NCBI RefSeq assembly: GCF_016806065.1
Contig: NZ_CP032407.1
Span: 72,911 to 136,910 of the forward strand
DNA: 64,000 nucleotides
Reading direction: 5' to 3'
DNA from: Rhizobium rosettiformans
GTDB taxonomy: Bacteria > Pseudomonadota > Alphaproteobacteria > Rhizobiales > Rhizobiaceae
Part shown: piece by piece, positions 1 to 64,000 of the stretch
Layout: each line of letters starts with the position of its first letter
Numbering within the stretch: the first letter of the stretch is position 1
Notes under the pieces: model-generated
The model's input: the letters and a program-made list of their open reading frames with translations, nothing else
The model's database searches: none
Told to the model about the DNA's origin: nothing
Position numbers and translations under genes: made by a program

Positions 1-1682
1 TTGCGGATGTGCTGTGTGGCCTCGATGCCGTCCATATTCGGCATCTGCATATCCATAAAGATGAGGTCGAAGTCTTCTGCCCTGGCGAGTTCCACTGCCT
101 CAAGGCCATCGTTGGCGACAACAACTGACTGCCCAAGATGACGCAAAAAGCCGATAGCCACTTGCTGATTAATCTTGTTGTCCTCCACAAGGAGCACCCG
201 CCGCCTCTCAAGGATCACATCGCGTCCACCAGACCGCGCGACGGAGATCGGCATTTCGGCTGGCTTGGCCGGCACCTCAAACCAGAACGTGCTGCCCACC
301 CCCTTGGCGCTTGTAACACCAATACGTCCGCCGAGTTGCTCGATGATTTCCTTGCAAATCGTCAGTCCGAGGCCCGTGCCTCCGTATTTGCGGCTTATCG
401 TTGCATCTACCTGTGAGAATGGCTTGAACAGCTTGCCGATGCCCTCAGGGTCAATGCCGATGCCAGTGTCGGTCACATCGAACCTGACATACGACCGGCC
501 TTCAACCACCTGCTCGCTCACCTTGAGCGTCACAACACCGTTTTGAGTAAACTTCAAAGCGTTGCTGAGAAGATTAAGCAGGACCTGCCGTAGTCGAGTG
601 GGATCAGATTCAATCGCAGGGAATGCGGGCGCCTCCGGATAGATCGCGCGCATCAAATTGCCGTTTTCACCAGCGCGATCTTCAAGAATATCAACAACAG
701 ACCCGACGAGCTCTGCGACCACCAGTGGCCGCATCTCCGTGGTCAGCTTGCCATGGTCGAGCTTGGCATAATCGAGGATCTCGTTGATCACCTCGAGCAG
801 AGCCTCGCCGGACTTTTGAATTGTTGTTAGACCTTGGGCAACGGCCCGGTCCGGTCCAGAAAGCTGCAAGAGTTCGGTTGTCCCGAGTATCGCGTTCAGC
901 GGCGTCCTGATTTCATGCCCCATAGTCGCCATGAACTGCGACTTGGAACGATTACCAGCTTCGGCGGCAAAATAGGACTTCTGAAGGTCTTGCGCCATGG
1001 CCTCCAAACCAAGACCTGCTGTGCGCACCGACGACAGTTGACGGCGCAGGGAAAAGATCAGGAAACCGACGCAGGCAACGAGAAGGGCGACAAGTACTGC
1101 CGATCTCAGTTGAAGCGACAGAAGCGCGGCACGAGCGTCAGCCCGGTCTGAGCTCACTGCATTGTTGGCGTAAATCAGGAGGCTTTCAGTGTTGGTAAGC
1201 AACGGCTCAAGAGACGCATCCATTCGCGCCAGATCTTCCGGTCCGAGAGTTCCACTGGCTAAATAGCGATCAAGAATCGGCTCAAGACTGCGGATTGTGT
1301 CAAAGATTTTCGCAATCGCTGGACCTGCATCCTGATCACCGCCGAACTTCCGATCGAACGCCCCCTCCTCCAGGATCTTCATTCGCGAGTAAAGAATATC
1401 ATATCCGTTCGATAAACCTTTAAGCGTTTCGGCCGACACCTCCGGTGCCATGGCAGATAGATGAACGGCCTCGTGCAACTTCCGTGTCTCTCGGTCGAGC
1501 TGATAAATTGACCACAATGCGTTTTCACGAATGCCATCCTGTAGGGAGGTATACCTGTGGGCAATCATCAGAAATATTGCGACCAGTCCAATCAGCAGCA
1601 AGGCTGCAAAGATCTGCAGGGCGACCGTCACCTTGCTGGCCGTGCGAAGAGCCTCAATGCTGACTGGCTGAATGGTCTGCAT
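1..1682 (-). CDS. Hybrid sensor histidine kinase, C-terminus cut by window edge
   Basis: Membrane histidine kinase that should autophosphorylate and pass phosphate to its own receiver domain. Reading from the ATG at 1682 there is a transmembrane helix (residues about 20-42), a periplasmic helical region (43-190), a second helix (192-212), a HisKA domain with the H-box GHEIRTP (His256, near 915-917), a HATPase domain with G-boxes DTGIG and GGTGLGL, and the start of a receiver domain (LLVEDNKINQQ and the phospho-acceptor motif FMDMQMPNMDG). The reading frame is still open at base 1, so the C-terminus is missing. The start codon overlaps the stop of the upstream secreted-protein gene by one base, which implies translational coupling and a shared function. 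The natural ligand cannot be told from sequence. Confidence 0.93.
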   Translation of the reverse strand, partial: MQTIQPVSIEALRTASKVTVALQIFAALLLIGLVAIFLMIAHRYTSLQDGIRENALWSIYQLDRETRKLHEAVHLSAMAPEVSAETLKGLSNGYDILYSRMKILEEGAFDRKFGGDQDAGPAIAKIFDTIRSLEPILDRYLASGTLGPEDLARMDASLEPLLTNTESLLIYANNAVSSDRADARAALLSLQLRSAVLVALLVACVGFLIFSLRRQLSSVRTAGLGLEAMAQDLQKSYFAAEAGNRSKSQFMATMGHEIRTPLNAILGTTELLQLSGPDRAVAQGLTTIQKSGEALLEVINEILDYAKLDHGKLTTEMRPLVVAELVGSVVDILEDRAGENGNLMRAIYPEAPAFPAIESDPTRLRQVLLNLLSNALKFTQNGVVTLKVSEQVVEGRSYVRFDVTDTGIGIDPEGIGKLFKPFSQVDATISRKYGGTGLGLTICKEIIEQLGGRIGVTSAKGVGSTFWFEVPAKPAEMPISVARSGGRDVILERRRVLLVEDNKINQQVAIGFLRHLGQSVVVANDGLEAVELARAEDFDLIFMDMQMPNMDGIEATQHIR

Positions 1683-2197
1683 CACTGAGTGACCTCGATT
1701 TCCTTGATCTGCCAGACCGATCGAGAGAAATACTTCTCATTGTAGAGAGAGCTGTCAGTGTCGAATGGATAGATGAGGAAGAGCGGCCCCTTGTCTCGAA
1801 TAGACATCAGCTCACCATTCATACGGGTGGCAAGGATTGTGTCGATCGTTGCGGCATCCTCCATTGGAACCACCGCGACGTAGTCGTTGAGCGCCTTCAC
1901 ATTAAGGGTCGTTCCCTTAGCGCCAGCCGCTTCCAGTACCGTTCGAAGAAAGGGTCCCGAAAACTCGATCTCGCCTTTTGTCCATGGCGTCTCCATCTTG
2001 CCCGAACGACCGGCGAGTGCCTCAAGCATGGCAAGATCAAATTGTGCTGTCTCTCCAGCATTGGGATTGGCGAGGTCCGATCCTTTGATCGTCAGTATTA
2101 CTTCGCCCTTGGGTGCATCCAGTGCCATTGTAGGAGCTGCCGCCAGGCTGATAAAAGCGGCGGCGGTGATGAGCAGTTTCAAGGCCATGGTGTTCAT
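1682..2197 (-). CDS. Secreted protein resembling a molybdopterin-binding oxidoreductase fold, coupled to the histidine kinase
   Basis: A 171-residue exported protein. Residues 1-26 form a signal peptide (hydrophobic LLITAAAFISLAAA, likely cleavage after TMA). The mature part (LTIKGSD, FSGPFLRTVLEAAGAK, LNDYVAVVPMEDA, GPLFLIYPFD, WQIKEIEV) has the pattern of the sulfite-oxidase/YedY-like molybdopterin-binding fold, but it is much shorter than true enzymes and no cofactor-ligating cysteine is visible. Its stop overlaps the start of the downstream hybrid kinase, so it is plausibly the periplasmic ligand-binding partner of that kinase. The fold assignment is by recollection of the family pattern and is moderately sure; the role as sensor partner is inference. 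Confidence 0.75.
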   Translation of the reverse strand: MNTMALKLLITAAAFISLAAAPTMALDAPKGEVILTIKGSDLANPNAGETAQFDLAMLEALAGRSGKMETPWTKGEIEFSGPFLRTVLEAAGAKGTTLNVKALNDYVAVVPMEDAATIDTILATRMNGELMSIRDKGPLFLIYPFDTDSSLYNEKYFSRSVWQIKEIEVTQ

Positions 2198-2423
2198 CTC
2201 GTATCCTCCAGTCTGAACGTTGAACGAACGCGCTGTGTCACGCTGTTAGGGTTAAAAGTGTCTGGCCGCGGCAGAGCATTTGCAAAACGGCACATGCTAC
2301 GAGAACCTTCGCCAAATACGGCTATTCGCAGAGATCGTTTCGAGAGACGCAAGTTTCGCGCGTTCGAGTTTTGTCGACATGAAGTGCATTGGAGCCCCCT
2401 CCCCACAACGGGAGTAAAATCAG

Positions 2424-3785
2424 TCATTTACCAGTTGGTGGTGCAGGCAGATCTTCATGATCGGCCGATGCGGCAACCAGCTGTGTTCCCTCGCCCAGTT
2501 GCTGGCGGTAGCGAGCGTACCTGTTCTTGCCGGAATTCTTTGCTGCATACATGGCGAAATCGGCGGCGCGAAGAATAGCGTCACTGTCCTTGCCATCCGA
2601 TGGATATGCCGAGATGCCAATCGACGCACTTACAGTGACGTCCTGTCTGCCAATGTCGATCGGTCGACATATTTCCGACAGCAACCGGCGTGCAAAATTG
2701 TCAGCGGTATCCGCGCCCTGATGGCGTTCGAGGATCATGGCAAACTCGTCGCCGCCGAGCCGAAAGGCCATCAACGAATCCAGCTTGCTTATCCTTCGAC
2801 CGATTGTCCGAAGGACTGCGTCGCCGGCATGATGACCAAACGTATCATTGACGGCCTTGAAGCCGTCGAGATCGAGTACCATCAAGCTGAATGGTTTAAC
2901 CGCTTGCGTAACATCTGCTCTGCGTCCCAGCTCTGCGTTGAACAGGTATCGATTTCCAAGACCTGTCATCTGGTCGATGTGGGCGGCGTTCCACAGATCA
3001 AGCTGGCGATTATGAGCTTCTGTCACATCTTGGAGGACACCCTGTATCACGGGCTCGCCTTGATGGTTCAGGCTGTACTGCCCAGCGCTTTTAAAGCGGC
3101 GCACCTGTCCAGAGGGATGGCGAAAATCAAACTCCTGCACCATGGGCTCAACACACAGCTCAGGATTCTTCGTGATAGCTTCGATACCGTGGCGGACATC
3201 CGCGGAAAGGGGCTCCAGTGCCATTTCCAATGTCACTGGAGCGCCGTGCGGCACCCCGTAGAGGTCGTACACCCGATCTGACCACAACAGTCGGCCGGTT
3301 CTAACTTCATAAGTCCAGGCACCAACGCCAGACAGCTCTTCAAGCTGTGCGAGCCATGCTGCGCGTCGTTCGGAGTCTTGTCTCAGGGCTACGAGTTGCT
3401 CTTCAAACGAGCGCCGAGCGGAGGCTCGAAAAAGCGCCACATCGTAAACTCGAGGACCCAGGTGGTTGCGCATCGAGATATTGACCAGAACCGGCGATGG
3501 CTCGGCATTTCCCTGCACCGTTAGTGCGACCTCGTGGCAGCGGCCTTCAATATGCAGAAGCGGAATGAGAACACTCTCAAGATAGAGCCGACTTGCGGTC
3601 GTAAACTTCCGGCTAATTCGCTCGCCCATTATCTCGCGTTCGGACGCGCCGGTCAGTCCGCCGAAACAGGCGTTGGCGCGCAGGATACAAAAGTTGGCGT
3701 CAACGACCACCAACGCACACGGGGCATCGTTCCAATCAACCTCGCCATTGTAGGCCTCAGAGATGAGAGTTTGCTGACCCGACAT
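2424..3785 (-). CDS. PAS-PAS diguanylate cyclase paired with an RsbQ-like hydrolase
   Basis: Cytoplasmic protein of 453 residues expected to make c-di-GMP from two GTP. It has an N-terminal PAS domain (about 15-125), a short coiled linker, a second PAS of the PAS_3 type (about 155-265, GVGAWTYEVRTG) and a GGDEF domain (275-435) with intact active site RLGGDEFAMIL. The inhibitory RxxD site is absent, so product inhibition may be missing. The start was taken as the ATG at 3785 rather than 3869, because the longer version would run through the end of the upstream gene and adds no recognisable domain. With this start it overlaps the hydrolase gene by 29 bases. In Bacillus the RsbQ hydrolase works through the PAS domain of RsbP; here the output would be c-di-GMP instead of a phosphatase. 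Confidence 0.92.
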   Translation of the reverse strand: MSGQQTLISEAYNGEVDWNDAPCALVVVDANFCILRANACFGGLTGASEREIMGERISRKFTTASRLYLESVLIPLLHIEGRCHEVALTVQGNAEPSPVLVNISMRNHLGPRVYDVALFRASARRSFEEQLVALRQDSERRAAWLAQLEELSGVGAWTYEVRTGRLLWSDRVYDLYGVPHGAPVTLEMALEPLSADVRHGIEAITKNPELCVEPMVQEFDFRHPSGQVRRFKSAGQYSLNHQGEPVIQGVLQDVTEAHNRQLDLWNAAHIDQMTGLGNRYLFNAELGRRADVTQAVKPFSLMVLDLDGFKAVNDTFGHHAGDAVLRTIGRRISKLDSLMAFRLGGDEFAMILERHQGADTADNFARRLLSEICRPIDIGRQDVTVSASIGISAYPSDGKDSDAILRAADFAMYAAKNSGKNRYARYRQQLGEGTQLVAASADHEDLPAPPTGK

Positions 3786-4578
3786 ATCGTTCGATCTCTT
3801 GGATGACCTCGGCCGGATGACTGACGTGTGGGCAATGTCCCGTTGCCTTGAGTTGAACAAAGGTCGCATTCGGCATTTGGTCGGCTACATATTTGCCAAC
3901 CTCGACCGGAGCGATGACGTCCTCGGCGCACTGCAAGACCAGCGCCGGTGTGTAAGCCTTTGCCAGGTCTGATCGGTTGTCGCTCCAGAAGGTCAAAGCC
4001 GCGAAATGCCTGGCGATCTCAGGGTTGGTTCTGCAGAAACTTTCGCGCAGCGTGTCCGTCAGTTCTGGACGGTCGGAGTTACCCATGATTGCGGGTGCCA
4101 TTTGCCCTGCCCAACCGAGATAGTTGGACTGCATGGCGTCGATCAGCCCTTCGATATCCTGTTTCTCGAATCCCCCGCGATAGCGATCACCATCGTTGAG
4201 GTAACAAGCGGATGGCCCAATAAGAACTAGCTGACTGAACAGTTCAGGCCGTTTGGCTGCTGCCAGGACCCCGATCATCGAACTGACGGAATGACCAACG
4301 AAAGCTGCCGGTTCAGTGCAACAATGTTCAATTACTTCAATGCAATCATCTGCATAGTCTGTGAGGGCCTGATAGTGCTTGTACGAGAAATGGCTAGCAT
4401 CTGAGTTGCCGAAACCCATGAGATCAAACAGGACGATCTGGTGCTTGTTCTGGAATGCAGGCGCAACATCCTTCCACATCGTCTGATCGCAACCCAACCC
4501 ATGAGCGAAGATTATCGGGCTACGAGCCGTACCGAAGGACTTTATCGCATACTTGTAGGTTGGATCTCGCTGTCGCAT
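3757..4578 (-). CDS. RsbQ-like alpha/beta hydrolase
   Basis: A 273-residue alpha/beta hydrolase of the RsbQ/KAI2/D14 group. Distinctive RsbQ-like stretches are GCDQTMWKDVAPAF, VGHSVSSMIGVLA, KRPELFSQLVLIGPSACYL and KATGHCPHVSHP. The catalytic triad is visible as Ser97 in GHSVS, Asp220 in CAEDVIAP and His248 in TGHCPH, closely matching the spacing of Bacillus RsbQ (Ser96, Asp219, His247). Length is normal. RsbQ is required by the PAS-domain protein RsbP during energy stress; plant relatives are butenolide receptors. Overlap with the downstream PAS-GGDEF gene implies co-translation and probable partnership. The small-molecule ligand is unknown. Family assignment is firm, the signalling role is inference. 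Confidence 0.93.
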   Translation of the reverse strand: MRQRDPTYKYAIKSFGTARSPIIFAHGLGCDQTMWKDVAPAFQNKHQIVLFDLMGFGNSDASHFSYKHYQALTDYADDCIEVIEHCCTEPAAFVGHSVSSMIGVLAAAKRPELFSQLVLIGPSACYLNDGDRYRGGFEKQDIEGLIDAMQSNYLGWAGQMAPAIMGNSDRPELTDTLRESFCRTNPEIARHFAALTFWSDNRSDLAKAYTPALVLQCAEDVIAPVEVGKYVADQMPNATFVQLKATGHCPHVSHPAEVIQEIERYVGSANSHL

Positions 4579-4641
4579 AGATATCTCGTATTTTCACATA
4601 TCTGAAATTATGGATGTTCATTGTTTAGGAAGAGTAAAGGC

Positions 4642-5739
4642 TCACCCTGAACTCACAATCGGGGATTGACGAACATCATATTCGGAGGCGCTTTTTGGGG
4701 AACCAAACAAGAAACCTTGGCCAACGTCACAGTTCATCTCGCGCAGAACTGACGCCGTCTGTGTATCCTCGATACCTTCAGCGATGACCTTCAATCCAAG
4801 GCTCTTGCAGAGCTGCACCAACGCGATGACGATGGTACGATTTTCCGGGTGTTCTGGTAGGCATTTAATGAATGAACGATCAATCTTTACGTAGTCGATG
4901 GGATAGTCCCGGAGATGAGACAGGGACGCATACCCAGTGCCGAAATCATCTAGGGCAATCTTACAACCTGCCCTTTTTAGGGCCCGGATGTTTTCGAGAA
5001 CGACATCTTCGCCCTCAGCAAGGATTACGGTCTCAGTAATCTCGATCATCAAAGAACCTGGCGCAATGTCGTAGCGATCTAGCTCCGTCAATATGTGGTC
5101 GGCGTAGGATCGTTCACGAATACAGACCTCAGACACGTTGATGCCGACGACACCATAGTCGAGACCTAGCTCGGTCCACTGCTGCATTTGCATCAGTGTC
5201 TTGGTCAAAATTTGTTCGCTGATTGCCCTGGCACAGTCAGGGTCTGAAAACGCGGGCCAGAACTCCGCGGGCATCACAGTCAAGCCGTCTGGGTCAACAA
5301 TCCTTGCCAGGGCCTCAAATCCACACCGGCGCCCAGTGATCAAGTCGATCTCTTCCTGGAAGAAAGGAAAAAGACGGTTGGCCGCGACCGCATTGAGAAC
5401 CCTAGCAATTGCAGCCAATCTAAGTGTCAGACCGCTCTCACTTCGCTCTCCAAAAAACTCGTATGTACCTCGAACAGATCTCTTGACTTCACGCAGAGCA
5501 ACATCTGCGGACTTGAGGAGGTCGTTGACGGTCCAGCCTTCTGCCGCAGATGTACAACATCCAATTGAACAGGTGACAGAAAGATTGTGGCCGCTGAAGC
5601 CCGCGGGACGCTTAACGGTCTTAAGGATCCTCTCGCAGAGCCGCGCCAGTCGAAACTGATCGTTGAAGGGAAGAAGAAGCGCGAATTCATCTCCGCCCAG
5701 CCTGAAGAGCTCGCCCTTGGCAGTCGGGATCTCTTTCAA
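4642..5739 (-). CDS. 5'-truncated GGDEF-EAL protein; EAL domain intact
   Basis: Encodes the C-terminal two thirds of a GGDEF domain (RLGGDEFALLL) followed by a full EAL phosphodiesterase domain with the expected residues: FEALAR, NVSEV, EITETVI, DDFGTGYASL, KIDRSF, AEGIED and QGFLFG. The EAL domain should hydrolyse c-di-GMP. The first available start is TTG at 5739, inside the GGDEF domain. In the same frame, upstream codons to about 5866 still read GGDEF sequence (LLLIDIDGFKKIN, DTFGHEVGDQ) but contain no ATG, GTG or TTG, and the domain's opening DPLTGLPNR segment is missing. The coding sequence abuts the stop of the upstream GGDEF-EAL gene in another frame. A deletion probably removed the sensor part, so this may be a decaying gene or a short EAL protein. 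Confidence 0.75.
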   Translation of the reverse strand: MKEIPTAKGELFRLGGDEFALLLPFNDQFRLARLCERILKTVKRPAGFSGHNLSVTCSIGCCTSAAEGWTVNDLLKSADVALREVKRSVRGTYEFFGERSESGLTLRLAAIARVLNAVAANRLFPFFQEEIDLITGRRCGFEALARIVDPDGLTVMPAEFWPAFSDPDCARAISEQILTKTLMQMQQWTELGLDYGVVGINVSEVCIRERSYADHILTELDRYDIAPGSLMIEITETVILAEGEDVVLENIRALKRAGCKIALDDFGTGYASLSHLRDYPIDYVKIDRSFIKCLPEHPENRTIVIALVQLCKSLGLKVIAEGIEDTQTASVLREMNCDVGQGFLFGSPKSASEYDVRQSPIVSSG

Positions 5740-5861
5740 TCGATCAGCAACGATCTTTACTAACTGATCGCCGACTTCATGCCCAAAGGTATCATTGATT
5801 TTTTTGAAGCCATCAATATCGATCAGTAGCAGAGATGGCTTCTGGTATTTCCCAACTTGTG

Positions 5862-8800
5862 CTAAATCGCCTCTGGCTTGTGAATGTGGAAGCCTTGCGC
5901 GTAGTCCACGCCAATGGAAGCGAGTTTTGAGAGTATCTCGGCACTCTCAACGTATTCCGCCACAGTCTTAATACCCAGAACGCGCGCAACATCTACAAAA
6001 CAACGAACCGCCACATCGTTAAGCGGATCATTCGTCAGGTCACGAATAAACTGTCCATCGATCTTCAGGAAATCAACGGGGAAGCGCTTCAGATAGCCGA
6101 AGGAAGACGCGCCCGCACCAAAGTCGTCGAGCGCGACTCGGACGCCTCTGCTTCGAACCTGATCGATAAATGTCGTAGCATCCGCCAAATTGGTAATGGC
6201 TGCCGTCTCGGTAATTTCAAAACACAGCCGCCGACACACGGCATATCCAGCTTCGTCCAGGATCTCCATGGCTTGCCTGTGAAAAGACCGATCCCCGACA
6301 GAATGCCCGGACAGATTGACGCTAATCGTCTCCGTTTCGGTTGCCTCTGGAAGGCGAGCGATCCAATCGATCGCGTGTGTCAGCACCCACTGATCCAGAC
6401 GCGTCGCAAGATTGAAGCGTTCAGCAGACGGCAAAAACGCTGAGGGTGAAATCAAACTTCCGTCCTCATCTTTCATGCGAATCAAAAGCTCGACATGACG
6501 ACCAGCCGGCGTCCCGCTAATGGGCCGAATATTCTGTGCGAAAAGCACAAACTGGTCATCGTCAAGCGCCCGCTCGATGCGCGATGCCCATCGCATCTCG
6601 CCGGAACGGGCAGCTATGGCCTGATCGGTGTTAACCCAGACATGGACCCGGTTCCGACCGCCTTCCTTTGCGGCGTAACAAGCGTTGTCCGCGGCCTGTA
6701 GGATCGAAGCAAGGCTCTGCATCGTTCCATCGATCGGCACAAGTCCTATACTTGTGCCGACTCGAAACCGTTTGTCGTCGTGGACAAAACGGAAGTCACG
6801 CATTCGGTCACACATCGCCTGTGCGATACGCGTCGCGTTCGCGGCGGGGCAGGCTTCGAGAATAACCCCGAATTCATCTCCTCCCAAGCGGGCAAGGGTA
6901 TCGCCCGAACGGATTGTGTCGGCAAGCAACTTGCCAACCTGCTTGAGCAGATCGTCGCCGACAGCGTGGCCGCAGGAGTCATTTACGATCTTGAACTGAT
7001 CGAGATCGATATAAAGCAAGACGTTCGAAGAGCTGTCAAAGCGGGACTTTTCAAAAACAGTTTGCAACCTTCTATCGAATTCGGCCCTGTTAATCAGTCC
7101 AGTCAGCGGATCATGGCTTGCCCGGTAACGCATTTCCCGCGATAGACGCCGTTGTTCACTGACGTCATGAAAAACCAGAACTGCGCCAAGCACGTCGCCT
7201 TCGGAGTTCCTGATCGGTGCTGCTGAATCCTCGATGCTAAATTCCTGACCGTCGCGAGCGATCAGCATCGTATTTTCGTCAAGGCCGACGATATCAAGGC
7301 TCCGCAGACACGCAGTAATCGGATCTGGCGCGCGTTGGCGGGTTTCCTCATTGATGATATCAAATACCACGCTGCTCGGTTGCCCGCTGGCTTCGGCCGC
7401 CGACCAGCCGGTCATTCGTTCGGCAACCGGGTTCAGCCACTGGACGATACCCAAAGCGTCAGTCGTGATGACGGCGTCACCGATCGAATGAAGGGTTACG
7501 CGCATAAGCTCGTGCTGATCTTCAAGTTCGAGCGCCATTTTTCGTTGAGCCGACACATCCCAGGCTGCGCCTATCAATCGCAATGGTTGACCGCACACGT
7601 CCGAGACTACCTTCGCCGAGATCCGGATGTAGTGTGTCGAATGGTCAGGCCTGATGATCCGATATTCTTCGTTGAGTGGGCGGTTTTCTCTGATCGCTAA
7701 ATGAGCGGCTTGCTCAATTCGCTCATAGTCATCCTGGTGGATATGCCGGCGCCACAGATCAGAAACGCGCTCGCCACTGCGCTCGGGCAAACCAAACAAG
7801 CGGTACATCCAAGGATCCCATGTCACGACATTCATGACCAGATCATAGTCCCAGATGCCTATGCCGCCGCTATCGGTGGCAATCGACATGCGCTCCGCAA
7901 GGAGCCGCCGCTCCTCCTCCTCCGCCTTTCGCCGAGAAACATCAATATGGGTGCCGATCATCCGGACCGGACTTCCATCATCGTTGCGCGCAACGACCCT
8001 ACCGCGATCAAGAATCCACACCCAGCTGCCGTCCTTACGGCGCATGCGAAACTCTTCCTCGAAATACGGGGTCTCGCCCGCAATATGATCGCGATCGGCA
8101 GCTTGTGCCCGTTCCCGATCGTCCGGGTGGACCAGCGCCAGCCAATTGTCGATTGCGTTACCAAACTCTTCCCGCGAGTAACCGAGAAGCTCACACCATA
8201 TGTCAGAATAATAAGTTCGACCGGTCCGCAAGTCAGCATCCCAGATACCGATACCCCCGTTCTCGGTTGCAGCAGCCATCTGCTCGTTGAGCCGTTCCAA
8301 TCTGGCACGTTGTTCAATACGCTCGGAGATATCTTGAAATGCACCGCTTATACGGACTGGCTTTTCGCCGTCGAATTCAACCGCACCAACGGCGCGGACC
8401 CAAATTCGCTCCCCACTCGCCTTGATGAAAGGGAGTTCAAGATCCCAGCCTTCGCCGGTGGCCATACCCTTTTCTACCGCATTCTGAATGATTGGACGGG
8501 CTTCTGGCGCATAATAGGCAATTGCTTCATCCATCGTCGGCCTATAGCCCGGTTCGACGCCATGTATTTGGCAAGTCTCGTCGGACCAGATGATATCACC
8601 TGTTGCCAGATCGACCTCCCAACCGCCAACGCCCGCGACCTTTCCGGTACGTTCAAGGAAAATGCGGCTTTTGCGAAGTGCATCTTCCTGAATTTTCCGA
8701 AGCGTGATGTCCTGATGCGTACCAAACATCCACTGCGGTTTGCCGTCGGGTGTCCTGGTGATAACTTTGCCGCGATCGTGTACCCAAACCCAGTGGCCAT

Positions 8801-10337
8801 CTTTATGGCGCATGCGCGCCTCGAAGTCGTAGGCATCCGACTTGCCATCAAAGTGCGCATGCAAAGCCTCTCCTGACGATTGCAAATCGTCGGGGTGCGC
8901 ATGTTTCATCCATGTATCAATCGATACGGGCTGCATTTCAGAAAGGGTGTAGCCAATGATTTCGGCCCACCGCTCGTTGAACCGGGTTTCGCCGGTCTGA
9001 ACGTTCCATTCCCAAGTGCCAGCCTGCGTGCCCTCGATGATGTAGCCAAGGCGCCGCTTTTCTTCAGCCAGCCTTCGCTCTGCCAGCCGCCGGAGTGTGA
9101 CATCTTCCATGATTGCCATCGTACGAACTGGCCGACGTTCAGAATCACGTTCGAGCGTCGCCGACAGCAACACGTCAATGATCTCTCCCCGGCTGCTGAC
9201 CAACTGATATTCGACCAGCTCGCAATGACCGGTTCTAAAGAACTCAGGAAGAACGGCACGTGCCTTCAGCCGCGAAGCCTCCGTCAGGAATTCGGACGAA
9301 AAACGGCCTATTACCTCCTCACGATGATACCCTAACACCTCAAGCCACCGATCACTTACGGTGAGAAGGCGCCCGCTCGCATCAATTGAATGCATGATGG
9401 CTGGAGTCGTTTCATACAGTCTTCGAACACGTTGTTGGTTTTCGAACGCTGATGCCCGAGCCTTCACAAGGTCGCCAATATCGCGAATTATTGCCGTCAT
9501 GCCCAGGAAACTGCCTAACCCTGAAACGACCTGGCCAAAAGATATGGACACGGGAAACGACGTCCCATCCGATCGAAGGCCTGAACTCTCGACTAATTTG
9601 CCCGTCCCCTTTTCCAGCCATGCGGTGACATCGAGCAACCTTTTGTCTTCAAGCACAGCGGGCAAGATCCGTTCAATCGACTGTCCAATGAGATCATCAG
9701 CAGTGCAAGCGAACAGGCGCTCTGCCGCGTCATTACAGTGCTGGATTCTTCCGTCGAGACCCATCGTGACAACGGCATCAGGGCTACTTTTCAGTATTGC
9801 AGCGGCTCTCGCCTCGACGAGACGCAGTTCCTTCTCAGATTGAACCGCAACGCGGGCTTCAAGTGCGCGTGCGGCTGCGTAACCAAGATGGTTAAGCACA
9901 TCTCGTTGGTGCTGCGTCAGAGTGCGTGGTTCGCGATCGATCACACATAAGGACCCGACGTATTGACCATTGGTGAGGGCCAGAGGAACGCCGGCGTAGA
10001 ACCGAATTCCAGGATCACCGTTGACCAGCGGATTAGCGGAGAACCTCTGGTCCTTGGTAGCGTCCTCTACTTCCATGAGCGCGCCTTGCTGCATCGCGTG
10101 CGCACAGAATGAGACATCCCGGGGGGTCTCAGTGACACCCGGCAGTCCAACGCTCGCCTTGAACCACTGTCGGTTTTCTTCCACCAGGCTGATCAATGAA
10201 ATAGGAGTACAGCAAACCAGTGCTGCCGCCTTGACTAGCGCATCGAACTCCGGTTCAGGCTTTGTATCCAAGACTTGGAGGTCCCGCAGTGCCTGCAACC
10301 GCTTTTGCTCTTCCATAAAAGCAGGGACCTGGGTCAA
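5862..10337 (-). CDS. GAF-PAS(7)-GGDEF-EAL c-di-GMP signalling protein
   Basis: A very large cytoplasmic sensor of 1491 residues with no transmembrane segment. An N-terminal GAF domain (about 25-160) is followed by seven PAS domains, several of the PAS_3 type with WEW or GIWD motifs and PAC-like ends, then GGDEF (about 1070-1230, ARLGGDEFGVILE) and EAL (about 1235-1485). The EAL domain carries ELLIRM in place of EAL, plus NLSGHSV, EITETAAI, DDFGAGASSF, FLKIDGQF and DYAQGFHIHKP, so both cyclase and phosphodiesterase activity are possible; the inhibitory RxxD site was not looked for in detail. The start at 10337 puts the GAF domain near the N-terminus. It is the first gene of a run of same-strand c-di-GMP genes. 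Signals sensed are unknown. Confidence 0.94.
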   Translation of the reverse strand: MTQVPAFMEEQKRLQALRDLQVLDTKPEPEFDALVKAAALVCCTPISLISLVEENRQWFKASVGLPGVTETPRDVSFCAHAMQQGALMEVEDATKDQRFSANPLVNGDPGIRFYAGVPLALTNGQYVGSLCVIDREPRTLTQHQRDVLNHLGYAAARALEARVAVQSEKELRLVEARAAAILKSSPDAVVTMGLDGRIQHCNDAAERLFACTADDLIGQSIERILPAVLEDKRLLDVTAWLEKGTGKLVESSGLRSDGTSFPVSISFGQVVSGLGSFLGMTAIIRDIGDLVKARASAFENQQRVRRLYETTPAIMHSIDASGRLLTVSDRWLEVLGYHREEVIGRFSSEFLTEASRLKARAVLPEFFRTGHCELVEYQLVSSRGEIIDVLLSATLERDSERRPVRTMAIMEDVTLRRLAERRLAEEKRRLGYIIEGTQAGTWEWNVQTGETRFNERWAEIIGYTLSEMQPVSIDTWMKHAHPDDLQSSGEALHAHFDGKSDAYDFEARMRHKDGHWVWVHDRGKVITRTPDGKPQWMFGTHQDITLRKIQEDALRKSRIFLERTGKVAGVGGWEVDLATGDIIWSDETCQIHGVEPGYRPTMDEAIAYYAPEARPIIQNAVEKGMATGEGWDLELPFIKASGERIWVRAVGAVEFDGEKPVRISGAFQDISERIEQRARLERLNEQMAAATENGGIGIWDADLRTGRTYYSDIWCELLGYSREEFGNAIDNWLALVHPDDRERAQAADRDHIAGETPYFEEEFRMRRKDGSWVWILDRGRVVARNDDGSPVRMIGTHIDVSRRKAEEEERRLLAERMSIATDSGGIGIWDYDLVMNVVTWDPWMYRLFGLPERSGERVSDLWRRHIHQDDYERIEQAAHLAIRENRPLNEEYRIIRPDHSTHYIRISAKVVSDVCGQPLRLIGAAWDVSAQRKMALELEDQHELMRVTLHSIGDAVITTDALGIVQWLNPVAERMTGWSAAEASGQPSSVVFDIINEETRQRAPDPITACLRSLDIVGLDENTMLIARDGQEFSIEDSAAPIRNSEGDVLGAVLVFHDVSEQRRLSREMRYRASHDPLTGLINRAEFDRRLQTVFEKSRFDSSSNVLLYIDLDQFKIVNDSCGHAVGDDLLKQVGKLLADTIRSGDTLARLGGDEFGVILEACPAANATRIAQAMCDRMRDFRFVHDDKRFRVGTSIGLVPIDGTMQSLASILQAADNACYAAKEGGRNRVHVWVNTDQAIAARSGEMRWASRIERALDDDQFVLFAQNIRPISGTPAGRHVELLIRMKDEDGSLISPSAFLPSAERFNLATRLDQWVLTHAIDWIARLPEATETETISVNLSGHSVGDRSFHRQAMEILDEAGYAVCRRLCFEITETAAITNLADATTFIDQVRSRGVRVALDDFGAGASSFGYLKRFPVDFLKIDGQFIRDLTNDPLNDVAVRCFVDVARVLGIKTVAEYVESAEILSKLASIGVDYAQGFHIHKPEAI

Positions 10338-10602
10338 TTCTACAATCCTAAGCTGCCGTTACACTTGACGAAAAGTTAGCGCGTCCCAAGACTTAGAACA
10401 GGGGCCCTAACATCGATAGAGTTTCTCTAAACCAAATATAACGCAGCGACGGAAAGCACGCTATGTCCCTTGGCGCGATAACAAGAATGATGACTTCACT
10501 TTCTGGATCAGCGCAAATGAGACAGAAATCTCTTAATTGGAAGAAAAGATGATTTTCGGCTCATCGTAGCTCATTCAAAGGAAGTGAAAATGAGCTAAAA
10601 GT

Positions 10603-10749
10603 TTGGGCCCAGACATCGCGACCGAGAAGGCGATCAAGGACATCCGCCGCGCCGCGCACAAGCATCATTCACCAGAGGAGAAAATCCGGATCGTCGAGGA
10701 AGGCCTGCGTGGCGAAAACAGCATCGCCGCGATCTGCCGCCGTGAGGGA
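10603..10749 (+). pseudogene. Fragment of IS3-family transposase OrfA
   Basis: About 49 codons read [16 protein letters not shown], then [14 protein letters not shown] and AAICRREG, which is the start of the helix-turn-helix OrfA of IS3-family elements common in Rhizobiales. The similarity stops abruptly at about 10749, where the sequence becomes chemoreceptor sequence on the other strand. No OrfB, terminal repeats or rest of OrfA are present, so this is a dead remnant. Confidence 0.7.
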
Positions 10750-10990
10750 CCTCGGTCGAGGAATTCTGGATCAGCCCCTTGATCTCCTTAGCAGCACTGG
10801 CCGAACGTTGGGCGAGTTCGCGCACTTCCTGGGCAACGACGGCAAAGCCTTTGCCGGCTTCACCGGCACGCGCTGCCTCAATCCCGGCATTCAGCGCTAG
10901 GAGATTGGTCTGGAAGGCAATCCCATCAATTACACCGATGATATTGAAGAGCTGCGGCGAACTGTCCTCGACACGGCGCACATCGCTCGC
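10750..10990 (-). pseudogene. Chemoreceptor signalling-tip fragment
   Basis: On the minus strand this stretch encodes only the hairpin tip of a methyl-accepting chemotaxis protein: [54 protein letters not shown]. It matches the tip of the intact receptor just downstream (11270-13066) with few substitutions (DGIAF for DEIAF). No sensor, membrane or adaptation region is attached, and one side is joined to transposase sequence. It is a rearranged remnant, probably of a receptor related to the neighbour. Confidence 0.75.
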
Positions 10991-11269
10991 CTCGCGAGTT
11001 CTTAAACCGCCATTCAGAAACCTGGTCCTGTCCGGTTTTTAAGGGGCAACTCCAGCGACAATTAGAACCAGTCGGGACGGCATCCGTTCTGAAGAAGACA
11101 CCTTATGTAAGCGCATTAACACATACGAAACCAAGTATGGGATATTAATTTCAACAGAAAAAATCGAAAAAACAATAAGATATACGATTACCGAGTTTCG
11201 CCCTGTTGATCACTTCTCTGTATACTTTTCGCTCACTTCACACACCTCTCGTCATCAAAGGACACAACG

Positions 11270-13066
11270 ATGTTTGGAATTTCGAGCGGCACCCGTGCCC
11301 AACTGGAGTCTCTGGAAGTCGTTACTGCCAACATCATGATTGCAGATGAGAAGCTCAACATCCGCTACATGAATACGGCGGTAAAGGAACTGCTGAAGGA
11401 AGCGGAGAGTGACCTGAAGAAGGAGCTACCCCGTTTCGAGTTCTCTAAGCTGATCGGTAGCAATATCGACATCTTCCACAAGAACCCAGGTCATCAGCGC
11501 AATATGCTGAGCAGCCTGAAGAACCAGCACAGAGCGACAATCTGGGTCGGCCACAGAGCCTTCGATCTGATCGTGACGCCTCTGAAAACAGGCGCAAAAA
11601 CCACTGGCTTCGTGGTGGAGTGGGCGGATGCAAAGGAAAGGCTCCAGAACCTCGACTTCAAGGGACAGCTTCAGGCGATTGGCAAGGCACAGGCCGCGAT
11701 CGAGTTCACCCCCTCCGGCGAGGTCGTCACGGCGAACGATAATTTCCTCAACGCAACCGGCTACACACTCGCGGAGATCAAGGGCAAGTCGCATCGCATG
11801 TTTCTGGAGCAGGGCGCTAGCGGGGACATCGCGTTTTCGACCCTGTGGCCACAGCTCAGGGCAAATCAAGCGTTCATCGGCGACATCGTTCGCTATGGCA
11901 AGGGCGGTCGCCAGCTATTCCTCAACGCGTCCTACAACCCGATCACCGATGAAAAGGGCAATGTCATCAAGGTTGTGAAGTTCGCGACCGACGTGAGCGA
12001 CCGGGTGCATGCGGTCAGCACCGTTGGTGCAGCCCTGAGCAAACTTGCTCAAGGCGATGTCAGTTTTACGATCGACAAGCCCTTCGCGGCTGACTTCGAG
12101 CCTCTTAGAACCAACCTCAACGAAGCCGTCACTCAGCTTGCCAGCACGCTCGCCGCGGTTGCCCTCTCTACTGATCAGATTGACGGCGGAACACGCGAAA
12201 TCAGTTCCAGCGCAGAGGACCTTTCGAGGCGCACCGAGCAGCAGGCAGCGTCCCTTGAAGAGACGGCTGCCGCACTCGACCAGATCACGGTCAATGTCAA
12301 AAATGCGTCCAAGCGCGCCGAGGAAGCCCGTCACGCCACCCAGGCCGCCGACACAAGCGCGACGCGCTCCGGTCAGATCGTGGCCGAAGCTGTCGGCGCG
12401 ATGGCGCGCATCGAGCAGTCCTCGAACCAGATCTCCAATATCATTGGCGTGATTGACGAGATCGCCTTTCAGACCAACCTGCTGGCGCTCAATGCTGGCG
12501 TCGAAGCCGCTCGCGCCGGCGAAGCCGGCAAGGGCTTTGCCGTCGTTGCCCAGGAAGTCCGAGAGCTTGCCCAACGGTCCGCCAGTGCTGCGAAGGAGAT
12601 CAAGGAGCTGATCCGCAACTCCTCCGAAGAGGTCAAGAACGGCGTCAAGCTTGTCAGCGAGACCGGTGAGGCACTGAAGACGATCCAGAACAACATCGTT
12701 GCGGTCAACGACCACATGCAGGCGATTGCGAGCTCGGCACGGGAGCAGGCAACCGGTCTTTCTGAGGTGAACACGGCCGTCAACCAGATGGACCAGGTGA
12801 CCCAGCAGAATGCCGCGATGGTCGAGGAATCGAATGCGGCAAGCGCCACGCTTGCGAACGAGACGCAGCGGCTGCGCCAGTTCATCGCACGGTTCACATT
12901 GGGCAGGCACTATACTGCGCAGAAGACCTCTTCCTCGTCACCGCACAGCCCCGCTCGGGCGCCAGCTCCAACTGCACCTACCATCGAATCCAGGCCAGCG
13001 TCTGGACGGTCAGCCGCGATGTATGGAAACGCTGCTCTGAAACAAGAAGAGTGGCAGCAATTCTAA
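11270..13066 (+). CDS. Soluble PAS-PAS methyl-accepting chemotaxis protein
   Basis: A 598-residue chemoreceptor without a transmembrane segment, so it should sense a cytoplasmic cue such as redox or energy state. Two PAS domains (about 10-115 and 135-245, the second with a clear PAC end, KFATDVSDR) are followed by a HAMP-like linker (about 245-300) and the long coiled-coil signalling domain (about 300-545) with tip [20 protein letters not shown] and flanking methylation-type helices. The last residues are EEWQQF, which fits the xWxxF tether for CheR/CheB, so this receptor can probably recruit the adaptation enzymes. An AAAGGA ribosome site lies before the ATG at 11270. It resembles the Aer/BdlA-like receptors of rhizobia. 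Confidence 0.94.
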
Positions 13067-13206
13067 GCGATCAAATCACTACGATTACGCAGTTGGCGGA
13101 CCAAGCGCTTGTTATAGCTGACTGAACATGTCCTGTTTAAAGTCCATGGGACGCAGATCTCGACTGGCGCGAGTGTGCTGCATGGAGAGAGGGAATTCGG
13201 GTCATA

Positions 13207-13222
13207 TCGTGTCGGGACACGA
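13207..13222. repeat. Perfect 7-bp palindrome
   Basis: TCGTGTC and GACACGA flank two bases. The site lies about 140 bases downstream of the chemoreceptor stop. It has no T-run, so it is more like a protein-binding palindrome than an intrinsic terminator. Confidence 0.4.
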
Positions 13223-13690
13223 CACGACTCGTAGCGCATCTTGCCGAGAAAATTCTACTTTTGAAGCCCGTTAATTGGGTAAGCCCCCGGTGAATGAAGT
13301 CCGGCGCCCCAAAAACGATGTGGAGTGCCCTCCTCAGTTGCAGAGCGTGAAAGTCACGAAAGGATTATTTGGTCATTGTGACTAAGCGGGAGAAAGGTCT
13401 TTGCCGGTGTCGACCATCGAATTGTTCTATGATTTTAATGCAATACCGAAAAGAACGCTGGCTGGGCTGCAAATGAAGCCAAAGGCTGATGGTGAATCCA
13501 TATCCCAGGCTCTAAATATTGAAGTATTTTGATCATTTCATCTACAAGTTGGTGGCATACGTGTAAAAAAACGTTGACACTCCCAAAGCTTAGATGAAAG
13601 TCACGCACCTCTGCTTCAACTCAGGACATCGCCGCCGCAAGTCTCTGAACAAGCATCGTGACGCCGAGCTAGGTCGCCCATCAATTGGGC

Positions 13691-13761
13691 CCGAGGGGAC
13701 AGGTTCGCCGCCGCAGTTGTTTTCTGGGGGAAATACCATCCTGAAAACCCTGTCCCCTCGG
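13691..13761. repeat. 13-bp perfect inverted repeat with 45-base loop
   Basis: CCGAGGGGACAGG at 13691-13703 is perfectly complementary to CCTGTCCCCTCGG at 13749-13761. The loop is 45 bases long. It stands about 65 bases before the LuxR-type regulator and could form a stable stem in its leader RNA, or be the remnant of a small mobile repeat. Confidence 0.6.
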
Positions 13762-13827
13762 AACAGGCTCACCATGACACTTCTACAAAAATATACCATC
13801 ACCGACTTTTAGGGGGCATGCGAGAAA

Positions 13828-14496
13828 ATGACCATTTCGGGCTCGGATACTGGGAGCATTGCTTCTATCGCGTCGTCTCAAAAAAGAGAGGATGCTATGC
13901 TGGAACTGTGCGAGCGAATAGACGTCATAGCCCGGCGATGGAATGCGTCGGCTTTGGGTGTTTACGAACACGTCCAGATCGAGGATGGAGAGGACAACAG
14001 ACTGGTCTACGGCTGGGACGAAGAGGATGATGCTGCAAGTCTTGTTCTAGATCCCTCCACCAGTTTTGCACTCGACGTTCAGTGGCGGCGCTTGCTGGGC
14101 CATGCGGAAGTCATCTTTGACGGGCCGTCGGTTGTTCGTCTGGGTGACAATGTAGCGCTCCGCTATGTGGCTCATCCATCGATGTCCACCGCCACTTATG
14201 TCGTGGTTTCCTTGCACAGCGATGCAGAGACTGCCTCGAAATGCTCCCGTGAGCTGGATGCAGCGATGACGACCACACAATTTTCCATCGATCCTAAGCC
14301 CGTGAGCTTGACCAAGCGGGAACTGGAGATCGCACGGTGGATTTGCGAGGGAAAAACATCGTCTGAGATAGCAGTGATCCTGAGCCTGTCGGAGCATACG
14401 GTCAACGACTACATTCGCTCCGGAATGAAGAAGATGGGTGCAACCAACCGACTAAGCTTTATCGCGAAGACCATACGCCGAGGGCTCGTGGCATAG
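13828..14496 (+). CDS. LuxR-family transcriptional regulator
   Basis: A 222-residue protein with a C-terminal LuxR/GerE helix-turn-helix (about 155-215): LTKRELEIARWICEGKTSSE, LSLSEHTVNDYIR and KMGATNRL are diagnostic. The N-terminal 150 residues have the length of an autoinducer- or ligand-binding domain but lack a pattern I can assign, so it need not be a quorum-sensing regulator. Initiation could be at 13828 or at the ATG 23 codons later (MLELCER). It is a single gene transcribed away from the chemoreceptor and towards the convergent MASE1 cyclase gene. Confidence 0.88.
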   Translation: MTISGSDTGSIASIASSQKREDAMLELCERIDVIARRWNASALGVYEHVQIEDGEDNRLVYGWDEEDDAASLVLDPSTSFALDVQWRRLLGHAEVIFDGPSVVRLGDNVALRYVAHPSMSTATYVVVSLHSDAETASKCSRELDAAMTTTQFSIDPKPVSLTKRELEIARWICEGKTSSEIAVILSLSEHTVNDYIRSGMKKMGATNRLSFIAKTIRRGLVA

Positions 14497-14624
14497 CGGG
14501 TTACAAACTTCTGGCAGAGATGGTTGGACAGCTGATGAGTTTGCCTCCGTGACTGCTTATTGAATTTCGGGTCGGCTGGTCTGCTTCGACCATCCCGGAT
14601 AGCCCGGCACAATGCTGCGACTAA

Positions 14625-16766
14625 TTACATTCTACGCAGCATCCCATCGCCAGAGCCATTCCAACATGCAATCCGGTCGCGTCCGCCTGACTTCGCAGTG
14701 TAAAGCGCTGTGTCCGCGCGATATATAAGCTCTGCTGCCGTTGACGCCTTTCCATCATGGACAAGTGCAGCCACACCGGCACTGATAGTGACGTGCATTT
14801 TTTCGCTCTTAGCGTGGGCAATTGCGAGGCGATTGACGGCCAATCTCACATGCTCGGCGAAAACAAACGCTCCCGACTGCTCCGTCTCGGGCAGTACGAT
14901 ACACATCTCTTCTCCGCCGTAGCGCGCGACAAAGTCAGCCGGCCGCTTGATGGTGGCTTCAAGAACTCTAGCAACATTCTGCAGGTAAGCGTCTCCGGCC
15001 TGGTGTCCATAATGATCGTTGTAAGCCTTGAAGCGATCGACATCGATCATGATCAGACTGATTGGTTTGCGGTTACGTCTGCACCTGGAGATCTCTTGTT
15101 CAATTCTCTCATCGAAAGACCGCCTGTTGAATAGTCCTGTCAGGCCGTCAGTGTCGGCAAGCAGCTCGAGTTTTTTGGCCATACCACGCAGTTCGAAATA
15201 CGCCTTTTTCATATCGGTAACATCAGAAACCACAATGGTTGTATTACCGTTGGCGACGGGATTTGATCGAATACGTAGCCATGTGCCGTTGTATAACTCC
15301 AGCTCATCGTCTGCGCCCTCTTTGAGCTTGCGCATGGCAATCTTTGGATCGAGACCTGGAGCCTCGCCCTTCTCCTTAGAAAGTGCCAGTATCGAAGGAA
15401 GATAGGCACCAGGATTCCTGAGTTCGCCAGTCAGCGGGAATAAGGATTTGTATTTCTCATTGCAGAATATGATGAAGCCGTCTGAGTTTATAACAGCCAG
15501 ACCGCCAGACATTTCTGAAAGGATTAGATCCAGCCGCTCCTTGCCCGCCTTCAATTCCAGCTCAAGCGACCTCCGCTCCATGATATCTCTTGTGACGCCT
15601 GCCATACCGACGACACGTCCCGTTGCTGAGTGCAGCGGCACTTTCGACGTCTCGAACCAGCGTTCATTACCCCGAGCATCCAGAACGCGTTCAACCTTGT
15701 TGTTGACCGGGTTGTTACTGAACATCACGCCCTGCTCTTCGATGAAAAGCTCCTTGGCGCGCTCGCGGTTCGTGAAATCAAAGTCAGTCTTGCCGAGGAC
15801 TTCTGTCGTCGTACGGAGCCCGACATGCCTTGCGACATTCAGATTTGCTGAGACGATTTCACTTCGCAAGTTCTTGATATAGTGAAAATCCGGGGCCTGA
15901 GAAAGCGCGGACATAAGTAGCGTCCGTTCTCCAAGCAAACATGCAATTGCAAAGCTTGTGATCGAGCTAGTCGCAGTAAAGAGCTGCAGGGCATATAGTT
16001 TGATCCGAAGTGACTCTTGAATCAGTGCTATCGGCCCAAGCCCGTACATGGTCGACCACAGTCCGATCATGGCCGTAAGAAACACGGAGAAAGCCGCTCC
16101 AGGAAATCCGAGGCAAAACGTCGCAAGAATAATTGCAGGGAAGGCGAGGAAAAGCAGCGGAAGAGTAGACTGTAGAAAGACCGCTGCAAGTGCGGTGACA
16201 AGAACGACGAGAACGAATAATGTACGAAGCAGGACCCGTCGGTGGAACAGGTCAGCTAAGTCCCCCCTGTTCAAAATCAACAGCAAGGGTGTGACTGTGA
16301 TCAGGCCGAGCGCATCCGCCGCATACCAATTCGCAAAGACCGAAATGAAGCTTGCTCCGGTCATCTGATACAATGCGAAGGCTGCAATTCCAGCCGATAG
16401 CAAGCAGGCGGGGCCCATAGAGACCGCGGTGAGTATGAACATTGGTCTCGGGCGCCGGAAATCACGCTCTTTCGTCAAGCCGGTCACGAGCAAAGCACAG
16501 ATAAGAACTTCAATCATGTTTACGGCAGAAAGGGTTGCGGCTGTGAGCAGGCCGTCGCCAGATTGGAGATTGGCCAGGATGTTTCCAAGCCACGCTGCCG
16601 GGAACAGGAAAATCCAAGATGATCGCTCTTCTTTGAGCACGGCGGCAAGCAGCACCGCATTGGAAATCCATATTGCGGCAATCCGTTCAGTGCCGCGTGT
16701 CAACTCGATGCCCGCCAGAGCAGTGACAAAGACACAAATGCCGACTACAGCCCCGCCCGCGCGCAC
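14625..16766 (-). CDS. MASE1-PAS-PAS diguanylate cyclase, start region possibly frameshifted
   Basis: A 713-residue membrane diguanylate cyclase. The first 285 residues are a multi-helix MASE1 sensor (AAIWISNAVLLAAVLKE, FANWYAADALGLITVTPLLL), followed by two PAS domains (about 290-400 and 410-520) and a GGDEF domain (about 535-700). The active site reads RYGGEEMCIVL, with Met where Phe is usual, and the RxxD inhibitory site is present (RPAD). The track-like start is GTG at 16766, without a good ribosome site. A better start, ATG at 16810 preceded by GAGG, begins MSEPTSQSVDKFYGQCARAG but is one base out of frame: adding one G to the G-run at 16751-16754 would join the frames into a natural N-terminus. 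Confidence 0.88.
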   Translation of the reverse strand: MRAGGAVVGICVFVTALAGIELTRGTERIAAIWISNAVLLAAVLKEERSSWIFLFPAAWLGNILANLQSGDGLLTAATLSAVNMIEVLICALLVTGLTKERDFRRPRPMFILTAVSMGPACLLSAGIAAFALYQMTGASFISVFANWYAADALGLITVTPLLLILNRGDLADLFHRRVLLRTLFVLVVLVTALAAVFLQSTLPLLFLAFPAIILATFCLGFPGAAFSVFLTAMIGLWSTMYGLGPIALIQESLRIKLYALQLFTATSSITSFAIACLLGERTLLMSALSQAPDFHYIKNLRSEIVSANLNVARHVGLRTTTEVLGKTDFDFTNRERAKELFIEEQGVMFSNNPVNNKVERVLDARGNERWFETSKVPLHSATGRVVGMAGVTRDIMERRSLELELKAGKERLDLILSEMSGGLAVINSDGFIIFCNEKYKSLFPLTGELRNPGAYLPSILALSKEKGEAPGLDPKIAMRKLKEGADDELELYNGTWLRIRSNPVANGNTTIVVSDVTDMKKAYFELRGMAKKLELLADTDGLTGLFNRRSFDERIEQEISRCRRNRKPISLIMIDVDRFKAYNDHYGHQAGDAYLQNVARVLEATIKRPADFVARYGGEEMCIVLPETEQSGAFVFAEHVRLAVNRLAIAHAKSEKMHVTISAGVAALVHDGKASTAAELIYRADTALYTAKSGGRDRIACWNGSGDGMLRRM

Positions 16767-17207
16767 TGCCCATAAAACTTATCGACGGATTGACTGGTAG
16801 GCTCACTCATTTCGACCTCATTTGAATGAGCCCCAGACTGGCATATTGCAGTGAAGCATGAATTAAAGCGGTGGCACCGAATTCAGGCTTGCGTGCTCTG
16901 TTCGACGAATTGTCTAGAATACGGCCGGTTACTCGGGGTCGTCTCCGACCAAATTGAAGTCGCCGGCGGCCTTGTGCGGCTTGAGAAGCGTGACGATGTT
17001 GCGCACCAAACTCCAGAAGCTGTTGGCCTCCCGTTCGGCTCTAACTCACGGGCAATCTTCAGGGTCTTGATTGAGCAGAGGTCCCACCGCAGGACGAACG
17101 GCAGAATAGCGGCATCCCGCAACCTCAATTGCATGATGCACACCAAACGTCACACCAAGCACTGTTCAAGCCGCTGCTGATCCCTGACCGCGTTCCATAA
17201 CCGGAAA
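16767..17207. other. Intergenic stretch, no gene recognised
   Basis: About 440 bases between the start of the MASE1 cyclase gene and the stop of the fliG-like gene. Short open frames on both strands show no recognisable protein sequence. The part next to 16810 holds the ribosome site and probable promoter of the cyclase gene. Confidence 0.4.
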
Positions 17208-18206
17208 CTACCCACTCGTTGCCATGCTTATCGCTTGTCGGGCGATACTACGGCGCGCCAGTGCAATATCGCGCGGCTTTATGCCAACAACGCCAGTTCG
17301 TAGTTCCGCCTCAACCAAACGTCGAGCCCTTGGACTAATCGAATTCAGCACACATTCCTTCAGCGCCGGGCTCGCCGCGCGCAGAGCCATGGTTAGAGTG
17401 TCGCTGGCGATATTATTGAATAGAAGCGCCCGACTATGCTGCGGCATGAGCACGATGTCATCAAAGAGGAAGATCTGCGATCGAACGCGTTCAGCCGCAT
17501 TTTTGTTGATCGTATCAAGTGACTGCTGCAGGCTTTCACCGATATGTTTGTCGAGCTTGTTGATCTTGTCAGCGACCTCACACGCCCCTGCCGAAGAGCG
17601 CCGCACATCGATCTTAGCGAAGAGCTGTTCCAGGCGTTTCTCAACAATGAGTGCTGCTTTCGGGGTTACGCTCTTCAGGTTAATCGCGCGGTTTAGGATG
17701 TCTGCCCGGCGAGACTCTGACAATCCCTCTAGAACCGAGGCGCCAAATGATGACGGGAGCATGGAAAGAATATAGGCAGCGGTCTCTGGGTGTTCGCGAG
17801 ACAACATCCGCCCGATCATTCTGGGATCAGCGTCTTCAAGTCGATCACACGTAGCGGCCTGATATGCGCGGAACGCCGCGCAGCTTTCGAGCCGTTCATC
17901 GACATCTTCACGCGTTAGACTGTCTTCCAGTATGCTCTCAATGACTTTCGCGCTGTCCATGAGGCCAGCGCCTTGAGTGAAGAGCGCTGAAAATTCGGTG
18001 ACAAACTGATCGAGCTCATGTGGCGGAATCGTACGAAGCAGTTCAGCAGACGCTATAATTTTCCGCAACTCGGACTGGGTGAAGTACCTAAGGAGGCGAC
18101 CTGCAGTTTCCTTGCCCATGGCCAGCAAAATGGCAGCTGCCTTGCCTGCCTGTGTCAAAGGCTGACTTGTGAGCGAGTGGTCAAAATCATCAAACGCGAG
18201 CGCCAA
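17208..18206 (-). CDS. fliG: Flagellar motor switch protein FliG, orphan copy
   Basis: A 332-residue FliG: the rotor protein that connects the MS ring to the stator and is needed for torque and switching. The N-terminal domain starts with LTQAGKAAAILLAMGKETAG. The middle domain contains ILSREHPETAAYILSMLP-like sequence (MLSREHPETAAYIL). The C-terminal torque domain has FDDIVLMPQHSRALLFNNI, LTMALRAASPALKECVL and SPRARRLVEAEL, matching the charged torque-helix region. Length is near normal. No other flagellar gene lies next to it, unlike the main rhizobial fla cluster, so it is probably an extra copy that could modify the motor. Two terminators on its 5' side separate it from the HU gene. Confidence 0.9.
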   Translation of the reverse strand: MALAFDDFDHSLTSQPLTQAGKAAAILLAMGKETAGRLLRYFTQSELRKIIASAELLRTIPPHELDQFVTEFSALFTQGAGLMDSAKVIESILEDSLTREDVDERLESCAAFRAYQAATCDRLEDADPRMIGRMLSREHPETAAYILSMLPSSFGASVLEGLSESRRADILNRAINLKSVTPKAALIVEKRLEQLFAKIDVRRSSAGACEVADKINKLDKHIGESLQQSLDTINKNAAERVRSQIFLFDDIVLMPQHSRALLFNNIASDTLTMALRAASPALKECVLNSISPRARRLVEAELRTGVVGIKPRDIALARRSIARQAISMATSG

Positions 18207-18385
18207 ATCTGTTCCTCCGCAGTAGTCTCAACGAAACAGGTCTTCGGAAAATTGTGCCTGCCGAACGACGTCAAAGAGCGAAAATACCTCTACCAAGAAA
18301 CATCTTGCAGATTGCGCGAGCCTTGAGAGTTCGGAGTGACTGCCTCTCTAAACCAGGAAACCCCCGGTGCATTAGCGTTGCGAAA

Positions 18386-18410
18386 CAAAAAACCCGCCAT
18401 ACGGCGGGCT
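18386..18410 (-). terminator. Intrinsic terminator (second of two)
   Basis: CCCGCC and GGCGGG at 18393-18408 with loop ATAC form a perfect stem. On the minus strand it is followed by six T. It would stop transcripts coming from the HU side before fliG. Confidence 0.8.
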
Positions 18411-18495
18411 GTAAGGGAAGTTTCGTCCCTCGAAGGAACTCCGCGGGTTCAATGCCCGGTTCATTTTTCTGACGCTAACGCGGACGTCGTTACAC

Positions 18496-18534
18496 GAAAA
18501 AAGCCGGCCCGTACGCAAAACAGATTGGACCGGC
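18496..18534 (-). terminator. Intrinsic terminator of the HU gene
   Basis: GCCGGCCC at 18503-18510 pairs with GGACCGGC at 18527-18534 (one mismatch, G-T pairing possible in RNA). On the minus strand a run of six T follows. It lies about 115 bases past the HU stop codon. Confidence 0.8.
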
Positions 18535-18647
18535 GAGCTGAGTTTGCTTAAGCAGACGATAGCTCCAAGAGGTTACCACGAAGTTACATCCGCTACGGTA
18601 CGGAACGTATGGAAGCTGAACCCATGAAGCTGCCTGCCGGCTGCAGC

Positions 18648-18932
18648 TCAACTGTTTAATGCGTCTTTCAATGCTTTTGCGGGTGTGAAGGCCAGCTTCT
18701 TGGCAGCAGCCACCTTGATGGTGGCGCCCGTCCCCGGGTTACGCGCCTCGCGCTCCGGGGTGTGCTTGACCTTGAACTTCCCAAAGCCGGGAATTGAAGT
18801 CTCGTCATCAGATACTGCCGCAGCTGTGATGGCAGCGAACACGGCTTCGACAATTGCTTTGGCCTGAGCACGCGTCACGCCATGATCTTCCACGATTTTA
18901 GCTGCGATCTCGTTGGTGGTGGTGGTGGTCAT
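18648..18932 (-). CDS. HU-family DNA-binding protein
   Basis: A 94-residue histone-like protein that bends and compacts DNA. The family signature GFGKFKVKHTPEREARNP is present (the DNA-contacting beta arms), with the helical N-terminus AAKIVEDHGVTRAQAKAIVE and C-terminal KLAFTPAKALKDALN. The N-terminus begins with a run of threonines coded by repeated ACC/ACG triplets. Length is typical. Single gene with two downstream terminators. Likely a replicon-specific HU paralogue rather than the chromosomal hupB, which is inference. Confidence 0.95.
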   Translation of the reverse strand: MTTTTTNEIAAKIVEDHGVTRAQAKAIVEAVFAAITAAAVSDDETSIPGFGKFKVKHTPEREARNPGTGATIKVAAAKKLAFTPAKALKDALNS

Positions 18933-19088
18933 ATGGGGTCCCGCTTTTTAATGACGACCAACTGTCCCCTACCTGCATGAAATTGTCATGCTCCAGCGTC
19001 TGCACAGCTCGAAAGTCGACACCATTACGGGCTTCTTCGAAGGCTCCAGATGCCAGCCTTCGCGCAGACCTTTCCGGCGAACGCGAAT

Positions 19089-19394
19089 TCAGAGTTCGTC
19101 GGTGATCCAGCGCTTTAACTGAGCGATGTTCTCTTCGTTCCGGCGGTATAAGATTGAGCTACCTATTCTACGGGAGCTCAACAATCCGGCATTCTGAAGA
19201 ATTGCAAGGTTTTGGGACACGGCCGACTGCGAAAGACCTTCCAGTTCGAAACGCCCCGCCGGCACGCCGCCTTTGGCGTCCGCAGCACTTATCCCGAAGT
19301 ACTTCTCAGGCTGGCTTAGCCAAATCAGAAAGTCGACCCGTCCCGGATGTGACAGTGCCTTCAGCGCTCTATCGATGTCGACGCGCGGTTCCAT
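19089..19394 (-). CDS. ArsR-family winged-helix regulator (downstream copy)
   Basis: A 101-residue winged-helix protein. The N-terminus RALKALSHPGRVDFLIWLS and the recognition region GLSQSAVSQNLAILQNAGLL, then RRIGSSILYRRN, follow the ArsR pattern. No metal-binding CxC motif is visible, so it may respond to something other than metals. It lies 14 bases after a second ArsR-like gene and is probably co-transcribed with it. Function of the pair is unknown. Confidence 0.88.
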   Translation of the reverse strand: MEPRVDIDRALKALSHPGRVDFLIWLSQPEKYFGISAADAKGGVPAGRFELEGLSQSAVSQNLAILQNAGLLSSRRIGSSILYRRNEENIAQLKRWITDEL

Positions 19395-19408
19395 CTGAAT
19401 TTGACCAG

Positions 19409-19732
19409 TTACCGTCTCAGCAGGCCAGCTTCGGCCAACAACCGGAGTACCAGGTCGTCATCGCATCGATAGAAAATAGACTGGCTTTGTCGGCGAACTT
19501 TAACAATTCGCGCCTGACGCAGCTTTCCCAGATGCTGCGAGAGGGCGGACTGACTGATTTTAAGCTCGGCAGCAAGCTCGTTGACCGACCATTCCCGCTC
19601 AATCACTCGCACAAGAACAGCAAGCCTAACTGTGTTAGAAAGACTCGTGAAAACATTTGCAGCTTTCCCAAGCGGAGAGCCGTCATCCCTCAGACCGGAT
19701 GGAGGTTCGAACTTCATCGATACAACATGCAT
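19409..19732 (-). CDS. ArsR-family winged-helix regulator (upstream copy)
   Basis: A 107-residue ArsR-like repressor with FTSLSNTVRLAVLVRVIERE, recognition helix ISQSALSQHLGKLRQARI and wing VRRQSQSIFYRC. The ATG at 19717 (MKFEPPSG) is an alternative start. No CxC metal motif is seen. It is followed after 14 bases by a second, divergent ArsR-like gene. Such NolR/SmtB-like repressors are common in rhizobia. The neighbouring upstream gene encodes a cyclase, so a role in controlling it is possible but not shown. Confidence 0.88.
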   Translation of the reverse strand: MHVVSMKFEPPSGLRDDGSPLGKAANVFTSLSNTVRLAVLVRVIEREWSVNELAAELKISQSALSQHLGKLRQARIVKVRRQSQSIFYRCDDDLVLRLLAEAGLLRR

Positions 19733-19795
19733 GCCTACTCTCCATCAATATTATGCTTGTCTAATTTTTCATAGGCAAACATGATGAACCATTAG

Positions 19796-21703
19796 TTAAT
19801 CGGAAGAGTGTGTGGTTCTTTTTGTTGGTTTGAGTTTTTCGGGTTGCGACTGTCTCGGCGCGGCGCGGACTTTATCGCGCCCTGCACCTTTCGCGACGTA
19901 GAGTGCCTTGTCACAGCTTTTCAGCAATTGTTGCGGGTCATCTGTCGTTGCGCTCAGAGATGCCAATCCAACCGATACAGTGACGCGGCCCTTGGTGCTG
20001 GAGACATGCGGAATATCCAACATTCGAACTGCAGTTGCGAGGCGGGTCGCCACATCATGCGCCCCCTCTTCAGGTGTTGCAGGCAAGATGATTGCGAATT
20101 CTTCACCGCCGTAGCGGGCGACGAGATCAAATTCGCCACGACAGGCAGAGCGAAGCACTCCTGATATCTGACGCAGAACTTCGTCTCCTGCAGGATGCCC
20201 GTAGGTGTCATTATATGCCTTGAAGTAATCGACATCTATCAACAGTAGGGAGAGAGGCGTCGCACACGTCTGTGCTGTGCGAACAGCATCGTCAAGCCGT
20301 CGGTCGAAGATACGGCGATTTGCCAGGTCCGTCAGCCCATCTTTGCTCGCCATTTGTTCCAGTTGCTGAACCGCCGCCTTCTTCTCGCTGACATCGGAAT
20401 AGAGCGTCACCCATCCCCCATCGTTCACAGTCCGCGTCGTTTTCGATACCCAACGGCCATCGCTGAGCCTCAAGTCGGACTGTTGCGCAGACTGGCTTCG
20501 CTCCACTTCATCCTGCACCCAGGACAGAGGTGATGCACCTAACGGCAGCTTGATGTCCCCGCGTAGAACACCGGCAGTCAGAAGATCCGCCAGGGTTCTG
20601 CCGTAACAGCTTTGCTCATCGATGTAAGGGAAAAACTCCAGGTAGCGCTGGTTCCACATCACCAGCCGCCCATCCGGATCGAACATCGCCAGACCGTCGG
20701 CCATTTCAGCCATTGCGGTTTCCAGCAGAACCTGCGTGGAGATCAGCTCAGCCTGGAGTGACTTGCGAGCGGTGATATCAGAGGTGTGGCTGACTATGCC
20801 TTTGATGTTTCCCGCCTCAAAGTACGGGGCTTTTATTGTGCTCAGCCAGACGGTCTGGCCGTTCCGTTCGAACTGCTGCTCGAGTGTTACCGGCTTGGCT
20901 TCGCGCACGAAGGCCTGTTCCTGCTCCCAGAAAAGGGAGGCCTCCTCGCGGCTGTAGTAATCAAAATCGGTCTTGCCCACCATTGCGGCAGCACTTGTTG
21001 CTCCCATAAGGCTTGCTGTCGCTTCATTGGCGATCAGGAAACGGCCCTGAAGGTCTTTGACGCTCAATGCATCTGGAAGCGCGCTAACGATCTGCCTGTT
21101 TAGTTCATTCAGCTGCGCATTCTCGCGACGGATCAGATCGATGCGGATGAAGGATGTTGAGATCAACGTGCCCAGGAAGTTGAGGCCCAAAAGAATGAGG
21201 TGTGCGTTCTGCTGTGTGAGGAGATCCCGAACGTTTGGCGGTAACAGCAAGAGAATGAAGAACGCTATACCTGCGTTCAAGGCGCTGAACGTGACGACGT
21301 CCTGCCATCGGTTGAAGCCACGATTGGCCAATGAATAGCCCAGGAATGCGACCGCGAAAGCGAGCCAAACTCCGGTCAGTCCGAGCAGGACGCCGGCGCC
21401 GCCAAGCCAGACGCGCGCAGCAGACGCAAGACAGGCAGCAATTGCCGCGCCGACCGGACCTGAAATAAGCCCGACCACAGCGATGGGAACAATCCGCAAG
21501 TCGAAGCGAAAACCTGCAATGAGCTCGCCCGACATATTCATCAACAGCACGGCAGTCGCGCCAAAGAGCATACCACTAGCGATTTTGCCGGGCAGGGTCA
21601 GTTTCCCTCGGACCCGATCTCGTATAACCGAGCATATTGTGAGCGTAAGGCTGATCACGCCCAGCTGCGCCAGAAACGTGATCAGCAGGCTATCGGGTTC
21701 CAT
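19796..21703 (-). CDS. LytS-type 5TM-PAS-PAS diguanylate cyclase
   Basis: A 635-residue membrane cyclase. The first 195 residues form a 5TM receptor of the LytS/YhcK type (FRFDLRIVPIAVVGLISGPVGAAIA is characteristic). PAS domains lie at about 205-320 (LPDALSVKDLQGRFLIANEA, then a PAC end SDITARK) and 330-440. The GGDEF domain (about 455-620) has ARYGGEEFAIILP, an intact active site, and no RxxD inhibitory site at the usual distance. It should make c-di-GMP in response to a membrane signal. It lies between the ArsR pair and the membrane chemoreceptor, on the same strand, 14 bases after the latter's stop, so it is probably co-transcribed with that receptor. Confidence 0.93.
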   Translation of the reverse strand: MEPDSLLITFLAQLGVISLTLTICSVIRDRVRGKLTLPGKIASGMLFGATAVLLMNMSGELIAGFRFDLRIVPIAVVGLISGPVGAAIAACLASAARVWLGGAGVLLGLTGVWLAFAVAFLGYSLANRGFNRWQDVVTFSALNAGIAFFILLLLPPNVRDLLTQQNAHLILLGLNFLGTLISTSFIRIDLIRRENAQLNELNRQIVSALPDALSVKDLQGRFLIANEATASLMGATSAAAMVGKTDFDYYSREEASLFWEQEQAFVREAKPVTLEQQFERNGQTVWLSTIKAPYFEAGNIKGIVSHTSDITARKSLQAELISTQVLLETAMAEMADGLAMFDPDGRLVMWNQRYLEFFPYIDEQSCYGRTLADLLTAGVLRGDIKLPLGASPLSWVQDEVERSQSAQQSDLRLSDGRWVSKTTRTVNDGGWVTLYSDVSEKKAAVQQLEQMASKDGLTDLANRRIFDRRLDDAVRTAQTCATPLSLLLIDVDYFKAYNDTYGHPAGDEVLRQISGVLRSACRGEFDLVARYGGEEFAIILPATPEEGAHDVATRLATAVRMLDIPHVSSTKGRVTVSVGLASLSATTDDPQQLLKSCDKALYVAKGAGRDKVRAAPRQSQPEKLKPTKRTTHSSD

Positions 21704-21717
21704 ACATCATCACTTTG

Positions 21718-23565
21718 TCAGGCGGCAGACTTATGTGCTGCAATAGCTGATGCTTCGCCGCCTTCTCGGACTTTTGTTCGACGGTTGAGGACGAAGCTAT
21801 TGACCAGGGTTGAGAGATGGGTCGAAGCGGATGAAAGCGTATGACTCAGCGCCGTCGTCTCTTCCACCATGGCAGCGTTTTGCTGGGTCATCTGATCCAA
21901 CTCGTTGACTGCGATACTGATCTGGCGCAGTCCCGCAGACTGTTCGACAGCCGCCGTCGAAATGGCATCGACGTTCCGATCAATGGATGAAACATAAGTG
22001 TCGATCCGTGCGAGCGCGTGGCCGGTGTCATCGACCAGCTTGACCCCGACATTCACCTGCTGACCCGAATTCGAGACCAGCGTTTTGATTTCCTTGGCAG
22101 CCGCAGCTGATCGCTGTGCGAGTTCTCGGACTTCCTGAGCGACAACGGCAAACCCCTTACCCGCATCCCCTGCCCTTGCAGCCTCAACACCGGCGTTCAG
22201 AGCCAGCAAGTTTGTCTGAAACGCAATCTCGTCGATCACACCAATGATTTGGCCAATTTCCGCGGCCGACCGCTCGATATTCTTCATGGCCTCGATAGCG
22301 TTTTTAACGACCCGGCCGGAGTCTTCTGTGCAGACCTTTGCCTCCGCGACAAGCTTGCGCGTCTCGGTGCTTCGCTCTGAGGATTGTGCAACAGTAACGG
22401 CAACTTCTTCCAGTGCCGCGGAGGTTTCCTCGAGAGCTGCAGCCTGCTGTTCTGTGCGCTTTGCCAGATTGTCGGAAGCCGAGCGCATCTCCAATCCGTT
22501 TTCGTGAATGGCCCGCGTTGTATCCAGTACCTGCTCAAGCGTCGTCTGGAAGGACGCGAGCGCATTGTTGAAATCGTTTCGCAGCGGCTCGAAATCTGCC
22601 ACGAAGGGCTCATCGATCGTATAGCGGATGTTGCATTGGGCAAGGCGCGCCAAACCGGCACCTAGCGTCTCCACCACATGGGACAAGGCTTCCGCCTGCT
22701 CGGCCATTGCGGACGCCCGACGTTGCTGTTCGGCCGCGGCAAATGTACGCAGTCCTTCCGCCTCCTCACGCATGCGCTGACGCTCAAGTGCTGCCTGGCG
22801 GAAGACCTCAACCGAGTGCGCCATCGCCCCGATTTCATCCGTACGGTCGCCAAACGGCACTTCCTTGGTCAGATCACCGCTGGCAAGATGAGCCATATAG
22901 CTGGAAATACCAGTGAGAGGCGTGATCGCACGCCGACGGAAGTACCAGATACCAGCGATGAACATCAGGACTGACAGTCCGCTGCCTGCAAATGCCAAAC
23001 GCTCCAGCGAAACAGAAGTCGCCTGGGCCCCACTCTCCTCATGCACCAGGTGAGCGTTCGCCATCTGAACAAGTTCGCGCACGGCGGTGTCATGAGCCCA
23101 GAACTTCTCGCCCAACTTCCGGATCGCGGTAACTGCAGACGCTGCGTCACCGAACGCAGCGGGCCGTGGGAAGCGCTCGTTGTAGAGTAGCCAGAACGCA
23201 TCGCCTTTAACCAAGACGTCCTCGGCAAGCTTGAGCTTGAGTGCCTGCGGCAGTTGCGATACCTGCCAGTATTGGCGTCGCGTTTCATAGTCCGTAGCCA
23301 GAGCAGCAATTTTGGTGGACGCACTCTCTGCCTTACTCGGATCAAGGACCGCTTCGCTGGCAAGCATGTAGGCCTCAACCAGATAGAGGGGCGGCGGCAG
23401 GATATCGGCGACGAGGTCCTTGCCATCGATGATACCGTCATAAACTGGGCCGTTAACCTTGAGCTGGGAAAGCGTGAAGCTCTGGAGCCCTATCGAAACC
23501 GCCAATCCAACGACGACCACAACAGCGAAAGAGAGAAGCAGGCGAGCAATAGTGAGTCTCGGCAT
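21718..23565 (-). CDS. Transmembrane methyl-accepting chemotaxis protein
   Basis: A 615-residue chemoreceptor from the ATG at 23565, chosen because AAAGGA precedes it; the frame opens 13 codons earlier. A transmembrane helix (about 7-27) is followed by a helical periplasmic domain (28-190), a second helix (195-215), a HAMP domain (216-270), a second HAMP-like segment and the signalling domain (about 340-590) with tip [20 protein letters not shown]. The C-terminus lacks a CheR-tether pentapeptide, unlike the soluble receptor at 11270. The downstream gene, a 5TM diguanylate cyclase, begins 15 bases beyond its stop, so receptor and cyclase are probably one transcript. The ligand is unknown. Confidence 0.94.
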   Translation of the reverse strand: MPRLTIARLLLSFAVVVVVGLAVSIGLQSFTLSQLKVNGPVYDGIIDGKDLVADILPPPLYLVEAYMLASEAVLDPSKAESASTKIAALATDYETRRQYWQVSQLPQALKLKLAEDVLVKGDAFWLLYNERFPRPAAFGDAASAVTAIRKLGEKFWAHDTAVRELVQMANAHLVHEESGAQATSVSLERLAFAGSGLSVLMFIAGIWYFRRRAITPLTGISSYMAHLASGDLTKEVPFGDRTDEIGAMAHSVEVFRQAALERQRMREEAEGLRTFAAAEQQRRASAMAEQAEALSHVVETLGAGLARLAQCNIRYTIDEPFVADFEPLRNDFNNALASFQTTLEQVLDTTRAIHENGLEMRSASDNLAKRTEQQAAALEETSAALEEVAVTVAQSSERSTETRKLVAEAKVCTEDSGRVVKNAIEAMKNIERSAAEIGQIIGVIDEIAFQTNLLALNAGVEAARAGDAGKGFAVVAQEVRELAQRSAAAAKEIKTLVSNSGQQVNVGVKLVDDTGHALARIDTYVSSIDRNVDAISTAAVEQSAGLRQISIAVNELDQMTQQNAAMVEETTALSHTLSSASTHLSTLVNSFVLNRRTKVREGGEASAIAAHKSAA

Positions 23566-23772
23566 GGAGGTTCCTTTGAGAACGGAAGCATGGGTCGGAC
23601 CCATTAAAAACAGGATTACCTAATTTCTCGTTATCTTAAGAATTGGCACCTATCAAAAATCACTTAGCCTTTGGTGGAATGACATCGATTTAATCCCGTC
23701 AGCGAGTGATGTTCTCTCGCCGCCCTGTTACGACAACTGGAACTTAGATACGGCGATGTGAAGGAGTTGAGG

Positions 23773-24096
23773 GTGACCAATCACAACGACAGCGGAAGAG
23801 CACTTCTTGCGCTTATCGATCATACCGAGACGCTCTCGAAGCAAGTTCTGGCCTTGATCAATCTCAACGCCCTATTGCTTCGCGAGGTCTCCTTGGCGCA
23901 GCAAGAGCCGCTGGAGCATTTCGCCAAACTGGAAGCCGAAATCGGCGGCTTGGGCGAAGCAATCGCCCTGAGGACACGTCAATTCACCGATGTTCCCGTT
24001 TCGTCGGAGGCCATTACCGAAGTCTTTGAGCAGGTGCTAAGACAAGGACGCGCTCTCATTGAGATCGGCCATCACAAGCCGCCTGTCGACAACTAA
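23773..24096 (+). CDS. Hypothetical protein, helical
   Basis: About 107 residues from GTG at 23773, chosen because AAGGAG lies six bases before it; GTG at 23758 is also possible. The sequence (ALIDHTETLSKQVLALINLN, EVSLAQQEPLEHFAKLEAEI, EVFEQVLRQGRALIEI) predicts mostly amphipathic helices and perhaps a coiled coil. No membrane segment or known domain was recognised. It is divergent from the membrane chemoreceptor, with about 200 bases between them. Function unknown. Confidence 0.6.
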   Translation: MTNHNDSGRALLALIDHTETLSKQVLALINLNALLLREVSLAQQEPLEHFAKLEAEIGGLGEAIALRTRQFTDVPVSSEAITEVFEQVLRQGRALIEIGHHKPPVDN

Positions 24097-24289
24097 GTGC
24101 AGACGGATGAGGTGGTTCCTCCGCTACGCCATGGCCGCGATGTCGGGCCAGGAGCTTGCGAATACGTTCGTCCCCCACACCATGCTCACTAGATATAGCA
24201 GTCGACGGACAATGAGCGTCAGCCGTTCAAGGTACTGTCGAGTAGTTGGGATTATGCGCCAGACGATTTGAGCGGCACGTACAGCGGGA

Positions 24290-24583
24290 TCAGCGTCGTA
24301 ATCCGTTCCGCCACGTCCATAACATCAAAATAAAAGCCAAAACCGCTACTATCGTTACCACATCCACGGCCATGTCCCACCAATGTTGGACCTCCGCAGT
24401 CTGTCTTCGTGATTCTTCGAAAAGTTCTCTTACGCAGTTTCTGTATGACTTGTACGCTGGGTTCGTCTCCATCGCATCAAATGTGGTGTTCTGCCAGGAC
24501 CGCAAATAGCCGCCACATTCCAACTCGACCATTTCATGAGTGGGTGCCTGCGGGCGCACTTCCAAGCCCAGCCAGTTGCTCAT
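24290..24583 (-). CDS. Small tail-anchored membrane protein, hypothetical
   Basis: A 97-residue frame with a plausible architecture: a soluble N-terminal part containing several cysteines and tryptophans (MSNWLGLEV, MVELECGGYLRSW) and one C-terminal membrane helix (VVTIVAVLAFILMLWTW) ending in positive charges. No known domain was recognised and the ribosome site is weak. Coding status is likely but not certain. Confidence 0.5.
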   Translation of the reverse strand: MSNWLGLEVRPQAPTHEMVELECGGYLRSWQNTTFDAMETNPAYKSYRNCVRELFEESRRQTAEVQHWWDMAVDVVTIVAVLAFILMLWTWRNGLRR

Positions 24584-24977
24584 GCCTCATGCTCCGGCCG
24601 TTTCTACCATACTATGCATCCATCAGATGCCCGCCGATCTGAGATGCGCTCGAGGCTCACGCCGCTATCTGTCTCGTTGCAAAGCGACACATGCACCAGC
24701 ACGCCGAGCAGCTTAACCAACATTCCTCAGCGCTGGGAACCAATCGTCAAAATCGCATCCGGCCCGGACTTTTTCGATCTGCAGGCCCTGTGAAGGCCCT
24801 GTTGAATAAAGGCCACATCCGTCAACGAGATGAACCAGCTAAGCTACACACTCCCAAGTTCGTAACGCGCTGCCATCGCCACACTTTCCCTACGGAACCG
24901 TAAAAACTTCGTGGACCGGCTTGCAGCTCCTCTACCGAGCCTCTACGTTCGCGGCTCCCACGACCAACGAGGCAAAT
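24584..24977. other. Intergenic stretch and 5' region of the cold-shock gene
   Basis: About 390 bases with no convincing gene. The right-hand part should hold the promoter and untranslated leader of the cold-shock gene at 24978. Cold-shock leaders are often long and structured, but I could not identify a definite structure here. Confidence 0.4.
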
Positions 24978-25181
24978 ATGGCGACCGGAACAGTAAAATT
25001 CTTCGCGCAAGACAAGGGCTTTGGCTTCATTACCCCCGATGATGGCGGTCAGGACGTCTTCGTGCACATCTCCGCAGTTGGCTTCGGCGAGGCGTTGAAG
25101 GATGGCCAGAAGGTTCGCTATGAAGTAGGCCAGGACCGCAAGACGGGTAAAACCAAAGCCGAAAATGTCTCGGTGATCTGA
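24978..25181 (+). CDS. CspA-family cold-shock protein
   Basis: A 67-residue single cold-shock domain that binds single-stranded nucleic acid. The RNA-binding motifs [20 protein letters not shown] (RNP1-type) and DVFVHISAV (RNP2) are clear, with C-terminal [13 protein letters not shown]. The ATG at 24978 gives the family's usual length; a longer frame begins at 24921 but adds unrelated sequence. Single gene. Confidence 0.96.
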
Positions 25182-25355
25182 GACGTGATATCAACAACGC
25201 TGCGCGGCGATCCGATCGTGTATCAGTCGTCGCGGGCGTTATTTTTGTTAGCAAAACTTACTATTTGGTCATCGGCAGCGTGACCGCGATGTTCAGATCA
25301 CAGGTCTAATCAATAAGATCGGCGCAAACAGCAAAGCAATGAGTCAGAAGCGTCA

Positions 25356-25574
25356 CTACGGAAACTTTTGCCCCGTCAGCATCGCTACCAGCTGGTACCG
25401 GCTTCGAATCCCACTCTGATATAGATGTATCAGAACCTTGGCGCTCTCCTGGGCCGACGGCGACGCAGGAGACACTCCGCGCAGTTCGCACATACGCACA
25501 AAAGCTTTCTCTAGCAGTGCCAGATCTTCAGCTGTCAGAACTGAATTCAGTTTCTTGGCCACGTCGTGAATCAT
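25356..25574 (-). CDS. Hypothetical small protein, family shared with 25668-25898
   Basis: 72 residues, helical (KLNSVLTAEDLALLEKAFVR, SAQESAKVLIHLYQSG). The C-terminal part, AKVLIHLYQSGIRSRYQLVAML, resembles the end of the neighbouring small gene at 25668 (SGxRS followed by a helix ending in Leu-x-Ala-Met), so the two appear to be paralogues. No ribosome site is obvious before the ATG. Function unknown; the family is reminiscent of small rhizobial hypothetical proteins. Confidence 0.6.
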   Translation of the reverse strand: MIHDVAKKLNSVLTAEDLALLEKAFVRMCELRGVSPASPSAQESAKVLIHLYQSGIRSRYQLVAMLTGQKFP

Positions 25575-25667
25575 CGGAGGGAATTATTCTCTCCTGAGAG
25601 GCAATTAAGTCCTTTATCTTCAATCATGCCGACAGCCTCGCGTACCGTAACTTAGTATTGCAGTTAC

Positions 25668-25898
25668 CTACGAATTCTGTTGGTGAAGAAAGCTACTGCG
25701 CCCGGCCATTGCTTTCAGCTCTTCCTCACTCCGAAAGCCCGACTTGAAGAGGGCCACCAGTTCCGCCGCCAGGTCAAGCTCTTGATCCTTGTTCGACACG
25801 TCAGCCTGATCCCGAAACAGGTCCGCAAGCACGTTTCCCAATACTGCCAACCCTTGCGGGCCGATTTCCTGCTCATCATCGAAATAGGTTCCACCCAT
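25668..25898 (-). CDS. Hypothetical small acidic protein
   Basis: About 76 residues from the ATG at 25898, chosen because GGGAGAGG lies about eight bases upstream; the frame begins at 25934. The sequence GPQGLAVLGNVLADLFRDQ, then LAAELVALFKSGFRSEEEL, is predicted helical. Its C-terminal motif (LFKSGFRSEEELKAM) parallels LYQSGIRSRYQLVAM of the downstream gene 25356-25574. No known domain recognised. Confidence 0.6.
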   Translation of the reverse strand: MGGTYFDDEQEIGPQGLAVLGNVLADLFRDQADVSNKDQELDLAAELVALFKSGFRSEEELKAMAGRSSFLHQQNS

Positions 25899-26094
25899 GA
25901 GCCGGTCCTCTCCCAAAGCCATGCCTGACCACATAGTGACATGACACCACGTCCATCAGCTTCGCAACACATTCTCGAGGAAGTTCAACGTCTATCCCGT
26001 TTCATCTCAACCGAGCAGACATTTGGTTCCCTCATCCTCTCCACGGGCATAGGGTGCCAGTGCCTATATGGATGACCAAGGATAAGCTGTCACA

Positions 26095-26208
26095 CAGGTA
26101 TACCTGCTGAGACAACCTCCGTGAGACGCAAATCAGTGTGTCATTTGGGTTGATTTTGCAGTTATGAGACGATACCCAAAGAACGTCTAGAACCTAATGA
26201 GACGTTTC
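26095..26208. promoter_or_regulatory. Palindrome and repeated TGAGAC motifs upstream of a serine recombinase
   Basis: CAGGTATACCTG at 26095-26106 is a perfect 12-bp palindrome. Four copies of TGAGAC follow (near 26108, 26122, 26165 and 26198), before and at the start of the recombinase gene. Serine resolvases usually act on a res site beside their own gene, and this cluster is a candidate for such a site or for its operator. This is inference from position and symmetry. Confidence 0.45.
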
Positions 26209-26763
26209 ATGGCAATTTACGGGTATGCGCGGGTCAGCACCATCGATCAGGATCTGGCGATTCAAGAGGCGGCTCTGAAGGCGGCCGGGTGCACGGTCAT
26301 CCGGGCGGAAAAGAAATCCGGATCGACCAAACAGGATCGGAAGGAGCTTAACACGCTTCTGGAATTCATGCGGGACGGCGACAGCCTGGTCGTGACACGG
26401 GTCGATCGGCTGGCGAGGTCAGTTGGGGATCTGCAGGACATCGTACGGCTGCTCAAGCAAAAAGGGGTGACGCTGAAGGCGACGGAACAGCCGATCGACA
26501 CCAGCTCAGCGGCCGGCAAAGCTTTTCTCGATATGCTCGGTGTGTTCGCTGAGTTTGAGACAAACCTCCGCAGAGAACGACAAATGGAAGGCATCGCCGC
26601 AGCGAAAAGCAGAGGCGTTTACAAAGGCAGGAAGCCGCATGTCGATGTCAGTGAAATCCGCCGGCTTCGAGCGGAAGGCATTGGGCCAACAGAGATCGCA
26701 AAGGCGCTCAAAATCGGTCGAGCGAGCGTCTATCGTGCTCTTAGAGAGAGCGCGGGTTCCTAA
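26209..26763 (+). CDS. Serine recombinase (resolvase/invertase family)
   Basis: A resolvase-type site-specific recombinase of about 184 residues. The catalytic domain (1-140) starts AIYGYARVSTIDQD with the nucleophilic serine at position 10, and contains DSLVVTRVDRLARSVGDLQ and GVFAEFETNLRRERQMEG. The C-terminal helix-turn-helix is GPTEIAKALKIGRASVYRAL. The ATG at 26209 gives the family's usual N-terminus; an ATG four codons earlier is also possible. It stands alone at the left side of the metal-resistance island, so it may have been acquired with it, or mark a former transposon. Confidence 0.93.
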   Translation: MAIYGYARVSTIDQDLAIQEAALKAAGCTVIRAEKKSGSTKQDRKELNTLLEFMRDGDSLVVTRVDRLARSVGDLQDIVRLLKQKGVTLKATEQPIDTSSAAGKAFLDMLGVFAEFETNLRRERQMEGIAAAKSRGVYKGRKPHVDVSEIRRLRAEGIGPTEIAKALKIGRASVYRALRESAGS

Positions 26764-26929
26764 TTTGCGGATGAAGGTTCGCCTATTCACTCCACACTAT
26801 CAGAACCTAAACCGGTCGTTCGGGCAAGTGTTTGGTGCGCGCTGCCCGAGTAACCAGATAAACGCTGATCCCTTGCTCGCCAGAGTCTACTCGTGGGCAT
26901 GGAAATCATTGCTCGGCAATTTGGATATG

Positions 26930-26958
26930 GATGTCTGAGATTTGACAGCCGAGACATC
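26930..26958. repeat. 7-bp inverted repeat upstream of chrB
   Basis: GATGTCT at 26930-26936 pairs with AGACATC at 26952-26958 across a 15-base loop. It lies about 95 bases before the chrB start and could be an operator for chromate control or a weak terminator of the recombinase gene. No further evidence separates these. Confidence 0.35.
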
Positions 26959-27051
26959 TGCTGTAAATGATGCCGCATGGGGTCGCGATCACCCCACGAG
27001 GCGTCATGCTAGAGAATCGCGTCCATCAACCCGGCTAACGGAGGACGCGCC

Positions 27052-27870
27052 ATGCCGTCATTTCTCGAAATTTCTCCCGATAAACTGAACCGCCTTATCG
27101 GCACGCCCAGCGCCCCGGTGCTCATCGACGTGCGCACTGACGAAGACTTCCAGGCAGATCCGCGACTGATCCCCGGCTCGCTGCGCCGCCCTTACGATCA
27201 GGTCGCTGTCTGGGCAGGGCAGTTCACGACGCAGCCGGTCGTGACCATCTGCCAGAAAGGCAAGAAGCTCAGCCATGGCGTGGCGGCCTATCTGCGAACG
27301 CAGGGCGCGTCCGCCGAAGTCCTCGAGAACGGCATCGAGGCATGGGTATCCGCAGGCCTCCCTCTGGTCCCCGCCAGTCAGTTGCCCGAACGCGACGCGC
27401 AAGGGCGAACCGTCTGGGTGACACGATCGCGACCGAAGATCGACCGCATTGCCTGCCCGTGGCTGATCCGGCGCTTCATCGATCCGGGTGCGGTCTTCCT
27501 GTTCGTCGCGCCAGGCGAAGTATCCGCCGTGGCCGATCGCTTCCGCGCAACGCCATTCGATGTCGACGATGTCTTCTGGAGCCACCGGGACGAGCTATGC
27601 ACCTTCGATGTGATGATCGAGGAATTCGGTCTTTCGACGCCACCTCTCCTGCGCCTGGCGACGATCGTCCGCGGCGCCGATACGGCCCGGCCGGATCTCG
27701 CACCCGAGGTGGCGGGCCTGCTCGCCGCATCACTCGGGCTGTCGCGCATGTTCAACGACGACCTTCAACAGCTTGAGGCCGGAATGACGCTCTACGACGC
27801 GTTTTACCGCTGGTGCCGTGATGCGACTGGCGAAACCCATGACTGGCCCGCTGGAAAGAAGGGTGACTGA
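27052..27870 (+). CDS. chrB: Rhodanese-ChrB fusion, chromate resistance protein
   Basis: A 272-residue fusion. Residues 1-110 are a rhodanese-like domain with active-site Cys67 in ICQKGKKLS and the CDC25-like DVRTDEDF motif. Residues about 119-265 are the ChrB C-terminal domain, recognised by RPKIDRIACPWLIRRFIDP. ChrB proteins act as chromate-responsive regulators or sensors for the linked efflux gene. CGGAGGA provides a ribosome site. The stop is separated by one base from the start of chrA, so the two are one operon. What the rhodanese part does (perhaps thiol or sulfur chemistry with chromate) is not known from sequence. Confidence 0.92.
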   Translation: MPSFLEISPDKLNRLIGTPSAPVLIDVRTDEDFQADPRLIPGSLRRPYDQVAVWAGQFTTQPVVTICQKGKKLSHGVAAYLRTQGASAEVLENGIEAWVSAGLPLVPASQLPERDAQGRTVWVTRSRPKIDRIACPWLIRRFIDPGAVFLFVAPGEVSAVADRFRATPFDVDDVFWSHRDELCTFDVMIEEFGLSTPPLLRLATIVRGADTARPDLAPEVAGLLAASLGLSRMFNDDLQQLEAGMTLYDAFYRWCRDATGETHDWPAGKKGD

Positions 27871-27871
27871 G

Positions 27872-29275
27872 ATGTCCGACACCGTGGTATCGACAGAGCC
27901 GCAACGCGGGTCGGCAGAGCATGGAATTTCCTTTATGGAGGCCTTCAAGGTCTGGCTGCGGGTGGCGGCGCTCAGCTTCGGTGGTCCAGCCGGACAGATT
28001 GCGGTGATGCACCGGATCGTCGTTGATGAGAAGAAATGGGTCGGCGAAGGCCGTTTCCTGCATGCGCTCAATTACTGCATGCTGCTTCCCGGCCCCGAAG
28101 CACAGCAGCTCGCGGTCTATCTTGGCTGGCTGCTGCATCGCACCGCTGGCGGCCTCATGGCCGGAATCCTCTTCATCCTGCCCGGCTTCCTGTCGATCCT
28201 TGCGCTCAGCTATATCTACGTCCTCTACGGCGAGGTGTCCGTGGTCGCAGGGCTGTTCTTCGGATTGAAGGCCGCGGTGCTGGCCATCGTTCTCCAGGCC
28301 GTCATTCGCATCGGCAGCAGGGCGTTGAAAGGTCCGGCGATGGTCGTGATCGCAGCGGCTGCCTTCATCGCCATCTTTGCCTTCCGGGTACCCTTTCCCC
28401 TGATCATCCTGATGGCGGGCGTTGTCGGCTATGTCGGAACGAGAGCCGGTTCGCCGCTGTTTAAGGCCTCCGGTGGTCACAAGTCTGCGGGTGGCAAAAT
28501 TCTGTCGGATGCAGACTCTGCTCTCGGTGAAGGCATGCCAGCGCATGCGAGACCCAATCTGCGATGGTCCCTTCGGGTATCCGTCGTCCTTCTGCTTCTG
28601 TGGCTTGCGCCTGTAGCGCTGCTCTACGTCACCCTCGGCCCGGACAACGTGTTCACCCAGATCGGCGTCTTCTTCAGCAAGATGGCCGTTGTCACCTTCG
28701 GAGGCGCCTATGCCGTACTGGCCTATGTCGCGCAGGAGGCCGTACAAAACTATCAATGGCTGCGTCCCGGCGAAATGCTCGACGGTCTCGGCATGGCCGA
28801 AACGACACCGGGACCACTGATCATGGTGCTGCAATTCGTCGGTTTCATGGGTGCTTACCGTGATGCCGGCGGCCTTGGACCTCTTCAGGCAGCGACCATT
28901 GGCGCCGTCCTCGCCACCTGGGTGACCTTCGTACCCTGCTTCCTCTGGATCTTCCTCGGCGCGCCCTTCATCGAAAGGCTGCGGGGAAATGCCGCCATAT
29001 CCGGCGGCATGGCGGCGATCACTGCGGCGGTGGTCGGCGTGATCCTGAACCTTGCCATCTGGTTCGGGCTGCACGTACTTTTCTCTGAAGTGAGTGTCGT
29101 TCGGGCCGGGCCGCTATCGATCGAACTGCCTGTCCTGTCTTCGATCGACTGGGCCTCGTTCACGTTGACCCTGCTCGCGGTCTTTGCGATCTTCCGGCTG
29201 AAAATGTCGGTGATGACGGTGCTTCTCGGCTCTGCCGTGCTTGGCATGGCATGGACACTGGCTGGCATGCGCTAA
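27872..29275 (+). CDS. chrA: ChrA chromate efflux transporter
   Basis: A long-chain CHR-family transporter of 467 residues that exports chromate. Both halves have the family motifs: FGGPAGQIAVMHRIVV and LPGPEAQQLAVYLGW in the N-terminal half, and TFGGAYAVLAYVAQEAV and TTPGPLIMVLQFVGFMGAY in the C-terminal half. About ten to twelve hydrophobic helices. The ATG at 27872 follows GGAAAGAAGG; the open frame begins 18 codons earlier inside chrB. Followed by a strong bidirectional terminator. Confidence 0.96.
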   Translation: MSDTVVSTEPQRGSAEHGISFMEAFKVWLRVAALSFGGPAGQIAVMHRIVVDEKKWVGEGRFLHALNYCMLLPGPEAQQLAVYLGWLLHRTAGGLMAGILFILPGFLSILALSYIYVLYGEVSVVAGLFFGLKAAVLAIVLQAVIRIGSRALKGPAMVVIAAAAFIAIFAFRVPFPLIILMAGVVGYVGTRAGSPLFKASGGHKSAGGKILSDADSALGEGMPAHARPNLRWSLRVSVVLLLLWLAPVALLYVTLGPDNVFTQIGVFFSKMAVVTFGGAYAVLAYVAQEAVQNYQWLRPGEMLDGLGMAETTPGPLIMVLQFVGFMGAYRDAGGLGPLQAATIGAVLATWVTFVPCFLWIFLGAPFIERLRGNAAISGGMAAITAAVVGVILNLAIWFGLHVLFSEVSVVRAGPLSIELPVLSSIDWASFTLTLLAVFAIFRLKMSVMTVLLGSAVLGMAWTLAGMR

Positions 29276-29303
29276 CAGATCCGTTTGGCACAGCAAGAAC
29301 GTG

Positions 29304-29333
29304 AAAGGCCGGCGGAGAGATCCGCCGGCCTTT
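29304..29333. terminator. Bidirectional intrinsic terminator after chrA
   Basis: AAAGGCCGGCGGA at 29304-29316 and TCCGCCGGCCTTT at 29321-29333 form a perfect 13-bp stem with loop GAGA. It lies between the convergent chrA and anchor-protein genes and can serve both. Confidence 0.93.
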
Positions 29334-29337
29334 GCAG

Positions 29338-29988
29338 TTACATCACGCGCTTGATGTCGGAATAGGCGCCATTGGTCTTCAGGGTGATCGTCACGGCACC
29401 ACCGGTCCGGTTGCGCCAGAACCATCCGTGCTTCCCGTCGAAGGCCGCCTCCATCTCGCCGGAGTCCGTGGGCTCGGCGCGACCTTTCTTGTAGCTCGTG
29501 GTTTCGCCACTGTTTCCATCGGCATGCATGTCGTAGTTCACGCCGCCGCCTTCAGTCGTCCACTCATATGAGGCCTTTGCGCCCTTCACCATGGTCAGCT
29601 TGATCTCGGTTGCCTCTCCGGGCTGGAGTGTCACCGACATCTCGTCTGTCCGCATGGCATCTTGGGCATAGGCTGCCGATACACCGAACTCGCGGATGAT
29701 CCGGTCAAGGATGTTTGATCCTTGCTGCGGGGTGGTCTGCATGGGTGTCGGAGTGGTGACACTGTTCTGCCGATCGAGTTCCGCCTCTTCGGCGAGTTGC
29801 GTCTTGATCTCACCCATTTCGGTGAGGCCCATGACAGAGCCGACACCGGTCGGATCGATCCCGTATTCGGACGGCATCACGACGGTGACGAGGAGAGCTG
29901 CGGCCGCAACGACGGAGAGCACGGTCGATTTGACGAGCTGCTTCGAGGACGGCAGGTCGTCGGGATTGGGAGCTTGGGAATTGAACAT
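29338..29988 (-). CDS. Transmembrane anchor protein, linked to HupE
   Basis: A 216-residue membrane-anchored protein. One helix (about 22-40, VLSVVAAAALLVTVV) precedes a linker and a C-terminal periplasmic domain with EMSVTLQPGEATEIKLTM, ASYEWTTEGGGVNYDMH, HGWFWRNRTG and ITLKTNGAY. This is the pattern of conserved anchor proteins seen beside HupE/UreJ genes. The gene follows the HupE gene by 19 bases on the same strand, and ends 5 bases after the terminator, so it is the last gene of the unit. Role not established; a partner of HupE or a metal-stress protein is plausible. Confidence 0.85.
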   Translation of the reverse strand: MFNSQAPNPDDLPSSKQLVKSTVLSVVAAAALLVTVVMPSEYGIDPTGVGSVMGLTEMGEIKTQLAEEAELDRQNSVTTPTPMQTTPQQGSNILDRIIREFGVSAAYAQDAMRTDEMSVTLQPGEATEIKLTMVKGAKASYEWTTEGGGVNYDMHADGNSGETTSYKKGRAEPTDSGEMEAAFDGKHGWFWRNRTGGAVTITLKTNGAYSDIKRVM

Positions 29989-30007
29989 TTGATTTATCCT
30001 TGTTGAA

Positions 30008-30739
30008 TCAGGAAACGAAGTAGCCGGTCATCTGCATGCCAAACAGCAGCCAGCCGGCGGTCATCATCAGCACATTGGCGGTGTAGGCATGGCGCAGGAA
30101 ACCGGAGGTCTTGCGCCAGTAGCTCATGGCAATCAGGATGATCGCGAGCGCGATGAGCTGGCCGATCTCGACGCCGACATTGAAGGCGAGCAGGTTGGGA
30201 ATGAGGCCATCGGCCGCAATCTCATATTCCAGGATCTTGGTCGCGAGACCGAGGCCGTGGAAAAAGCCAAAGATCAGCGTGGCGATCTTGGTGTTCGGCT
30301 GGAAACCCAGCCATCGCTGGAAGGCGCCGAGATTGTCCAGCGCCTTGTAGACGACCGAAAGCCCGATGATGGCATCGATCAGATAGGCGCTGACATTCCA
30401 GCCGAAATAGACGCCGAGCAGCATCGTCGTCGAATGACCGACGGCAAACAGGCTGACATAGATGGCAATGTGCTTCAGCCTATAGAGGAAGAAGATCACG
30501 CCGAACAGGAACAGCAGATGGTCATAACCGGTGACCATGTGTTTTGCTCCCAGATAGACGAAGGGGATCAGGTGGACCCCGGTGATCTCCTGGATATAGC
30601 CCTTGTCGCCTTCAGCAACGGCATGGGCTGCGGCCGTGCTTACAAGCAACAGCAGCGACAGGGCGGCAAGCGCCAGTGTGGTGGCAATGTGCCGGGTGAA
30701 ATGCCCGTGCCACACGCCTCCGGGAAGAGGTGTATTCAT
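30008..30739 (-). CDS. HupE/UreJ-family membrane protein
   Basis: A 243-residue polytopic protein of the HupE/UreJ family, which includes nickel permeases. Motifs are GAKHMVTGYDHLLFLFGVIF, GHSTTMLLG, FGFFHGLGLATKIL and FNVGVEIGQL. About seven hydrophobic helices; the N-terminus looks like a signal or first helix (LALAALSLLLLVSTAAAHA). It is preceded by the His-rich protein and followed by the anchor protein on the same strand. Known HupE proteins move nickel; here substrate is unknown. Confidence 0.9.
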   Translation of the reverse strand: MNTPLPGGVWHGHFTRHIATTLALAALSLLLLVSTAAAHAVAEGDKGYIQEITGVHLIPFVYLGAKHMVTGYDHLLFLFGVIFFLYRLKHIAIYVSLFAVGHSTTMLLGVYFGWNVSAYLIDAIIGLSVVYKALDNLGAFQRWLGFQPNTKIATLIFGFFHGLGLATKILEYEIAADGLIPNLLAFNVGVEIGQLIALAIILIAMSYWRKTSGFLRHAYTANVLMMTAGWLLFGMQMTGYFVS

Positions 30740-30787
30740 GAATGATATCCGTAAACGAGGTGAACCTACCGCAGAATGCGGCGTGGA

Positions 30788-31192
30788 TCAGACGTGGTTC
30801 ACGGAACGCGGAGGCCGGTCTATGCCGTACGGGGGACCGCCGTCGAACTTGTCCTCAATGAGGGCATAGCTCGTCTGGAAGATGTTGCGCAGAACGTCGC
30901 CTGCGACAGTGACCAGTCCTGCCTTTTCGTGGGTATGGTCGGCGTGGTGATGATCGGGAGCGTTCGATCCGTCGATCGCAAATTCCAGATCATCATCGTG
31001 CGAATGATCGCCGTGATCGTGGGAATGCCCGTCATTTGTGACGGCAAAGGCAGGCGAATGCAGGCTGAGTGCGTGGGTTCCCGCTGGCACAAAGGCAAAG
31101 ACAAGCATGGCGATGCAGGCCAGCACGGCCGTGAACCCAGTTCCGAATCTTCGTCCCTTTCGAAGCAGCATACTCAAGGAGATAACCGCCAT
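30788..31192 (-). CDS. His-rich secreted protein, likely metal-binding
   Basis: 134 residues with a membrane-spanning N-terminal signal (FTAVLACIAMLVFAFVPAGT) and two histidine-rich clusters, DGHSHDHGDHSHDDD and DHHHADHTHE. Such proteins buffer nickel, cobalt or zinc in the periplasm. First gene of the minus-strand unit with HupE and the anchor protein. Its start lies beside the CsoR/RcnR-type operator, so it is probably controlled by the repressor encoded on the other side. Metal identity is inference. Confidence 0.8.
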   Translation of the reverse strand: MAVISLSMLLRKGRRFGTGFTAVLACIAMLVFAFVPAGTHALSLHSPAFAVTNDGHSHDHGDHSHDDDLEFAIDGSNAPDHHHADHTHEKAGLVTVAGDVLRNIFQTSYALIEDKFDGGPPYGIDRPPRSVNHV

Positions 31193-31222
31193 TGATTACG
31201 AAAACAAGAATCCACATTGAAA

Positions 31223-31241
31223 TATCCCCTCCAGGGGGATA
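31223..31241. promoter_or_regulatory. Candidate CsoR/RcnR-type operator
   Basis: TATCCCC at 31223-31229 and GGGGATA at 31235-31241 form an inverted repeat around five bases. G/C-tracts flanked by AT inverted repeats are typical operators of this repressor family. The site sits in the 61-base gap between divergent genes, next to the repressor gene itself, so it could control both directions. Confidence 0.75.
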
Positions 31242-31253
31242 GGAAATTTCATC

Positions 31254-31529
31254 ATGACAGAGCATCGACACGAATCCCATCCCGACATCGTCAAGCGCCT
31301 CAAGCGTGCCGAAGGCCACCTGAAAAGTGTGATCGCCATGATTGAGGCAGGCAAGCCATGCCTCGACATCGCCCAACAGCTTCACGCGGTGGAGAAGGCG
31401 GTGGAAAACGCCAAACGGACGCTGATCCAGGATCATCTCGACCACTGCCTTGACGAGACCGTTGGCGCGCTGGATCTCCAGCAGCGCAAGTCTATCGATG
31501 AGTTCAAGGCGATCACCAAATATCTCTGA
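31254..31529 (+). CDS. CsoR/RcnR/FrmR-family metal-sensing repressor
   Basis: A 91-residue all-helical repressor of the DUF156 family. The family core DIVKRLKRAEGHLKSVIAMI and CLDIAQQLHAVEKAVENAK is clear. Candidate metal ligands are Cys36, His61, His64 and Cys65, plus His4, His6 and His9 near the N-terminus. Cys36-His61 match the conserved ligands of RcnR and CsoR. Location before an NreB-like pump and an RcnA-like transporter suggests nickel/cobalt sensing, as in rhizobial DmeR. Ribosome site and operator lie just upstream. Confidence 0.93.
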   Translation: MTEHRHESHPDIVKRLKRAEGHLKSVIAMIEAGKPCLDIAQQLHAVEKAVENAKRTLIQDHLDHCLDETVGALDLQQRKSIDEFKAITKYL

Positions 31530-31539
31530 GGGAGCCGCC

Positions 31540-32859
31540 ATGCTGGACGTTCTGGCCAATCGAACCTATCGGCATCTGTTCCTGGCGCAGGTGATCGCGT
31601 TGGTTGGGACAGGTCTCGCGACCGTGGCGCTCGGATTGTTGGCTTTTGACCTCGCCGGAGACAGGGCGGGTGCTGTGCTCGGTACGGCACTCGCCATCAA
31701 GATGATCGCCTATGTCACGGTGGCACCGATCGCCGGCGCATTCGCGGAAGTCCTGCCGCGCCGTGCCATGCTCGTTAGCCTCGATCTGGTGCGGGCTGCC
31801 GTGGCGCTGTGTCTGCCCTTCGTCACTGAGATTTGGCAGGTCTATGTGCTGATCTTCGTGCTCCAGTCGGCCTCCGCCGCCTTTACCCCGGCATTCCAGG
31901 CAACCATCCCCGACGTTTTGCCGGATGAGAAGGACTATACCCGCGCCCTATCACTTTCGCGGCTCGCCTACGATCTTGAGAGCCTTGTCAGCCCGATGCT
32001 GGCGGCAGCCCTGCTGACGGTCATTTCCTTCCATTCGCTCTTTGCCGGCACCGTCGTGGGATTTCTGGCCTCTGCGGCACTGGTCGTATCCGTGGCACTG
32101 CCAAACCATCCAGCCAAGGAGCGCAGAAGCATCTACGCGCGCACGACCCGTGGCCTTCGGCTATACCTCGCGACACCCCGATTGCGCGGTCTGCTTGCCC
32201 TTTGCCTCACCGTTTCGGCTGCGGGCGCCATGGTCATCGTCAACACCGTCGTCTTCGTCCAAGCGGGGCTGGGTCTTACCCAGACCGATACGGCTCTTGC
32301 GCTTGCCGCTTTCGGATGCGGCTCGATGCTCGCCGCCCTGTCCTTGCCCAATCTTCTGGATCGGGTCGCCGACAGGCCAGTGATGCTGTCCGGAGCGGCG
32401 ATCCTCATTGCCGGACTGGTTCTGACCGCCTTCGTCAGTAACTACACCGTGCTTCTGGCGATCTGGCTGGTGATGGGGCTGGGCTACTCGATCGTACAGA
32501 CACCTTCAGGCAGGTTGCTGCGCCGGTCTGCTCATGCTGAGGATCGCCCGGCCTTGTTCGCCGCCCATTTCGCTTTGTCGCATGCCGCCTGGTTGCTGAC
32601 CTATCCACTGTCAGGATGGCTCGGCGCGACCATAGGCTTGCCTTTGACGGCAATCATTCTTGCCATTATCGCCGGGCTTGGCCTTATATGTGCATTCTGG
32701 CTCTGGCGGGCCTCTGACGAAGTGGAAGTCGAGCACAGCCATGACGATCTGGCGGAGAACGATCCGCATCTGATAGAGGGGCATCACCGCCATGGTAATC
32801 GACACAGCCACGCCTTCATGATCGATCGCCTGCATCCGGAATGGCCGCGTGAGCACTGA
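31540..32859 (+). CDS. MFS transporter with His-rich tail, NreB-like
   Basis: A 439-residue major facilitator with about 12 helices, starting at ATG 31540 after GAGGGAG. The N-terminal half (LDVLANRTYRHLFLAQVIAL, ELDLVRA-like region) and LLVIGLGYSI-type later helices fit the NreB/enterobactin-exporter branch. The C-terminus is histidine-rich: HSHDDLAEND, HHRHGNRHSHAF. NreB nickel pumps have such a tail. It lies 10 bases after the repressor gene, and its last bases overlap the YqaA-like gene, so all are one operon. Nickel specificity is inferred. Confidence 0.88.
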   Translation: MLDVLANRTYRHLFLAQVIALVGTGLATVALGLLAFDLAGDRAGAVLGTALAIKMIAYVTVAPIAGAFAEVLPRRAMLVSLDLVRAAVALCLPFVTEIWQVYVLIFVLQSASAAFTPAFQATIPDVLPDEKDYTRALSLSRLAYDLESLVSPMLAAALLTVISFHSLFAGTVVGFLASAALVVSVALPNHPAKERRSIYARTTRGLRLYLATPRLRGLLALCLTVSAAGAMVIVNTVVFVQAGLGLTQTDTALALAAFGCGSMLAALSLPNLLDRVADRPVMLSGAAILIAGLVLTAFVSNYTVLLAIWLVMGLGYSIVQTPSGRLLRRSAHAEDRPALFAAHFALSHAAWLLTYPLSGWLGATIGLPLTAIILAIIAGLGLICAFWLWRASDEVEVEHSHDDLAENDPHLIEGHHRHGNRHSHAFMIDRLHPEWPREH

Positions 32860-33289
32860 CCTCGCGGCCTATTTCGGCCTGTTCAGCGCTGCATTTCTCG
32901 CCGCAACCATCCTGCCGGCACAGTCAGAGGCGGTGCTTGCGCTGATGATCCTCGCCGATCGCTATCCGCTTGCCGCCCTGATCGGTGTCGCAAGCTTGGG
33001 CAATGTGTTCGGCTCCGTGGTCAACTGGATGCTCGGACGGGGGATCGAGCACTACCGCGACCGTCGATGGTTCCCAGTGTCGCCGGAAAAGCTCGACAAG
33101 GCCGAAGGCTGGTACCGCCGCTATGGAAAATGGTCGCTGCTGGCAAGCTGGGTCCCGATCATCGGCGATCCGATCACCGTCATCGCGGGTGTGTTGCGGG
33201 TTCCGTTCCTGATATTCCTCACGCTTGTCACCATCGCCAAGGTCGGCCGTTATCTGGTGCTGGCCTGGGCGACGGTCACGGTGGCCTGA
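32849..33289 (+). CDS. YqaA-family membrane protein (DedA/SNARE-associated superfamily)
   Basis: A 146-residue membrane protein with about four helices and the YqaA pattern: LPAQSEAVLALMIL, SLGNVFGSVVNWMLGR, WYRRYGKWSLLASWVPIIGD and FRVPFLIFLTLVTIAKVGRY-like end. The GTG start overlaps the MFS gene by 11 bases. DedA-superfamily proteins are flippases or help resist membrane stress. In this operon it may support metal tolerance, which is inference. Confidence 0.9.
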   Translation: MSTDLAAYFGLFSAAFLAATILPAQSEAVLALMILADRYPLAALIGVASLGNVFGSVVNWMLGRGIEHYRDRRWFPVSPEKLDKAEGWYRRYGKWSLLASWVPIIGDPITVIAGVLRVPFLIFLTLVTIAKVGRYLVLAWATVTVA

Positions 33290-33291
33290 GC

Positions 33292-34008
33292 ATGCTGACC
33301 TGGCTTTTAGAGTATCAGAAAGTGACCTATCTCGCATTCGGCGAGCACATAAGCACCTTCGCAAATGGCGGCGGCTCAGTCGCGTTCCTTGCCTTCCTGC
33401 CGATGGGTCTCCTGCTGGGTGCTGTCCATGCGCTGATGCCGGGCCATAGCAAGTTGCTGATGGCGACCTATGTTGTGGGCTCAAAGGGAGGGCCGTGGAG
33501 CGCGCTGCTCACCGCCATTGTCCTGGCGACCACGCATATCACCATCTCGGTCCTGATCGTTCTTCTGTCCCTGCCGCTGATCGATTACATGTTCGGCGGT
33601 TCTGGACCCGGATCGTCGCCAGTTCTGGAGCACCTGAGCCGTGGTGCCATCGGTCTGATCGGTCTCTGGATGATCTGGAGGGGTCTACGCGCCAGCAGTC
33701 ACAACCATGCGCGCCGCCAGGGCGCAGGCTTTGGCTTCGTGGCCGGTCTTATCCCTTGTCCGCTGACACTGTTTGTCATGACCTATGCAACTGCGCGCGG
33801 GGTGCCCGCTGCAGGACTGCTGTTTGCAGTCCTCATGTTGGGCGGCGTTGCCCTGACACTATCTAGCGTCGCGCTGCTGGCTGTTTCCTTCAGGAAGGTC
33901 TTCGACCGGCTGTTCAGCCGCAATGAACAGAGGCTCAAGCTGTCTCGTGGACTGGAGATCACCGTCGGCCTCGGCATGGTCGCAGTTGCAACAATGACCC
34001 TCAGTTAG
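33292..34008 (+). CDS. RcnA-like nickel/cobalt transporter
   Basis: A 238-residue NicO/RcnA-type protein. Two metal-transport motifs are visible: GAVHALMPGHSKLLMATYVV (HAxxPGHxK) and AGLIPCPLTLFVMTY. Six or so hydrophobic helices; no long His loop between them. It starts at ATG 33292, two bases after the YqaA stop. Together with the CsoR/RcnR-like repressor and NreB-like pump it most likely expels nickel and cobalt. Confidence 0.88.
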   Translation: MLTWLLEYQKVTYLAFGEHISTFANGGGSVAFLAFLPMGLLLGAVHALMPGHSKLLMATYVVGSKGGPWSALLTAIVLATTHITISVLIVLLSLPLIDYMFGGSGPGSSPVLEHLSRGAIGLIGLWMIWRGLRASSHNHARRQGAGFGFVAGLIPCPLTLFVMTYATARGVPAAGLLFAVLMLGGVALTLSSVALLAVSFRKVFDRLFSRNEQRLKLSRGLEITVGLGMVAVATMTLS

Positions 34009-34136
34009 GCGGCATTCGCAGAAAAGGCAGCCTCTATAACTCGGATGGCGAGCGACTTTCCGGCTTTGCTACCAAGAACGTCTACATTGATTCAACGCAC
34101 TAAGAGGGGAGAAAGGCGCTCTGCCCTCTCTCCCCC

Positions 34137-34255
34137 ACAAGCACTAAACCGGTCTCCCCATGCTTCGGCCTGTGTGGCCTGCAGCACCGGCCGCATTTCC
34201 ATGAAATCCGTCTCGGCCCTCCGGGTGGGTGATCCCCCTCCGGTTTAGCGCTTGT
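34137..34255. repeat. 16-bp inverted repeat spanning about 120 bp
   Basis: ACAAGCACTAAACCGG at 34137-34152 pairs with CCGGTTTAGCGCTTGT at 34240-34255, 15 of 16 positions. The enclosed 87 bases are pyrimidine- and GC-rich without a reading frame. It marks the edge between the metal and conjugation modules, so it may be a remnant of an integration or transposition event. The arms lack the integron attC core pattern. Confidence 0.6.
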
Positions 34256-34290
34256 CCCCCTCTCTCCAGCTGTTCCGCACGAGCTCGGGA

Positions 34291-34309
34291 GCAGGAGCGG
34301 GGCTCCTGC
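34291..34309. repeat. Tight GC-rich hairpin
   Basis: GCAGGAGC at 34291-34298 and GCTCCTGC at 34302-34309 flank three G. It precedes the small gene at 34368 by about 60 bases. No T-run follows, so it is not a typical terminator. Confidence 0.55.
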
Positions 34310-34367
34310 CCTCCCTTCGATTTCGGGAGGTCAAGGAGTGATCGCTTGCGCTTGTGGAGAGGGAAAG

Positions 34368-34649
34368 ATGTCAGAAAAGCTTGAGCTGCAACCCGACGAG
34401 CCTTTGTCCGTGAAGGTCGAACGTCACCGGGCCGTGTACCTGGCGGCCGTCAACGGCGAGGGTGGCGCTGACATGGATCAAGAAGCGAGGGCACGTATGG
34501 AAATCATCAGGCACGCGCCGTCAGATCAGGTTAAGAGAGATCAGAAGCTGCTTTACGTAGCAGGGTATCTAATTGCCTCCAAGGGAAGCCTAAACCCTGA
34601 GGAAATGGAGCTTCTTCTGTCAGGCTCCATCTCACTGCCGGGGCACTGA
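34368..34649 (+). CDS. Hypothetical protein
   Basis: 93 residues from the ATG at 34368, preceded by GGAGAGGGAAAG; the frame opens at 34338. Hydrophilic and helical (VKVERHRAVYLAAVNGEGGA, DQVKRDQKLLYVAGYLIASK, NPEEMELLLSG). No known domain recognised. It is isolated between the metal island and the conjugation genes and convergent with the latter's accessory operon. Confidence 0.6.
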   Translation: MSEKLELQPDEPLSVKVERHRAVYLAAVNGEGGADMDQEARARMEIIRHAPSDQVKRDQKLLYVAGYLIASKGSLNPEEMELLLSGSISLPGH

Positions 34650-34675
34650 TGAGCAACAGGCATCTGGCCCTGAAA

Positions 34676-35098
34676 TCAGTAGTTGGTGGCAACCCATTCG
34701 CCGGAGGCAGACTTGGCAAATCCAATAACGCGATCGAGAGGAGCTGCGTTCGGATTCCTCTTGATGGCCGCAACGCATGCTACGCCTGGACCGCTGGCGT
34801 TCTCGTCACACTCTCCCAAGGTCAGGGTTACATCGGCTTCACCGCGGCCAGTCCTCAGAGGATTGCGGGCATAAGCCTTGCGGTATGCGGCTAGAGCTTC
34901 CTCTTCTGTCGGTATCTCAAGCACAGGAGCCGGAGGTTCGGGAATTAGGGAGGGATTGGCTGCAATAAGGGCCGCGATCTCCGCATCAGTAGGGGCCCGA
35001 ACAACCGGCTCTGGCTCCGGCATGATGAGATAAGTACCTCCTGCACCGGCGAGAATGCCGATACCGGCTGCTGCTACGACGAGAATGTTGCTGTTCAT
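34676..35098 (-). CDS. Membrane-anchored conjugation-accessory protein, unknown function
   Basis: About 140 residues with an N-terminal helix (ILVVAAAGIGILAGAGGTYL), a proline-rich linker (MPEPEPVV, PEPPAPVLEIP) and a periplasmic C-terminal domain with TLGECDENA and GVACVAAIKRN, two cysteines that may pair. Start ATG at 35098 chosen because AACATGAACAGC-type context is cleaner; ATG at 35107 is equally possible. It is the last of six tightly packed genes opposite the virB operon. Function unknown. Confidence 0.75.
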   Translation of the reverse strand: MNSNILVVAAAGIGILAGAGGTYLIMPEPEPVVRAPTDAEIAALIAANPSLIPEPPAPVLEIPTEEEALAAYRKAYARNPLRTGRGEADVTLTLGECDENASGPGVACVAAIKRNPNAAPLDRVIGFAKSASGEWVATNY

Positions 35099-35107
35099 GT
35101 CATCCAC

Positions 35108-35695
35108 TCAGTCATTCAAGTTGAACCAAGCGCGCTGCTTGACGCCCTTATCGTTCGGAATGTCGAAATAATAAGGATCCGCGCGGCGAGGGCGGGGCTG
35201 AGTGATCTGCACCATGCAGCCATTGTCTCGGTTGAAAACATCATTTTCGTTGTTCTGGTTGATCTGCCGGATCGTGACACCTTTGCGCTCGTTTTCTCGG
35301 GCGTCACCAAATTGGGTACGGAAGGCGGCACGGTTGCTGCACTGGTTGACGGTTTTCGTGCACTGATCCTTGTCGTCTCGGCCCAAGAACGACCGATCCC
35401 CATCGGTGCGGGAGGAAACGGCGGTCATGCCGGCAGGGCATTCCTCGTAAGGTTCATAGCCCGGCTTTCCAGCTTTTGCTTCATGGCAGATCGGCCAGGA
35501 GAAGCCGGGCTTCGCCATAGCCGATATGAGCCTTTTCATCGGGGGAACGCAGTAGGGGACTCCATGCCAGGAGGGGCTTTGTGAGGCTGCGCACAAGAGA
35601 ATCTGGCAACCCCATGAGGCATCCTCAGCCTTGGCAGATGCTGGAGAGATGGCAAGAGCCGCGAGCCCGACTACGGCAAAAAACACTGGTTTCAT
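35108..35695 (-). CDS. Cys-rich secreted conjugation-accessory protein, unknown function
   Basis: 195 residues with a signal peptide (VFFAVVGLAALAISPASAKA) and a mature protein with many cysteines (WGCQILLCAAS, PYCVPPM, WPICHEA, YEECPAGM, QCTKTVNQC, NGCMVQI), suggesting disulfide-stabilised export. No domain recognised. It is followed directly by the anchored protein gene and preceded by a four-helix membrane protein gene, with 0-1 bases between them, so all are co-translated. Presumably acts with the secretion system in the cell envelope. Confidence 0.82.
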   Translation of the reverse strand: MKPVFFAVVGLAALAISPASAKAEDASWGCQILLCAASQSPSWHGVPYCVPPMKRLISAMAKPGFSWPICHEAKAGKPGYEPYEECPAGMTAVSSRTDGDRSFLGRDDKDQCTKTVNQCSNRAAFRTQFGDARENERKGVTIRQINQNNENDVFNRDNGCMVQITQPRPRRADPYYFDIPNDKGVKQRAWFNLND

Positions 35696-35696
35696 A

Positions 35697-36101
35697 TCAG
35701 GTGTCCCTCTTGATCAATGCTGCTGAAATTGCCGGCTCGGAAAAAGGTCTTTCGAGCGGAGTCCTGTGTTGGATGCGTTCGCCTGCGGCGTAGATGACGG
35801 CCGAGATCAGCGCGAAGCACGCAAACCAGGAAATGCCGATGCGATAGAGCAGTGGCTGATTGGGAATATCCCGAGAAACCGCGGCGAAGGCGAAGAGCCC
35901 GACCAGGTAGCTGTCGAACGACAAGTGACGCTTGTCGTGGAAAGCCAGGGACAGGATGAGAAGGAAGGCCGCTAGTAGCGCGTGGATCCACCAGAGTCTC
36001 TGCGCCGGGGTTATGAGGGCGATCGAGAGGGAGATGGCAAGCAGCAAGCCAGCCAAGGGATCCGTTGCGAGAGAGGTCGCAATATGTGCGAGGTCTGGCA
36101 A
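35697..36101 (-). CDS. Four-helix membrane protein, unknown function
   Basis: 134 residues with four hydrophobic helices (DPLAGLLLAISLSIALITP, WWIHALLAAFLLILSLAF, YLVGLFAFAAV, IGISWFACFALISAVIYAAG). No known domain. It begins one base after the nuclease-fold gene and is followed by the Cys-rich secreted protein, so it is part of the same six-gene operon. It may form a channel or inner-membrane platform for the secreted partners, which is a guess. Confidence 0.8.
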   Translation of the reverse strand: MPDLAHIATSLATDPLAGLLLAISLSIALITPAQRLWWIHALLAAFLLILSLAFHDKRHLSFDSYLVGLFAFAAVSRDIPNQPLLYRIGISWFACFALISAVIYAAGERIQHRTPLERPFSEPAISAALIKRDT

Positions 36102-36806
36102 CTATCGGTCTGTCCTCTTCGGCTTGTTTCGCGCATCAGCAAAAGGAGGAGAGATCTCGCTTTTCCTCTCGGCCAATAGATTGAAGTCGGCGATCGGATG
36201 CCGATCTAGCGTCTTGTCGACGGCTTTCCGGCGCCATTCGTTCATGTCCAACACGTAGGTTCCCCACATCCCATACCGGGCGGCCATCGCGTTGGTCTGA
36301 TAAGCGTAATACTGGGCGTTGATGTAAGGGGAATCGAGACGAGCCCAACCAACGCGCAGCATTTCGGCGGCGAGATCCACACCGTTAGTCGTGCATTGTG
36401 CGACGGGTATCCCATCGTTCGCGTAGGCCAGACCGACGCAAGTCGTGGGTCTGTTTCCGACAGTCCTTTTCAGCCAGGCCTTGGCGAAGGGACCGCATGG
36501 AACGGGGGTTGGAGCCTGTTGCTTGTCCCGGTTGGTCCACTTTGGGTTCAAAGCCCATTGAGGAAGCTCACAGGTGTCGATGCCAGCCAACCTTACTTTA
36601 TAGCCATTGCCAAGCGTGCCGAACCATAGCGTGCGGCCGTCGAGAACGGTTACCGGGCCTTTGAACGTCGGCAACCGAACAGCAGCAGCAACGGGAGGCG
36701 CAGCCTGACCGCGTAGGGCGTGCCAGTTTTGATAGATCGGATCGGCGGCAAACGCCGGCAAGGCCAAAGAGCTTGCGGCGATAGCAAGGATAAGGCGGTT
36801 TCTCAT
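36102..36806 (-). CDS. Secreted thermonuclease-fold protein, catalytic residues mostly kept
   Basis: 234 residues with a signal peptide (LILAIAASSLALPAFAADP) and a staphylococcal-nuclease (SNase/OB) fold: VTVLDGRTLWFG, then KVRLAGIDTCELPQ and LAAEMLRVGWARL. By the family numbering Arg35, Asp40 and Glu43 are conserved (R-L-A-G-I-D-T-C-E), but the fourth key residue Arg87 is replaced (NDGIPVAQC). It may cut nucleic acid weakly or only bind it. Overlaps the previous nuclease-fold gene by four bases. Members of this family are often found with conjugation genes. Confidence 0.85.
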   Translation of the reverse strand: MRNRLILAIAASSLALPAFAADPIYQNWHALRGQAAPPVAAAVRLPTFKGPVTVLDGRTLWFGTLGNGYKVRLAGIDTCELPQWALNPKWTNRDKQQAPTPVPCGPFAKAWLKRTVGNRPTTCVGLAYANDGIPVAQCTTNGVDLAAEMLRVGWARLDSPYINAQYYAYQTNAMAARYGMWGTYVLDMNEWRRKAVDKTLDRHPIADFNLLAERKSEISPPFADARNKPKRTDR

Positions 36807-37339
36807 GGCTGGGCGCTCCTCGATCGCTGGTTCGCCTCACGACTAAGCAGGATGGAAGGATGCTGAACGTCGGAGAATTGCCAAAGGCCGGCCTTTTTTT
36901 GCTGAGCAAGCTGCTCGGCTATGGCGTAGGGGGCATGATAAGGGAGACCATCGGTCTTCAAGGCGGCGAATGCATAGCCGCTTGTCACCATGATCTGCGC
37001 GAGGTCGAGCCTTTGACTGCCAACCGTGGCGTAACAAACGACATATGAGATGCCGTTAAGCGTCGCCACGGGGGCACAGATCGGTTTGGTGTCCTTGATG
37101 TAGGCAGCCAACATCGCAAGCGATGCCTCGCCGCAATCTTGTCTATTGCCCTGACCATCCGTGTAGGCAGTGCCGCGCAAGCAGGACTGGATGCCATAGA
37201 GACGAAACCGTTCTCCGTTCGAGATCCAGGTGTCCCCCGTTTCCAGGGTAATGCCGGGAGCAAGATCGAAGTACCCTTCAGGTGCGGCATTGGCTGCAAA
37301 GGGCAGTAGAGTCGCGACGAGTGCAGCAGCAAGCTTCAT
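36803..37339 (-). CDS. Secreted degenerate thermonuclease-fold protein
   Basis: 178 residues from ATG 37339 (MKLAAALVATLLPFAANA is a signal peptide); the frame opens nine codons earlier. The SNase pattern is recognisable, RFRLYGIQSCLRG, VTSGYAFAAL, KKAGLW, but the catalytic Asp and Glu are Gln and Leu, so nuclease activity is unlikely. Its start overlaps the stop of the third family member (ATGA). Probably a structural or binding paralogue. Confidence 0.78.
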   Translation of the reverse strand: MKLAAALVATLLPFAANAAPEGYFDLAPGITLETGDTWISNGERFRLYGIQSCLRGTAYTDGQGNRQDCGEASLAMLAAYIKDTKPICAPVATLNGISYVVCYATVGSQRLDLAQIMVTSGYAFAALKTDGLPYHAPYAIAEQLAQQKKAGLWQFSDVQHPSILLSREANQRSRSAQP

Positions 37340-37944
37340 TGCGCCTTCACCCGAGGATCTGCCCACATGCCGTAGGAACCCTTCTGGCCGATTTCCTGAG
37401 CCTCCGTGAGATCAGGACGTTCGAATGAACCATCGGCTTTCTTAGTCAGGCGAACCGCTCCCAACGACAGAAGCTGCTCCTCAAGATTATCAACCGTGTC
37501 CATTGCTCCAGGATAGTTATAGTAGCCGTAGCAAGTGACATCTTGAACGGGGGCAGTCTGCTCGCTGATGAAGGCCCTGCAGAACAGAACCTTGGGGCTC
37601 TGCAGCATCGTTTGCAGCTGCTGCGTACCAAACTCCTCGCAAGTCCCGGAATAGTCCTCCGCGCGATTGACCAAATCGCCGTTGCAGGGCTGAACGCCAT
37701 ATAGATGCAACGTTGTCGATTCATCGACGCGAAACTCAGTCGCCGAGATAGCCTTGAAGCCATTGGCAGTTGCGTAACCTTTGCGATCAGCGACTTTGCC
37801 GGTCCCGTCGTAATACTCGACGACAAGAACCGTCTTGCCCGGCGCCGCCAGTGACCTGATGTAGTCCTTGTTCACCGCAGGAGCGGCAAGCGCTTGTGTT
37901 GCCAATGCGCAACTTAGAAGCGCAGGAATGATGGCCTGTTTCAT
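37336..37944 (-). CDS. Secreted degenerate thermonuclease-fold protein (first of three)
   Basis: 202 residues with a signal peptide (IIPALLSCALATQALAAP). The SNase-like core is LHLYGVQPCNGD, where the catalytic Arg, Asp and Glu positions read His, Gln and Asn, and the C-terminus ends GSYGMWADP, matching the YGMWG-type end of its paralogue at 36102. Nuclease activity is therefore unlikely. First gene of the six-gene operon; its promoter must lie in the 160-base gap opposite the virB operon. Confidence 0.75.
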   Translation of the reverse strand: MKQAIIPALLSCALATQALAAPAVNKDYIRSLAAPGKTVLVVEYYDGTGKVADRKGYATANGFKAISATEFRVDESTTLHLYGVQPCNGDLVNRAEDYSGTCEEFGTQQLQTMLQSPKVLFCRAFISEQTAPVQDVTCYGYYNYPGAMDTVDNLEEQLLSLGAVRLTKKADGSFERPDLTEAQEIGQKGSYGMWADPRVKAQ

Positions 37945-37974
37945 ATTCTAGCCCTAACCATCCGTAGTGCGATT

Positions 37975-38000
37975 GTTGACCCTGCAAAATAGGGTTTAAC
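37975..38000. promoter_or_regulatory. Inverted repeat between divergent conjugation operons
   Basis: GTTGACCCT at 37975-37983 and AGGGTTTAAC at 37991-38000 form an imperfect inverted repeat (core ACCCT/AGGGT) around seven bases. It lies in the 159-base gap between the accessory operon (minus) and the virB operon (plus), where a repressor controlling both would bind. No repressor gene is in the window. Confidence 0.5.
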
Positions 38001-38103
38001 ACCGATCAGAAAACTTGTAAGAGTGCATCAGTTCGGTATCATGTGTGCATTGACTCTAGTCGGTTTTCGTGGCGATCACAACACCGTTTGACGGGCGGGT
38101 GCG

Positions 38104-39078
38104 ATGGATAAAAACACTGTCTATGCAGGGTATCTAGGCCCGCGAACCCTGACTAGCGCAGCATTATCCATGCTGCTCGCGGCCAATACTGCTGCGTCAC
38201 AAGACCTAGCCGCAACAGGGCGTATTTCCAGCGATTACAACGGTTCTGTGACAATCAACGAGGAATCTCTTGTCACGAACTTCGAAGATCGCTGGAGCGG
38301 TGTCGAGACATCAGAGAAGGAATTCGTCCTTGGTGCAAACGGTGTTGTCACGAAGGGCGGAGCCGAGGATTTGGGCGCAACGGCGTCGAACGACGCGGGA
38401 GCCAAATGGCATCAAATTGATGCGTCTATCAGCGCGTATTTTGATGTCTCGGAGCGCGCCACCGGCCGCATTGAGCCTGTCCAGACTCCCACTCTAGATA
38501 CTACATCTAGTGATACCCCCAAAAATCTAGGGGCACGGACTCCCGTTGAAGAGTGCGGGCCGTCGCCCCTGTCACCTGATGAGATTAAAGCGCTGGTTGT
38601 ATCCACTGCGCGCCGATACAGCGTCGACGAGGGCTTCGCGGTTGCGATTGCCTGGGCCGAAAGCCGCTTCGATGAGATCCGCAATTCACCGAAAGGCGCA
38701 CGCGGACCGATGCAGCTTATCCCCGAAACGGCGGCTCGCTTCGGTGTTCAGGACATTTGCGATCCCGCTCAAAACATCGAGGGCGGGATGAAGTACCTGC
38801 GCTTCCTGCTCGATGAGTTTCAGAACCCGCTTCTGGTCGCAGCCGCTTACAACAGCGGGGAGGCTCGCATCTACGAATATGGCGGCGTTCCGCCATTCCA
38901 AGAAACCGTCGGCTATGTCGCAAAGGTCGTGAATTTCCAGCTTGGCCTACCGATGCCAACCGGCAAACGGAAGGCGAACGGGATCGTCCGAGACATGGCG
39001 GCAAAGAACACCAGCGATGCCGGAGTCATCGCTGTGGAGAAGACCGGCAAGTTCGTCGGCGGCGTGATGCATTTTTAA
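38104..39078 (+). CDS. virB1: VirB1-like lytic transglycosylase (first copy)
   Basis: 324 residues. An N-terminal hydrophobic segment (LTSAALSMLLAANTAA) is a signal or anchor. About 110 residues of acidic linker precede the SLT/lysozyme-like domain (155-280): AIAWAESRFDEIRNSPKGAR with catalytic Glu, GPMQLIPETAARFG, GGMKYLRFLLDEF, AAYNSGEARIY. It should open peptidoglycan for assembly of the secretion channel. First gene of the virB operon; ten bases separate it from virB2. Confidence 0.93.
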   Translation: MDKNTVYAGYLGPRTLTSAALSMLLAANTAASQDLAATGRISSDYNGSVTINEESLVTNFEDRWSGVETSEKEFVLGANGVVTKGGAEDLGATASNDAGAKWHQIDASISAYFDVSERATGRIEPVQTPTLDTTSSDTPKNLGARTPVEECGPSPLSPDEIKALVVSTARRYSVDEGFAVAIAWAESRFDEIRNSPKGARGPMQLIPETAARFGVQDICDPAQNIEGGMKYLRFLLDEFQNPLLVAAAYNSGEARIYEYGGVPPFQETVGYVAKVVNFQLGLPMPTGKRKANGIVRDMAAKNTSDAGVIAVEKTGKFVGGVMHF

Positions 39079-39088
39079 GGAGAGAACT

Positions 39089-39436
39089 ATGAACAACGTC
39101 GTTTCCCGGCATTCCGGGGCATTGAAGGCAGTGGCCGTCATTGGCTTGGTGGCAGCCCTGCAAGTTGCAGGCGCTGATCAAGCGCTTGCACAGGCTAGCG
39201 GTGGCGGCGGCGGTGCATTCGCCCCCCTTCAGACAGCCGTGCAGATGATCGTTGACTTCATCACCGGACCCTTCGGACGTCTGATGGCAATCATCGCCGT
39301 GATTGGCCTCGGCTTCCTTGCCTTTGCCGGCAGGCTCTCGTGGTTCACGGCCGGAGCCGTCGTCATTGGCATCGGTCTCGTGTTCGGCGCCCCTGCCATC
39401 GTTGACCAGATGATTTCGTCGGTAGGCGGCGGCTGA
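39089..39436 (+). CDS. virB2: VirB2 pilin
   Basis: 115 residues, the major pilus subunit. Signal peptide to about residue 36 (ALAQA), then a glycine-rich stretch and two helices: FITGPFGRLMAIIAVIGLGF and LSWFTAGAVVIGIGLVF. This matches the TrbC/VirB2 family. Ribosome site AAGGAGAG lies before the ATG. Its stop overlaps the start of virB3. Confidence 0.93.
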   Translation: MNNVVSRHSGALKAVAVIGLVAALQVAGADQALAQASGGGGGAFAPLQTAVQMIVDFITGPFGRLMAIIAVIGLGFLAFAGRLSWFTAGAVVIGIGLVFGAPAIVDQMISSVGGG

Positions 39437-39735
39437 TGAGCGATTTTCAGGACGAGAAGCCAGCTTTGACGCCGTTGGTGATCGGCTTGACCCGTTCTCC
39501 GACGCTATGGGGCGTCCCCTACATGGCGGTCGTCCTGATCATCGGCGTGACAATCATTGGGTGGCTGGTGACGAACCATCTGGCGGCACTGCTGATCGCG
39601 CCAGCCGCCTATCTTGTCCTTTTCTCGCTTTGTGCCTGGGACAGCAAGATTCTCGACGTCCTGCAGGTCACGTCCCGCAAGACGCCAAGGACCCCCAACA
39701 AACGCTTTTGGGGCACCAACTCATACGGACCATAG
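39436..39735 (+). CDS. virB3: VirB3
   Basis: 99-residue inner-membrane protein of the secretion system. The typical start LTPLVIGLTRSPTLWGVPYM is followed by two helices (VVLIIGVTIIGWLV, LIAPAAYLVLFSL) and a basic tail ending in GTNSYGP. ATGA overlap with virB2 and four bases to virB4, which places it in the usual virB2-virB3-virB4 order. It helps assemble VirB4 with the pilin. Confidence 0.93.
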   Translation: MSDFQDEKPALTPLVIGLTRSPTLWGVPYMAVVLIIGVTIIGWLVTNHLAALLIAPAAYLVLFSLCAWDSKILDVLQVTSRKTPRTPNKRFWGTNSYGP

Positions 39736-39738
39736 TAG

Positions 39739-42198
39739 ATGCTGAAAGTCGTCAAGGAAGAGCTTGGGTTTGGGGTGGTCGCCGGCAACGAGCGGCCTAT
39801 GTCCGTTCACATCCCCTATATGCGGCATGTGTCTGACACGGTCATCGGGCTCGAGAATGGAACCCTGATCAGCGTCATCAAGCTTGATGGACTGTTCTTC
39901 CAGACGGAGGACCAGGCCGAATTGAACATGCGTTCTGTTGTGCAGAACACCATGATCCGAGCTCTAGGTTCGAGCCGCTATTCTCTTTGGTCGACTGTAA
40001 TCCGTCGTGAGGTCGAGACCGAAATCGGCGGTTCGTTCGATTCCTCCTTCTGCGAGATCCTGAACGACCGCTATATGGACCAACTTCGCAAGAAGCGGAT
40101 GTTCACGAACGAAATCTACCTGACGATCGTGCGTTCGGGCATGAAAGGGGCGCTTGGCCTCGGCGACTCGCTGAAGCGGATCTTTGAACGCTCGAACAAG
40201 GAGGCCAGGTCCCAAGCGACCCGTGAAGACGTGACCGACCTCGAAGAGCTGGTTGGGAACATCGTGAAAGAGTTGCACAAGTACGGCGCAAAGCCGCTTG
40301 GCATTACGTATCGCAAGAAATCGGACGATACCGCGAAAAAGGACATCGATGGAGAAGACGCTAAGGGCGATCCGTATTCGGAGCCCTGCGAGTTCTTCAA
40401 CACGATCCTGACCTGCGGTGTGCCGCGAAAGATGCGGCTTCCGCGCATGGGAATTCGGAACTACGTCGGCACTTCACGGCTTCACTTTTCAAAGCGGACT
40501 ATGCAGGCACAAGCGGCGGTGGAAGAAGATAGCCGCTATGCCGCTCTACTCTCGATCAAAGAATATCCTCCATTCACTGGTCCCGGCATGCTGGATGGAT
40601 TGCTCCAGGTGAACCATGAGTTCATCCTGACACAGTCGTTCACGCTGGCTGACAAGCCGATCGCACAAGAACGGATCAGCCGTCTCCAGCGTCAGATCAA
40701 GGCCTCCGACGAAGCGGGTAGCTCTGTCGAGTCCGAGATCGACTATGCGCTCAACAGCCTTCTTAATCAGGAGGCTGTTTTTGGATTTCATCACTTCTCG
40801 CTGCTGTGCATTTCGCGGGACCTCGACGGATTGAGCCGTTGCGTGTCGGAACTTGGCGCTTGCCTCACCGACATGAACATCAACTGGCTCCGGGAGGATC
40901 TCAATCTTGAAGCGGCGTTCTGGGCGCAGCTGCCGGGAAACCGCTCCTACATCTCCCGCATCGCCATGCTGTCAAGCGCCAACTTCTCCGGCCTTTCCTC
41001 GATGCATAATTTCGCGACTGGACAAGCGGATCGGACCCATTGGGGCCTGCCGATCACCATTCTGGAAACGACCTCACAAACCCCCTACTGGTTCAACTTC
41101 CACCGTCGCGATATCGGGCACTTCACGGTGACTGGTCCGACAGGATCCGGCAAAACCGTAGGTTTGACCTTCCTGCTGGCTCAGGCGATGCGGGTATCAC
41201 CCACGCCTCGCGCCGTGTTCTTCGACAAGGACCGGGGGGCTGAGATCTTCGTCAGGGCGATCGGCGGAGCCTACGAGGTTCTGTCTCCAGGAACACCCAC
41301 GGGCTTTAACCCGCTGCAACTGGAAAACACCGGCGAGAACCGGGAATTTCTGGTCCGTCTGCTCAAGGCCATGCTGCGCGGCGATCGTCGCACCGACTTC
41401 ACGCAAGAGGACGAGGACACGCTGGAAAAGGCAATCGTCCGGATTATGCAGGAGCCGGCAGCTCAGCGGAACCTCCCCAATCTTGCCGGCCTCTTGATGG
41501 GGCGGTCCAAGGCCGATGCCAACGATCTATACTCGCGGCTTCGCCCTTGGATCGAAGGCGAAAAAGCTTGGCTGTTCAACGCGCCCCATGACGTCCTGTC
41601 CTTCTCGGGTCACAGCGTCTTTGGCTTTGATATGACCAACATCCTCGGAAACGAGGAGCTAAGAACCCCTGCGCTGATGTATCTTTACCATCGGCTGGAC
41701 GAGCTGCTGGACGGTAACCCCGTCATGTTCTTCATGGATGAAGGCTGGCAGCTGCTGATGGATGACACTTTCAGCGCCTTCATCGTCGACAAGATGAAGA
41801 CGATCCGAAAGCTCAACGGCATCGTGGGCTTTGGTACGCAGTCGGCTGCTGACATTACCAAATCCAAAGCGTCGCACACGCTCATTGAGCAATCGGCGAC
41901 CAACATCCACTTCCCGAACCCACGGGCTGACGAAGAGAGCTACATCAAGCGCTTCGGCCTGACAGTGAAGGAGTTCAAGTTCATCAAGAACACGCCTCCT
42001 GAAAAGAGAACCTTCCTGATTAAGCATGGCAACGACTCTGTCATTGCGCGTCTCGATCTGTCGACAATGCCGGATCTCGTGAAGGTGCTTTCAGGACGCA
42101 AGGAGACGATCGAGGAGTGCGCGGCACTTCGCGAGCAGTACGGAGACGAACCCGAAAACTGGTTGGCGAAATTCTGCGGATGGGAGAAGGCCGAATGA
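39739..42198 (+). CDS. virB4: VirB4 ATPase
   Basis: 819 residues, the largest and most conserved secretion ATPase. The N-terminal VirB4/CagE domain is followed by the ATPase domain with Walker [16 protein letters not shown] and Walker [11 protein letters not shown]. The [14 protein letters not shown] region before Walker A is typical. It powers substrate transfer and pilus assembly. It starts four bases after virB3 and its stop overlaps the next gene by four bases. Confidence 0.97.
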
Positions 42199-43286
42199 GG
42201 AACAGTCGGACTCTAACGCTGCTAGTTGCAGCCTTGGCTTGGGGAACAGCGCCCCCCGCCTCCTCGCAGGTTCCTGTTACGGATGGCGCCCTCACTTCAA
42301 CAGATGCAGTGCGCAATGAAACGACGAAGCAGATCGAGGAAACAGACAGTCGCCGGCACTCCGTGAGCAAGAGCGTCACCTGCTCGATGTACCGGCCGGG
42401 GCGCGGAGGTGACGCCCCCTCGGCAGCACAAGCCAATCCGGAGATTGTCGGGCTCGTGAAGCGAGTGGCGCGTGAGGAAGGGGTAGACGAAACCCTCTTC
42501 ATGTCTCTCGTCTACCAGGAGAGCCGGTTCAATCCCTGCGCAAAGTCGCCTGTCGGCGCTATGGGCTTGTCGCAGCTGATGCCGGGCACAGCCAAGGATC
42601 TTGGCGTAAATCCTCACGATATCGAGGATAACCTTCGCGGCGGCGCACGCTACCTGAAGCAGCAGCTCCGCACCTTCAACGGCAATACCAACCTTGCGCT
42701 CGCCGCGTACAACGCGGGGCCAGGCAACGTCCGCAAGTACGGCGGCATCCCTCCGTTCAAGGAGACGCAGGGCTATGTCGCCGCGATCAAAGGCAAATGG
42801 ATGCCTCAGTTTGGAGGCTCTGATGTTTCGAACATCCCCGAAAACTTCGGCGGAGGCACGTCGGGCTTTTCAGGTGCGAGAGACGCAACGATCAACTCAA
42901 TGGCAACCAGCCAGTCGATTTCCGAAAACAGCGGGAACGTCGCGTCATGGCTTCAGCAACTCGGCCAGATGGAAAGCGGCACGATCCAAGACAGCTGGGA
43001 CCACAATTCCGGCGCACGCAATGCGAACCTCGAAATGATGAACCAGGTCATCCGCCTCGGAACAACGATGGCGGAGCTTATGAATTCTCAAAATGCACTT
43101 GATCTGGGCGGGCTCTCGGGGTCTTCGCGGTCCAGCGACTACAAGCGAGACGAGAAGGAAGACGATCGCGAGGTAGCTGACCTCTGCGACAAGGAACTGC
43201 AGCTTGAGTGGAATCCGGAGGAACAGGCCTGCGTTCGAAAACTCGAACCAGAGGCTGACATGAAGCTGATGTTGAGCGCCGAATGA
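42195..43286 (+). CDS. Second lytic transglycosylase of the virB operon
   Basis: 363 residues from ATG 42195, which overlaps the virB4 stop (ATGA). A signal peptide ([18 protein letters not shown]), a linker, then an SLT domain (about 75-195): [20 protein letters not shown] with catalytic Glu, [30 protein letters not shown] and [19 protein letters not shown]. The last 140 residues are Ser/Asn/Asp-rich with a Cys-containing end ([11 protein letters not shown]). Two VirB1-type enzymes in one operon is unusual; the other is at 38104. Confidence 0.92.
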
Positions 43287-43300
43287 CAAGGAGAACGGCC

Positions 43301-43999
43301 ATGAAAAGAGCATTTCTGACTGCGTTTTCGCTAGCGATGGCGTCTACTGCGCATGCACAGGTTCCCGTGATCGACAGCGCCAACCTGAAGATTGCAACGG
43401 AAACCTCTCAGACGACCGATCAGATCCTGGATACGAACAGGCAAGTTCTGAAGACGGTAGAAGAGACGCTTAAAGCCGTCACGGGGGATCGCGGGAGCGT
43501 TTCAAATCCCATGCAGAACCTCGCCGTTGGTCAAGGGTTCAGCGTTTCTCAGATGCCGTCACTCGACAGCCTCATGCAGGGCGGAGTCCCGAACTTCGGC
43601 AGCATGGGCGGTGACATCGGCCAGATTGCCACCACCTTCATCAACGGTCTTCAGCTAGTAAAAAACTTGTCTGGCAAGGCGGACAGCACGTTCTCCGGCG
43701 ACAAGTCCTACGAAGAGATGATGAAGACCGTCCTTGGAGTTGCTGCCCTAGTCACCGGCTCGCAACAGGCTGTTCAGTCGCGAACACAGGCATTCCAGCA
43801 GGCGGGTCAGCAGATCGGCCAGGCTCAAGACATCAAAGGGTCCATCGATCAGAACACGCAGCTGCAGGTTCAAACCGGCCTGACGATCAACGAAATGATT
43901 GGCGTGATGAATGGGGCGGTGGGCTCCCTGCAGGCTCAAAACCAGCGCCGCCTTGTCGACATCTCCAATACCAAGAAGGCGCTGACCTACGGTGACTAA
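43301..43999 (+). CDS. virB5: VirB5-like minor pilin
   Basis: 232 residues from ATG 43301, with AAGGAG before it. Signal peptide FLTAFSLAMASTAHAQ. The mature protein is helical with repeated Gln- and Ser-rich stretches (TETSQTTDQILDTNRQVLK, QAGQQIGQAQDIKGSIDQN), like VirB5/TraC/TrbJ pilus-tip proteins. Position before the lipoprotein and VirB6 fits virB5. Confidence 0.88.
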   Translation: MKRAFLTAFSLAMASTAHAQVPVIDSANLKIATETSQTTDQILDTNRQVLKTVEETLKAVTGDRGSVSNPMQNLAVGQGFSVSQMPSLDSLMQGGVPNFGSMGGDIGQIATTFINGLQLVKNLSGKADSTFSGDKSYEEMMKTVLGVAALVTGSQQAVQSRTQAFQQAGQQIGQAQDIKGSIDQNTQLQVQTGLTINEMIGVMNGAVGSLQAQNQRRLVDISNTKKALTYGD

Positions 44000-44228
44000 G
44001 ACATTTCGAGTGAAAGGCTTTGTGCTCCTCTCCGTTCTGGTTGCTGCCGGCGTAACTGGCTGCGCCGGTGCTCCGAAAGAGAAGACTGCACCATGCAAGA
44101 GGCCGGCAAACCTCACATCCTACGCCGAGCATCCGCGACAGGAATGTGGCCCAATGACCAGCGTGAATGGCAACCCATCGGAAGCGCTGGCGGCGATCGA
44201 CGCTTTCGCTGCAAGCGGAGAGCAGTGA
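43992..44228 (+). CDS. virB7: Small lipoprotein, VirB7-like
   Basis: 78 residues. The lipobox is VTGC with the lipid-attachment Cys at about residue 24 (VLVAAGVTGCAGAP). The mature part has two further cysteines (APCKRPAN, QECGPM) that could form disulfides, as VirB7 does with VirB9. GTG start overlaps the VirB5 stop. Located between VirB5 and VirB6 rather than after VirB6, so the name is by analogy. Confidence 0.78.
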   Translation: MTKTFRVKGFVLLSVLVAAGVTGCAGAPKEKTAPCKRPANLTSYAEHPRQECGPMTSVNGNPSEALAAIDAFAASGEQ

Positions 44229-44232
44229 CCCC

Positions 44233-45261
44233 ATGAACTTTCTAGGCGGCCTGCTTGAGGCTCTTGAAGATGCAGGGCGGAATTTCTCCCAACGGGCTTA
44301 TGAGGTCGTTGGCGACGAGATCATGCCCTTGCTGACGATCATGCTTATTGCCTACGTCGCCTATTACGGACTTCAACTCGTCATGGGGACCGCGCGAGTG
44401 AGCGTCGGCGAGATCGTCGGCCGGGTCGTGCGGATGATACTTATCGTCGCCTTTATTGATCAGTGGGGCAACTTCCAACTCTTCTTTTACGACTGGCTGA
44501 ACAACACGCCTGAAGACGTGGGGCGGGCGCTCTTGACGGCTAGCAGTACCGGGATAACTGAGCCGACAGACGGCCTCTCCATGATTTGGGAGACGGCAAA
44601 TGAGGCAGCAGCAGCATTCGCGGAGCAGTCGGGCTACTTCGCCATTCTCCCGGGCCTTGTAGGGTTCCTGATCATGCTGGCGGTTGGGCTGTTCATTGCA
44701 GTTGCGCTTGCCATCCTAGTGCTTGCGAAGGTGATGATGTGGGTGCTGCTTGGCACTGCACCGATCTTTATCGCCTGCCTATTGTTTGATTCCACACGCC
44801 AGTACGGAATGGCTTGGTTCCAGCAGGTTTTGACGTACGCAATCATTCCGCTCTTCGTTTACGTCGTCGCCGCCTTTCTCATCACGACCATGGACGCTGA
44901 ACTGCAGAAGGTCGCAGCGGCAGCATCCGCAAACGAGATCCAGTTAGACGATATCTCGGCTTTCGTCCTGATCTGTGCGGCTGGCGCTTTTGTCCTCTTC
45001 AACATTCAAACTCTTGCCCAGGGAATTACCGGGGGCGTGGCAACGGGCGTTGGGCAGATCGCTCGATCGGTTGGCTACGCGACCGGTGTTGCACTGCCGG
45101 CACGAGCTTTGACCGCGACACGTTCTGTAGCCGGCAGGGCTGGAGAATTAGGAATGGCCGCACGCGCCAGAACCCATGCCGGCATGAGGGAAAACATCCA
45201 AAACGCCGGTGCAGCAGAAGCGATGCAAAACAGAATTACCAACAACAGTCTGCCCAACTAG
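44233..45261 (+). CDS. virB6: VirB6 inner-membrane channel protein
   Basis: 342 residues from ATG 44233. Polytopic TrbL/VirB6 family protein with about six helices (MPLLTIMLIAYVAYYGLQL, GRVVRMILIVAFIDQWG, LVGFLIMLAVGLFIAVALAI, VMMWVLLGTAPIFIACLLF, YAIIPLFVYVVAAFLI, FVLICAAGAFVLF). C-terminal tail is basic and glycine-rich. Four bases separate it from the lipoprotein. Confidence 0.93.
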   Translation: MNFLGGLLEALEDAGRNFSQRAYEVVGDEIMPLLTIMLIAYVAYYGLQLVMGTARVSVGEIVGRVVRMILIVAFIDQWGNFQLFFYDWLNNTPEDVGRALLTASSTGITEPTDGLSMIWETANEAAAAFAEQSGYFAILPGLVGFLIMLAVGLFIAVALAILVLAKVMMWVLLGTAPIFIACLLFDSTRQYGMAWFQQVLTYAIIPLFVYVVAAFLITTMDAELQKVAAAASANEIQLDDISAFVLICAAGAFVLFNIQTLAQGITGGVATGVGQIARSVGYATGVALPARALTATRSVAGRAGELGMAARARTHAGMRENIQNAGAAEAMQNRITNNSLPN

Positions 45262-45294
45262 GCAACTGGTGGCGGGAATTAAGGGCTAGGATAG

Positions 45295-45987
45295 ATGGCA
45301 GAGAATAACGATGCTCTCCGGAGCTATTTTCAGGATGGGGACCGTTGGGAACAAGAGATCGTAAAAAAGGCCAAACGGTCCAAGGCGTTCGCTTGGCTGA
45401 TTACGCTGATCTTCGGCGGCATCACGATCCTGTCGCTCTCCGCATTGGTGATGCTCGTGCCCCTCAAGAGCTTCGAGCCGTACATTGTCGAGGTCGACAA
45501 GAACACTGGCTATATTGAGGTCAAGACAGGGCTGACCCGAACATCGAACATCACCGATCAGCAGGCGGTCACTCAGGCGAATGTCGTCCGTTACATTCGA
45601 TCCCGCGAGGGCTATGATCCTTTTGCCATTGAGCAGAACTTTGGAATTGCAGCTTTGCTCTCCACCGGGGACGCAGCGCGCGACCTCCAGGCCCAATGGA
45701 GTGCCGCGAACCCTGACAATCCAGCTCGCCGGCTCGGCAAAAATAAGTCGATCACCGTCGACATAAAGTCTGTCACCTTCCCGAACACGACAACGGCGCT
45801 CGTCCGGTTCTCGACGCATGAGCGCTCTGATGCAGACGTCATCACGCGCCATTTCATCTCTATCGTTCGCTATCGCTACACCGATACGCCAGAGCGCAAC
45901 GAATGGCGCTTCGAAAACCCGTTGGGCTTCCAAGTTTATGACTACCGCCGTGATCAGGAAACGGTGACCTCGGGAGGCCAGCAGTGA
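45295..45987 (+). CDS. virB8: VirB8
   Basis: 230 residues, a bitopic inner-membrane protein. Cytoplasmic N-terminus, one helix (about 34-56, FAWLITLIFGGITILSLSAL) and a periplasmic domain with PFKSFEPYIVEVDKNTGYIE-type start, VVRYIRSREGYDPFAIEQNF and DYRRDQETV end. It nucleates channel assembly. Ribosome site TAGGATAG. Its stop overlaps virB9. Confidence 0.95.
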   Translation: MAENNDALRSYFQDGDRWEQEIVKKAKRSKAFAWLITLIFGGITILSLSALVMLVPLKSFEPYIVEVDKNTGYIEVKTGLTRTSNITDQQAVTQANVVRYIRSREGYDPFAIEQNFGIAALLSTGDAARDLQAQWSAANPDNPARRLGKNKSITVDIKSVTFPNTTTALVRFSTHERSDADVITRHFISIVRYRYTDTPERNEWRFENPLGFQVYDYRRDQETVTSGGQQ

Positions 45988-46796
45988 AATATGGCTTCCT
46001 ACTAGCGGCGTCGATCGCCGCTCTCACGATGACTCACGCCTATGCGGCGCAACAGCCCCGCCCTGGCAGTCTGGATGCGCGTGTGACCAGTGTCGTCTAT
46101 CAGCCGAACAACGTCGTGAAGGTGTCTGCAACCTACGGCATCTCAACGATGATCATCTTCGACGAAGATGAGAAGTTTGAGACGATCTCGCTTGGCGACA
46201 CCGACAGTTGGCAGGTTGCCCCGTCCGAAAAGGGCAACATCCTTTTCGTCAAGCCGATAGCCAAGGACGTTTCCACAAACATGAACGTGGTGACCTCAAA
46301 GAGGATCTACTTCCTTGAGCTGAACGACTATGCACCGGAAGCAGGGAAAAAGGTCTTCGGCATTCGCTTCGTTTATCCCGAGAAGAACCTGAACGAGTCT
46401 CTGCGGAAGGAGGCTGAGTTTCGGGCAGCTAACCCGAACATTTCGAGCATCGACAAAGCGAACGTCAATATTGACTACTCTTTCTCGGGCGACGCGGCGC
46501 TGAAGCCGACAATGGTCTTCGATGACGGAAAGAAGACCTTTTTCAAGTTCGGCCGAGGGACCGTGCCGGCCATTTTTGCCGTTCAATCCGACTTCTCAGA
46601 GACCCTGCGAAACTTCCGCAAGGAAGGCGAATACATCGTCGTTGACGGCGTAGCCACGCAATACACGCTCCGGGACGGAAACCAGTGGACGTGCATTTTC
46701 AACCTCCGCAAGCCGGACTTTGCAGCACCTGATCCTGACATCTTGGCTCCGAAGCCGGATCCTGATGCCAGCAAACGCAGGAGGAGCGGCAACTAA
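45984..46796 (+). CDS. virB9: VirB9
   Basis: 270 residues with a signal peptide (FLLAASIAALTMTHAYAAQ). Family motifs: DARVTSVVYQPNNVVKVSA, DTDSWQVAP, NYSF-like FSGDAALKP, DDGKKTFFKF, DGVATQYTLRDGNQWTCIFN. GTG start overlaps the VirB8 stop (GTGA). Forms the outer part of the core complex with VirB7 and VirB10. Stop overlaps virB10 (TAATG). Confidence 0.95.
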   Translation: MKYGFLLAASIAALTMTHAYAAQQPRPGSLDARVTSVVYQPNNVVKVSATYGISTMIIFDEDEKFETISLGDTDSWQVAPSEKGNILFVKPIAKDVSTNMNVVTSKRIYFLELNDYAPEAGKKVFGIRFVYPEKNLNESLRKEAEFRAANPNISSIDKANVNIDYSFSGDAALKPTMVFDDGKKTFFKFGRGTVPAIFAVQSDFSETLRNFRKEGEYIVVDGVATQYTLRDGNQWTCIFNLRKPDFAAPDPDILAPKPDPDASKRRRSGN

Positions 46797-48019
46797 TGAA
46801 GCGCAGCCCTGAACTCGACGCAATGGCGGCGGCCGACGAGGCCGAAATCAGCAATCGAAACGTGAAGCGCAATCAAACGGTCGGCATGGCCGCCCTTTTG
46901 CTGGCTGGCGTCTTCGCCGCGTACCTGGTGCTCGCCACGTCCGGAGAAAGCCCGCCTGAAAGCCCGCAAAGTGAGGAGGAGTTCCGTACCACGACCTTCC
47001 GGCCGCCCGGTTTCGTGCGCGATGGAGAACCTACTCCCCCACCACCCGAACAGCCTGTCTTGGAACTTCCACCTCCGCCACCTCCGCCGCCACCTCCGCC
47101 GCCAGCTCCGCCGGTGGACGTCACTGAATTCAACGTGCCTCCCCCGCCCGAAGTAGCTCAACCGGCGAGCGCGCCCCCGCCCGCCGAAGAGGTATTTCCG
47201 GAGCGATTTCGGTCAAAGCTAATCACGCTTGACCAGAACCTGGGAGGATCCGCGAATGGTTCGCTCGATGGCTCGAACGGCGGCACGCCTTTGACCGTCG
47301 CTGGCGAGGATCGCAACAGCCAGTACCTGTCCTCAGCGAGTGCTATCGGTGACCGTTCCGCCAAAGCCCGGCAGATTGAGCGCATCGACGCCATGATCCC
47401 AGAGGGCACGCTGATCCCCGGCATCTTGGAATCGGCGATCGTCAGCGACCTTCCGGGCCAAGTCCGGGCCATCACATCCAAGGATGTCTACTCCTTCGAT
47501 GGGCGGCGCGTCCTGATCCCAACAGGAACCCGCCTGATCGGGGAATATCAGTCCGAAGTTACGCGGGGGCAGAAGCGGGTCTTTGTCGTGTGGACGAGGT
47601 TGATCCGGGATGACGGCGTGTCGGTGCGCTTGAACTCCATCGGCACGGACAGCCTCGGGCGATCGGGCCTGACGGGTCATGTCGACAACAAGTTTCGTGA
47701 GCGCTTTGGCGCATCAATCTTGCTGTCGATCGTCGGAGGCGGTGCAAGCTATCTAACCGGATACGGTAGCGACTCCAGCTCCGGAAACGATGACGCCGAA
47801 AGAGGTGCTGAACTGGCGCGAGAAACGATCGCGCAGACCTTCAGCGACATGGCGAACACGGTCCTTGCCGAAAACCTCAGGATCCCGCCAACGATCAGCG
47901 TACCGCAAGGCGAGCGGATCTTTGTCTATGTTCGCCAGGACCTCGATTTCAGCGCCATGTACGACGATCCTGTCACGGAAGCGATGAAGGAGATCAAACG
48001 TGAACGTTATGGTAGGTAA
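46796..48019 (+). CDS. virB10: VirB10
   Basis: 407 residues. Short cytoplasmic part, helix (MAALLLAGVFAAYLVLA), a proline-rich spacer with long poly-Pro runs (about 75-125) and the TrbI-like periplasmic domain with MIPEGTLIPGILESAIVSDL, GRRVLIPTGTRLIGEYQ, FVVWTRLIRDDGVSVRL and PPTISVPQGERIFVYVRQDL. It bridges inner and outer membranes and senses ATP use. It overlaps virB11 by about 20 bases. Confidence 0.96.
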   Translation: MKRSPELDAMAAADEAEISNRNVKRNQTVGMAALLLAGVFAAYLVLATSGESPPESPQSEEEFRTTTFRPPGFVRDGEPTPPPPEQPVLELPPPPPPPPPPPPAPPVDVTEFNVPPPPEVAQPASAPPPAEEVFPERFRSKLITLDQNLGGSANGSLDGSNGGTPLTVAGEDRNSQYLSSASAIGDRSAKARQIERIDAMIPEGTLIPGILESAIVSDLPGQVRAITSKDVYSFDGRRVLIPTGTRLIGEYQSEVTRGQKRVFVVWTRLIRDDGVSVRLNSIGTDSLGRSGLTGHVDNKFRERFGASILLSIVGGGASYLTGYGSDSSSGNDDAERGAELARETIAQTFSDMANTVLAENLRIPPTISVPQGERIFVYVRQDLDFSAMYDDPVTEAMKEIKRERYGR

Positions 48020-49022
48020 CACGACCGCTCATGATCCTCATTATTTCCTGAACCGGTCTCTGGAGCCCATCAGGCAATTTCTCGATGACCCGAAGGTGGT
48101 TGAGATTGCGGTGAACCGGCCAGGCCAAGTCTATGTTGAACGCTTCGGTGCTGATCACATGGAGCATCATGAAATCGATGCTCTGACTGCACGCGAGATT
48201 GAAAACATTGGCGAGCGGGTTGCCGCAGCGACGAAGCAGTTCCTCAACGCCGCTAATCCGATCCTTAGTGCAGCACTGCCATCCGGCGAACGTATCCAGG
48301 TCGTCTTGCCGCCCGCGGCACCCGACGGTGGGTCGATCACGATCCGTAAGCAGGTTGTGCAGAATTTCTCTCTGCAGGACTACCGTGACAACGGCTCTCT
48401 CGACAAAGTCTCGGTTGCTGTCGGGGGCTTAAGCGACGTGGATCGGGAGCTGATCGCCTATCTACGCGCAGAGAAGATCTACGACTTCATCCATACGGCC
48501 ATCACGAAGCGGGTTTCGATCCTGATCAGTGGCGGCACGTCGTCGGGAAAAACCACGTTTCTGAACGCTTGTCTGAACTCCGTAGACCTGAATGAGCGGA
48601 TCCTGACGCTTGAAGACACTCGTGAGCTATTCCCCCCACAGAAGAACGCGGTCCACCTGATCGCCTCCAAGGATGGGCAAGGCACCGCAAACGTCACGAT
48701 TCAGAACCTTCTTGAATCGGCGCTTCGAATGCGGCCGGATCGCCTCTTTGTTGGCGAGATTCGTGGAGCTGAGGCCTTTTCATTCCTTCGCGCCATCAAC
48801 ACAGGCCACCCGGGCAGCATGTCGACAGTACACGCCGATACGCCGCTCGGCGCCTATGAACAGCTTGCCATGATGATGCAGCAGTCCGGCATGTCCGCCG
48901 GCTACTCCAAGCAGGATCTGATGTCCTACATCCAAATGGTCATTCCGATCGTCATCCAGCTCAGGCGGGAAGGCGGCAAGCGCGGGGTTTCCGAAATCTA
49001 CTTCGCACGGGATGCATCATGA
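48000..49022 (+). CDS. virB11: VirB11 ATPase
   Basis: 340 residues, the hexameric traffic ATPase. Contains Walker A ILISGGTSSGKTTFLNACL, the Asp box LTLEDTRELF, Walker B MRPDRLFVGEIRGAEAFSFL and His box NTGHPGSMSTVHAD. The start is GTG at 48000 or ATG at 48009; both lie inside the end of virB10. It switches the system between pilus assembly and substrate transport. The stop overlaps virD4. Confidence 0.97.
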   Translation: MNVMVGNTTAHDPHYFLNRSLEPIRQFLDDPKVVEIAVNRPGQVYVERFGADHMEHHEIDALTAREIENIGERVAAATKQFLNAANPILSAALPSGERIQVVLPPAAPDGGSITIRKQVVQNFSLQDYRDNGSLDKVSVAVGGLSDVDRELIAYLRAEKIYDFIHTAITKRVSILISGGTSSGKTTFLNACLNSVDLNERILTLEDTRELFPPQKNAVHLIASKDGQGTANVTIQNLLESALRMRPDRLFVGEIRGAEAFSFLRAINTGHPGSMSTVHADTPLGAYEQLAMMMQQSGMSAGYSKQDLMSYIQMVIPIVIQLRREGGKRGVSEIYFARDAS

Positions 49023-51106
49023 GTAAGGGGGTACAGGCCTTCTATCTGTTCTTCTGCCTGTTGATCGCATTTGCAGTCTGGATGCTGGCGTACGGGGCGG
49101 GGCTTCAGCTTTTCTACGGTGACGGTAGGATCCTCGAGGCGACAATCACCTCAAACCCATTCGCGCCAATTCAGCAGTTCTGGGCCTATAGCTCCTCCCC
49201 TTCCCTACAAAAAGTCGCGCTCGGCTCCGTAGTGCCCGCGCTGCTCGTATCAGGCCTCATTGCTTACCTTGGGCTCAAACCTACCAGCAATCCATTGGGT
49301 GATGCGGCCTTTCAGGATCTTGCAACCCTTCGGCGCGGGAAGTGGTTTGGCAGACGAGGTCACATATTCGGCCGCATCGGGAGCAACGTCCTCCGCGCGT
49401 ATGACGATCGCCACCACCTCATTATTGGCCCGACGCGATCCGGTAAGGGCGCGGGCTACGTCATCCCCAACGCTCTCATGCACGAAGGCTCTATGATCGT
49501 CACGGATCTGAAGGGCGAGGTCTACAAGGCAACCGCCGGCTATCGGAAGCGCAACGGCAGCCAGGTCTTCTTGTTCGCGCCGGGTTCCGAGACGACCAAC
49601 AGCTATAATCCCTTGGATTTCGTTCGTCAGGAGCGAGGCAATCGCACGACTGACATTCAAAATATCGCCAGCATTCTTGTACCGGAAAACACCGAATCCG
49701 AGAATTCAGTTTGGCAGGCCACAGCTCAACAGGTTCTCGCCGGCGCCATCAGTTATGTTCTTGAAAGCCCCTTCTACAAAGGGCGCAGGAACCTCGGCGA
49801 GATCAACTCCTTCTTTAACAGCGGGACCGATCTGCAGGCCTTGATGAAGTACATCAAGGAGAAGGAGCCATACCTGTCGAAGTTCACGATGGAGAGCTTA
49901 AATTCCTACCTGTCTCTCTCGGATCGGGCCGCGGCCTCGGCACTGCTTGATATCCAGAAGGCGATGAGGCCGTTCAAGAACGAACGCGTTGTGGCCGCAA
50001 CGAACGTGACCGACATGGACCTTCGATCCATGAAGCGTCGCCCCATCACAATCTACCTTGCCCCGAACATCACCGACATCACCCTTCTTAGGCCGCTGCT
50101 GACGCTGTTCGTTCAACAGGTGATGGACATACTTACCCTTGAGCATGATCCCAACTCCGTGCCGGTCTATTTTCTGCTGGATGAGTTTCGCCAGCTGAAG
50201 CGCATGGACGAAATCATGACGAAGCTGCCCTATGTGGCCGGCTATAAGATCAAGCTCGCCTTCATCATCCAGGACCTGAAGAACTTGGATGAGATCTATG
50301 GTGAGACGTCCCGACATTCGCTCCTTGGCAACTGCGGCTATCAGCTCATCCTTGGTGCCAATGACCAGGCCACGGCAGAGTATGCTTCCCGCGCGCTTGG
50401 CAAGAGAACTATCCGATATCAGTCTGAATCCCGCACTATCGAGCTTATGGGCCTCCCGCGCCGAACAAAGGTCGAGCAAATTCGCGATCGGGACCTGATG
50501 ATGCCGCAGGAAGTGCGCCAGATGCCCGAGAACAAGATGATCTTGCTGGTGGAGGGTCAGCGGCCAATTTTTGGAGACAAGCTGCGCTTCTTTAAGACGC
50601 AGCCCTTCAAGGAGGCGGAGGCCTATTCTCAGACGCACATACCGACCGTTCCAACTGTCGATTACCTGCCACCTAAACCTGTTCCAGCGACCACGCCAGC
50701 CTATGCCAATGCAGGCCAGGAACAGGCTGATGAAGCAGAAGCGATAAAGCCTGCGACTGAGGCGAAAGCGGAGGAACCGCGGGCGCCTGTCCAGGAGGAG
50801 GCTCCGAAAGAGCCAGCGCCCTCCACCTCGCCCGCTCGTGTTGTGAATCCATCCGCCCTGGCCAACAAGAAGGTCAGCGCCGGGGGCACTCCGGAACCTG
50901 CTAAGACAGCTGTGCCCGCTCCCGAAAAGCGCACAACACCTGTCTCAGAGAACGACATCGAAAAAGCGCACAATCATCGGGTTAGTCGTCTAAGGGAGGT
51001 CGTCGAACGGGAAGCCGAAGGCAAATCACCGCGCAAGAGGAAGAGCTTGGAAGAGCTATTCGCAGCGACCGTTCCTGATCCAATCATGGAACAGGCCGGC
51101 CGCTAA
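49019..51106 (+). CDS. virD4: VirD4/TraG coupling protein
   Basis: 695 residues. Two N-terminal helices (FYLFFCLLIAFAVWMLAYGA, VPALLVSGLIAYLG) anchor the AAA-like ATPase with Walker A GPTRSGKGAGYVIPN and Walker B FLLDEFRQLKRMDE. The last 140 residues are an Ala/Pro/Glu-rich extension ending in basic helices. It couples the relaxase-DNA complex to the channel. ATGA overlap with virB11 makes it the last gene of the operon. Confidence 0.96.
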   Translation: MSKGVQAFYLFFCLLIAFAVWMLAYGAGLQLFYGDGRILEATITSNPFAPIQQFWAYSSSPSLQKVALGSVVPALLVSGLIAYLGLKPTSNPLGDAAFQDLATLRRGKWFGRRGHIFGRIGSNVLRAYDDRHHLIIGPTRSGKGAGYVIPNALMHEGSMIVTDLKGEVYKATAGYRKRNGSQVFLFAPGSETTNSYNPLDFVRQERGNRTTDIQNIASILVPENTESENSVWQATAQQVLAGAISYVLESPFYKGRRNLGEINSFFNSGTDLQALMKYIKEKEPYLSKFTMESLNSYLSLSDRAAASALLDIQKAMRPFKNERVVAATNVTDMDLRSMKRRPITIYLAPNITDITLLRPLLTLFVQQVMDILTLEHDPNSVPVYFLLDEFRQLKRMDEIMTKLPYVAGYKIKLAFIIQDLKNLDEIYGETSRHSLLGNCGYQLILGANDQATAEYASRALGKRTIRYQSESRTIELMGLPRRTKVEQIRDRDLMMPQEVRQMPENKMILLVEGQRPIFGDKLRFFKTQPFKEAEAYSQTHIPTVPTVDYLPPKPVPATTPAYANAGQEQADEAEAIKPATEAKAEEPRAPVQEEAPKEPAPSTSPARVVNPSALANKKVSAGGTPEPAKTAVPAPEKRTTPVSENDIEKAHNHRVSRLREVVEREAEGKSPRKRKSLEELFAATVPDPIMEQAGR

Positions 51107-51113
51107 TTCAGGT

Positions 51114-51326
51114 TCAGAAGGGCCAGAAGCTCGATGCGTACTGACCCGCCTCTGTTAGCCAAGCCACAGAAGCATGATACCAGCCGATCACGGTCCCGTA
51201 GACCTTGATCAGGATCGCGAGGATCCCAACGGAGACCATACCCCACACCATCATCTTGCCGACGATGTCGGCAGACTTGGGGTCGTTTACTTCCACCAAA
51301 TAGGTGTTCTGATTACCGTCCTGCAT
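51114..51326 (-). CDS. Small membrane protein beside the relaxase
   Basis: 70 residues with one helix (MMVWGMVSVGILAILIKVYG) and aromatic C-terminus (YASSFWPF). It follows the relaxase gene by six bases and is convergent with virD4. No known domain. Possibly a membrane partner of the relaxosome or an exclusion factor; this is a guess from position. Confidence 0.7.
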   Translation of the reverse strand: MQDGNQNTYLVEVNDPKSADIVGKMMVWGMVSVGILAILIKVYGTVIGWYHASVAWLTEAGQYASSFWPF

Positions 51327-51332
51327 GACACT

Positions 51333-53810
51333 TTAGCGATCACGGTCGTCCCGATTACGCTCCCTCTGTTCAACCTGTTCACGCTCCAACTCCTCGAGCC
51401 GAGGAATGTGCTGTTGCGCGGGATCAGTCCGAGTGGTCTCGCCGCCCCGCTGGGCCGCTTCCCTGTCTCTGTTTACACGATCTTGCTGCCGCTGAGTAGC
51501 GTCCACCGTCTCAGCGAGCTGGTGAGCCTCACGCTCCGCTTGCCCAATCGGACGTTCCTCTTCCAGATCCACCCTGAGATCGCGTTGGCGATCGTCGGCA
51601 GTATCCGCAATTATCGGCTGCTTGTTTGACTTGTTTTCGTCCCCACGCTCTTCATTGCGCTCAATGGTCTCGATCTCCGCGCGCAGTTCCGGATCTTCGT
51701 TGGCAACATCCCCGAGATAGCCGTTTCCGGTAGCGGCGAGTTGAGCTGCATGATGAAGCGAAGCCTCAAGGCCCTTCTCATACTGCTCCCGGTTTTCGTC
51801 TCCGAGCTCGCCGGCTTCGATATGGGCGAGGCCGGAGCGATAGTGTTCCACATTTGCCATCGCATCGTGACCAGCCTCAACGACAGCCTCTCCATGCTTG
51901 GCAACAGCCGCCTCCCACTGGAGGTTAGCATTCGTCTGCTCTTGCACCTCAGATGCCGTTCTTTCCGGCGCGGCACCACCCTCTCTGGAGACGTCGCCAG
52001 CAGCGTTTCGTCCATCCTGCTCATCAAGTCCACGCTCCTTCATTTCGAGCATCTGCCTGCGCAGATCGACGATCTCGCGAGCGAGGGAGGAAACTTCTTC
52101 GAAGCCTGACCGGTCCTCTGGACCGGCGCTGCGCTGAAGGTTGAACAGAGCCGTTTCAACCGTCTTTTCGTACGCTTCGAACTCTGGGCGTGTCTGCTCG
52201 CGCATGTCCTTTGCCTCCGACAACATGTCTCTGATTGCTAACATATTGGAGCGGTAATCACCGCCAAAATCCGCATGAATGACCGAACCAGCAGGCGATT
52301 GATCCAGTTGGGCAAGGCCGTTTTCCAGATAGGAGCTATGCTGAGCGGCGTACGCCGCAACCACTGTGTCGCCGGCGTTGACTGCAATCTTCTGCCAAGT
52401 CTCCTGCGCTTTTAGGATGTACTGGCGGCTCCTCTGGCTCGTCGCCACCACGCGTCGACCAGCTCGCTTTGCGTCATATCGCGCCTGTGCCGGATCGCTG
52501 GTGCCTACATGCTCGGTTCGACCGTCATGCCTGACGGCGCGAACCTGATTTCGCGTGAAGGCTGGCGGCGTAGCGAACTCGCGCCGATCGGTCATTTCCA
52601 TATTAATGCCGTGGTCACGCGCCTTCTCGGCCATGACCTCACGCCATTGCCGGAAGGTGGCCGGAGTCGTCTCGATCCGGTCGCCCGCTTCCGAACGCAT
52701 GGTAACGATGGCATGGGCATGAACATGCGGCCGCTTGCCCCCCTCCCCTGCTTCTTTCGGATCGTTCTCCGGATCGTGCATAGCGAATACGTACCGATGG
52801 CCCGCAAACTGCTCAGCCAGGAAGTCGCGAACAGCTCCTTCGAACGCGACAGCATCCGTGCCGGCACGCGCCGACATGATCACGTGCATCACGTCACGGC
52901 TCTTGCGGCTGTGCAGCTCATCCCGCCATTCCTTTTGCACCAGGCCGCCCGCAGCCTTGTCATCGGCAACCGAACGTCCCTGATCGTCTCGAACGTCGTT
53001 CCGCTGCGCGATCAGGTCTCGCAACTTGGCAGCGCCATATTCCACGCCGTTGCCATAGCCTGTGAACGAGAAAGCCGCAGGGGCCTCTTTCGCAACGGCG
53101 CTGGCGTTGAAACGCTCCTGAACGATGGCGGCCGCCTCGGCGTCAGCCGTCAGCCGCTCGCCCTGCCCGCTGCGCAGCACGACATAGCCCTCGACCTTCA
53201 GCGATCCATTGTTTCGGGTTTCGACAAAGTAAGCGTAGCGTCGATCACCAAAGCCACTGCTGAGAATGTCCCGCACCTTCTCATGTGGGTTCGAGCCGCC
53301 GGAAACGCTCACCTCGACGCTAAACGCGCCGATATCGCGGCTCTCGGTCCTGTTTTGGAAAAGGTGATCCCAATCGCCACGGAGACGCGCCAGCTCCTCA
53401 CGGCCACGCAACGTCTCGCCGTTCTCGTTCTCAACCTTCAGCTCCCCCCCTCTGGAAACATAGTTGAGCATCGAGCCGACGCGGGCGCCACCACCGTAGG
53501 AAGCCAGTTTGACCACGGCGGGCTGGCTCCCTTTGGCAACGCTCGCAAGCCGAACGTCCATTGATCGCATAGCACCCGAACCGGCAGCCATCGTCCTCGC
53601 AGGCGATGACACGTTGAATGCCGAAGTCCTCACCCCTCCCCTAGATCCCGACCCGCCTTTAGACATCCCAACCTGGTGCTGCAGATTCTTCAGTCTCTTC
53701 TCAAGCTCTTCCTCGACAGCGCTCCCACGGCCGCCGAGCGTCATTTCGTGCAATAGCGCCGCGCGCCTTTGCTCCCATTCGCTTGTGAAAGTGCCGAAAA
53801 AGAACTCCAC
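51333..53810 (-). CDS. MOBP-type relaxase with duplicated relaxase fold
   Basis: 825 residues. It should nick oriT and carry the strand through the channel. The candidate nucleophile is Tyr117 in SMLNYVSR (motif I). The metal-binding triad is HVHAHAIV, His362, His364, His366 (motif III), in the segment beginning DVMHVIMSARAGTD and ending GDRIET. Upstream, residues 160-222 (GAFSVEVSVSGG, KVRDILSSGFGDRRYAYFVE, KVEGYVVLRS) repeat the same strand-helix-strand pattern without the histidines. Residues beyond 440 are coiled and disordered. Overall architecture is larger than RP4 TraI's relaxase domain, and tyrosine-to-histidine spacing is unusually long. Follows mobC closely. Confidence 0.9.
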   Translation of the reverse strand: MEFFFGTFTSEWEQRRAALLHEMTLGGRGSAVEEELEKRLKNLQHQVGMSKGGSGSRGGVRTSAFNVSSPARTMAAGSGAMRSMDVRLASVAKGSQPAVVKLASYGGGARVGSMLNYVSRGGELKVENENGETLRGREELARLRGDWDHLFQNRTESRDIGAFSVEVSVSGGSNPHEKVRDILSSGFGDRRYAYFVETRNNGSLKVEGYVVLRSGQGERLTADAEAAAIVQERFNASAVAKEAPAAFSFTGYGNGVEYGAAKLRDLIAQRNDVRDDQGRSVADDKAAGGLVQKEWRDELHSRKSRDVMHVIMSARAGTDAVAFEGAVRDFLAEQFAGHRYVFAMHDPENDPKEAGEGGKRPHVHAHAIVTMRSEAGDRIETTPATFRQWREVMAEKARDHGINMEMTDRREFATPPAFTRNQVRAVRHDGRTEHVGTSDPAQARYDAKRAGRRVVATSQRSRQYILKAQETWQKIAVNAGDTVVAAYAAQHSSYLENGLAQLDQSPAGSVIHADFGGDYRSNMLAIRDMLSEAKDMREQTRPEFEAYEKTVETALFNLQRSAGPEDRSGFEEVSSLAREIVDLRRQMLEMKERGLDEQDGRNAAGDVSREGGAAPERTASEVQEQTNANLQWEAAVAKHGEAVVEAGHDAMANVEHYRSGLAHIEAGELGDENREQYEKGLEASLHHAAQLAATGNGYLGDVANEDPELRAEIETIERNEERGDENKSNKQPIIADTADDRQRDLRVDLEEERPIGQAEREAHQLAETVDATQRQQDRVNRDREAAQRGGETTRTDPAQQHIPRLEELEREQVEQRERNRDDRDR

Positions 53811-53813
53811 GGC

Positions 53814-54215
53814 CTACACCTCGCCTCGGCGCTCATGCCCGGCACGGCGCGAAAGTGTCCGCAGCTCACTCATTACGGCCGCCTGAATCCGCTGGACGTT
53901 GCCAAGGTTGATGTCCAGCTCTGAGGGATGGACACCCTTTCCTGCATTCAGGGAGCGGGCGACCTGATTCAAATTGATGCCGATCATCCGCATGTCTTCG
54001 AGCAATGCGGCCATGATCAACCTGTCTTCCGCAGTCAGAATAGGTCGAACGCCAGCACCTTCGAGGAGCAGCGAACGGAAAAAAGCAGAGACACTCATAC
54101 CAGCCGACTTGGCCGCTTCTTCGATAGCCGAATGCTCTGCATCGCTGACGCGGACGTTGATGAGACGCCCCTTGCGTTGCTTGGCTGTCGGAACTTCGAT
54201 CGTGTCTTCACTCAT
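53814..54215 (-). CDS. mobC: MobC-like relaxosome protein
   Basis: 133 residues from ATG 54215 (TTG at 54218 would add one). N-terminal ribbon-helix-helix GRLINVRVSDAEHSAIEEAA and the Bac_MobC domain LLEDMRMIGINLNQVARSLN. MobC helps the relaxase open oriT. The stop lies four bases before the relaxase start. The oriT candidate is immediately upstream. Confidence 0.92.
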   Translation of the reverse strand: MSEDTIEVPTAKQRKGRLINVRVSDAEHSAIEEAAKSAGMSVSAFFRSLLLEGAGVRPILTAEDRLIMAALLEDMRMIGINLNQVARSLNAGKGVHPSELDINLGNVQRIQAAVMSELRTLSRRAGHERRGEV

Positions 54216-54251
54216 CAATCAATTAAGCCTTCCCGGAGCCTTGCGACCATC

Positions 54252-54312
54252 ATCGTGGGCTTGTCCCACGATCGCAATGCAAAATGTAAAACATTTTTAC
54301 GTATCCTGCCAA
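54252..54312. other. oriT: Candidate oriT with nic-like site
   Basis: Beside mobC are a stem ATCGTGGG/CCCACGAT (54252-54259, 54265-54272), a stem AAAATGT/ACATTTT (54281-54287, 54291-54297), and then TATCCTG followed by C (54302-54309). YATCCTG|Y is the nick consensus of MOBP relaxases, including RP4 TraI and the border sites cut by VirD2. The predicted nick is after 54308 on the plus strand. Position and inverted repeats both fit; function is inference. Confidence 0.75.
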
Positions 54313-54561
54313 TCCAAACTTAAAGCACTATCCCCCAATTTGAACCAAATTCCACCTCTCGACTGGCTCCACTTCGCTTCGCACTCTTTCCGTTGGAACG
54401 CTCACCAGGGTTCACCGCCAAAACCGCTTCTGAAGGCCTTTGTCTGTCCCTCGTACTCAGGCGAAAGGGACGCTTCGCTGTTCGCCCTTGCGCCTTCCGT
54501 GCGAGCGCCAAGTGAGGCCTCACGCGGCTCCGGGGTTCACCACTCGACCCAAACACTTGTA

Positions 54562-54590
54562 AAAACCACACGACTAACTCGTGTGGTTTT
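54562..54590. repeat. 12-bp perfect hairpin
   Basis: AAAACCACACGA at 54562-54573 pairs with TCGTGTGGTTTT at 54579-54590, loop CTAAC. It could end transcripts in either direction (T-runs of four to five) or be a structural part of the transfer origin. Confidence 0.8.
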
Positions 54591-54613
54591 AGAGATGTTC
54601 CGAGACGTGCGTT

Positions 54614-54645
54614 CACACGCATGTTTTGATCTTAACCTGCGTGTG
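54614..54645. repeat. 8-bp inverted repeat upstream of the VirC1-like gene
   Basis: CACACGCA at 54614-54621 pairs with TGCGTGTG at 54638-54645. GATCTTAAC occurs inside the loop and again about 45 bases later. Placed about 120-150 bases before the VirC1-like gene, so it is a candidate operator. Confidence 0.5.
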
Positions 54646-54763
54646 TTCACATGGTAGGTTTGCTTCGATGTGAAGATCTTAACGACGATACTGATGTGCC
54701 GATTGAACCCACGTCGGATCGCTAGGGGGGCGGGGGAACCATTAGTCTTGAGAGGATCGTGCA

Positions 54764-55468
54764 ATGGCAATCTGCATATCGCTGGTAAGCGGCAAGGGTG
54801 GAGCGGGCAAGACAACCGCCGTAATCCTAGTCGCTGGAGAATATGCGCTTCATGGTAAGCAAGTGCTCTTGGTCGATGCCGATGGCCGACAAAACCTGAA
54901 TGAGTGGTGGTCCCGTTCCGAGGCGAAAGACAACAGGCCAGACGGCATTGAGCTTCGCACGGCAGTAACCAACGCATCACTTCAGCATATTCTGGAGAAC
55001 GAAACGCATGGGTTTGACGTCGTGCTGATCGACTCGCCCGGTCAAGACACCGTGCTGCGAGACACGATCATCGCCGGCTCGGACATCGTTATGACCCCGA
55101 TCCAGCCAAACCAAGACGAGATTCTTGCTGCCGGCCAGGCAGCAATGGACGTGGCTGACACCTGCGATCGTACCGGGCGAAACATTCCACATCTCAACTT
55201 CAGAACCCGGATTACTCTCCCGGGACGTTCACTGGAAGCCTACCGCCTGATACGCCCCTTCATCGCAAACTTGCAGGAACAGGGATATGATTCATACCTC
55301 TTGGACACTGAGCTTTATGAGCGAAACCCATACCGCGACATCAGACTTGGATATGGGACGCTACAAATGCTGGAGCTGAGCGACTCAGTCAAAAAGGCCC
55401 GGAGCGAGGTCATGACCTTGATGCAAGAAATTGAACGTTTCCTGCCGAACGAGCAGAAGAGGTCGTAA
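54764..55468 (+). CDS. VirC1/ParA-like ATPase
   Basis: 234 residues of the Walker-type ParA/MinD group with the deviant Walker A VSGKGGAGKTTAVILVA, DADGRQNLNEWW and GFDVVLIDSPGQDT. Length and placement fit VirC1, which assembles with the relaxosome and helps deliver DNA to the channel; a role in plasmid segregation is also possible. Followed by a ribbon-helix-helix protein one base after its stop, as VirC2 follows VirC1. Confidence 0.85.
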   Translation: MAICISLVSGKGGAGKTTAVILVAGEYALHGKQVLLVDADGRQNLNEWWSRSEAKDNRPDGIELRTAVTNASLQHILENETHGFDVVLIDSPGQDTVLRDTIIAGSDIVMTPIQPNQDEILAAGQAAMDVADTCDRTGRNIPHLNFRTRITLPGRSLEAYRLIRPFIANLQEQGYDSYLLDTELYERNPYRDIRLGYGTLQMLELSDSVKKARSEVMTLMQEIERFLPNEQKRS

Positions 55469-55469
55469 G

Positions 55470-55919
55470 ATGGCTAAAGGGACTTCCAGCATATCTGATT
55501 TTCCCGTTGCACCGCGACGGTCCCGGGGGAATGTACCCAATCCAATGTCGCAGCCGGCTATAGACAACGAAGCAGAAAACGCGGTCGCCAGCCATCAACC
55601 GGACCAGGTCGCTGTCGAAGAAGCTCCCGCTCAGGTACCAGCCGTTCAGGTGCCCCCAAGATCAAGTTTGATTTTGCCCTCACCGGAGACTCGCCGGGAG
55701 AGAGCGACGAACAAGTCGTTGGAGCGTGAGGCGTCCAGAATACGACTGCAGGAGCTCAAGCAGAACAAGGCGCGCGAGAGCAAGCACTTCGTCAATTGCC
55801 CTCTTGATTACGACACCAAGAAACGCTTGGAGCGCGCAGCCTCTGAAAACGACTTAAAAATGACGGTGATCGTCAAGGCCGCAATCGACCAGTTCCTGAA
55901 GGATAATGGTTATTTGTAG
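55470..55919 (+). CDS. VirC2-like ribbon-helix-helix protein
   Basis: 149 residues from ATG 55470. The N-terminal half is a Pro/Ala-rich disordered region (PAQVPAVQVPP). The C-terminal end is a ribbon-helix-helix: FVNCPLDYDTKKRLERAA, NDLKMTVIVKAAIDQFL. VirC2 has the same arrangement. With the ATPase gene immediately upstream it forms a VirC1/VirC2-like pair on the far side of oriT. The name is by analogy. Confidence 0.75.
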   Translation: MAKGTSSISDFPVAPRRSRGNVPNPMSQPAIDNEAENAVASHQPDQVAVEEAPAQVPAVQVPPRSSLILPSPETRRERATNKSLEREASRIRLQELKQNKARESKHFVNCPLDYDTKKRLERAASENDLKMTVIVKAAIDQFLKDNGYL

Positions 55920-55920
55920 C

Positions 55921-56053
55921 GGCTTGCCAACATAAGCGCCTCTGCTCGCAAACATCGGCATTTTCTGCTCGAATTATCTGACAATGGAGCGGGCGTCGTG
56001 CTCACGCTCTTTGCCAATGTGCTCGCAAACATCCGGGTCTGCTTGCAAACATC
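55921..56053. repeat. Repeated terminal motifs of the transposon
   Basis: TGCTCGCAAACATC occurs at 55943-55956 and 56020-56033, a variant TGCTTGCAAACATC at 56040-56053, and a degenerate form GGCTTGCCAACATAA at 55921-55935. They lie beyond tniB. Multiple 14-20-bp repeats bound by transposase are typical of the ends of Tn5053/Tn552-type elements. Confidence 0.65.
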
Positions 56054-56090
56054 CCCCACGTGCTCAGATTAATTGCCAGCGACGGCATGG

Positions 56091-57071
56091 TCAAACCGGG
56101 ACGCCTGCCTGTCGTAGTTGCTCGGTCAGCTGACGGGAATATTCGGGATCAAGGGTGCCCGCCAGGAAGGCGCGGATATCCGACGGCCGAGCATTGAGGT
56201 GCGTGACCAGAGCCGTCGCATCGTAACCATTTCGGGTCAACGTCGGTTCGAGATCGTCGATGGCGCGGGACAGGACCTGCTCGACGATTTCGGCGGTAAC
56301 CGGCTTGGCGCCGAGGCGAAAGCCCTGCTCGAATGCGAGGGTGAGATGCATCTCGATCTGAAGCGGCGTGCGCAAACGTTCGGCGATGAGGTCGATGGCT
56401 TCTTCCTCGAGGAGTTCGCCAACCTTTACGCCTTCGGCCGCACAGGCGCCAAGCAGCCAGGCAACATAGTCGCGGCGCGCGGAGCCGATCCCCTCGTAGT
56501 CAAAAATGGTCGTGCGGTAGCCAATCTCCTCCATTTGCGGCCGGCGCAGATCATTGCGCAACCGGGGATGCCCGACAAGAAGTACGGAAAGGAGCACGCC
56601 GGCGTCGGCGACCACCTCCATCAGTCGCTTCAGGCCGGTTAAGGTCTTGTGGTGCAGGTCATGGGCCTCGTCGACCACGAGGACGATCGGCCGTTTGCCT
56701 TTTTTCATGATGTCGCGCAGGTCGCGCTCCCGGCGCTCGGCCTGCTTGGGGATCTTGACCTGCGCACGATCGCCGGGAGACAAGTCGTAGAACAGGGCTT
56801 CAATGAGCGATGGCAGCGAAGTGCGCCGCTTGTCGACCGCCAGCGATTTGGCGAGTGCGACCTTGCCGGCTTTGGTGAGTTCGGCCTCGATGCGGCGCAA
56901 AAGGTGGGTTTTCCCCGAACCGACCAGGCCGGAGACCACGACAAGCCGACCGGTCTGGACGGCCGCACACACCTCGCGGATGATCGTGCGCTGATGCTCG
57001 GTCTCAAAGTTGCCGGCCCCTTGGAAAGGCCGGTCGAGGCCGTAACTGGATTGAACGTCAGCGAGCATCAT
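56091..57071 (-). CDS. TniB-like AAA ATPase of the transposon
   Basis: 326 residues. AAA ATPase with Walker A VVSGLVGSGKTHLLRR and Walker B PIVLVVDEAHDLHH, sensor motif VLLVGHPRLRNDL and C-terminal helical part. It activates target choice for the transposase. ATGATG start; the first ATG overlaps the tniA stop. Last gene before the left-end repeats. Confidence 0.92.
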   Translation of the reverse strand: MMLADVQSSYGLDRPFQGAGNFETEHQRTIIREVCAAVQTGRLVVVSGLVGSGKTHLLRRIEAELTKAGKVALAKSLAVDKRRTSLPSLIEALFYDLSPGDRAQVKIPKQAERRERDLRDIMKKGKRPIVLVVDEAHDLHHKTLTGLKRLMEVVADAGVLLSVLLVGHPRLRNDLRRPQMEEIGYRTTIFDYEGIGSARRDYVAWLLGACAAEGVKVGELLEEEAIDLIAERLRTPLQIEMHLTLAFEQGFRLGAKPVTAEIVEQVLSRAIDDLEPTLTRNGYDATALVTHLNARPSDIRAFLAGTLDPEYSRQLTEQLRQAGVPV

Positions 57072-58720
57072 TCTTCCTTTCTTCGCGCCTGGAAGCGTTC
57101 GCGGATACGGGCCGCGATCATCTTTTTGTCGAGTGTTTCTCCAAGCAGTTCATTGATGAAGGCGCGGTCACCGGCATTCATCGCGCCGATCGGCCGGCCG
57201 AGCTGGTCGGCGATGGCCCCACGGGCTGCGAGGCCATTTGGATAAGCGGTCTCTATTGCGGGTTCCGGAAACGGTGTCCGCCGTACACTCAGCCCAGCCG
57301 TGGTCGGGGGCAGCGAAGGCAATGGACGATCCCCGCCGGTGACCGCGGCGCGGGGGAGCCCAAGTTGGTCTGCCAGGCGCACCACCTTGTCGAGCCGCTC
57401 TTCGAGCTTGCTCTTCTGGTATTTGCGATAGCGAAAGAGGGGAACCGCCCCGCGCGAAGGTTGGAATGGACCGAAGCGCTTGCCCTCATGCTCGACGAAC
57501 AGTTCCTGATCGAACAGGCCCCAGAGCAAGGTCACCGTTTCGCCGGCAAGTTCGGGCTCGACCTCATAGGATGCGCCTTCGACCGATACGGTCGCGTCTC
57601 CAGCAACCGTCCGTCGTTCCGGTTCGCGCGCAAAGGCGCAGAACCGCTCCCAGGAGCACATCGCCCGCACCCCGTCAGGAGGAAGATGCCGCAGCCAATC
57701 CTCGATGCGTGCATGAGACTCTGTGCGATGGTCGCCGTTATTGTAGGTGACCAAGGCGCGCCTGAGCCAAAGGTTGGCTTCCTCTTCGTCCTTCGGCTTG
57801 TGGAAATGATAGAGGGTCTCGTGCACTTCCTTGATCGTGCGAAACGGCCGCTCGACCTTGCCTTTCGCTCGCGCCGGCGTGCGCCGCTCGCTGTCCGACG
57901 GGGGCATATGCGTGAGAACCCGGACACCAAGGCTACCCATGACGGACTGGAAAACGCGCGAGCGGCTCACCGGCCCGTTATCCATATGGATGGTCGTTGG
58001 AATCCCCTGAAGCGGCAGTTCCGGTTCAGGCTTGGCGGCGAAGGCATTGTAGAGAAAGCGCAAGGCGGACTCCGCGTCCTCGCCGTAGACGGAGCGGTAT
58101 TCCTGATAGCTCGCGCCGGAGCGATCATCGACCACGGAGAACAGCATCAGCGTCGGCCGGCCGCGCCCTTCCTCGACCCAAAGCGGCGCTTCCACCTGCT
58201 TCAGGTCGGACGGGCTCATGTCGAAGTGCCAGAGTTCGTTGGAACGCCGCGCCTGGAATCGGACGGCAGCCACCGGGCGGGTGACGCGCGCATAATCCAG
58301 GCCGGAAACACGCAGCAGCCGATCGACCGTTGCGCGTTTCAAGATGCCGGGCGGTGCACGGACCAGGCCATCGGGCGTCACCACGCCGTCTTCCTCAAGC
58401 AGCTTGATGGCGCGCGCCGTGGAGATATGCCGCCCCTTCCGGTTCGCCGTTCTGATCTTCAGGGCCGCGATGATTTCGGCATAGGTTTCCATCTCCGGCT
58501 GCGGGGCGATCCGGGAGGTTCCGTGATCGGCGCGCCGTACGGATTTCGGGCGGTTCAACTCCCGCAGCGCCCGATACAGGGTCCAGATCGAGATGCCGTA
58601 GGCATCGGCGGCACGAGCAACAATCTCGGTACGGCCTGGATCACGGGGAGAAAGCAGCGACAATCGGCGTCGAAGATCGACAAGAGCCTCTCCGGGCGGC
58701 CGCTTTCTCCGCTCAGCCAT
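57068..58720 (-). CDS. TniA-like DDE transposase
   Basis: 550 residues from ATG 58720 (a longer frame opens at 58813). N-terminal helix-turn-helix domains, a core with DDE residues in LWHFDMSPSDLKQ, IHMDNGPVSRSRV and KGKVERPFRTIKE, and a C-terminal Mu-type domain (AVPLFRYRKYQKSKLEERL). It carries out DNA cleavage and strand transfer. The start overlaps the resolvase stop by eight bases. Confidence 0.93.
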   Translation of the reverse strand: MAERRKRPPGEALVDLRRRLSLLSPRDPGRTEIVARAADAYGISIWTLYRALRELNRPKSVRRADHGTSRIAPQPEMETYAEIIAALKIRTANRKGRHISTARAIKLLEEDGVVTPDGLVRAPPGILKRATVDRLLRVSGLDYARVTRPVAAVRFQARRSNELWHFDMSPSDLKQVEAPLWVEEGRGRPTLMLFSVVDDRSGASYQEYRSVYGEDAESALRFLYNAFAAKPEPELPLQGIPTTIHMDNGPVSRSRVFQSVMGSLGVRVLTHMPPSDSERRTPARAKGKVERPFRTIKEVHETLYHFHKPKDEEEANLWLRRALVTYNNGDHRTESHARIEDWLRHLPPDGVRAMCSWERFCAFAREPERRTVAGDATVSVEGASYEVEPELAGETVTLLWGLFDQELFVEHEGKRFGPFQPSRGAVPLFRYRKYQKSKLEERLDKVVRLADQLGLPRAAVTGGDRPLPSLPPTTAGLSVRRTPFPEPAIETAYPNGLAARGAIADQLGRPIGAMNAGDRAFINELLGETLDKKMIAARIRERFQARRKEE

Positions 58721-59360
58721 GGACGTCCTCGGATTCCACTGTTTTGGGAGAGCCACCCTTCTTGCCGATATGACGATAGAGGGTTGCAACAGAAACCCCC
58801 ATGCGCTGCGCAATATTGCGTACCGGTATGCTGCCTTCCTTCATCAGGGCGCGCGCCGCGGCAATATCGCCCGGGCGCATCGCGGGCGGGCGGCCACCCT
58901 TGCGGCCACGTTGCCGCGCCTCGACCAGTCCAGCCGTCGTGCGTTCGCGGATCAGAGCACGTTCGAACTGGGCGATCGCACCGAAGACATGGAAGGTCAG
59001 CATGCCGCCCGGCGTCGTCGTATCAATGCTCTCGGTCAAGGACACGAGCCCGATCTTCGCGCGCTCCAACTCTTCCGCCGTCGCGATGAGCTTCTTTAGC
59101 GATCGCGCCAACCGATCGAGTTTCCAGACAACGAGCGTGTCACCAGTGCGAAGCACGTCGGAGAGAATTCGGCCCAATTCCGGGCGGTCATCGCGAGCGC
59201 CTGACCCGCGCTCGGTAAACACCTTCTCGCAACCGGCGCGTCTCAGCGCCTCAAGCTGAAGCTCCGGATTTTGATCGATCGTGCTGACCCTGGCGTACCC
59301 GACCCGCATAGCCATCCAAATGTTCTTGAAAGTCGTTGGACACATAGCATTTTGCGACAA
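58713..59360 (-). CDS. Transposon resolvase
   Basis: Serine recombinase of up to 215 residues; initiation at ATG 59309 (MRVGYARVST) is more likely than 59360. Catalytic serine in YARVSTIDQN, then TLVVWKLDRLARSLKKLI and IAQFERALIRERT, and C-terminal helix-turn-helix VRNIAQRMGVSVATLYRHI. It resolves cointegrates formed by TniA/TniB. Same strand as tniA; overlap implies co-translation. Confidence 0.93.
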   Translation of the reverse strand: MSQNAMCPTTFKNIWMAMRVGYARVSTIDQNPELQLEALRRAGCEKVFTERGSGARDDRPELGRILSDVLRTGDTLVVWKLDRLARSLKKLIATAEELERAKIGLVSLTESIDTTTPGGMLTFHVFGAIAQFERALIRERTTAGLVEARQRGRKGGRPPAMRPGDIAAARALMKEGSIPVRNIAQRMGVSVATLYRHIGKKGGSPKTVESEDVHG

Positions 59361-59504
59361 CCGTTTCTATAACAGTTTTGAGAAGATTCCATCGCGCCAT
59401 TCAAGGGGCGTGACGGCATGCGCTATGGCATGCTCAAAAACCCTCGTTTATGACAAACGATCCATGGAAACCAACTATGTGTCTGACGGCCGAATATTCG
59501 CGAC

Positions 59505-59684
59505 ATGGAGCAGGGAACCTTACGCATCGAAAATCGGGCGGTCCCCGATCTTGTCCCCCTTGTATGGGATACTCCGGGAATTGAGGCGGCGATACCAAAG
59601 GATGCGGTCGGCCAGGCCGTTACCATGTTCGAGCCGCAGGAATGCGCCAACTACTTCAAATCTTGCGGATATGACCCCGAGTAA
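59505..59684 (+). pseudogene. Chimeric transposase remnant
   Basis: A 59-codon frame starts MEQGTLRIENRAVP and ends AVTMFEPQECANYFKSCGYD. The end resembles the C-terminus of IS630-family transposases; the start does not, and may come from another gene. It overlaps the stop of ptxE on the other strand. Best read as debris from insertion events between transposon and ptx operon. Identification is tentative. Confidence 0.45.
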
Positions 59685-60576
59685 TGTGGACGTGCTCTAG
59701 GTCACCCAGAGGGGCGCTCGCATCGAGTATAACCTTAAGCGCGATTGCTTCCGGTGAACCATCCTCCATATGTACGGGATGTACAGCCCACACAGACTTT
59801 TCGAGAACCACATTCTCAACAGAAACCTCATAAAGCCTACCCGACGCGAGCTCATCGAGGACAGTGCTCCTCATCACGATCGAAATGCCGAGACCAGCTC
59901 GAACTGCATGCTTCACAGCCTCAGTGCTCCCGACATTGAATGAGATTGGGAATTGCTCTGCCGCTTGGCCGAAGGCCTCGCGGAGCACGGATCCGGTACC
60001 GGTTCCACGTTCTCCGCCAATGAGGGACTCTTGAAATAACTCTGCCGCTTCAATTGTTTTTCGCGTCCTCCAATTATGCTGTGGGGATACGATTATTACC
60101 AGCTTTTCCTTCCGCCAAAGGCGGGCTTGATATCCTTTTCGATCGTCCCACCATTCGGTAAAGGCTAGATCAATCTCCTTCCTCAAGAGCTTTTCGATGA
60201 TTTCAGGATTTGAGGCAACGGCCACCTCAGGTGGCCGGCCTTGAGCATCCTGTAAACGCTTCAAGTGGACTGGCAAAATATAGGTACCGATGTTAGTACT
60301 GGCACCCAACGTAATCCGGCCGCTGTGCAGGCGGTCCAGAGATCTCTTCGTGACGGTCAAAAGGCTGCGTGCGAATGGCAAGAATACGAGCCCTTGCCGA
60401 GTCGGCACACACTTGTCCTTCCTCCTCTCGACCAGCCGCACCCCTAGTATATCCTCCAATCGTTTCACATTATGTGAGACAGTCGGTTGGGATATCTGAA
60501 GCCGTCGCGACGCCTCGTGAAAGCTGCCAGTTTCGATTACCTCTATGAATGCTGCGACATGCGAAAGGCTAAACAT
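59656..60576 (-). CDS. ptxE: LysR-type regulator, PtxE-like
   Basis: 306 residues. LysR helix-turn-helix at the N-terminus (FIEVIETGSFHEASRRLQIS, QPTVSHNVKRLEDILG) and an effector-binding domain (RITLGASTNIGTYILPVH, AVRAGLGISIVM). In the known phosphite operon a LysR gene, ptxE, follows ptxD. Here the gene starts 13 bases after the ptxD stop on the same strand. The name rests on position. Confidence 0.88.
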   Translation of the reverse strand: MFSLSHVAAFIEVIETGSFHEASRRLQISQPTVSHNVKRLEDILGVRLVERRKDKCVPTRQGLVFLPFARSLLTVTKRSLDRLHSGRITLGASTNIGTYILPVHLKRLQDAQGRPPEVAVASNPEIIEKLLRKEIDLAFTEWWDDRKGYQARLWRKEKLVIIVSPQHNWRTRKTIEAAELFQESLIGGERGTGTGSVLREAFGQAAEQFPISFNVGSTEAVKHAVRAGLGISIVMRSTVLDELASGRLYEVSVENVVLEKSVWAVHPVHMEDGSPEAIALKVILDASAPLGDLEHVHITRGHIRKI

Positions 60577-60588
60577 TACTTTCTCTAA

Positions 60589-61587
60589 TCAAGGAATTAG
60601 TTGAACCTCGTTAATTGCCGCACGAGGTCTTCGGCCTTGGACAAAATCTATAATGTTGTCAGCAGCCTCGTGCTCGATAGCCAAACGCGACTTCGCCACT
60701 GCTGAGCCTATGTGGGGTGTCAAGATCGAATCATGTTCGCGATTGAGGAGACCCCCGTGGACCTTGTCAGGCCGGTCGGGTCTGGCCCAGTCCTCCATCT
60801 CATAAACATCAGCGGCGTAGCCTCCCAAGCGCCCCGCCTGCAATGCAGCGACAACAGCCTCTTCATCAACCACGCTTCCGCGTGCAGGATTAATAAGAAG
60901 TGCTCCTTTGGGCATTTTGGCGAGTTGTTCAGCGCCGAGGAGATGCTTCGTTTCGGCCGAAAGCGGGAGTGCACACACAAGAAAGGTAGACGACGAGATC
61001 AACTGGTCAAATTCAAGAGGCTTTACGTTCAGTCTGATCTCATCGGCTTTGTCCAGGGATTGACGATCCCAGTACGACACAATGGCGCCGAAGGTACTTA
61101 GGCGCTGTGCTATAGCTTTTCCGATCGCTCCCATCCCTAAAATGCCGATTGCTGTGCCCTGCAGCCCAAGGCCGTAAAACCGAGGGCGCCAACCTTTGTA
61201 ATCCCTCCTGACGCTCTTGTCGCCTGGCAGAATGTGCCGCCCAAGAGCAATCATCAGACCGATTGTAAGTTCGGCTGTCGGGTCAGTGAGAAGATCGGAC
61301 ACTATCGTGACGTGGACTCCACGCTGCGTGCAGGCTTCGATGTCGAAGTTATCGAAGCCTTTCAGCGCACATGCCACAAGTTGAAGATCGGGAGCGTGCG
61401 CGAGTACAGACGCGTCGATCATGTCCGGCATGAACGCCATCATCGCCTTGGCGTCGCTCAATTCTGCGAGCAGTTTCTCGCGGGGCCATGTATCATCAGT
61501 ATCGTTGCAAACTAAACGAGCGTGGGGAGATAGCTTTGAGATAATCTCCTCGTGGACGCGATGGGTGATTACTACCTTTGGGAGCAT
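60589..61587 (-). CDS. ptxD: NAD-dependent phosphite dehydrogenase
   Basis: 332 residues, oxidises phosphite to phosphate with NAD. Closely follows PtxD: VITHRVHEEI, AKAMMAFMPD, VACALKGFDNFDIEACTQRG, DPTAELTIGL, KGWRPRFYGLGL, GILGMGAIGKAIA, NPARGSVVDEEAVVAAL and GGYAADVYEMEDWARPDRP. Catalytic residues are kept: Met53, Lys76, Trp133, Arg236, Glu265 and His292, numbered here. An acidic residue after the second strand of the NAD fold (Asp174) fits NAD preference. Normal length. Followed by ptxE and preceded by the transporter genes. Confidence 0.97.
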   Translation of the reverse strand: MLPKVVITHRVHEEIISKLSPHARLVCNDTDDTWPREKLLAELSDAKAMMAFMPDMIDASVLAHAPDLQLVACALKGFDNFDIEACTQRGVHVTIVSDLLTDPTAELTIGLMIALGRHILPGDKSVRRDYKGWRPRFYGLGLQGTAIGILGMGAIGKAIAQRLSTFGAIVSYWDRQSLDKADEIRLNVKPLEFDQLISSSTFLVCALPLSAETKHLLGAEQLAKMPKGALLINPARGSVVDEEAVVAALQAGRLGGYAADVYEMEDWARPDRPDKVHGGLLNREHDSILTPHIGSAVAKSRLAIEHEAADNIIDFVQGRRPRAAINEVQLIP

Positions 61588-61600
61588 TTAATTTATCCTT

Positions 61601-62410
61601 CTATTGCAGCTGGCGGCGGAGGAGAGCGCCGACCTGGTCAACGATGGTGACCATCAGAAGGACAACGAGCATGATCGCAAGAACCTCCTGATAATTCATG
61701 ATCCGGAGGGATGTCATCAACTCGAAACCGATACCACCAGCTCCCACAGTGCCCAGGATTGTCGAGGCGCGGAAGTTGTACTCCCACCGATAGATGGTCA
61801 CATCGGCCAATTGCGGTAGAACTTGTGGCAAGATCGCCCGCGTCACGATCTGGAACGGCGACGCACCAGCTGCGCGTGCGGCTTCTATAGGCGCATTATC
61901 GCAATGCTCGATCGCCTCCGCAAAGAACTTGCCCACCATGCCAACCGAGTGAAGACCAAGAGCCAGCACGCCTGGGAGCGCTCCAAATCCCACTGCCGCC
62001 ACGAAGACGATGCCCATAATCAGCTCCGGGATCGACCGTAGACCATTCAACAATCCACGCGAGATCATATAGATGACAGCGTTGGGTGCTGTTTTCCCTG
62101 AGGCGAAAAAGCCAACTGGAAGTGATATCAGTACCGCGATCGCAGTCCCAGCTATACTCATCGCCAGAGTGTCGATGAGAGGGCTGATCCACTCCAAGCC
62201 TCGGTTGAAATCCGGGGGAAACATTTCCGTACCGAGCTGCCAGAGCGCAGGAAACCCAGATCCCAGACGCTCCAGATCAAGAAGACCGGAGTGATAACTG
62301 CTAACAATGATCACACACGCAATTGCCAACGCGATCACGCCAGCTCTGGTCCAAGCTTTGTTTTGATGTTGAAGGATAGAGTCGTAGTCGGCCGACGGCT
62401 GTGTCATCAC
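61601..62410 (-). CDS. ptxC: Phosphite ABC transporter permease
   Basis: 269 residues, six or so helices, PhnE/PtxC family. The coupling motif is EAARAAGASPFQIVTRAILPQVLPQ (shown in part as EAARAAGASPFQI). Family pieces: GLLNGLRSIPELIMGIVFVA, VGKFFAEAIEHC, YRWEYNFRASTILGTVGAGG. Thirteen bases to ptxD. Forms the membrane channel for the ATPase PtxA and binding protein PtxB. Confidence 0.95.
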   Translation of the reverse strand: MMTQPSADYDSILQHQNKAWTRAGVIALAIACVIIVSSYHSGLLDLERLGSGFPALWQLGTEMFPPDFNRGLEWISPLIDTLAMSIAGTAIAVLISLPVGFFASGKTAPNAVIYMISRGLLNGLRSIPELIMGIVFVAAVGFGALPGVLALGLHSVGMVGKFFAEAIEHCDNAPIEAARAAGASPFQIVTRAILPQVLPQLADVTIYRWEYNFRASTILGTVGAGGIGFELMTSLRIMNYQEVLAIMLVVLLMVTIVDQVGALLRRQLQ

Positions 62411-62477
62411 ATATCCTGGAAGAAAGGACGCAGGCCAGCGCCTGCGTCGAAAGGTGAGAAACTGTCTCGAACGCGCC

Positions 62478-63326
62478 TTACTGACTCAGGTCCAAGTTCA
62501 GCACTTTACCGAGCTCACGGACGACGTCGTAGGCTTTGTCATCGATCGGAGCGAACCCATCGGCTTTGAAGGATGCCAATACCTTTTCGTCTTTAAGGTC
62601 GATGAAGGCTTTGGTGATCGCCTCTTTCAACGAAGTGTCAAGATCCGACCGCATGGTCCAGGGGTACTGCGGGAACGGATCGGACTCGGCGAGGGCGATA
62701 ACTTTCTTAGGATCAATGGTGCCACGAGCGACCATTGAATTGTAGATGGGCAACGAAAGTCCGCCAATCTGAGCATTGCCATTCTGCACTGCAATAGCCA
62801 CGGCATCATGCGACCCTACGAAGTTCTCGCTATAGTCTTTTCCAGCCTCAACTCCGGCCTTAAGCAGCATAGATTTCGGGATAAGGTGGCTTGAGGTGGA
62901 AGCCACGTCCCCAAACGCGACCTTTTTCCCTTTTGCATCTTCAAGGCTTTCGATGCCAGCCTCTGCATTGGCGACAACTACAGCGCGATAGGTAGTTTCG
63001 CCATCCTTCATAAGTGCTGCGAAAGGCTCGATATCAGCCTTGGTTTTCGCGAGCGTGTAAGAGAGCGGCCCGAAATAAGCCAACTCAAGCCGGCCGAAAC
63101 GCATCGCTTCGATCATTGACGAGTAGTCGGTCGTTACGATCAGTTCAATCTCCCGACCGAGTGTCTTCTCAAGATACTCCTCGAGAGGACGATTGTTTTT
63201 GATGACAGTGGCGGCGTTCTCGTCCGGTAGCAACGCGACGCGCAATGTCTCTGGATTTGAGCCAGCATGCGCCAACGAACTCCAGCCAAGAACGGCGAGG
63301 AATGCGAGGGACAGAAGCTTCTTCAT
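62478..63326 (-). CDS. ptxB: Phosphite-binding periplasmic protein
   Basis: 282 residues with signal peptide (LLSLAFLAVLGWSSLAHA). Binding-protein motifs of the PhnD/PtxB group: VALLPDENAATVIKNNRPL, GRLELAYFGPLSYTLA, KKVAFGDVASTSSHLIP, FVGSHDAVAIAVQNG. ATG overlaps the ptxA stop. Upstream of ptxC by 67 bases. Confidence 0.95.
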   Translation of the reverse strand: MKKLLSLAFLAVLGWSSLAHAGSNPETLRVALLPDENAATVIKNNRPLEEYLEKTLGREIELIVTTDYSSMIEAMRFGRLELAYFGPLSYTLAKTKADIEPFAALMKDGETTYRAVVVANAEAGIESLEDAKGKKVAFGDVASTSSHLIPKSMLLKAGVEAGKDYSENFVGSHDAVAIAVQNGNAQIGGLSLPIYNSMVARGTIDPKKVIALAESDPFPQYPWTMRSDLDTSLKEAITKAFIDLKDEKVLASFKADGFAPIDDKAYDVVRELGKVLNLDLSQ

Positions 63327-64000
63327 AATGCGGCCTCCATGGCAGCTAAAGGTTGATCATACTCGTAGTTGGACAAATCTTGTGTTGTGGTCGGATTTCT
63401 TGGGGCGCTGCGGTAGATCGACGCACACATTTGATCGGTCAGTTCGTCGACAGCGGCGTCCGCAACCACTTCCCCGTCGCGCATAGCAATGACCCGGTCG
63501 CCGAACCGGCGAGCTAGATCGATCTGATGAAGGCTGATCACAGCAGTGATGCCGTCGGCTGTGCATATTTCGCGAAGCTGCGACAGGACCTCGACAGCCG
63601 TTTCAGGGTCCAGACTTGCAACGGGCTCATCTGCAAGGACCAGTTGGGGCTTCTGGACCAGCGCGCGCGCAATGCCCACCCGTTGCTGCTGACCGCCGGA
63701 TAGTTGATCCGCCCTGACGAGAGCCTTATCAAGAAGGCCTACGCGTTCAAGGCATTCCAACCCCAGCCTTCGATCCGAACGCGGCATAGGGAACAACGTA
63801 CGCCAGCCAGAGTGGTAGCCCAGGCGGCCCGTCATGACGTTGTCGAGCGCGCTCAAGCGCCCTATGAGTTGGTGCTGCTGGAATATCATCCCAGTTCGCC
63901 TTCGGTGAATGCGAAGCTTAGTTTCCGCATCCAGAGCACCAATATCGTTAGAAGTGATCGAACCAGACGTCGGCGCAACCAAGCCGTTGAGTGTCCGGAT
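63323..64000 (-). CDS. ptxA: Phosphite ABC transporter ATPase, 5' end outside window
   Basis: C-terminal 225 residues of an ABC ATPase. Signature LSGGQQQRVGIARALVQKP, Walker B LVLADEPVASLDP, Q-loop FQQHQLIGRLSALDNV and H-loop ISLHQIDLA are visible. The frame is open to base 64000, where it reads IRTLNGLVAPTSG just after where Walker A would lie, so the start and P-loop are missing. First gene of the ptxABCDE operon. Confidence 0.94.
   Translation of the reverse strand: MRTLNGLVAPTSGSITSNDIGALDAETKLRIHRRRTGMIFQQHQLIGRLSALDNVMTGRLGYHSGWRTLFPMPRSDRRLGLECLERVGLLDKALVRADQLSGGQQQRVGIARALVQKPQLVLADEPVASLDPETAVEVLSQLREICTADGITAVISLHQIDLARRFGDRVIAMRDGEVVADAAVDELTDQMCASIYRSAPRNPTTTQDLSNYEYDQPLAAMEAAL

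Follow-up and report, generated by a model that had tools for sequence, protein, structure and literature searches.

The hydrolase and cyclase genes of the locus

The window, i.e., the whole 64,000-nucleotide stretch of Rhizobium rosettiformans DNA analysed here, carries two overlapping minus-strand genes near its beginning. The upstream gene (3757..4578, minus strand) encodes a 273-residue RsbQ-like alpha/beta hydrolase with the catalytic residues Ser97-Asp220-His248, identified from its reading frame, domain and structure searches, and alignment. The downstream gene (2424..3785, minus strand) encodes a 453-residue partner with the layout PAS1-helix-PAS2-helix-GGDEF (reading frame, Pfam, and AlphaFold2 model). 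The 29-base overlap given in the initial annotation agrees with both reading frames (3757..3785, minus strand). An upstream alternative start of the partner gene at 3869 (481 residues) is possible; the ATG at 3785 is retained in R. metallidurans and is also the start of a 93% identical protein (P0121).

The hydrolase is closer to RsbQ than to the plant receptors. Its top match among solved structures is Bacillus subtilis RsbQ (293.8 bits over residues 11-265), followed by a protein deposited as 'Olei00960' (211 bits) and by KAI2/D14-type proteins (185.7 bits or less). It shares family and triad with plant KAI2 and D14 (up to 186 bits) and may likewise act as a receptor-enzyme, but it stands more than 100 bits further from them than from RsbQ. 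The partners of KAI2 and D14 in plants are F-box and SMXL proteins, not PAS proteins. The triad, described earlier as intact, is indeed present, and its columns are filled in 65 of 66 aligned family members, the remaining row being gapped. Position 28, equated with KAI2 Phe26 through its spacing from the catalytic serine, is Leu in the window; this position is L or M in all five loci of the window's close lineage, and F (67), Y (7), or a gap (2) in 76 others. Phe26 of KAI2 divides the main pocket from a second pocket, according to the available text of PMC3548789. In the alignment, position 194 is R in 54 of 61 others and A in the window lineage. Among 50,697 phage records, no match to the hydrolase was found at E ≤ 1e-20.

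The partner has the expected features of a working cyclase. As annotated, its GGDEF domain (2520..2984, minus strand) is intact, scoring 139.8 bits in Pfam, and residues D305, D307, N313, D314, G344, G345, E347, and F348 are invariant in 36 aligned sequences. Judged from these residues, the protein carries the active-site motif and the metal and guanine residues expected in an active diguanylate cyclase. The RxxD inhibitory site is absent at its usual place, which we take to be residues 335-338, read here as L-D-S-L; this site is dispensable for cyclase activity. Two PAS domains had also been proposed, and two PAS folds appear in the AlphaFold2 model (36 sequences; mean pLDDT 87.9, pTM 0.63), while Pfam passes PAS1 alone, narrowly (23.2 against a cut-off of 22.6; PAS2 13.6 against 25.6). 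The modelled layout is PAS1 at about residues 14-121 (3423..3746, minus strand), a 31-residue helix at 122-152 (3330..3422, minus strand), PAS2 at about 153-253 (3027..3329, minus strand), a helix at 255-269, and the GGDEF domain. In structure comparison, PAS-GGDEF-EAL, phytochrome-GGDEF, and DosP chains align along much of the partner, with large rmsd because the domains sit differently.

PAS1 is of the RsbP type by profile, alignment, and model. It scores 51.9 bits (E 1.3e-14) against an RsbP-type profile built from 12 other partners, and no DIT motif closes it; instead, the strand continues into ARRSFEEQL, and a DIT-like D-V-T, recognized by sequence reading, follows PAS2 only. Class residues C10, R53, Y55, L56, P62, E72, and P86 are present, in a numbering deduced from residue spacing and not from the RsbP sequence. 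The class residues H/Y59, L48, and L13 are replaced in window PAS1 by V59, F48, and V13. Position 59 is V or I in 5/5 lineage loci, and H (62), Y (7), Q (4), K (1), R (1), or V (1) in 76 others, the lone V59 outside the close lineage belonging to L167. Position 48 is F in four of the five lineage loci and L in 64 of 76 others; position 13 is L in 27 and V in 13 of 53 others. Directly after PAS1, near the start of the 31-residue helix, lies the family motif R-x-x-[YF]-E-x-x-L; among 58 partners, the R is kept in 58, the E in 55, and the L in 54. The motif stands where other PAS domains often have DIT and is a candidate contact or lever.

Conserved pairing and natural fusions

Nadezhdin, Brody and Price (2011; PMC3183031) described 45 neighbouring pairs of RsbQ and RsbP-type PAS proteins with phosphatase, kinase, or diguanylate cyclase outputs. 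In the available text of that paper, extra PAS domains occur in 5 of the 45 proteins, the 75% consensus of the RsbP-PAS class describes tendencies and sets no membership requirement, and the input of the module at its first description is termed mysterious. As read from its sequence, the window pair has the published features of this module, i.e., an RsbQ homologue immediately upstream, an N-terminal RsbP-type PAS domain without DIT, and a GGDEF output. Compared with RsbQ-RsbP of B. subtilis, which supplies the closest solved hydrolase (294 bits), gene order and PAS type are the same, but the window output is GGDEF instead of a PPM phosphatase and a second PAS domain is present. The initial annotation had proposed a sensor pair in which a small hydrophobic ligand or its hydrolysis product is read by PAS and reported as c-di-GMP. 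The RsbQ-RsbP-type pair, the cyclase output, and the conserved adjacency stand. The module kind, its cyclase form, and both signalling models were published in 2011, and the window copy adds one member.

The neighbourhood is conserved far beyond chance. A survey of other genomes had been proposed together with the initial annotation. Of 76 homologues with 39% or more identity to the window hydrolase, 72 (57/59 plus 15/17) have an RsbP-type PAS directly after the hydrolase, its start lying between -11 and +89 nt relative to the hydrolase stop codon. The pair thereby withstands the refuting condition of the initial annotation that concerns the neighbourhood. Of 13 loci below this identity cut-off, L097 alone has a PAS partner, L096 is a fusion, and the other 11 lack one. 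The survey comprised 65 non-redundant loci and 24 more, 16 of which were named plasmid records (16 of at least 60 listed, with possible strain overlap with the sampled genomes). Of the partners themselves, 44 served as seeds of the PAS profile; in a split test with a profile from 12 partners of the phylum draw, PAS was detected in 40 of another 44 loci, among them the window. Four loci at or above 39% identity are without an adjacent PAS partner. The hydrolase is shortened in L120 and L121, and in L120 a PAS lies 1.4 kb further on, beyond an ORF that by eye resembles part of a transposase. L153 and L161, at 42 and 47% identity, are without such a partner and count against our preferred explanation. 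On a Deinococcus taeanensis plasmid (L169, 1-3262), the order is inverted, with a PAS S-box gene coming first and running 20 nt into the beginning of a gene for a hydrolase of 35% identity.

Hydrolase homologues are patchily distributed. At E ≤ 1e-30, they occur in 20 of 398 phylum, 21 of 297 family, and 26 of 397 order genomes, and at E ≤ 1e-40 in 8 of 289 class genomes and 3 of 274 genomes of the class of G322, the source genome being counted wherever it was drawn. At these cut-offs, none was found in three genomes of the same genus. The outputs of 58 partners include HisKA (45), HATPase (45), GGDEF (10), EAL (5), receiver (10), and HWE kinase (2) domains; kinases thus predominate, and the cyclase output is the less common form (45/58 HisKA versus 10/58 GGDEF). 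Distances in the hydrolase and PAS trees correlate (mirror-tree r 0.85; 0 of 2,000 shuffles as high), which we set aside as contact evidence because joint inheritance alone yields it.

Hydrolase and output domains also occur on one chain. In L096 (G267, 6083-7831), hydrolase, PAS, and GGDEF share one 582-residue frame, and the same genome has an unfused pair (L095). A search with the L096 protein found at least 309 matches, of which 120 were listed. Among those listed are single chains joining the hydrolase to GGDEF (P0001-P0006), to a SpoIIE phosphatase (P0009), and to kinases (ten chains in the range P0017-P0042, plus P0054, which also has a receiver). Eleven hydrolase-bearing chains were inspected, and the PAS domain was aligned for eight. 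In the hydrolase tree, P0001 falls beside L095, P0006 beside L165, and P0054 beside L167, with P0017, P0022, P0027, and P0036 together and P0009 apart, a placement that reads as at least four separate origins of fused chains. Gene fusion is a classical sign of proteins working in contact, and the single-chain hydrolase-PAS-output proteins thus support direct hydrolase-PAS contact. A model of a fusion protein was rejected as a stand-in for the complex, as its pTM of 0.50 fixes no hydrolase-PAS arrangement. Also among the matches listed, the RsbQ-like hydrolase is joined to HATPase_c_2 (P0040, P0045, P0058, and P0059), a type present in anti-sigma kinases, and to a response regulator with a DNA-binding domain (P0048 and P0053); both kinds fall outside the three published output classes. 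The available text of PMC3183031 makes no mention of single-chain hydrolase-PAS-output proteins, which is no proof that they are unpublished.

Signalling readings and the window's cyclase lineage

The most likely mode of action is that of RsbQ-RsbP, a cyclase replacing the phosphatase, and we consider it probable that the pair forms a bipartite RsbQ-PAS sensing module with c-di-GMP output in which the hydrolase cap contacts PAS1. For the ligand, contact surface, output, and sign, we infer the following. The hydrolase would be a soluble receptor-enzyme that binds a small hydrophobic molecule in its pocket and perhaps slowly hydrolyses it. Its cap region would touch the F-alpha helix of PAS1 and the start of the next helix in a PAS-PAS-GGDEF dimer, and the change would travel along the 31-residue helix, PAS2, and the next helix to GGDEF pairing and thereby to c-di-GMP synthesis. 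By analogy with RsbQ, the cyclase would more likely depend on the hydrolase for its activation than be inhibited by it. In B. subtilis, the RsbP PAS domain is necessary and sufficient for interaction with RsbQ, F55A breaks this interaction, and Y59A is null with contact disrupted (PMC3183031, available text). In a published AlphaFold2 model, PAS domains and linkers together form a hybrid interface at which RsbQ sits (PMC12143880, 2025), and perception of butenolides by B. subtilis RsbQ was reported by Melville et al. (2024), as cited in PMC13192556 and PMC12112387. In our alignment of 81 pairs, covariation peaks between hydrolase cap residues 130-200 and PAS1 F-alpha residues 63-80 (1 of 1,014 sliding blocks as high or higher; 0 to 24 across eleven variants and subsamples), which is only suggestive because the blocks overlap. 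A compensating pair of hydrolase residue 194 and PAS residue 72 (position 59) was rejected, ranking 1,635 of 36,210 in the same 81 pairs.

The window belongs to a distinct cyclase lineage. In the hydrolase tree, it is one of seven rows, all cyclases, that group together (97/92). The close five, i.e., the window, R. metallidurans (L008), L122 (L009), BEIJ3 (L010), and L138 (L011), are separate from a kinase-type group of 42 rows, which includes every one of the 21 rows labelled with the same family. The other two cyclase rows, L123 and L124, retain H at PAS 59 and F at hydrolase 28. The outputs of L154 and L162 are GGDEF as well, which enlarges a second cyclase group of the tree. The pair stays together in all five lineage loci with differing upstream neighbours, those of L010 and L011 being partly alike. 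Between the window and R. metallidurans, dN/dS is about 0.14 and 0.19 for the two genes, indicating purifying selection on both. Compared with the module of 2011, this lineage has V or I (V in the window) instead of H or Y at PAS 59 and L or M (L in the window) instead of F or Y at hydrolase 28. Due to these changed pocket and contact residues, the ligand and interface of B. subtilis or plants cannot be assumed to apply here as they stand, and an unchanged B. subtilis interface or ligand is a weaker claim than membership of the module.

Two models of 2011 compete for how the signal passes, one in which the hydrolysis product is handed to the PAS domain and one in which the hydrolase signals as a receptor through contact (PMC3183031, available text). 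Under the first (Model 1 of Nadezhdin et al.), PAS1 would be the sensor and take up the product in its cavity. The nearly universal triad fits this reading, and triad substitutions in RsbQ are null, but an intact triad is equally expected of D14/KAI2-type receptor-enzymes, no PAS ligand was known in 2011, and the single-chain fusions fit contact signalling equally well (substitutions and ligand from PMC3183031, available text). We regard product delivery as possible but doubtful, and contact as at least as likely. The V or I at PAS 59 and the F48 of four lineage loci count against the contact model, Y59A being null in B. subtilis. The V or I at PAS 59 could mean that the link has decayed in the window lineage, so that the cyclase obeys PAS2, which adjoins the GGDEF domain with its DIT-like end, and the hydrolase is a passenger. 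H or Y stands at this position in 69 of 76 others, yet the genes are adjacent in all five lineage loci, the one pair measured is under purifying selection, most other class residues and R-x-x-[YF]-E-x-x-L are retained, and L167, outside the lineage, also has V59; such decay is unlikely.

In a further reading, an ordinary esterase stands beside a cyclase by chance, with no functional tie. Hydrolase and GGDEF genes are common, and the source genome alone has 51 GGDEF matches, but a PAS partner in 72 of 76 closer homologues against 1 of 13 more distant ones, together with the natural fusions, refutes chance as a general account and makes it highly improbable for the window. The contact-based RsbQ-PAS-cyclase module thus remains our preferred reading. 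As a compact Gram-negative copy with a simple c-di-GMP readout and single-chain relatives, it renders the question of contact or product directly testable, and it bears on the path by which the plant karrikin and strigolactone receptor may have arisen from a hydrolase of the RsbQ type.

Plasmid setting and chemotaxis receptor genes

The contig that includes the window is a repABC plasmid of 136,910 bp with repC, and the pair of R. metallidurans follows a repABC locus (Pfam ParA-type AAA_31, RepB, and RP-C). Window positions 2325-4638 align with L008 at 88.6% over 2,317 nt, and a stretch left of the window (C3:68478-70982) matches, at 82.8%, the L008 genes for a kinase and an integrase situated beyond its pair. 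A two-gene cassette, with the pair and a receptor stub alone common to R. metallidurans in the first 16 kb, was withdrawn, as this kinase-integrase stretch is common too. The plasmids differ upstream of the pair and in the receptor-gene stretch; further matches fall on repC, on receptor genes at other sites, and on a second stretch resembling an integrase. A phage-integrase-family gene lies near the module on both plasmids (L142 8473-9060 and L008 11909-12811) and may have served to move the segment.

A chemotaxis receptor gene follows the pair in R. metallidurans, a difference from the module of 2011. The complete gene (L008 8184-9878) encodes PAS-HAMP-MCPsignal by Pfam and lies between the two aligned stretches; alignment to it identifies a stub in the window (2325..2389, minus strand) as the first 22 codons of this PAS-type receptor gene. 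Its remainder is replaced by a cluster of molybdopterin-binding, hybrid kinase, and HD-phosphohydrolase genes (window 1-2197 plus L142 11300-15107), and the identical three-gene order recurs in a plasmid stretch of Agrobacterium pusense (L146) in which no hydrolase pair was seen. A receptor gene or fragment accompanies 5/5 close-lineage loci (L010 and L011 being one context) versus 2/60 other non-redundant loci, and Fisher's test on nearly these counts (2/59 used) gives 2.8e-6; L123 and L124 are among the loci without one. The source genome has 38 receptor matches, so that chance alone would place one in about 9% of stretches of this kind. The association with the close lineage was spotted after the fact and is a lead towards motility. 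A review (PMC10860530, available text) reports much weaker promotion of R. leguminosarum swarming by extracts of strigolactone-deficient moss than by wild-type extracts. No NodA match was found in the source genome or in the control genomes, and a promoter scan saw 1 site where 1.5 were expected.

A bolder reading would join these observations in a plasmid chemosensory unit, ancestrally of three genes (RsbQ-like hydrolase, PAS-PAS-cyclase, and PAS-type receptor). Pocket (Phe28 to Leu/Met) and PAS 59 contact (H/Y to V/I) would have been re-tuned together, and a ligand other than that of B. subtilis RsbQ would set c-di-GMP and thereby rhizosphere motility. We offer this as speculation that is rather improbable as a whole.

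Several further signalling genes lie near the module in this and other replicons. On an Eleftheria terrae plasmid (L167, 1-4833), genes for CheA, a receptor, and a response regulator stand directly upstream of an RsbQ-PAS-kinase pair with V59, and in the MAG BEIJ3 a protoglobin chemotaxis receptor gene lies near the module (L010 6557-7921). Directly upstream of the window hydrolase is a GGDEF-EAL gene (4642-5739, minus strand) that looks truncated, the first 23 GGDEF-profile positions being absent; it has no match beside the module in L008. The surrounding plasmid region is a dense signalling stretch, with five GGDEF hits (2520-20347) and three MCP hits (to 22350) in about 20 kb, including an MCP fragment at 10634-10981.
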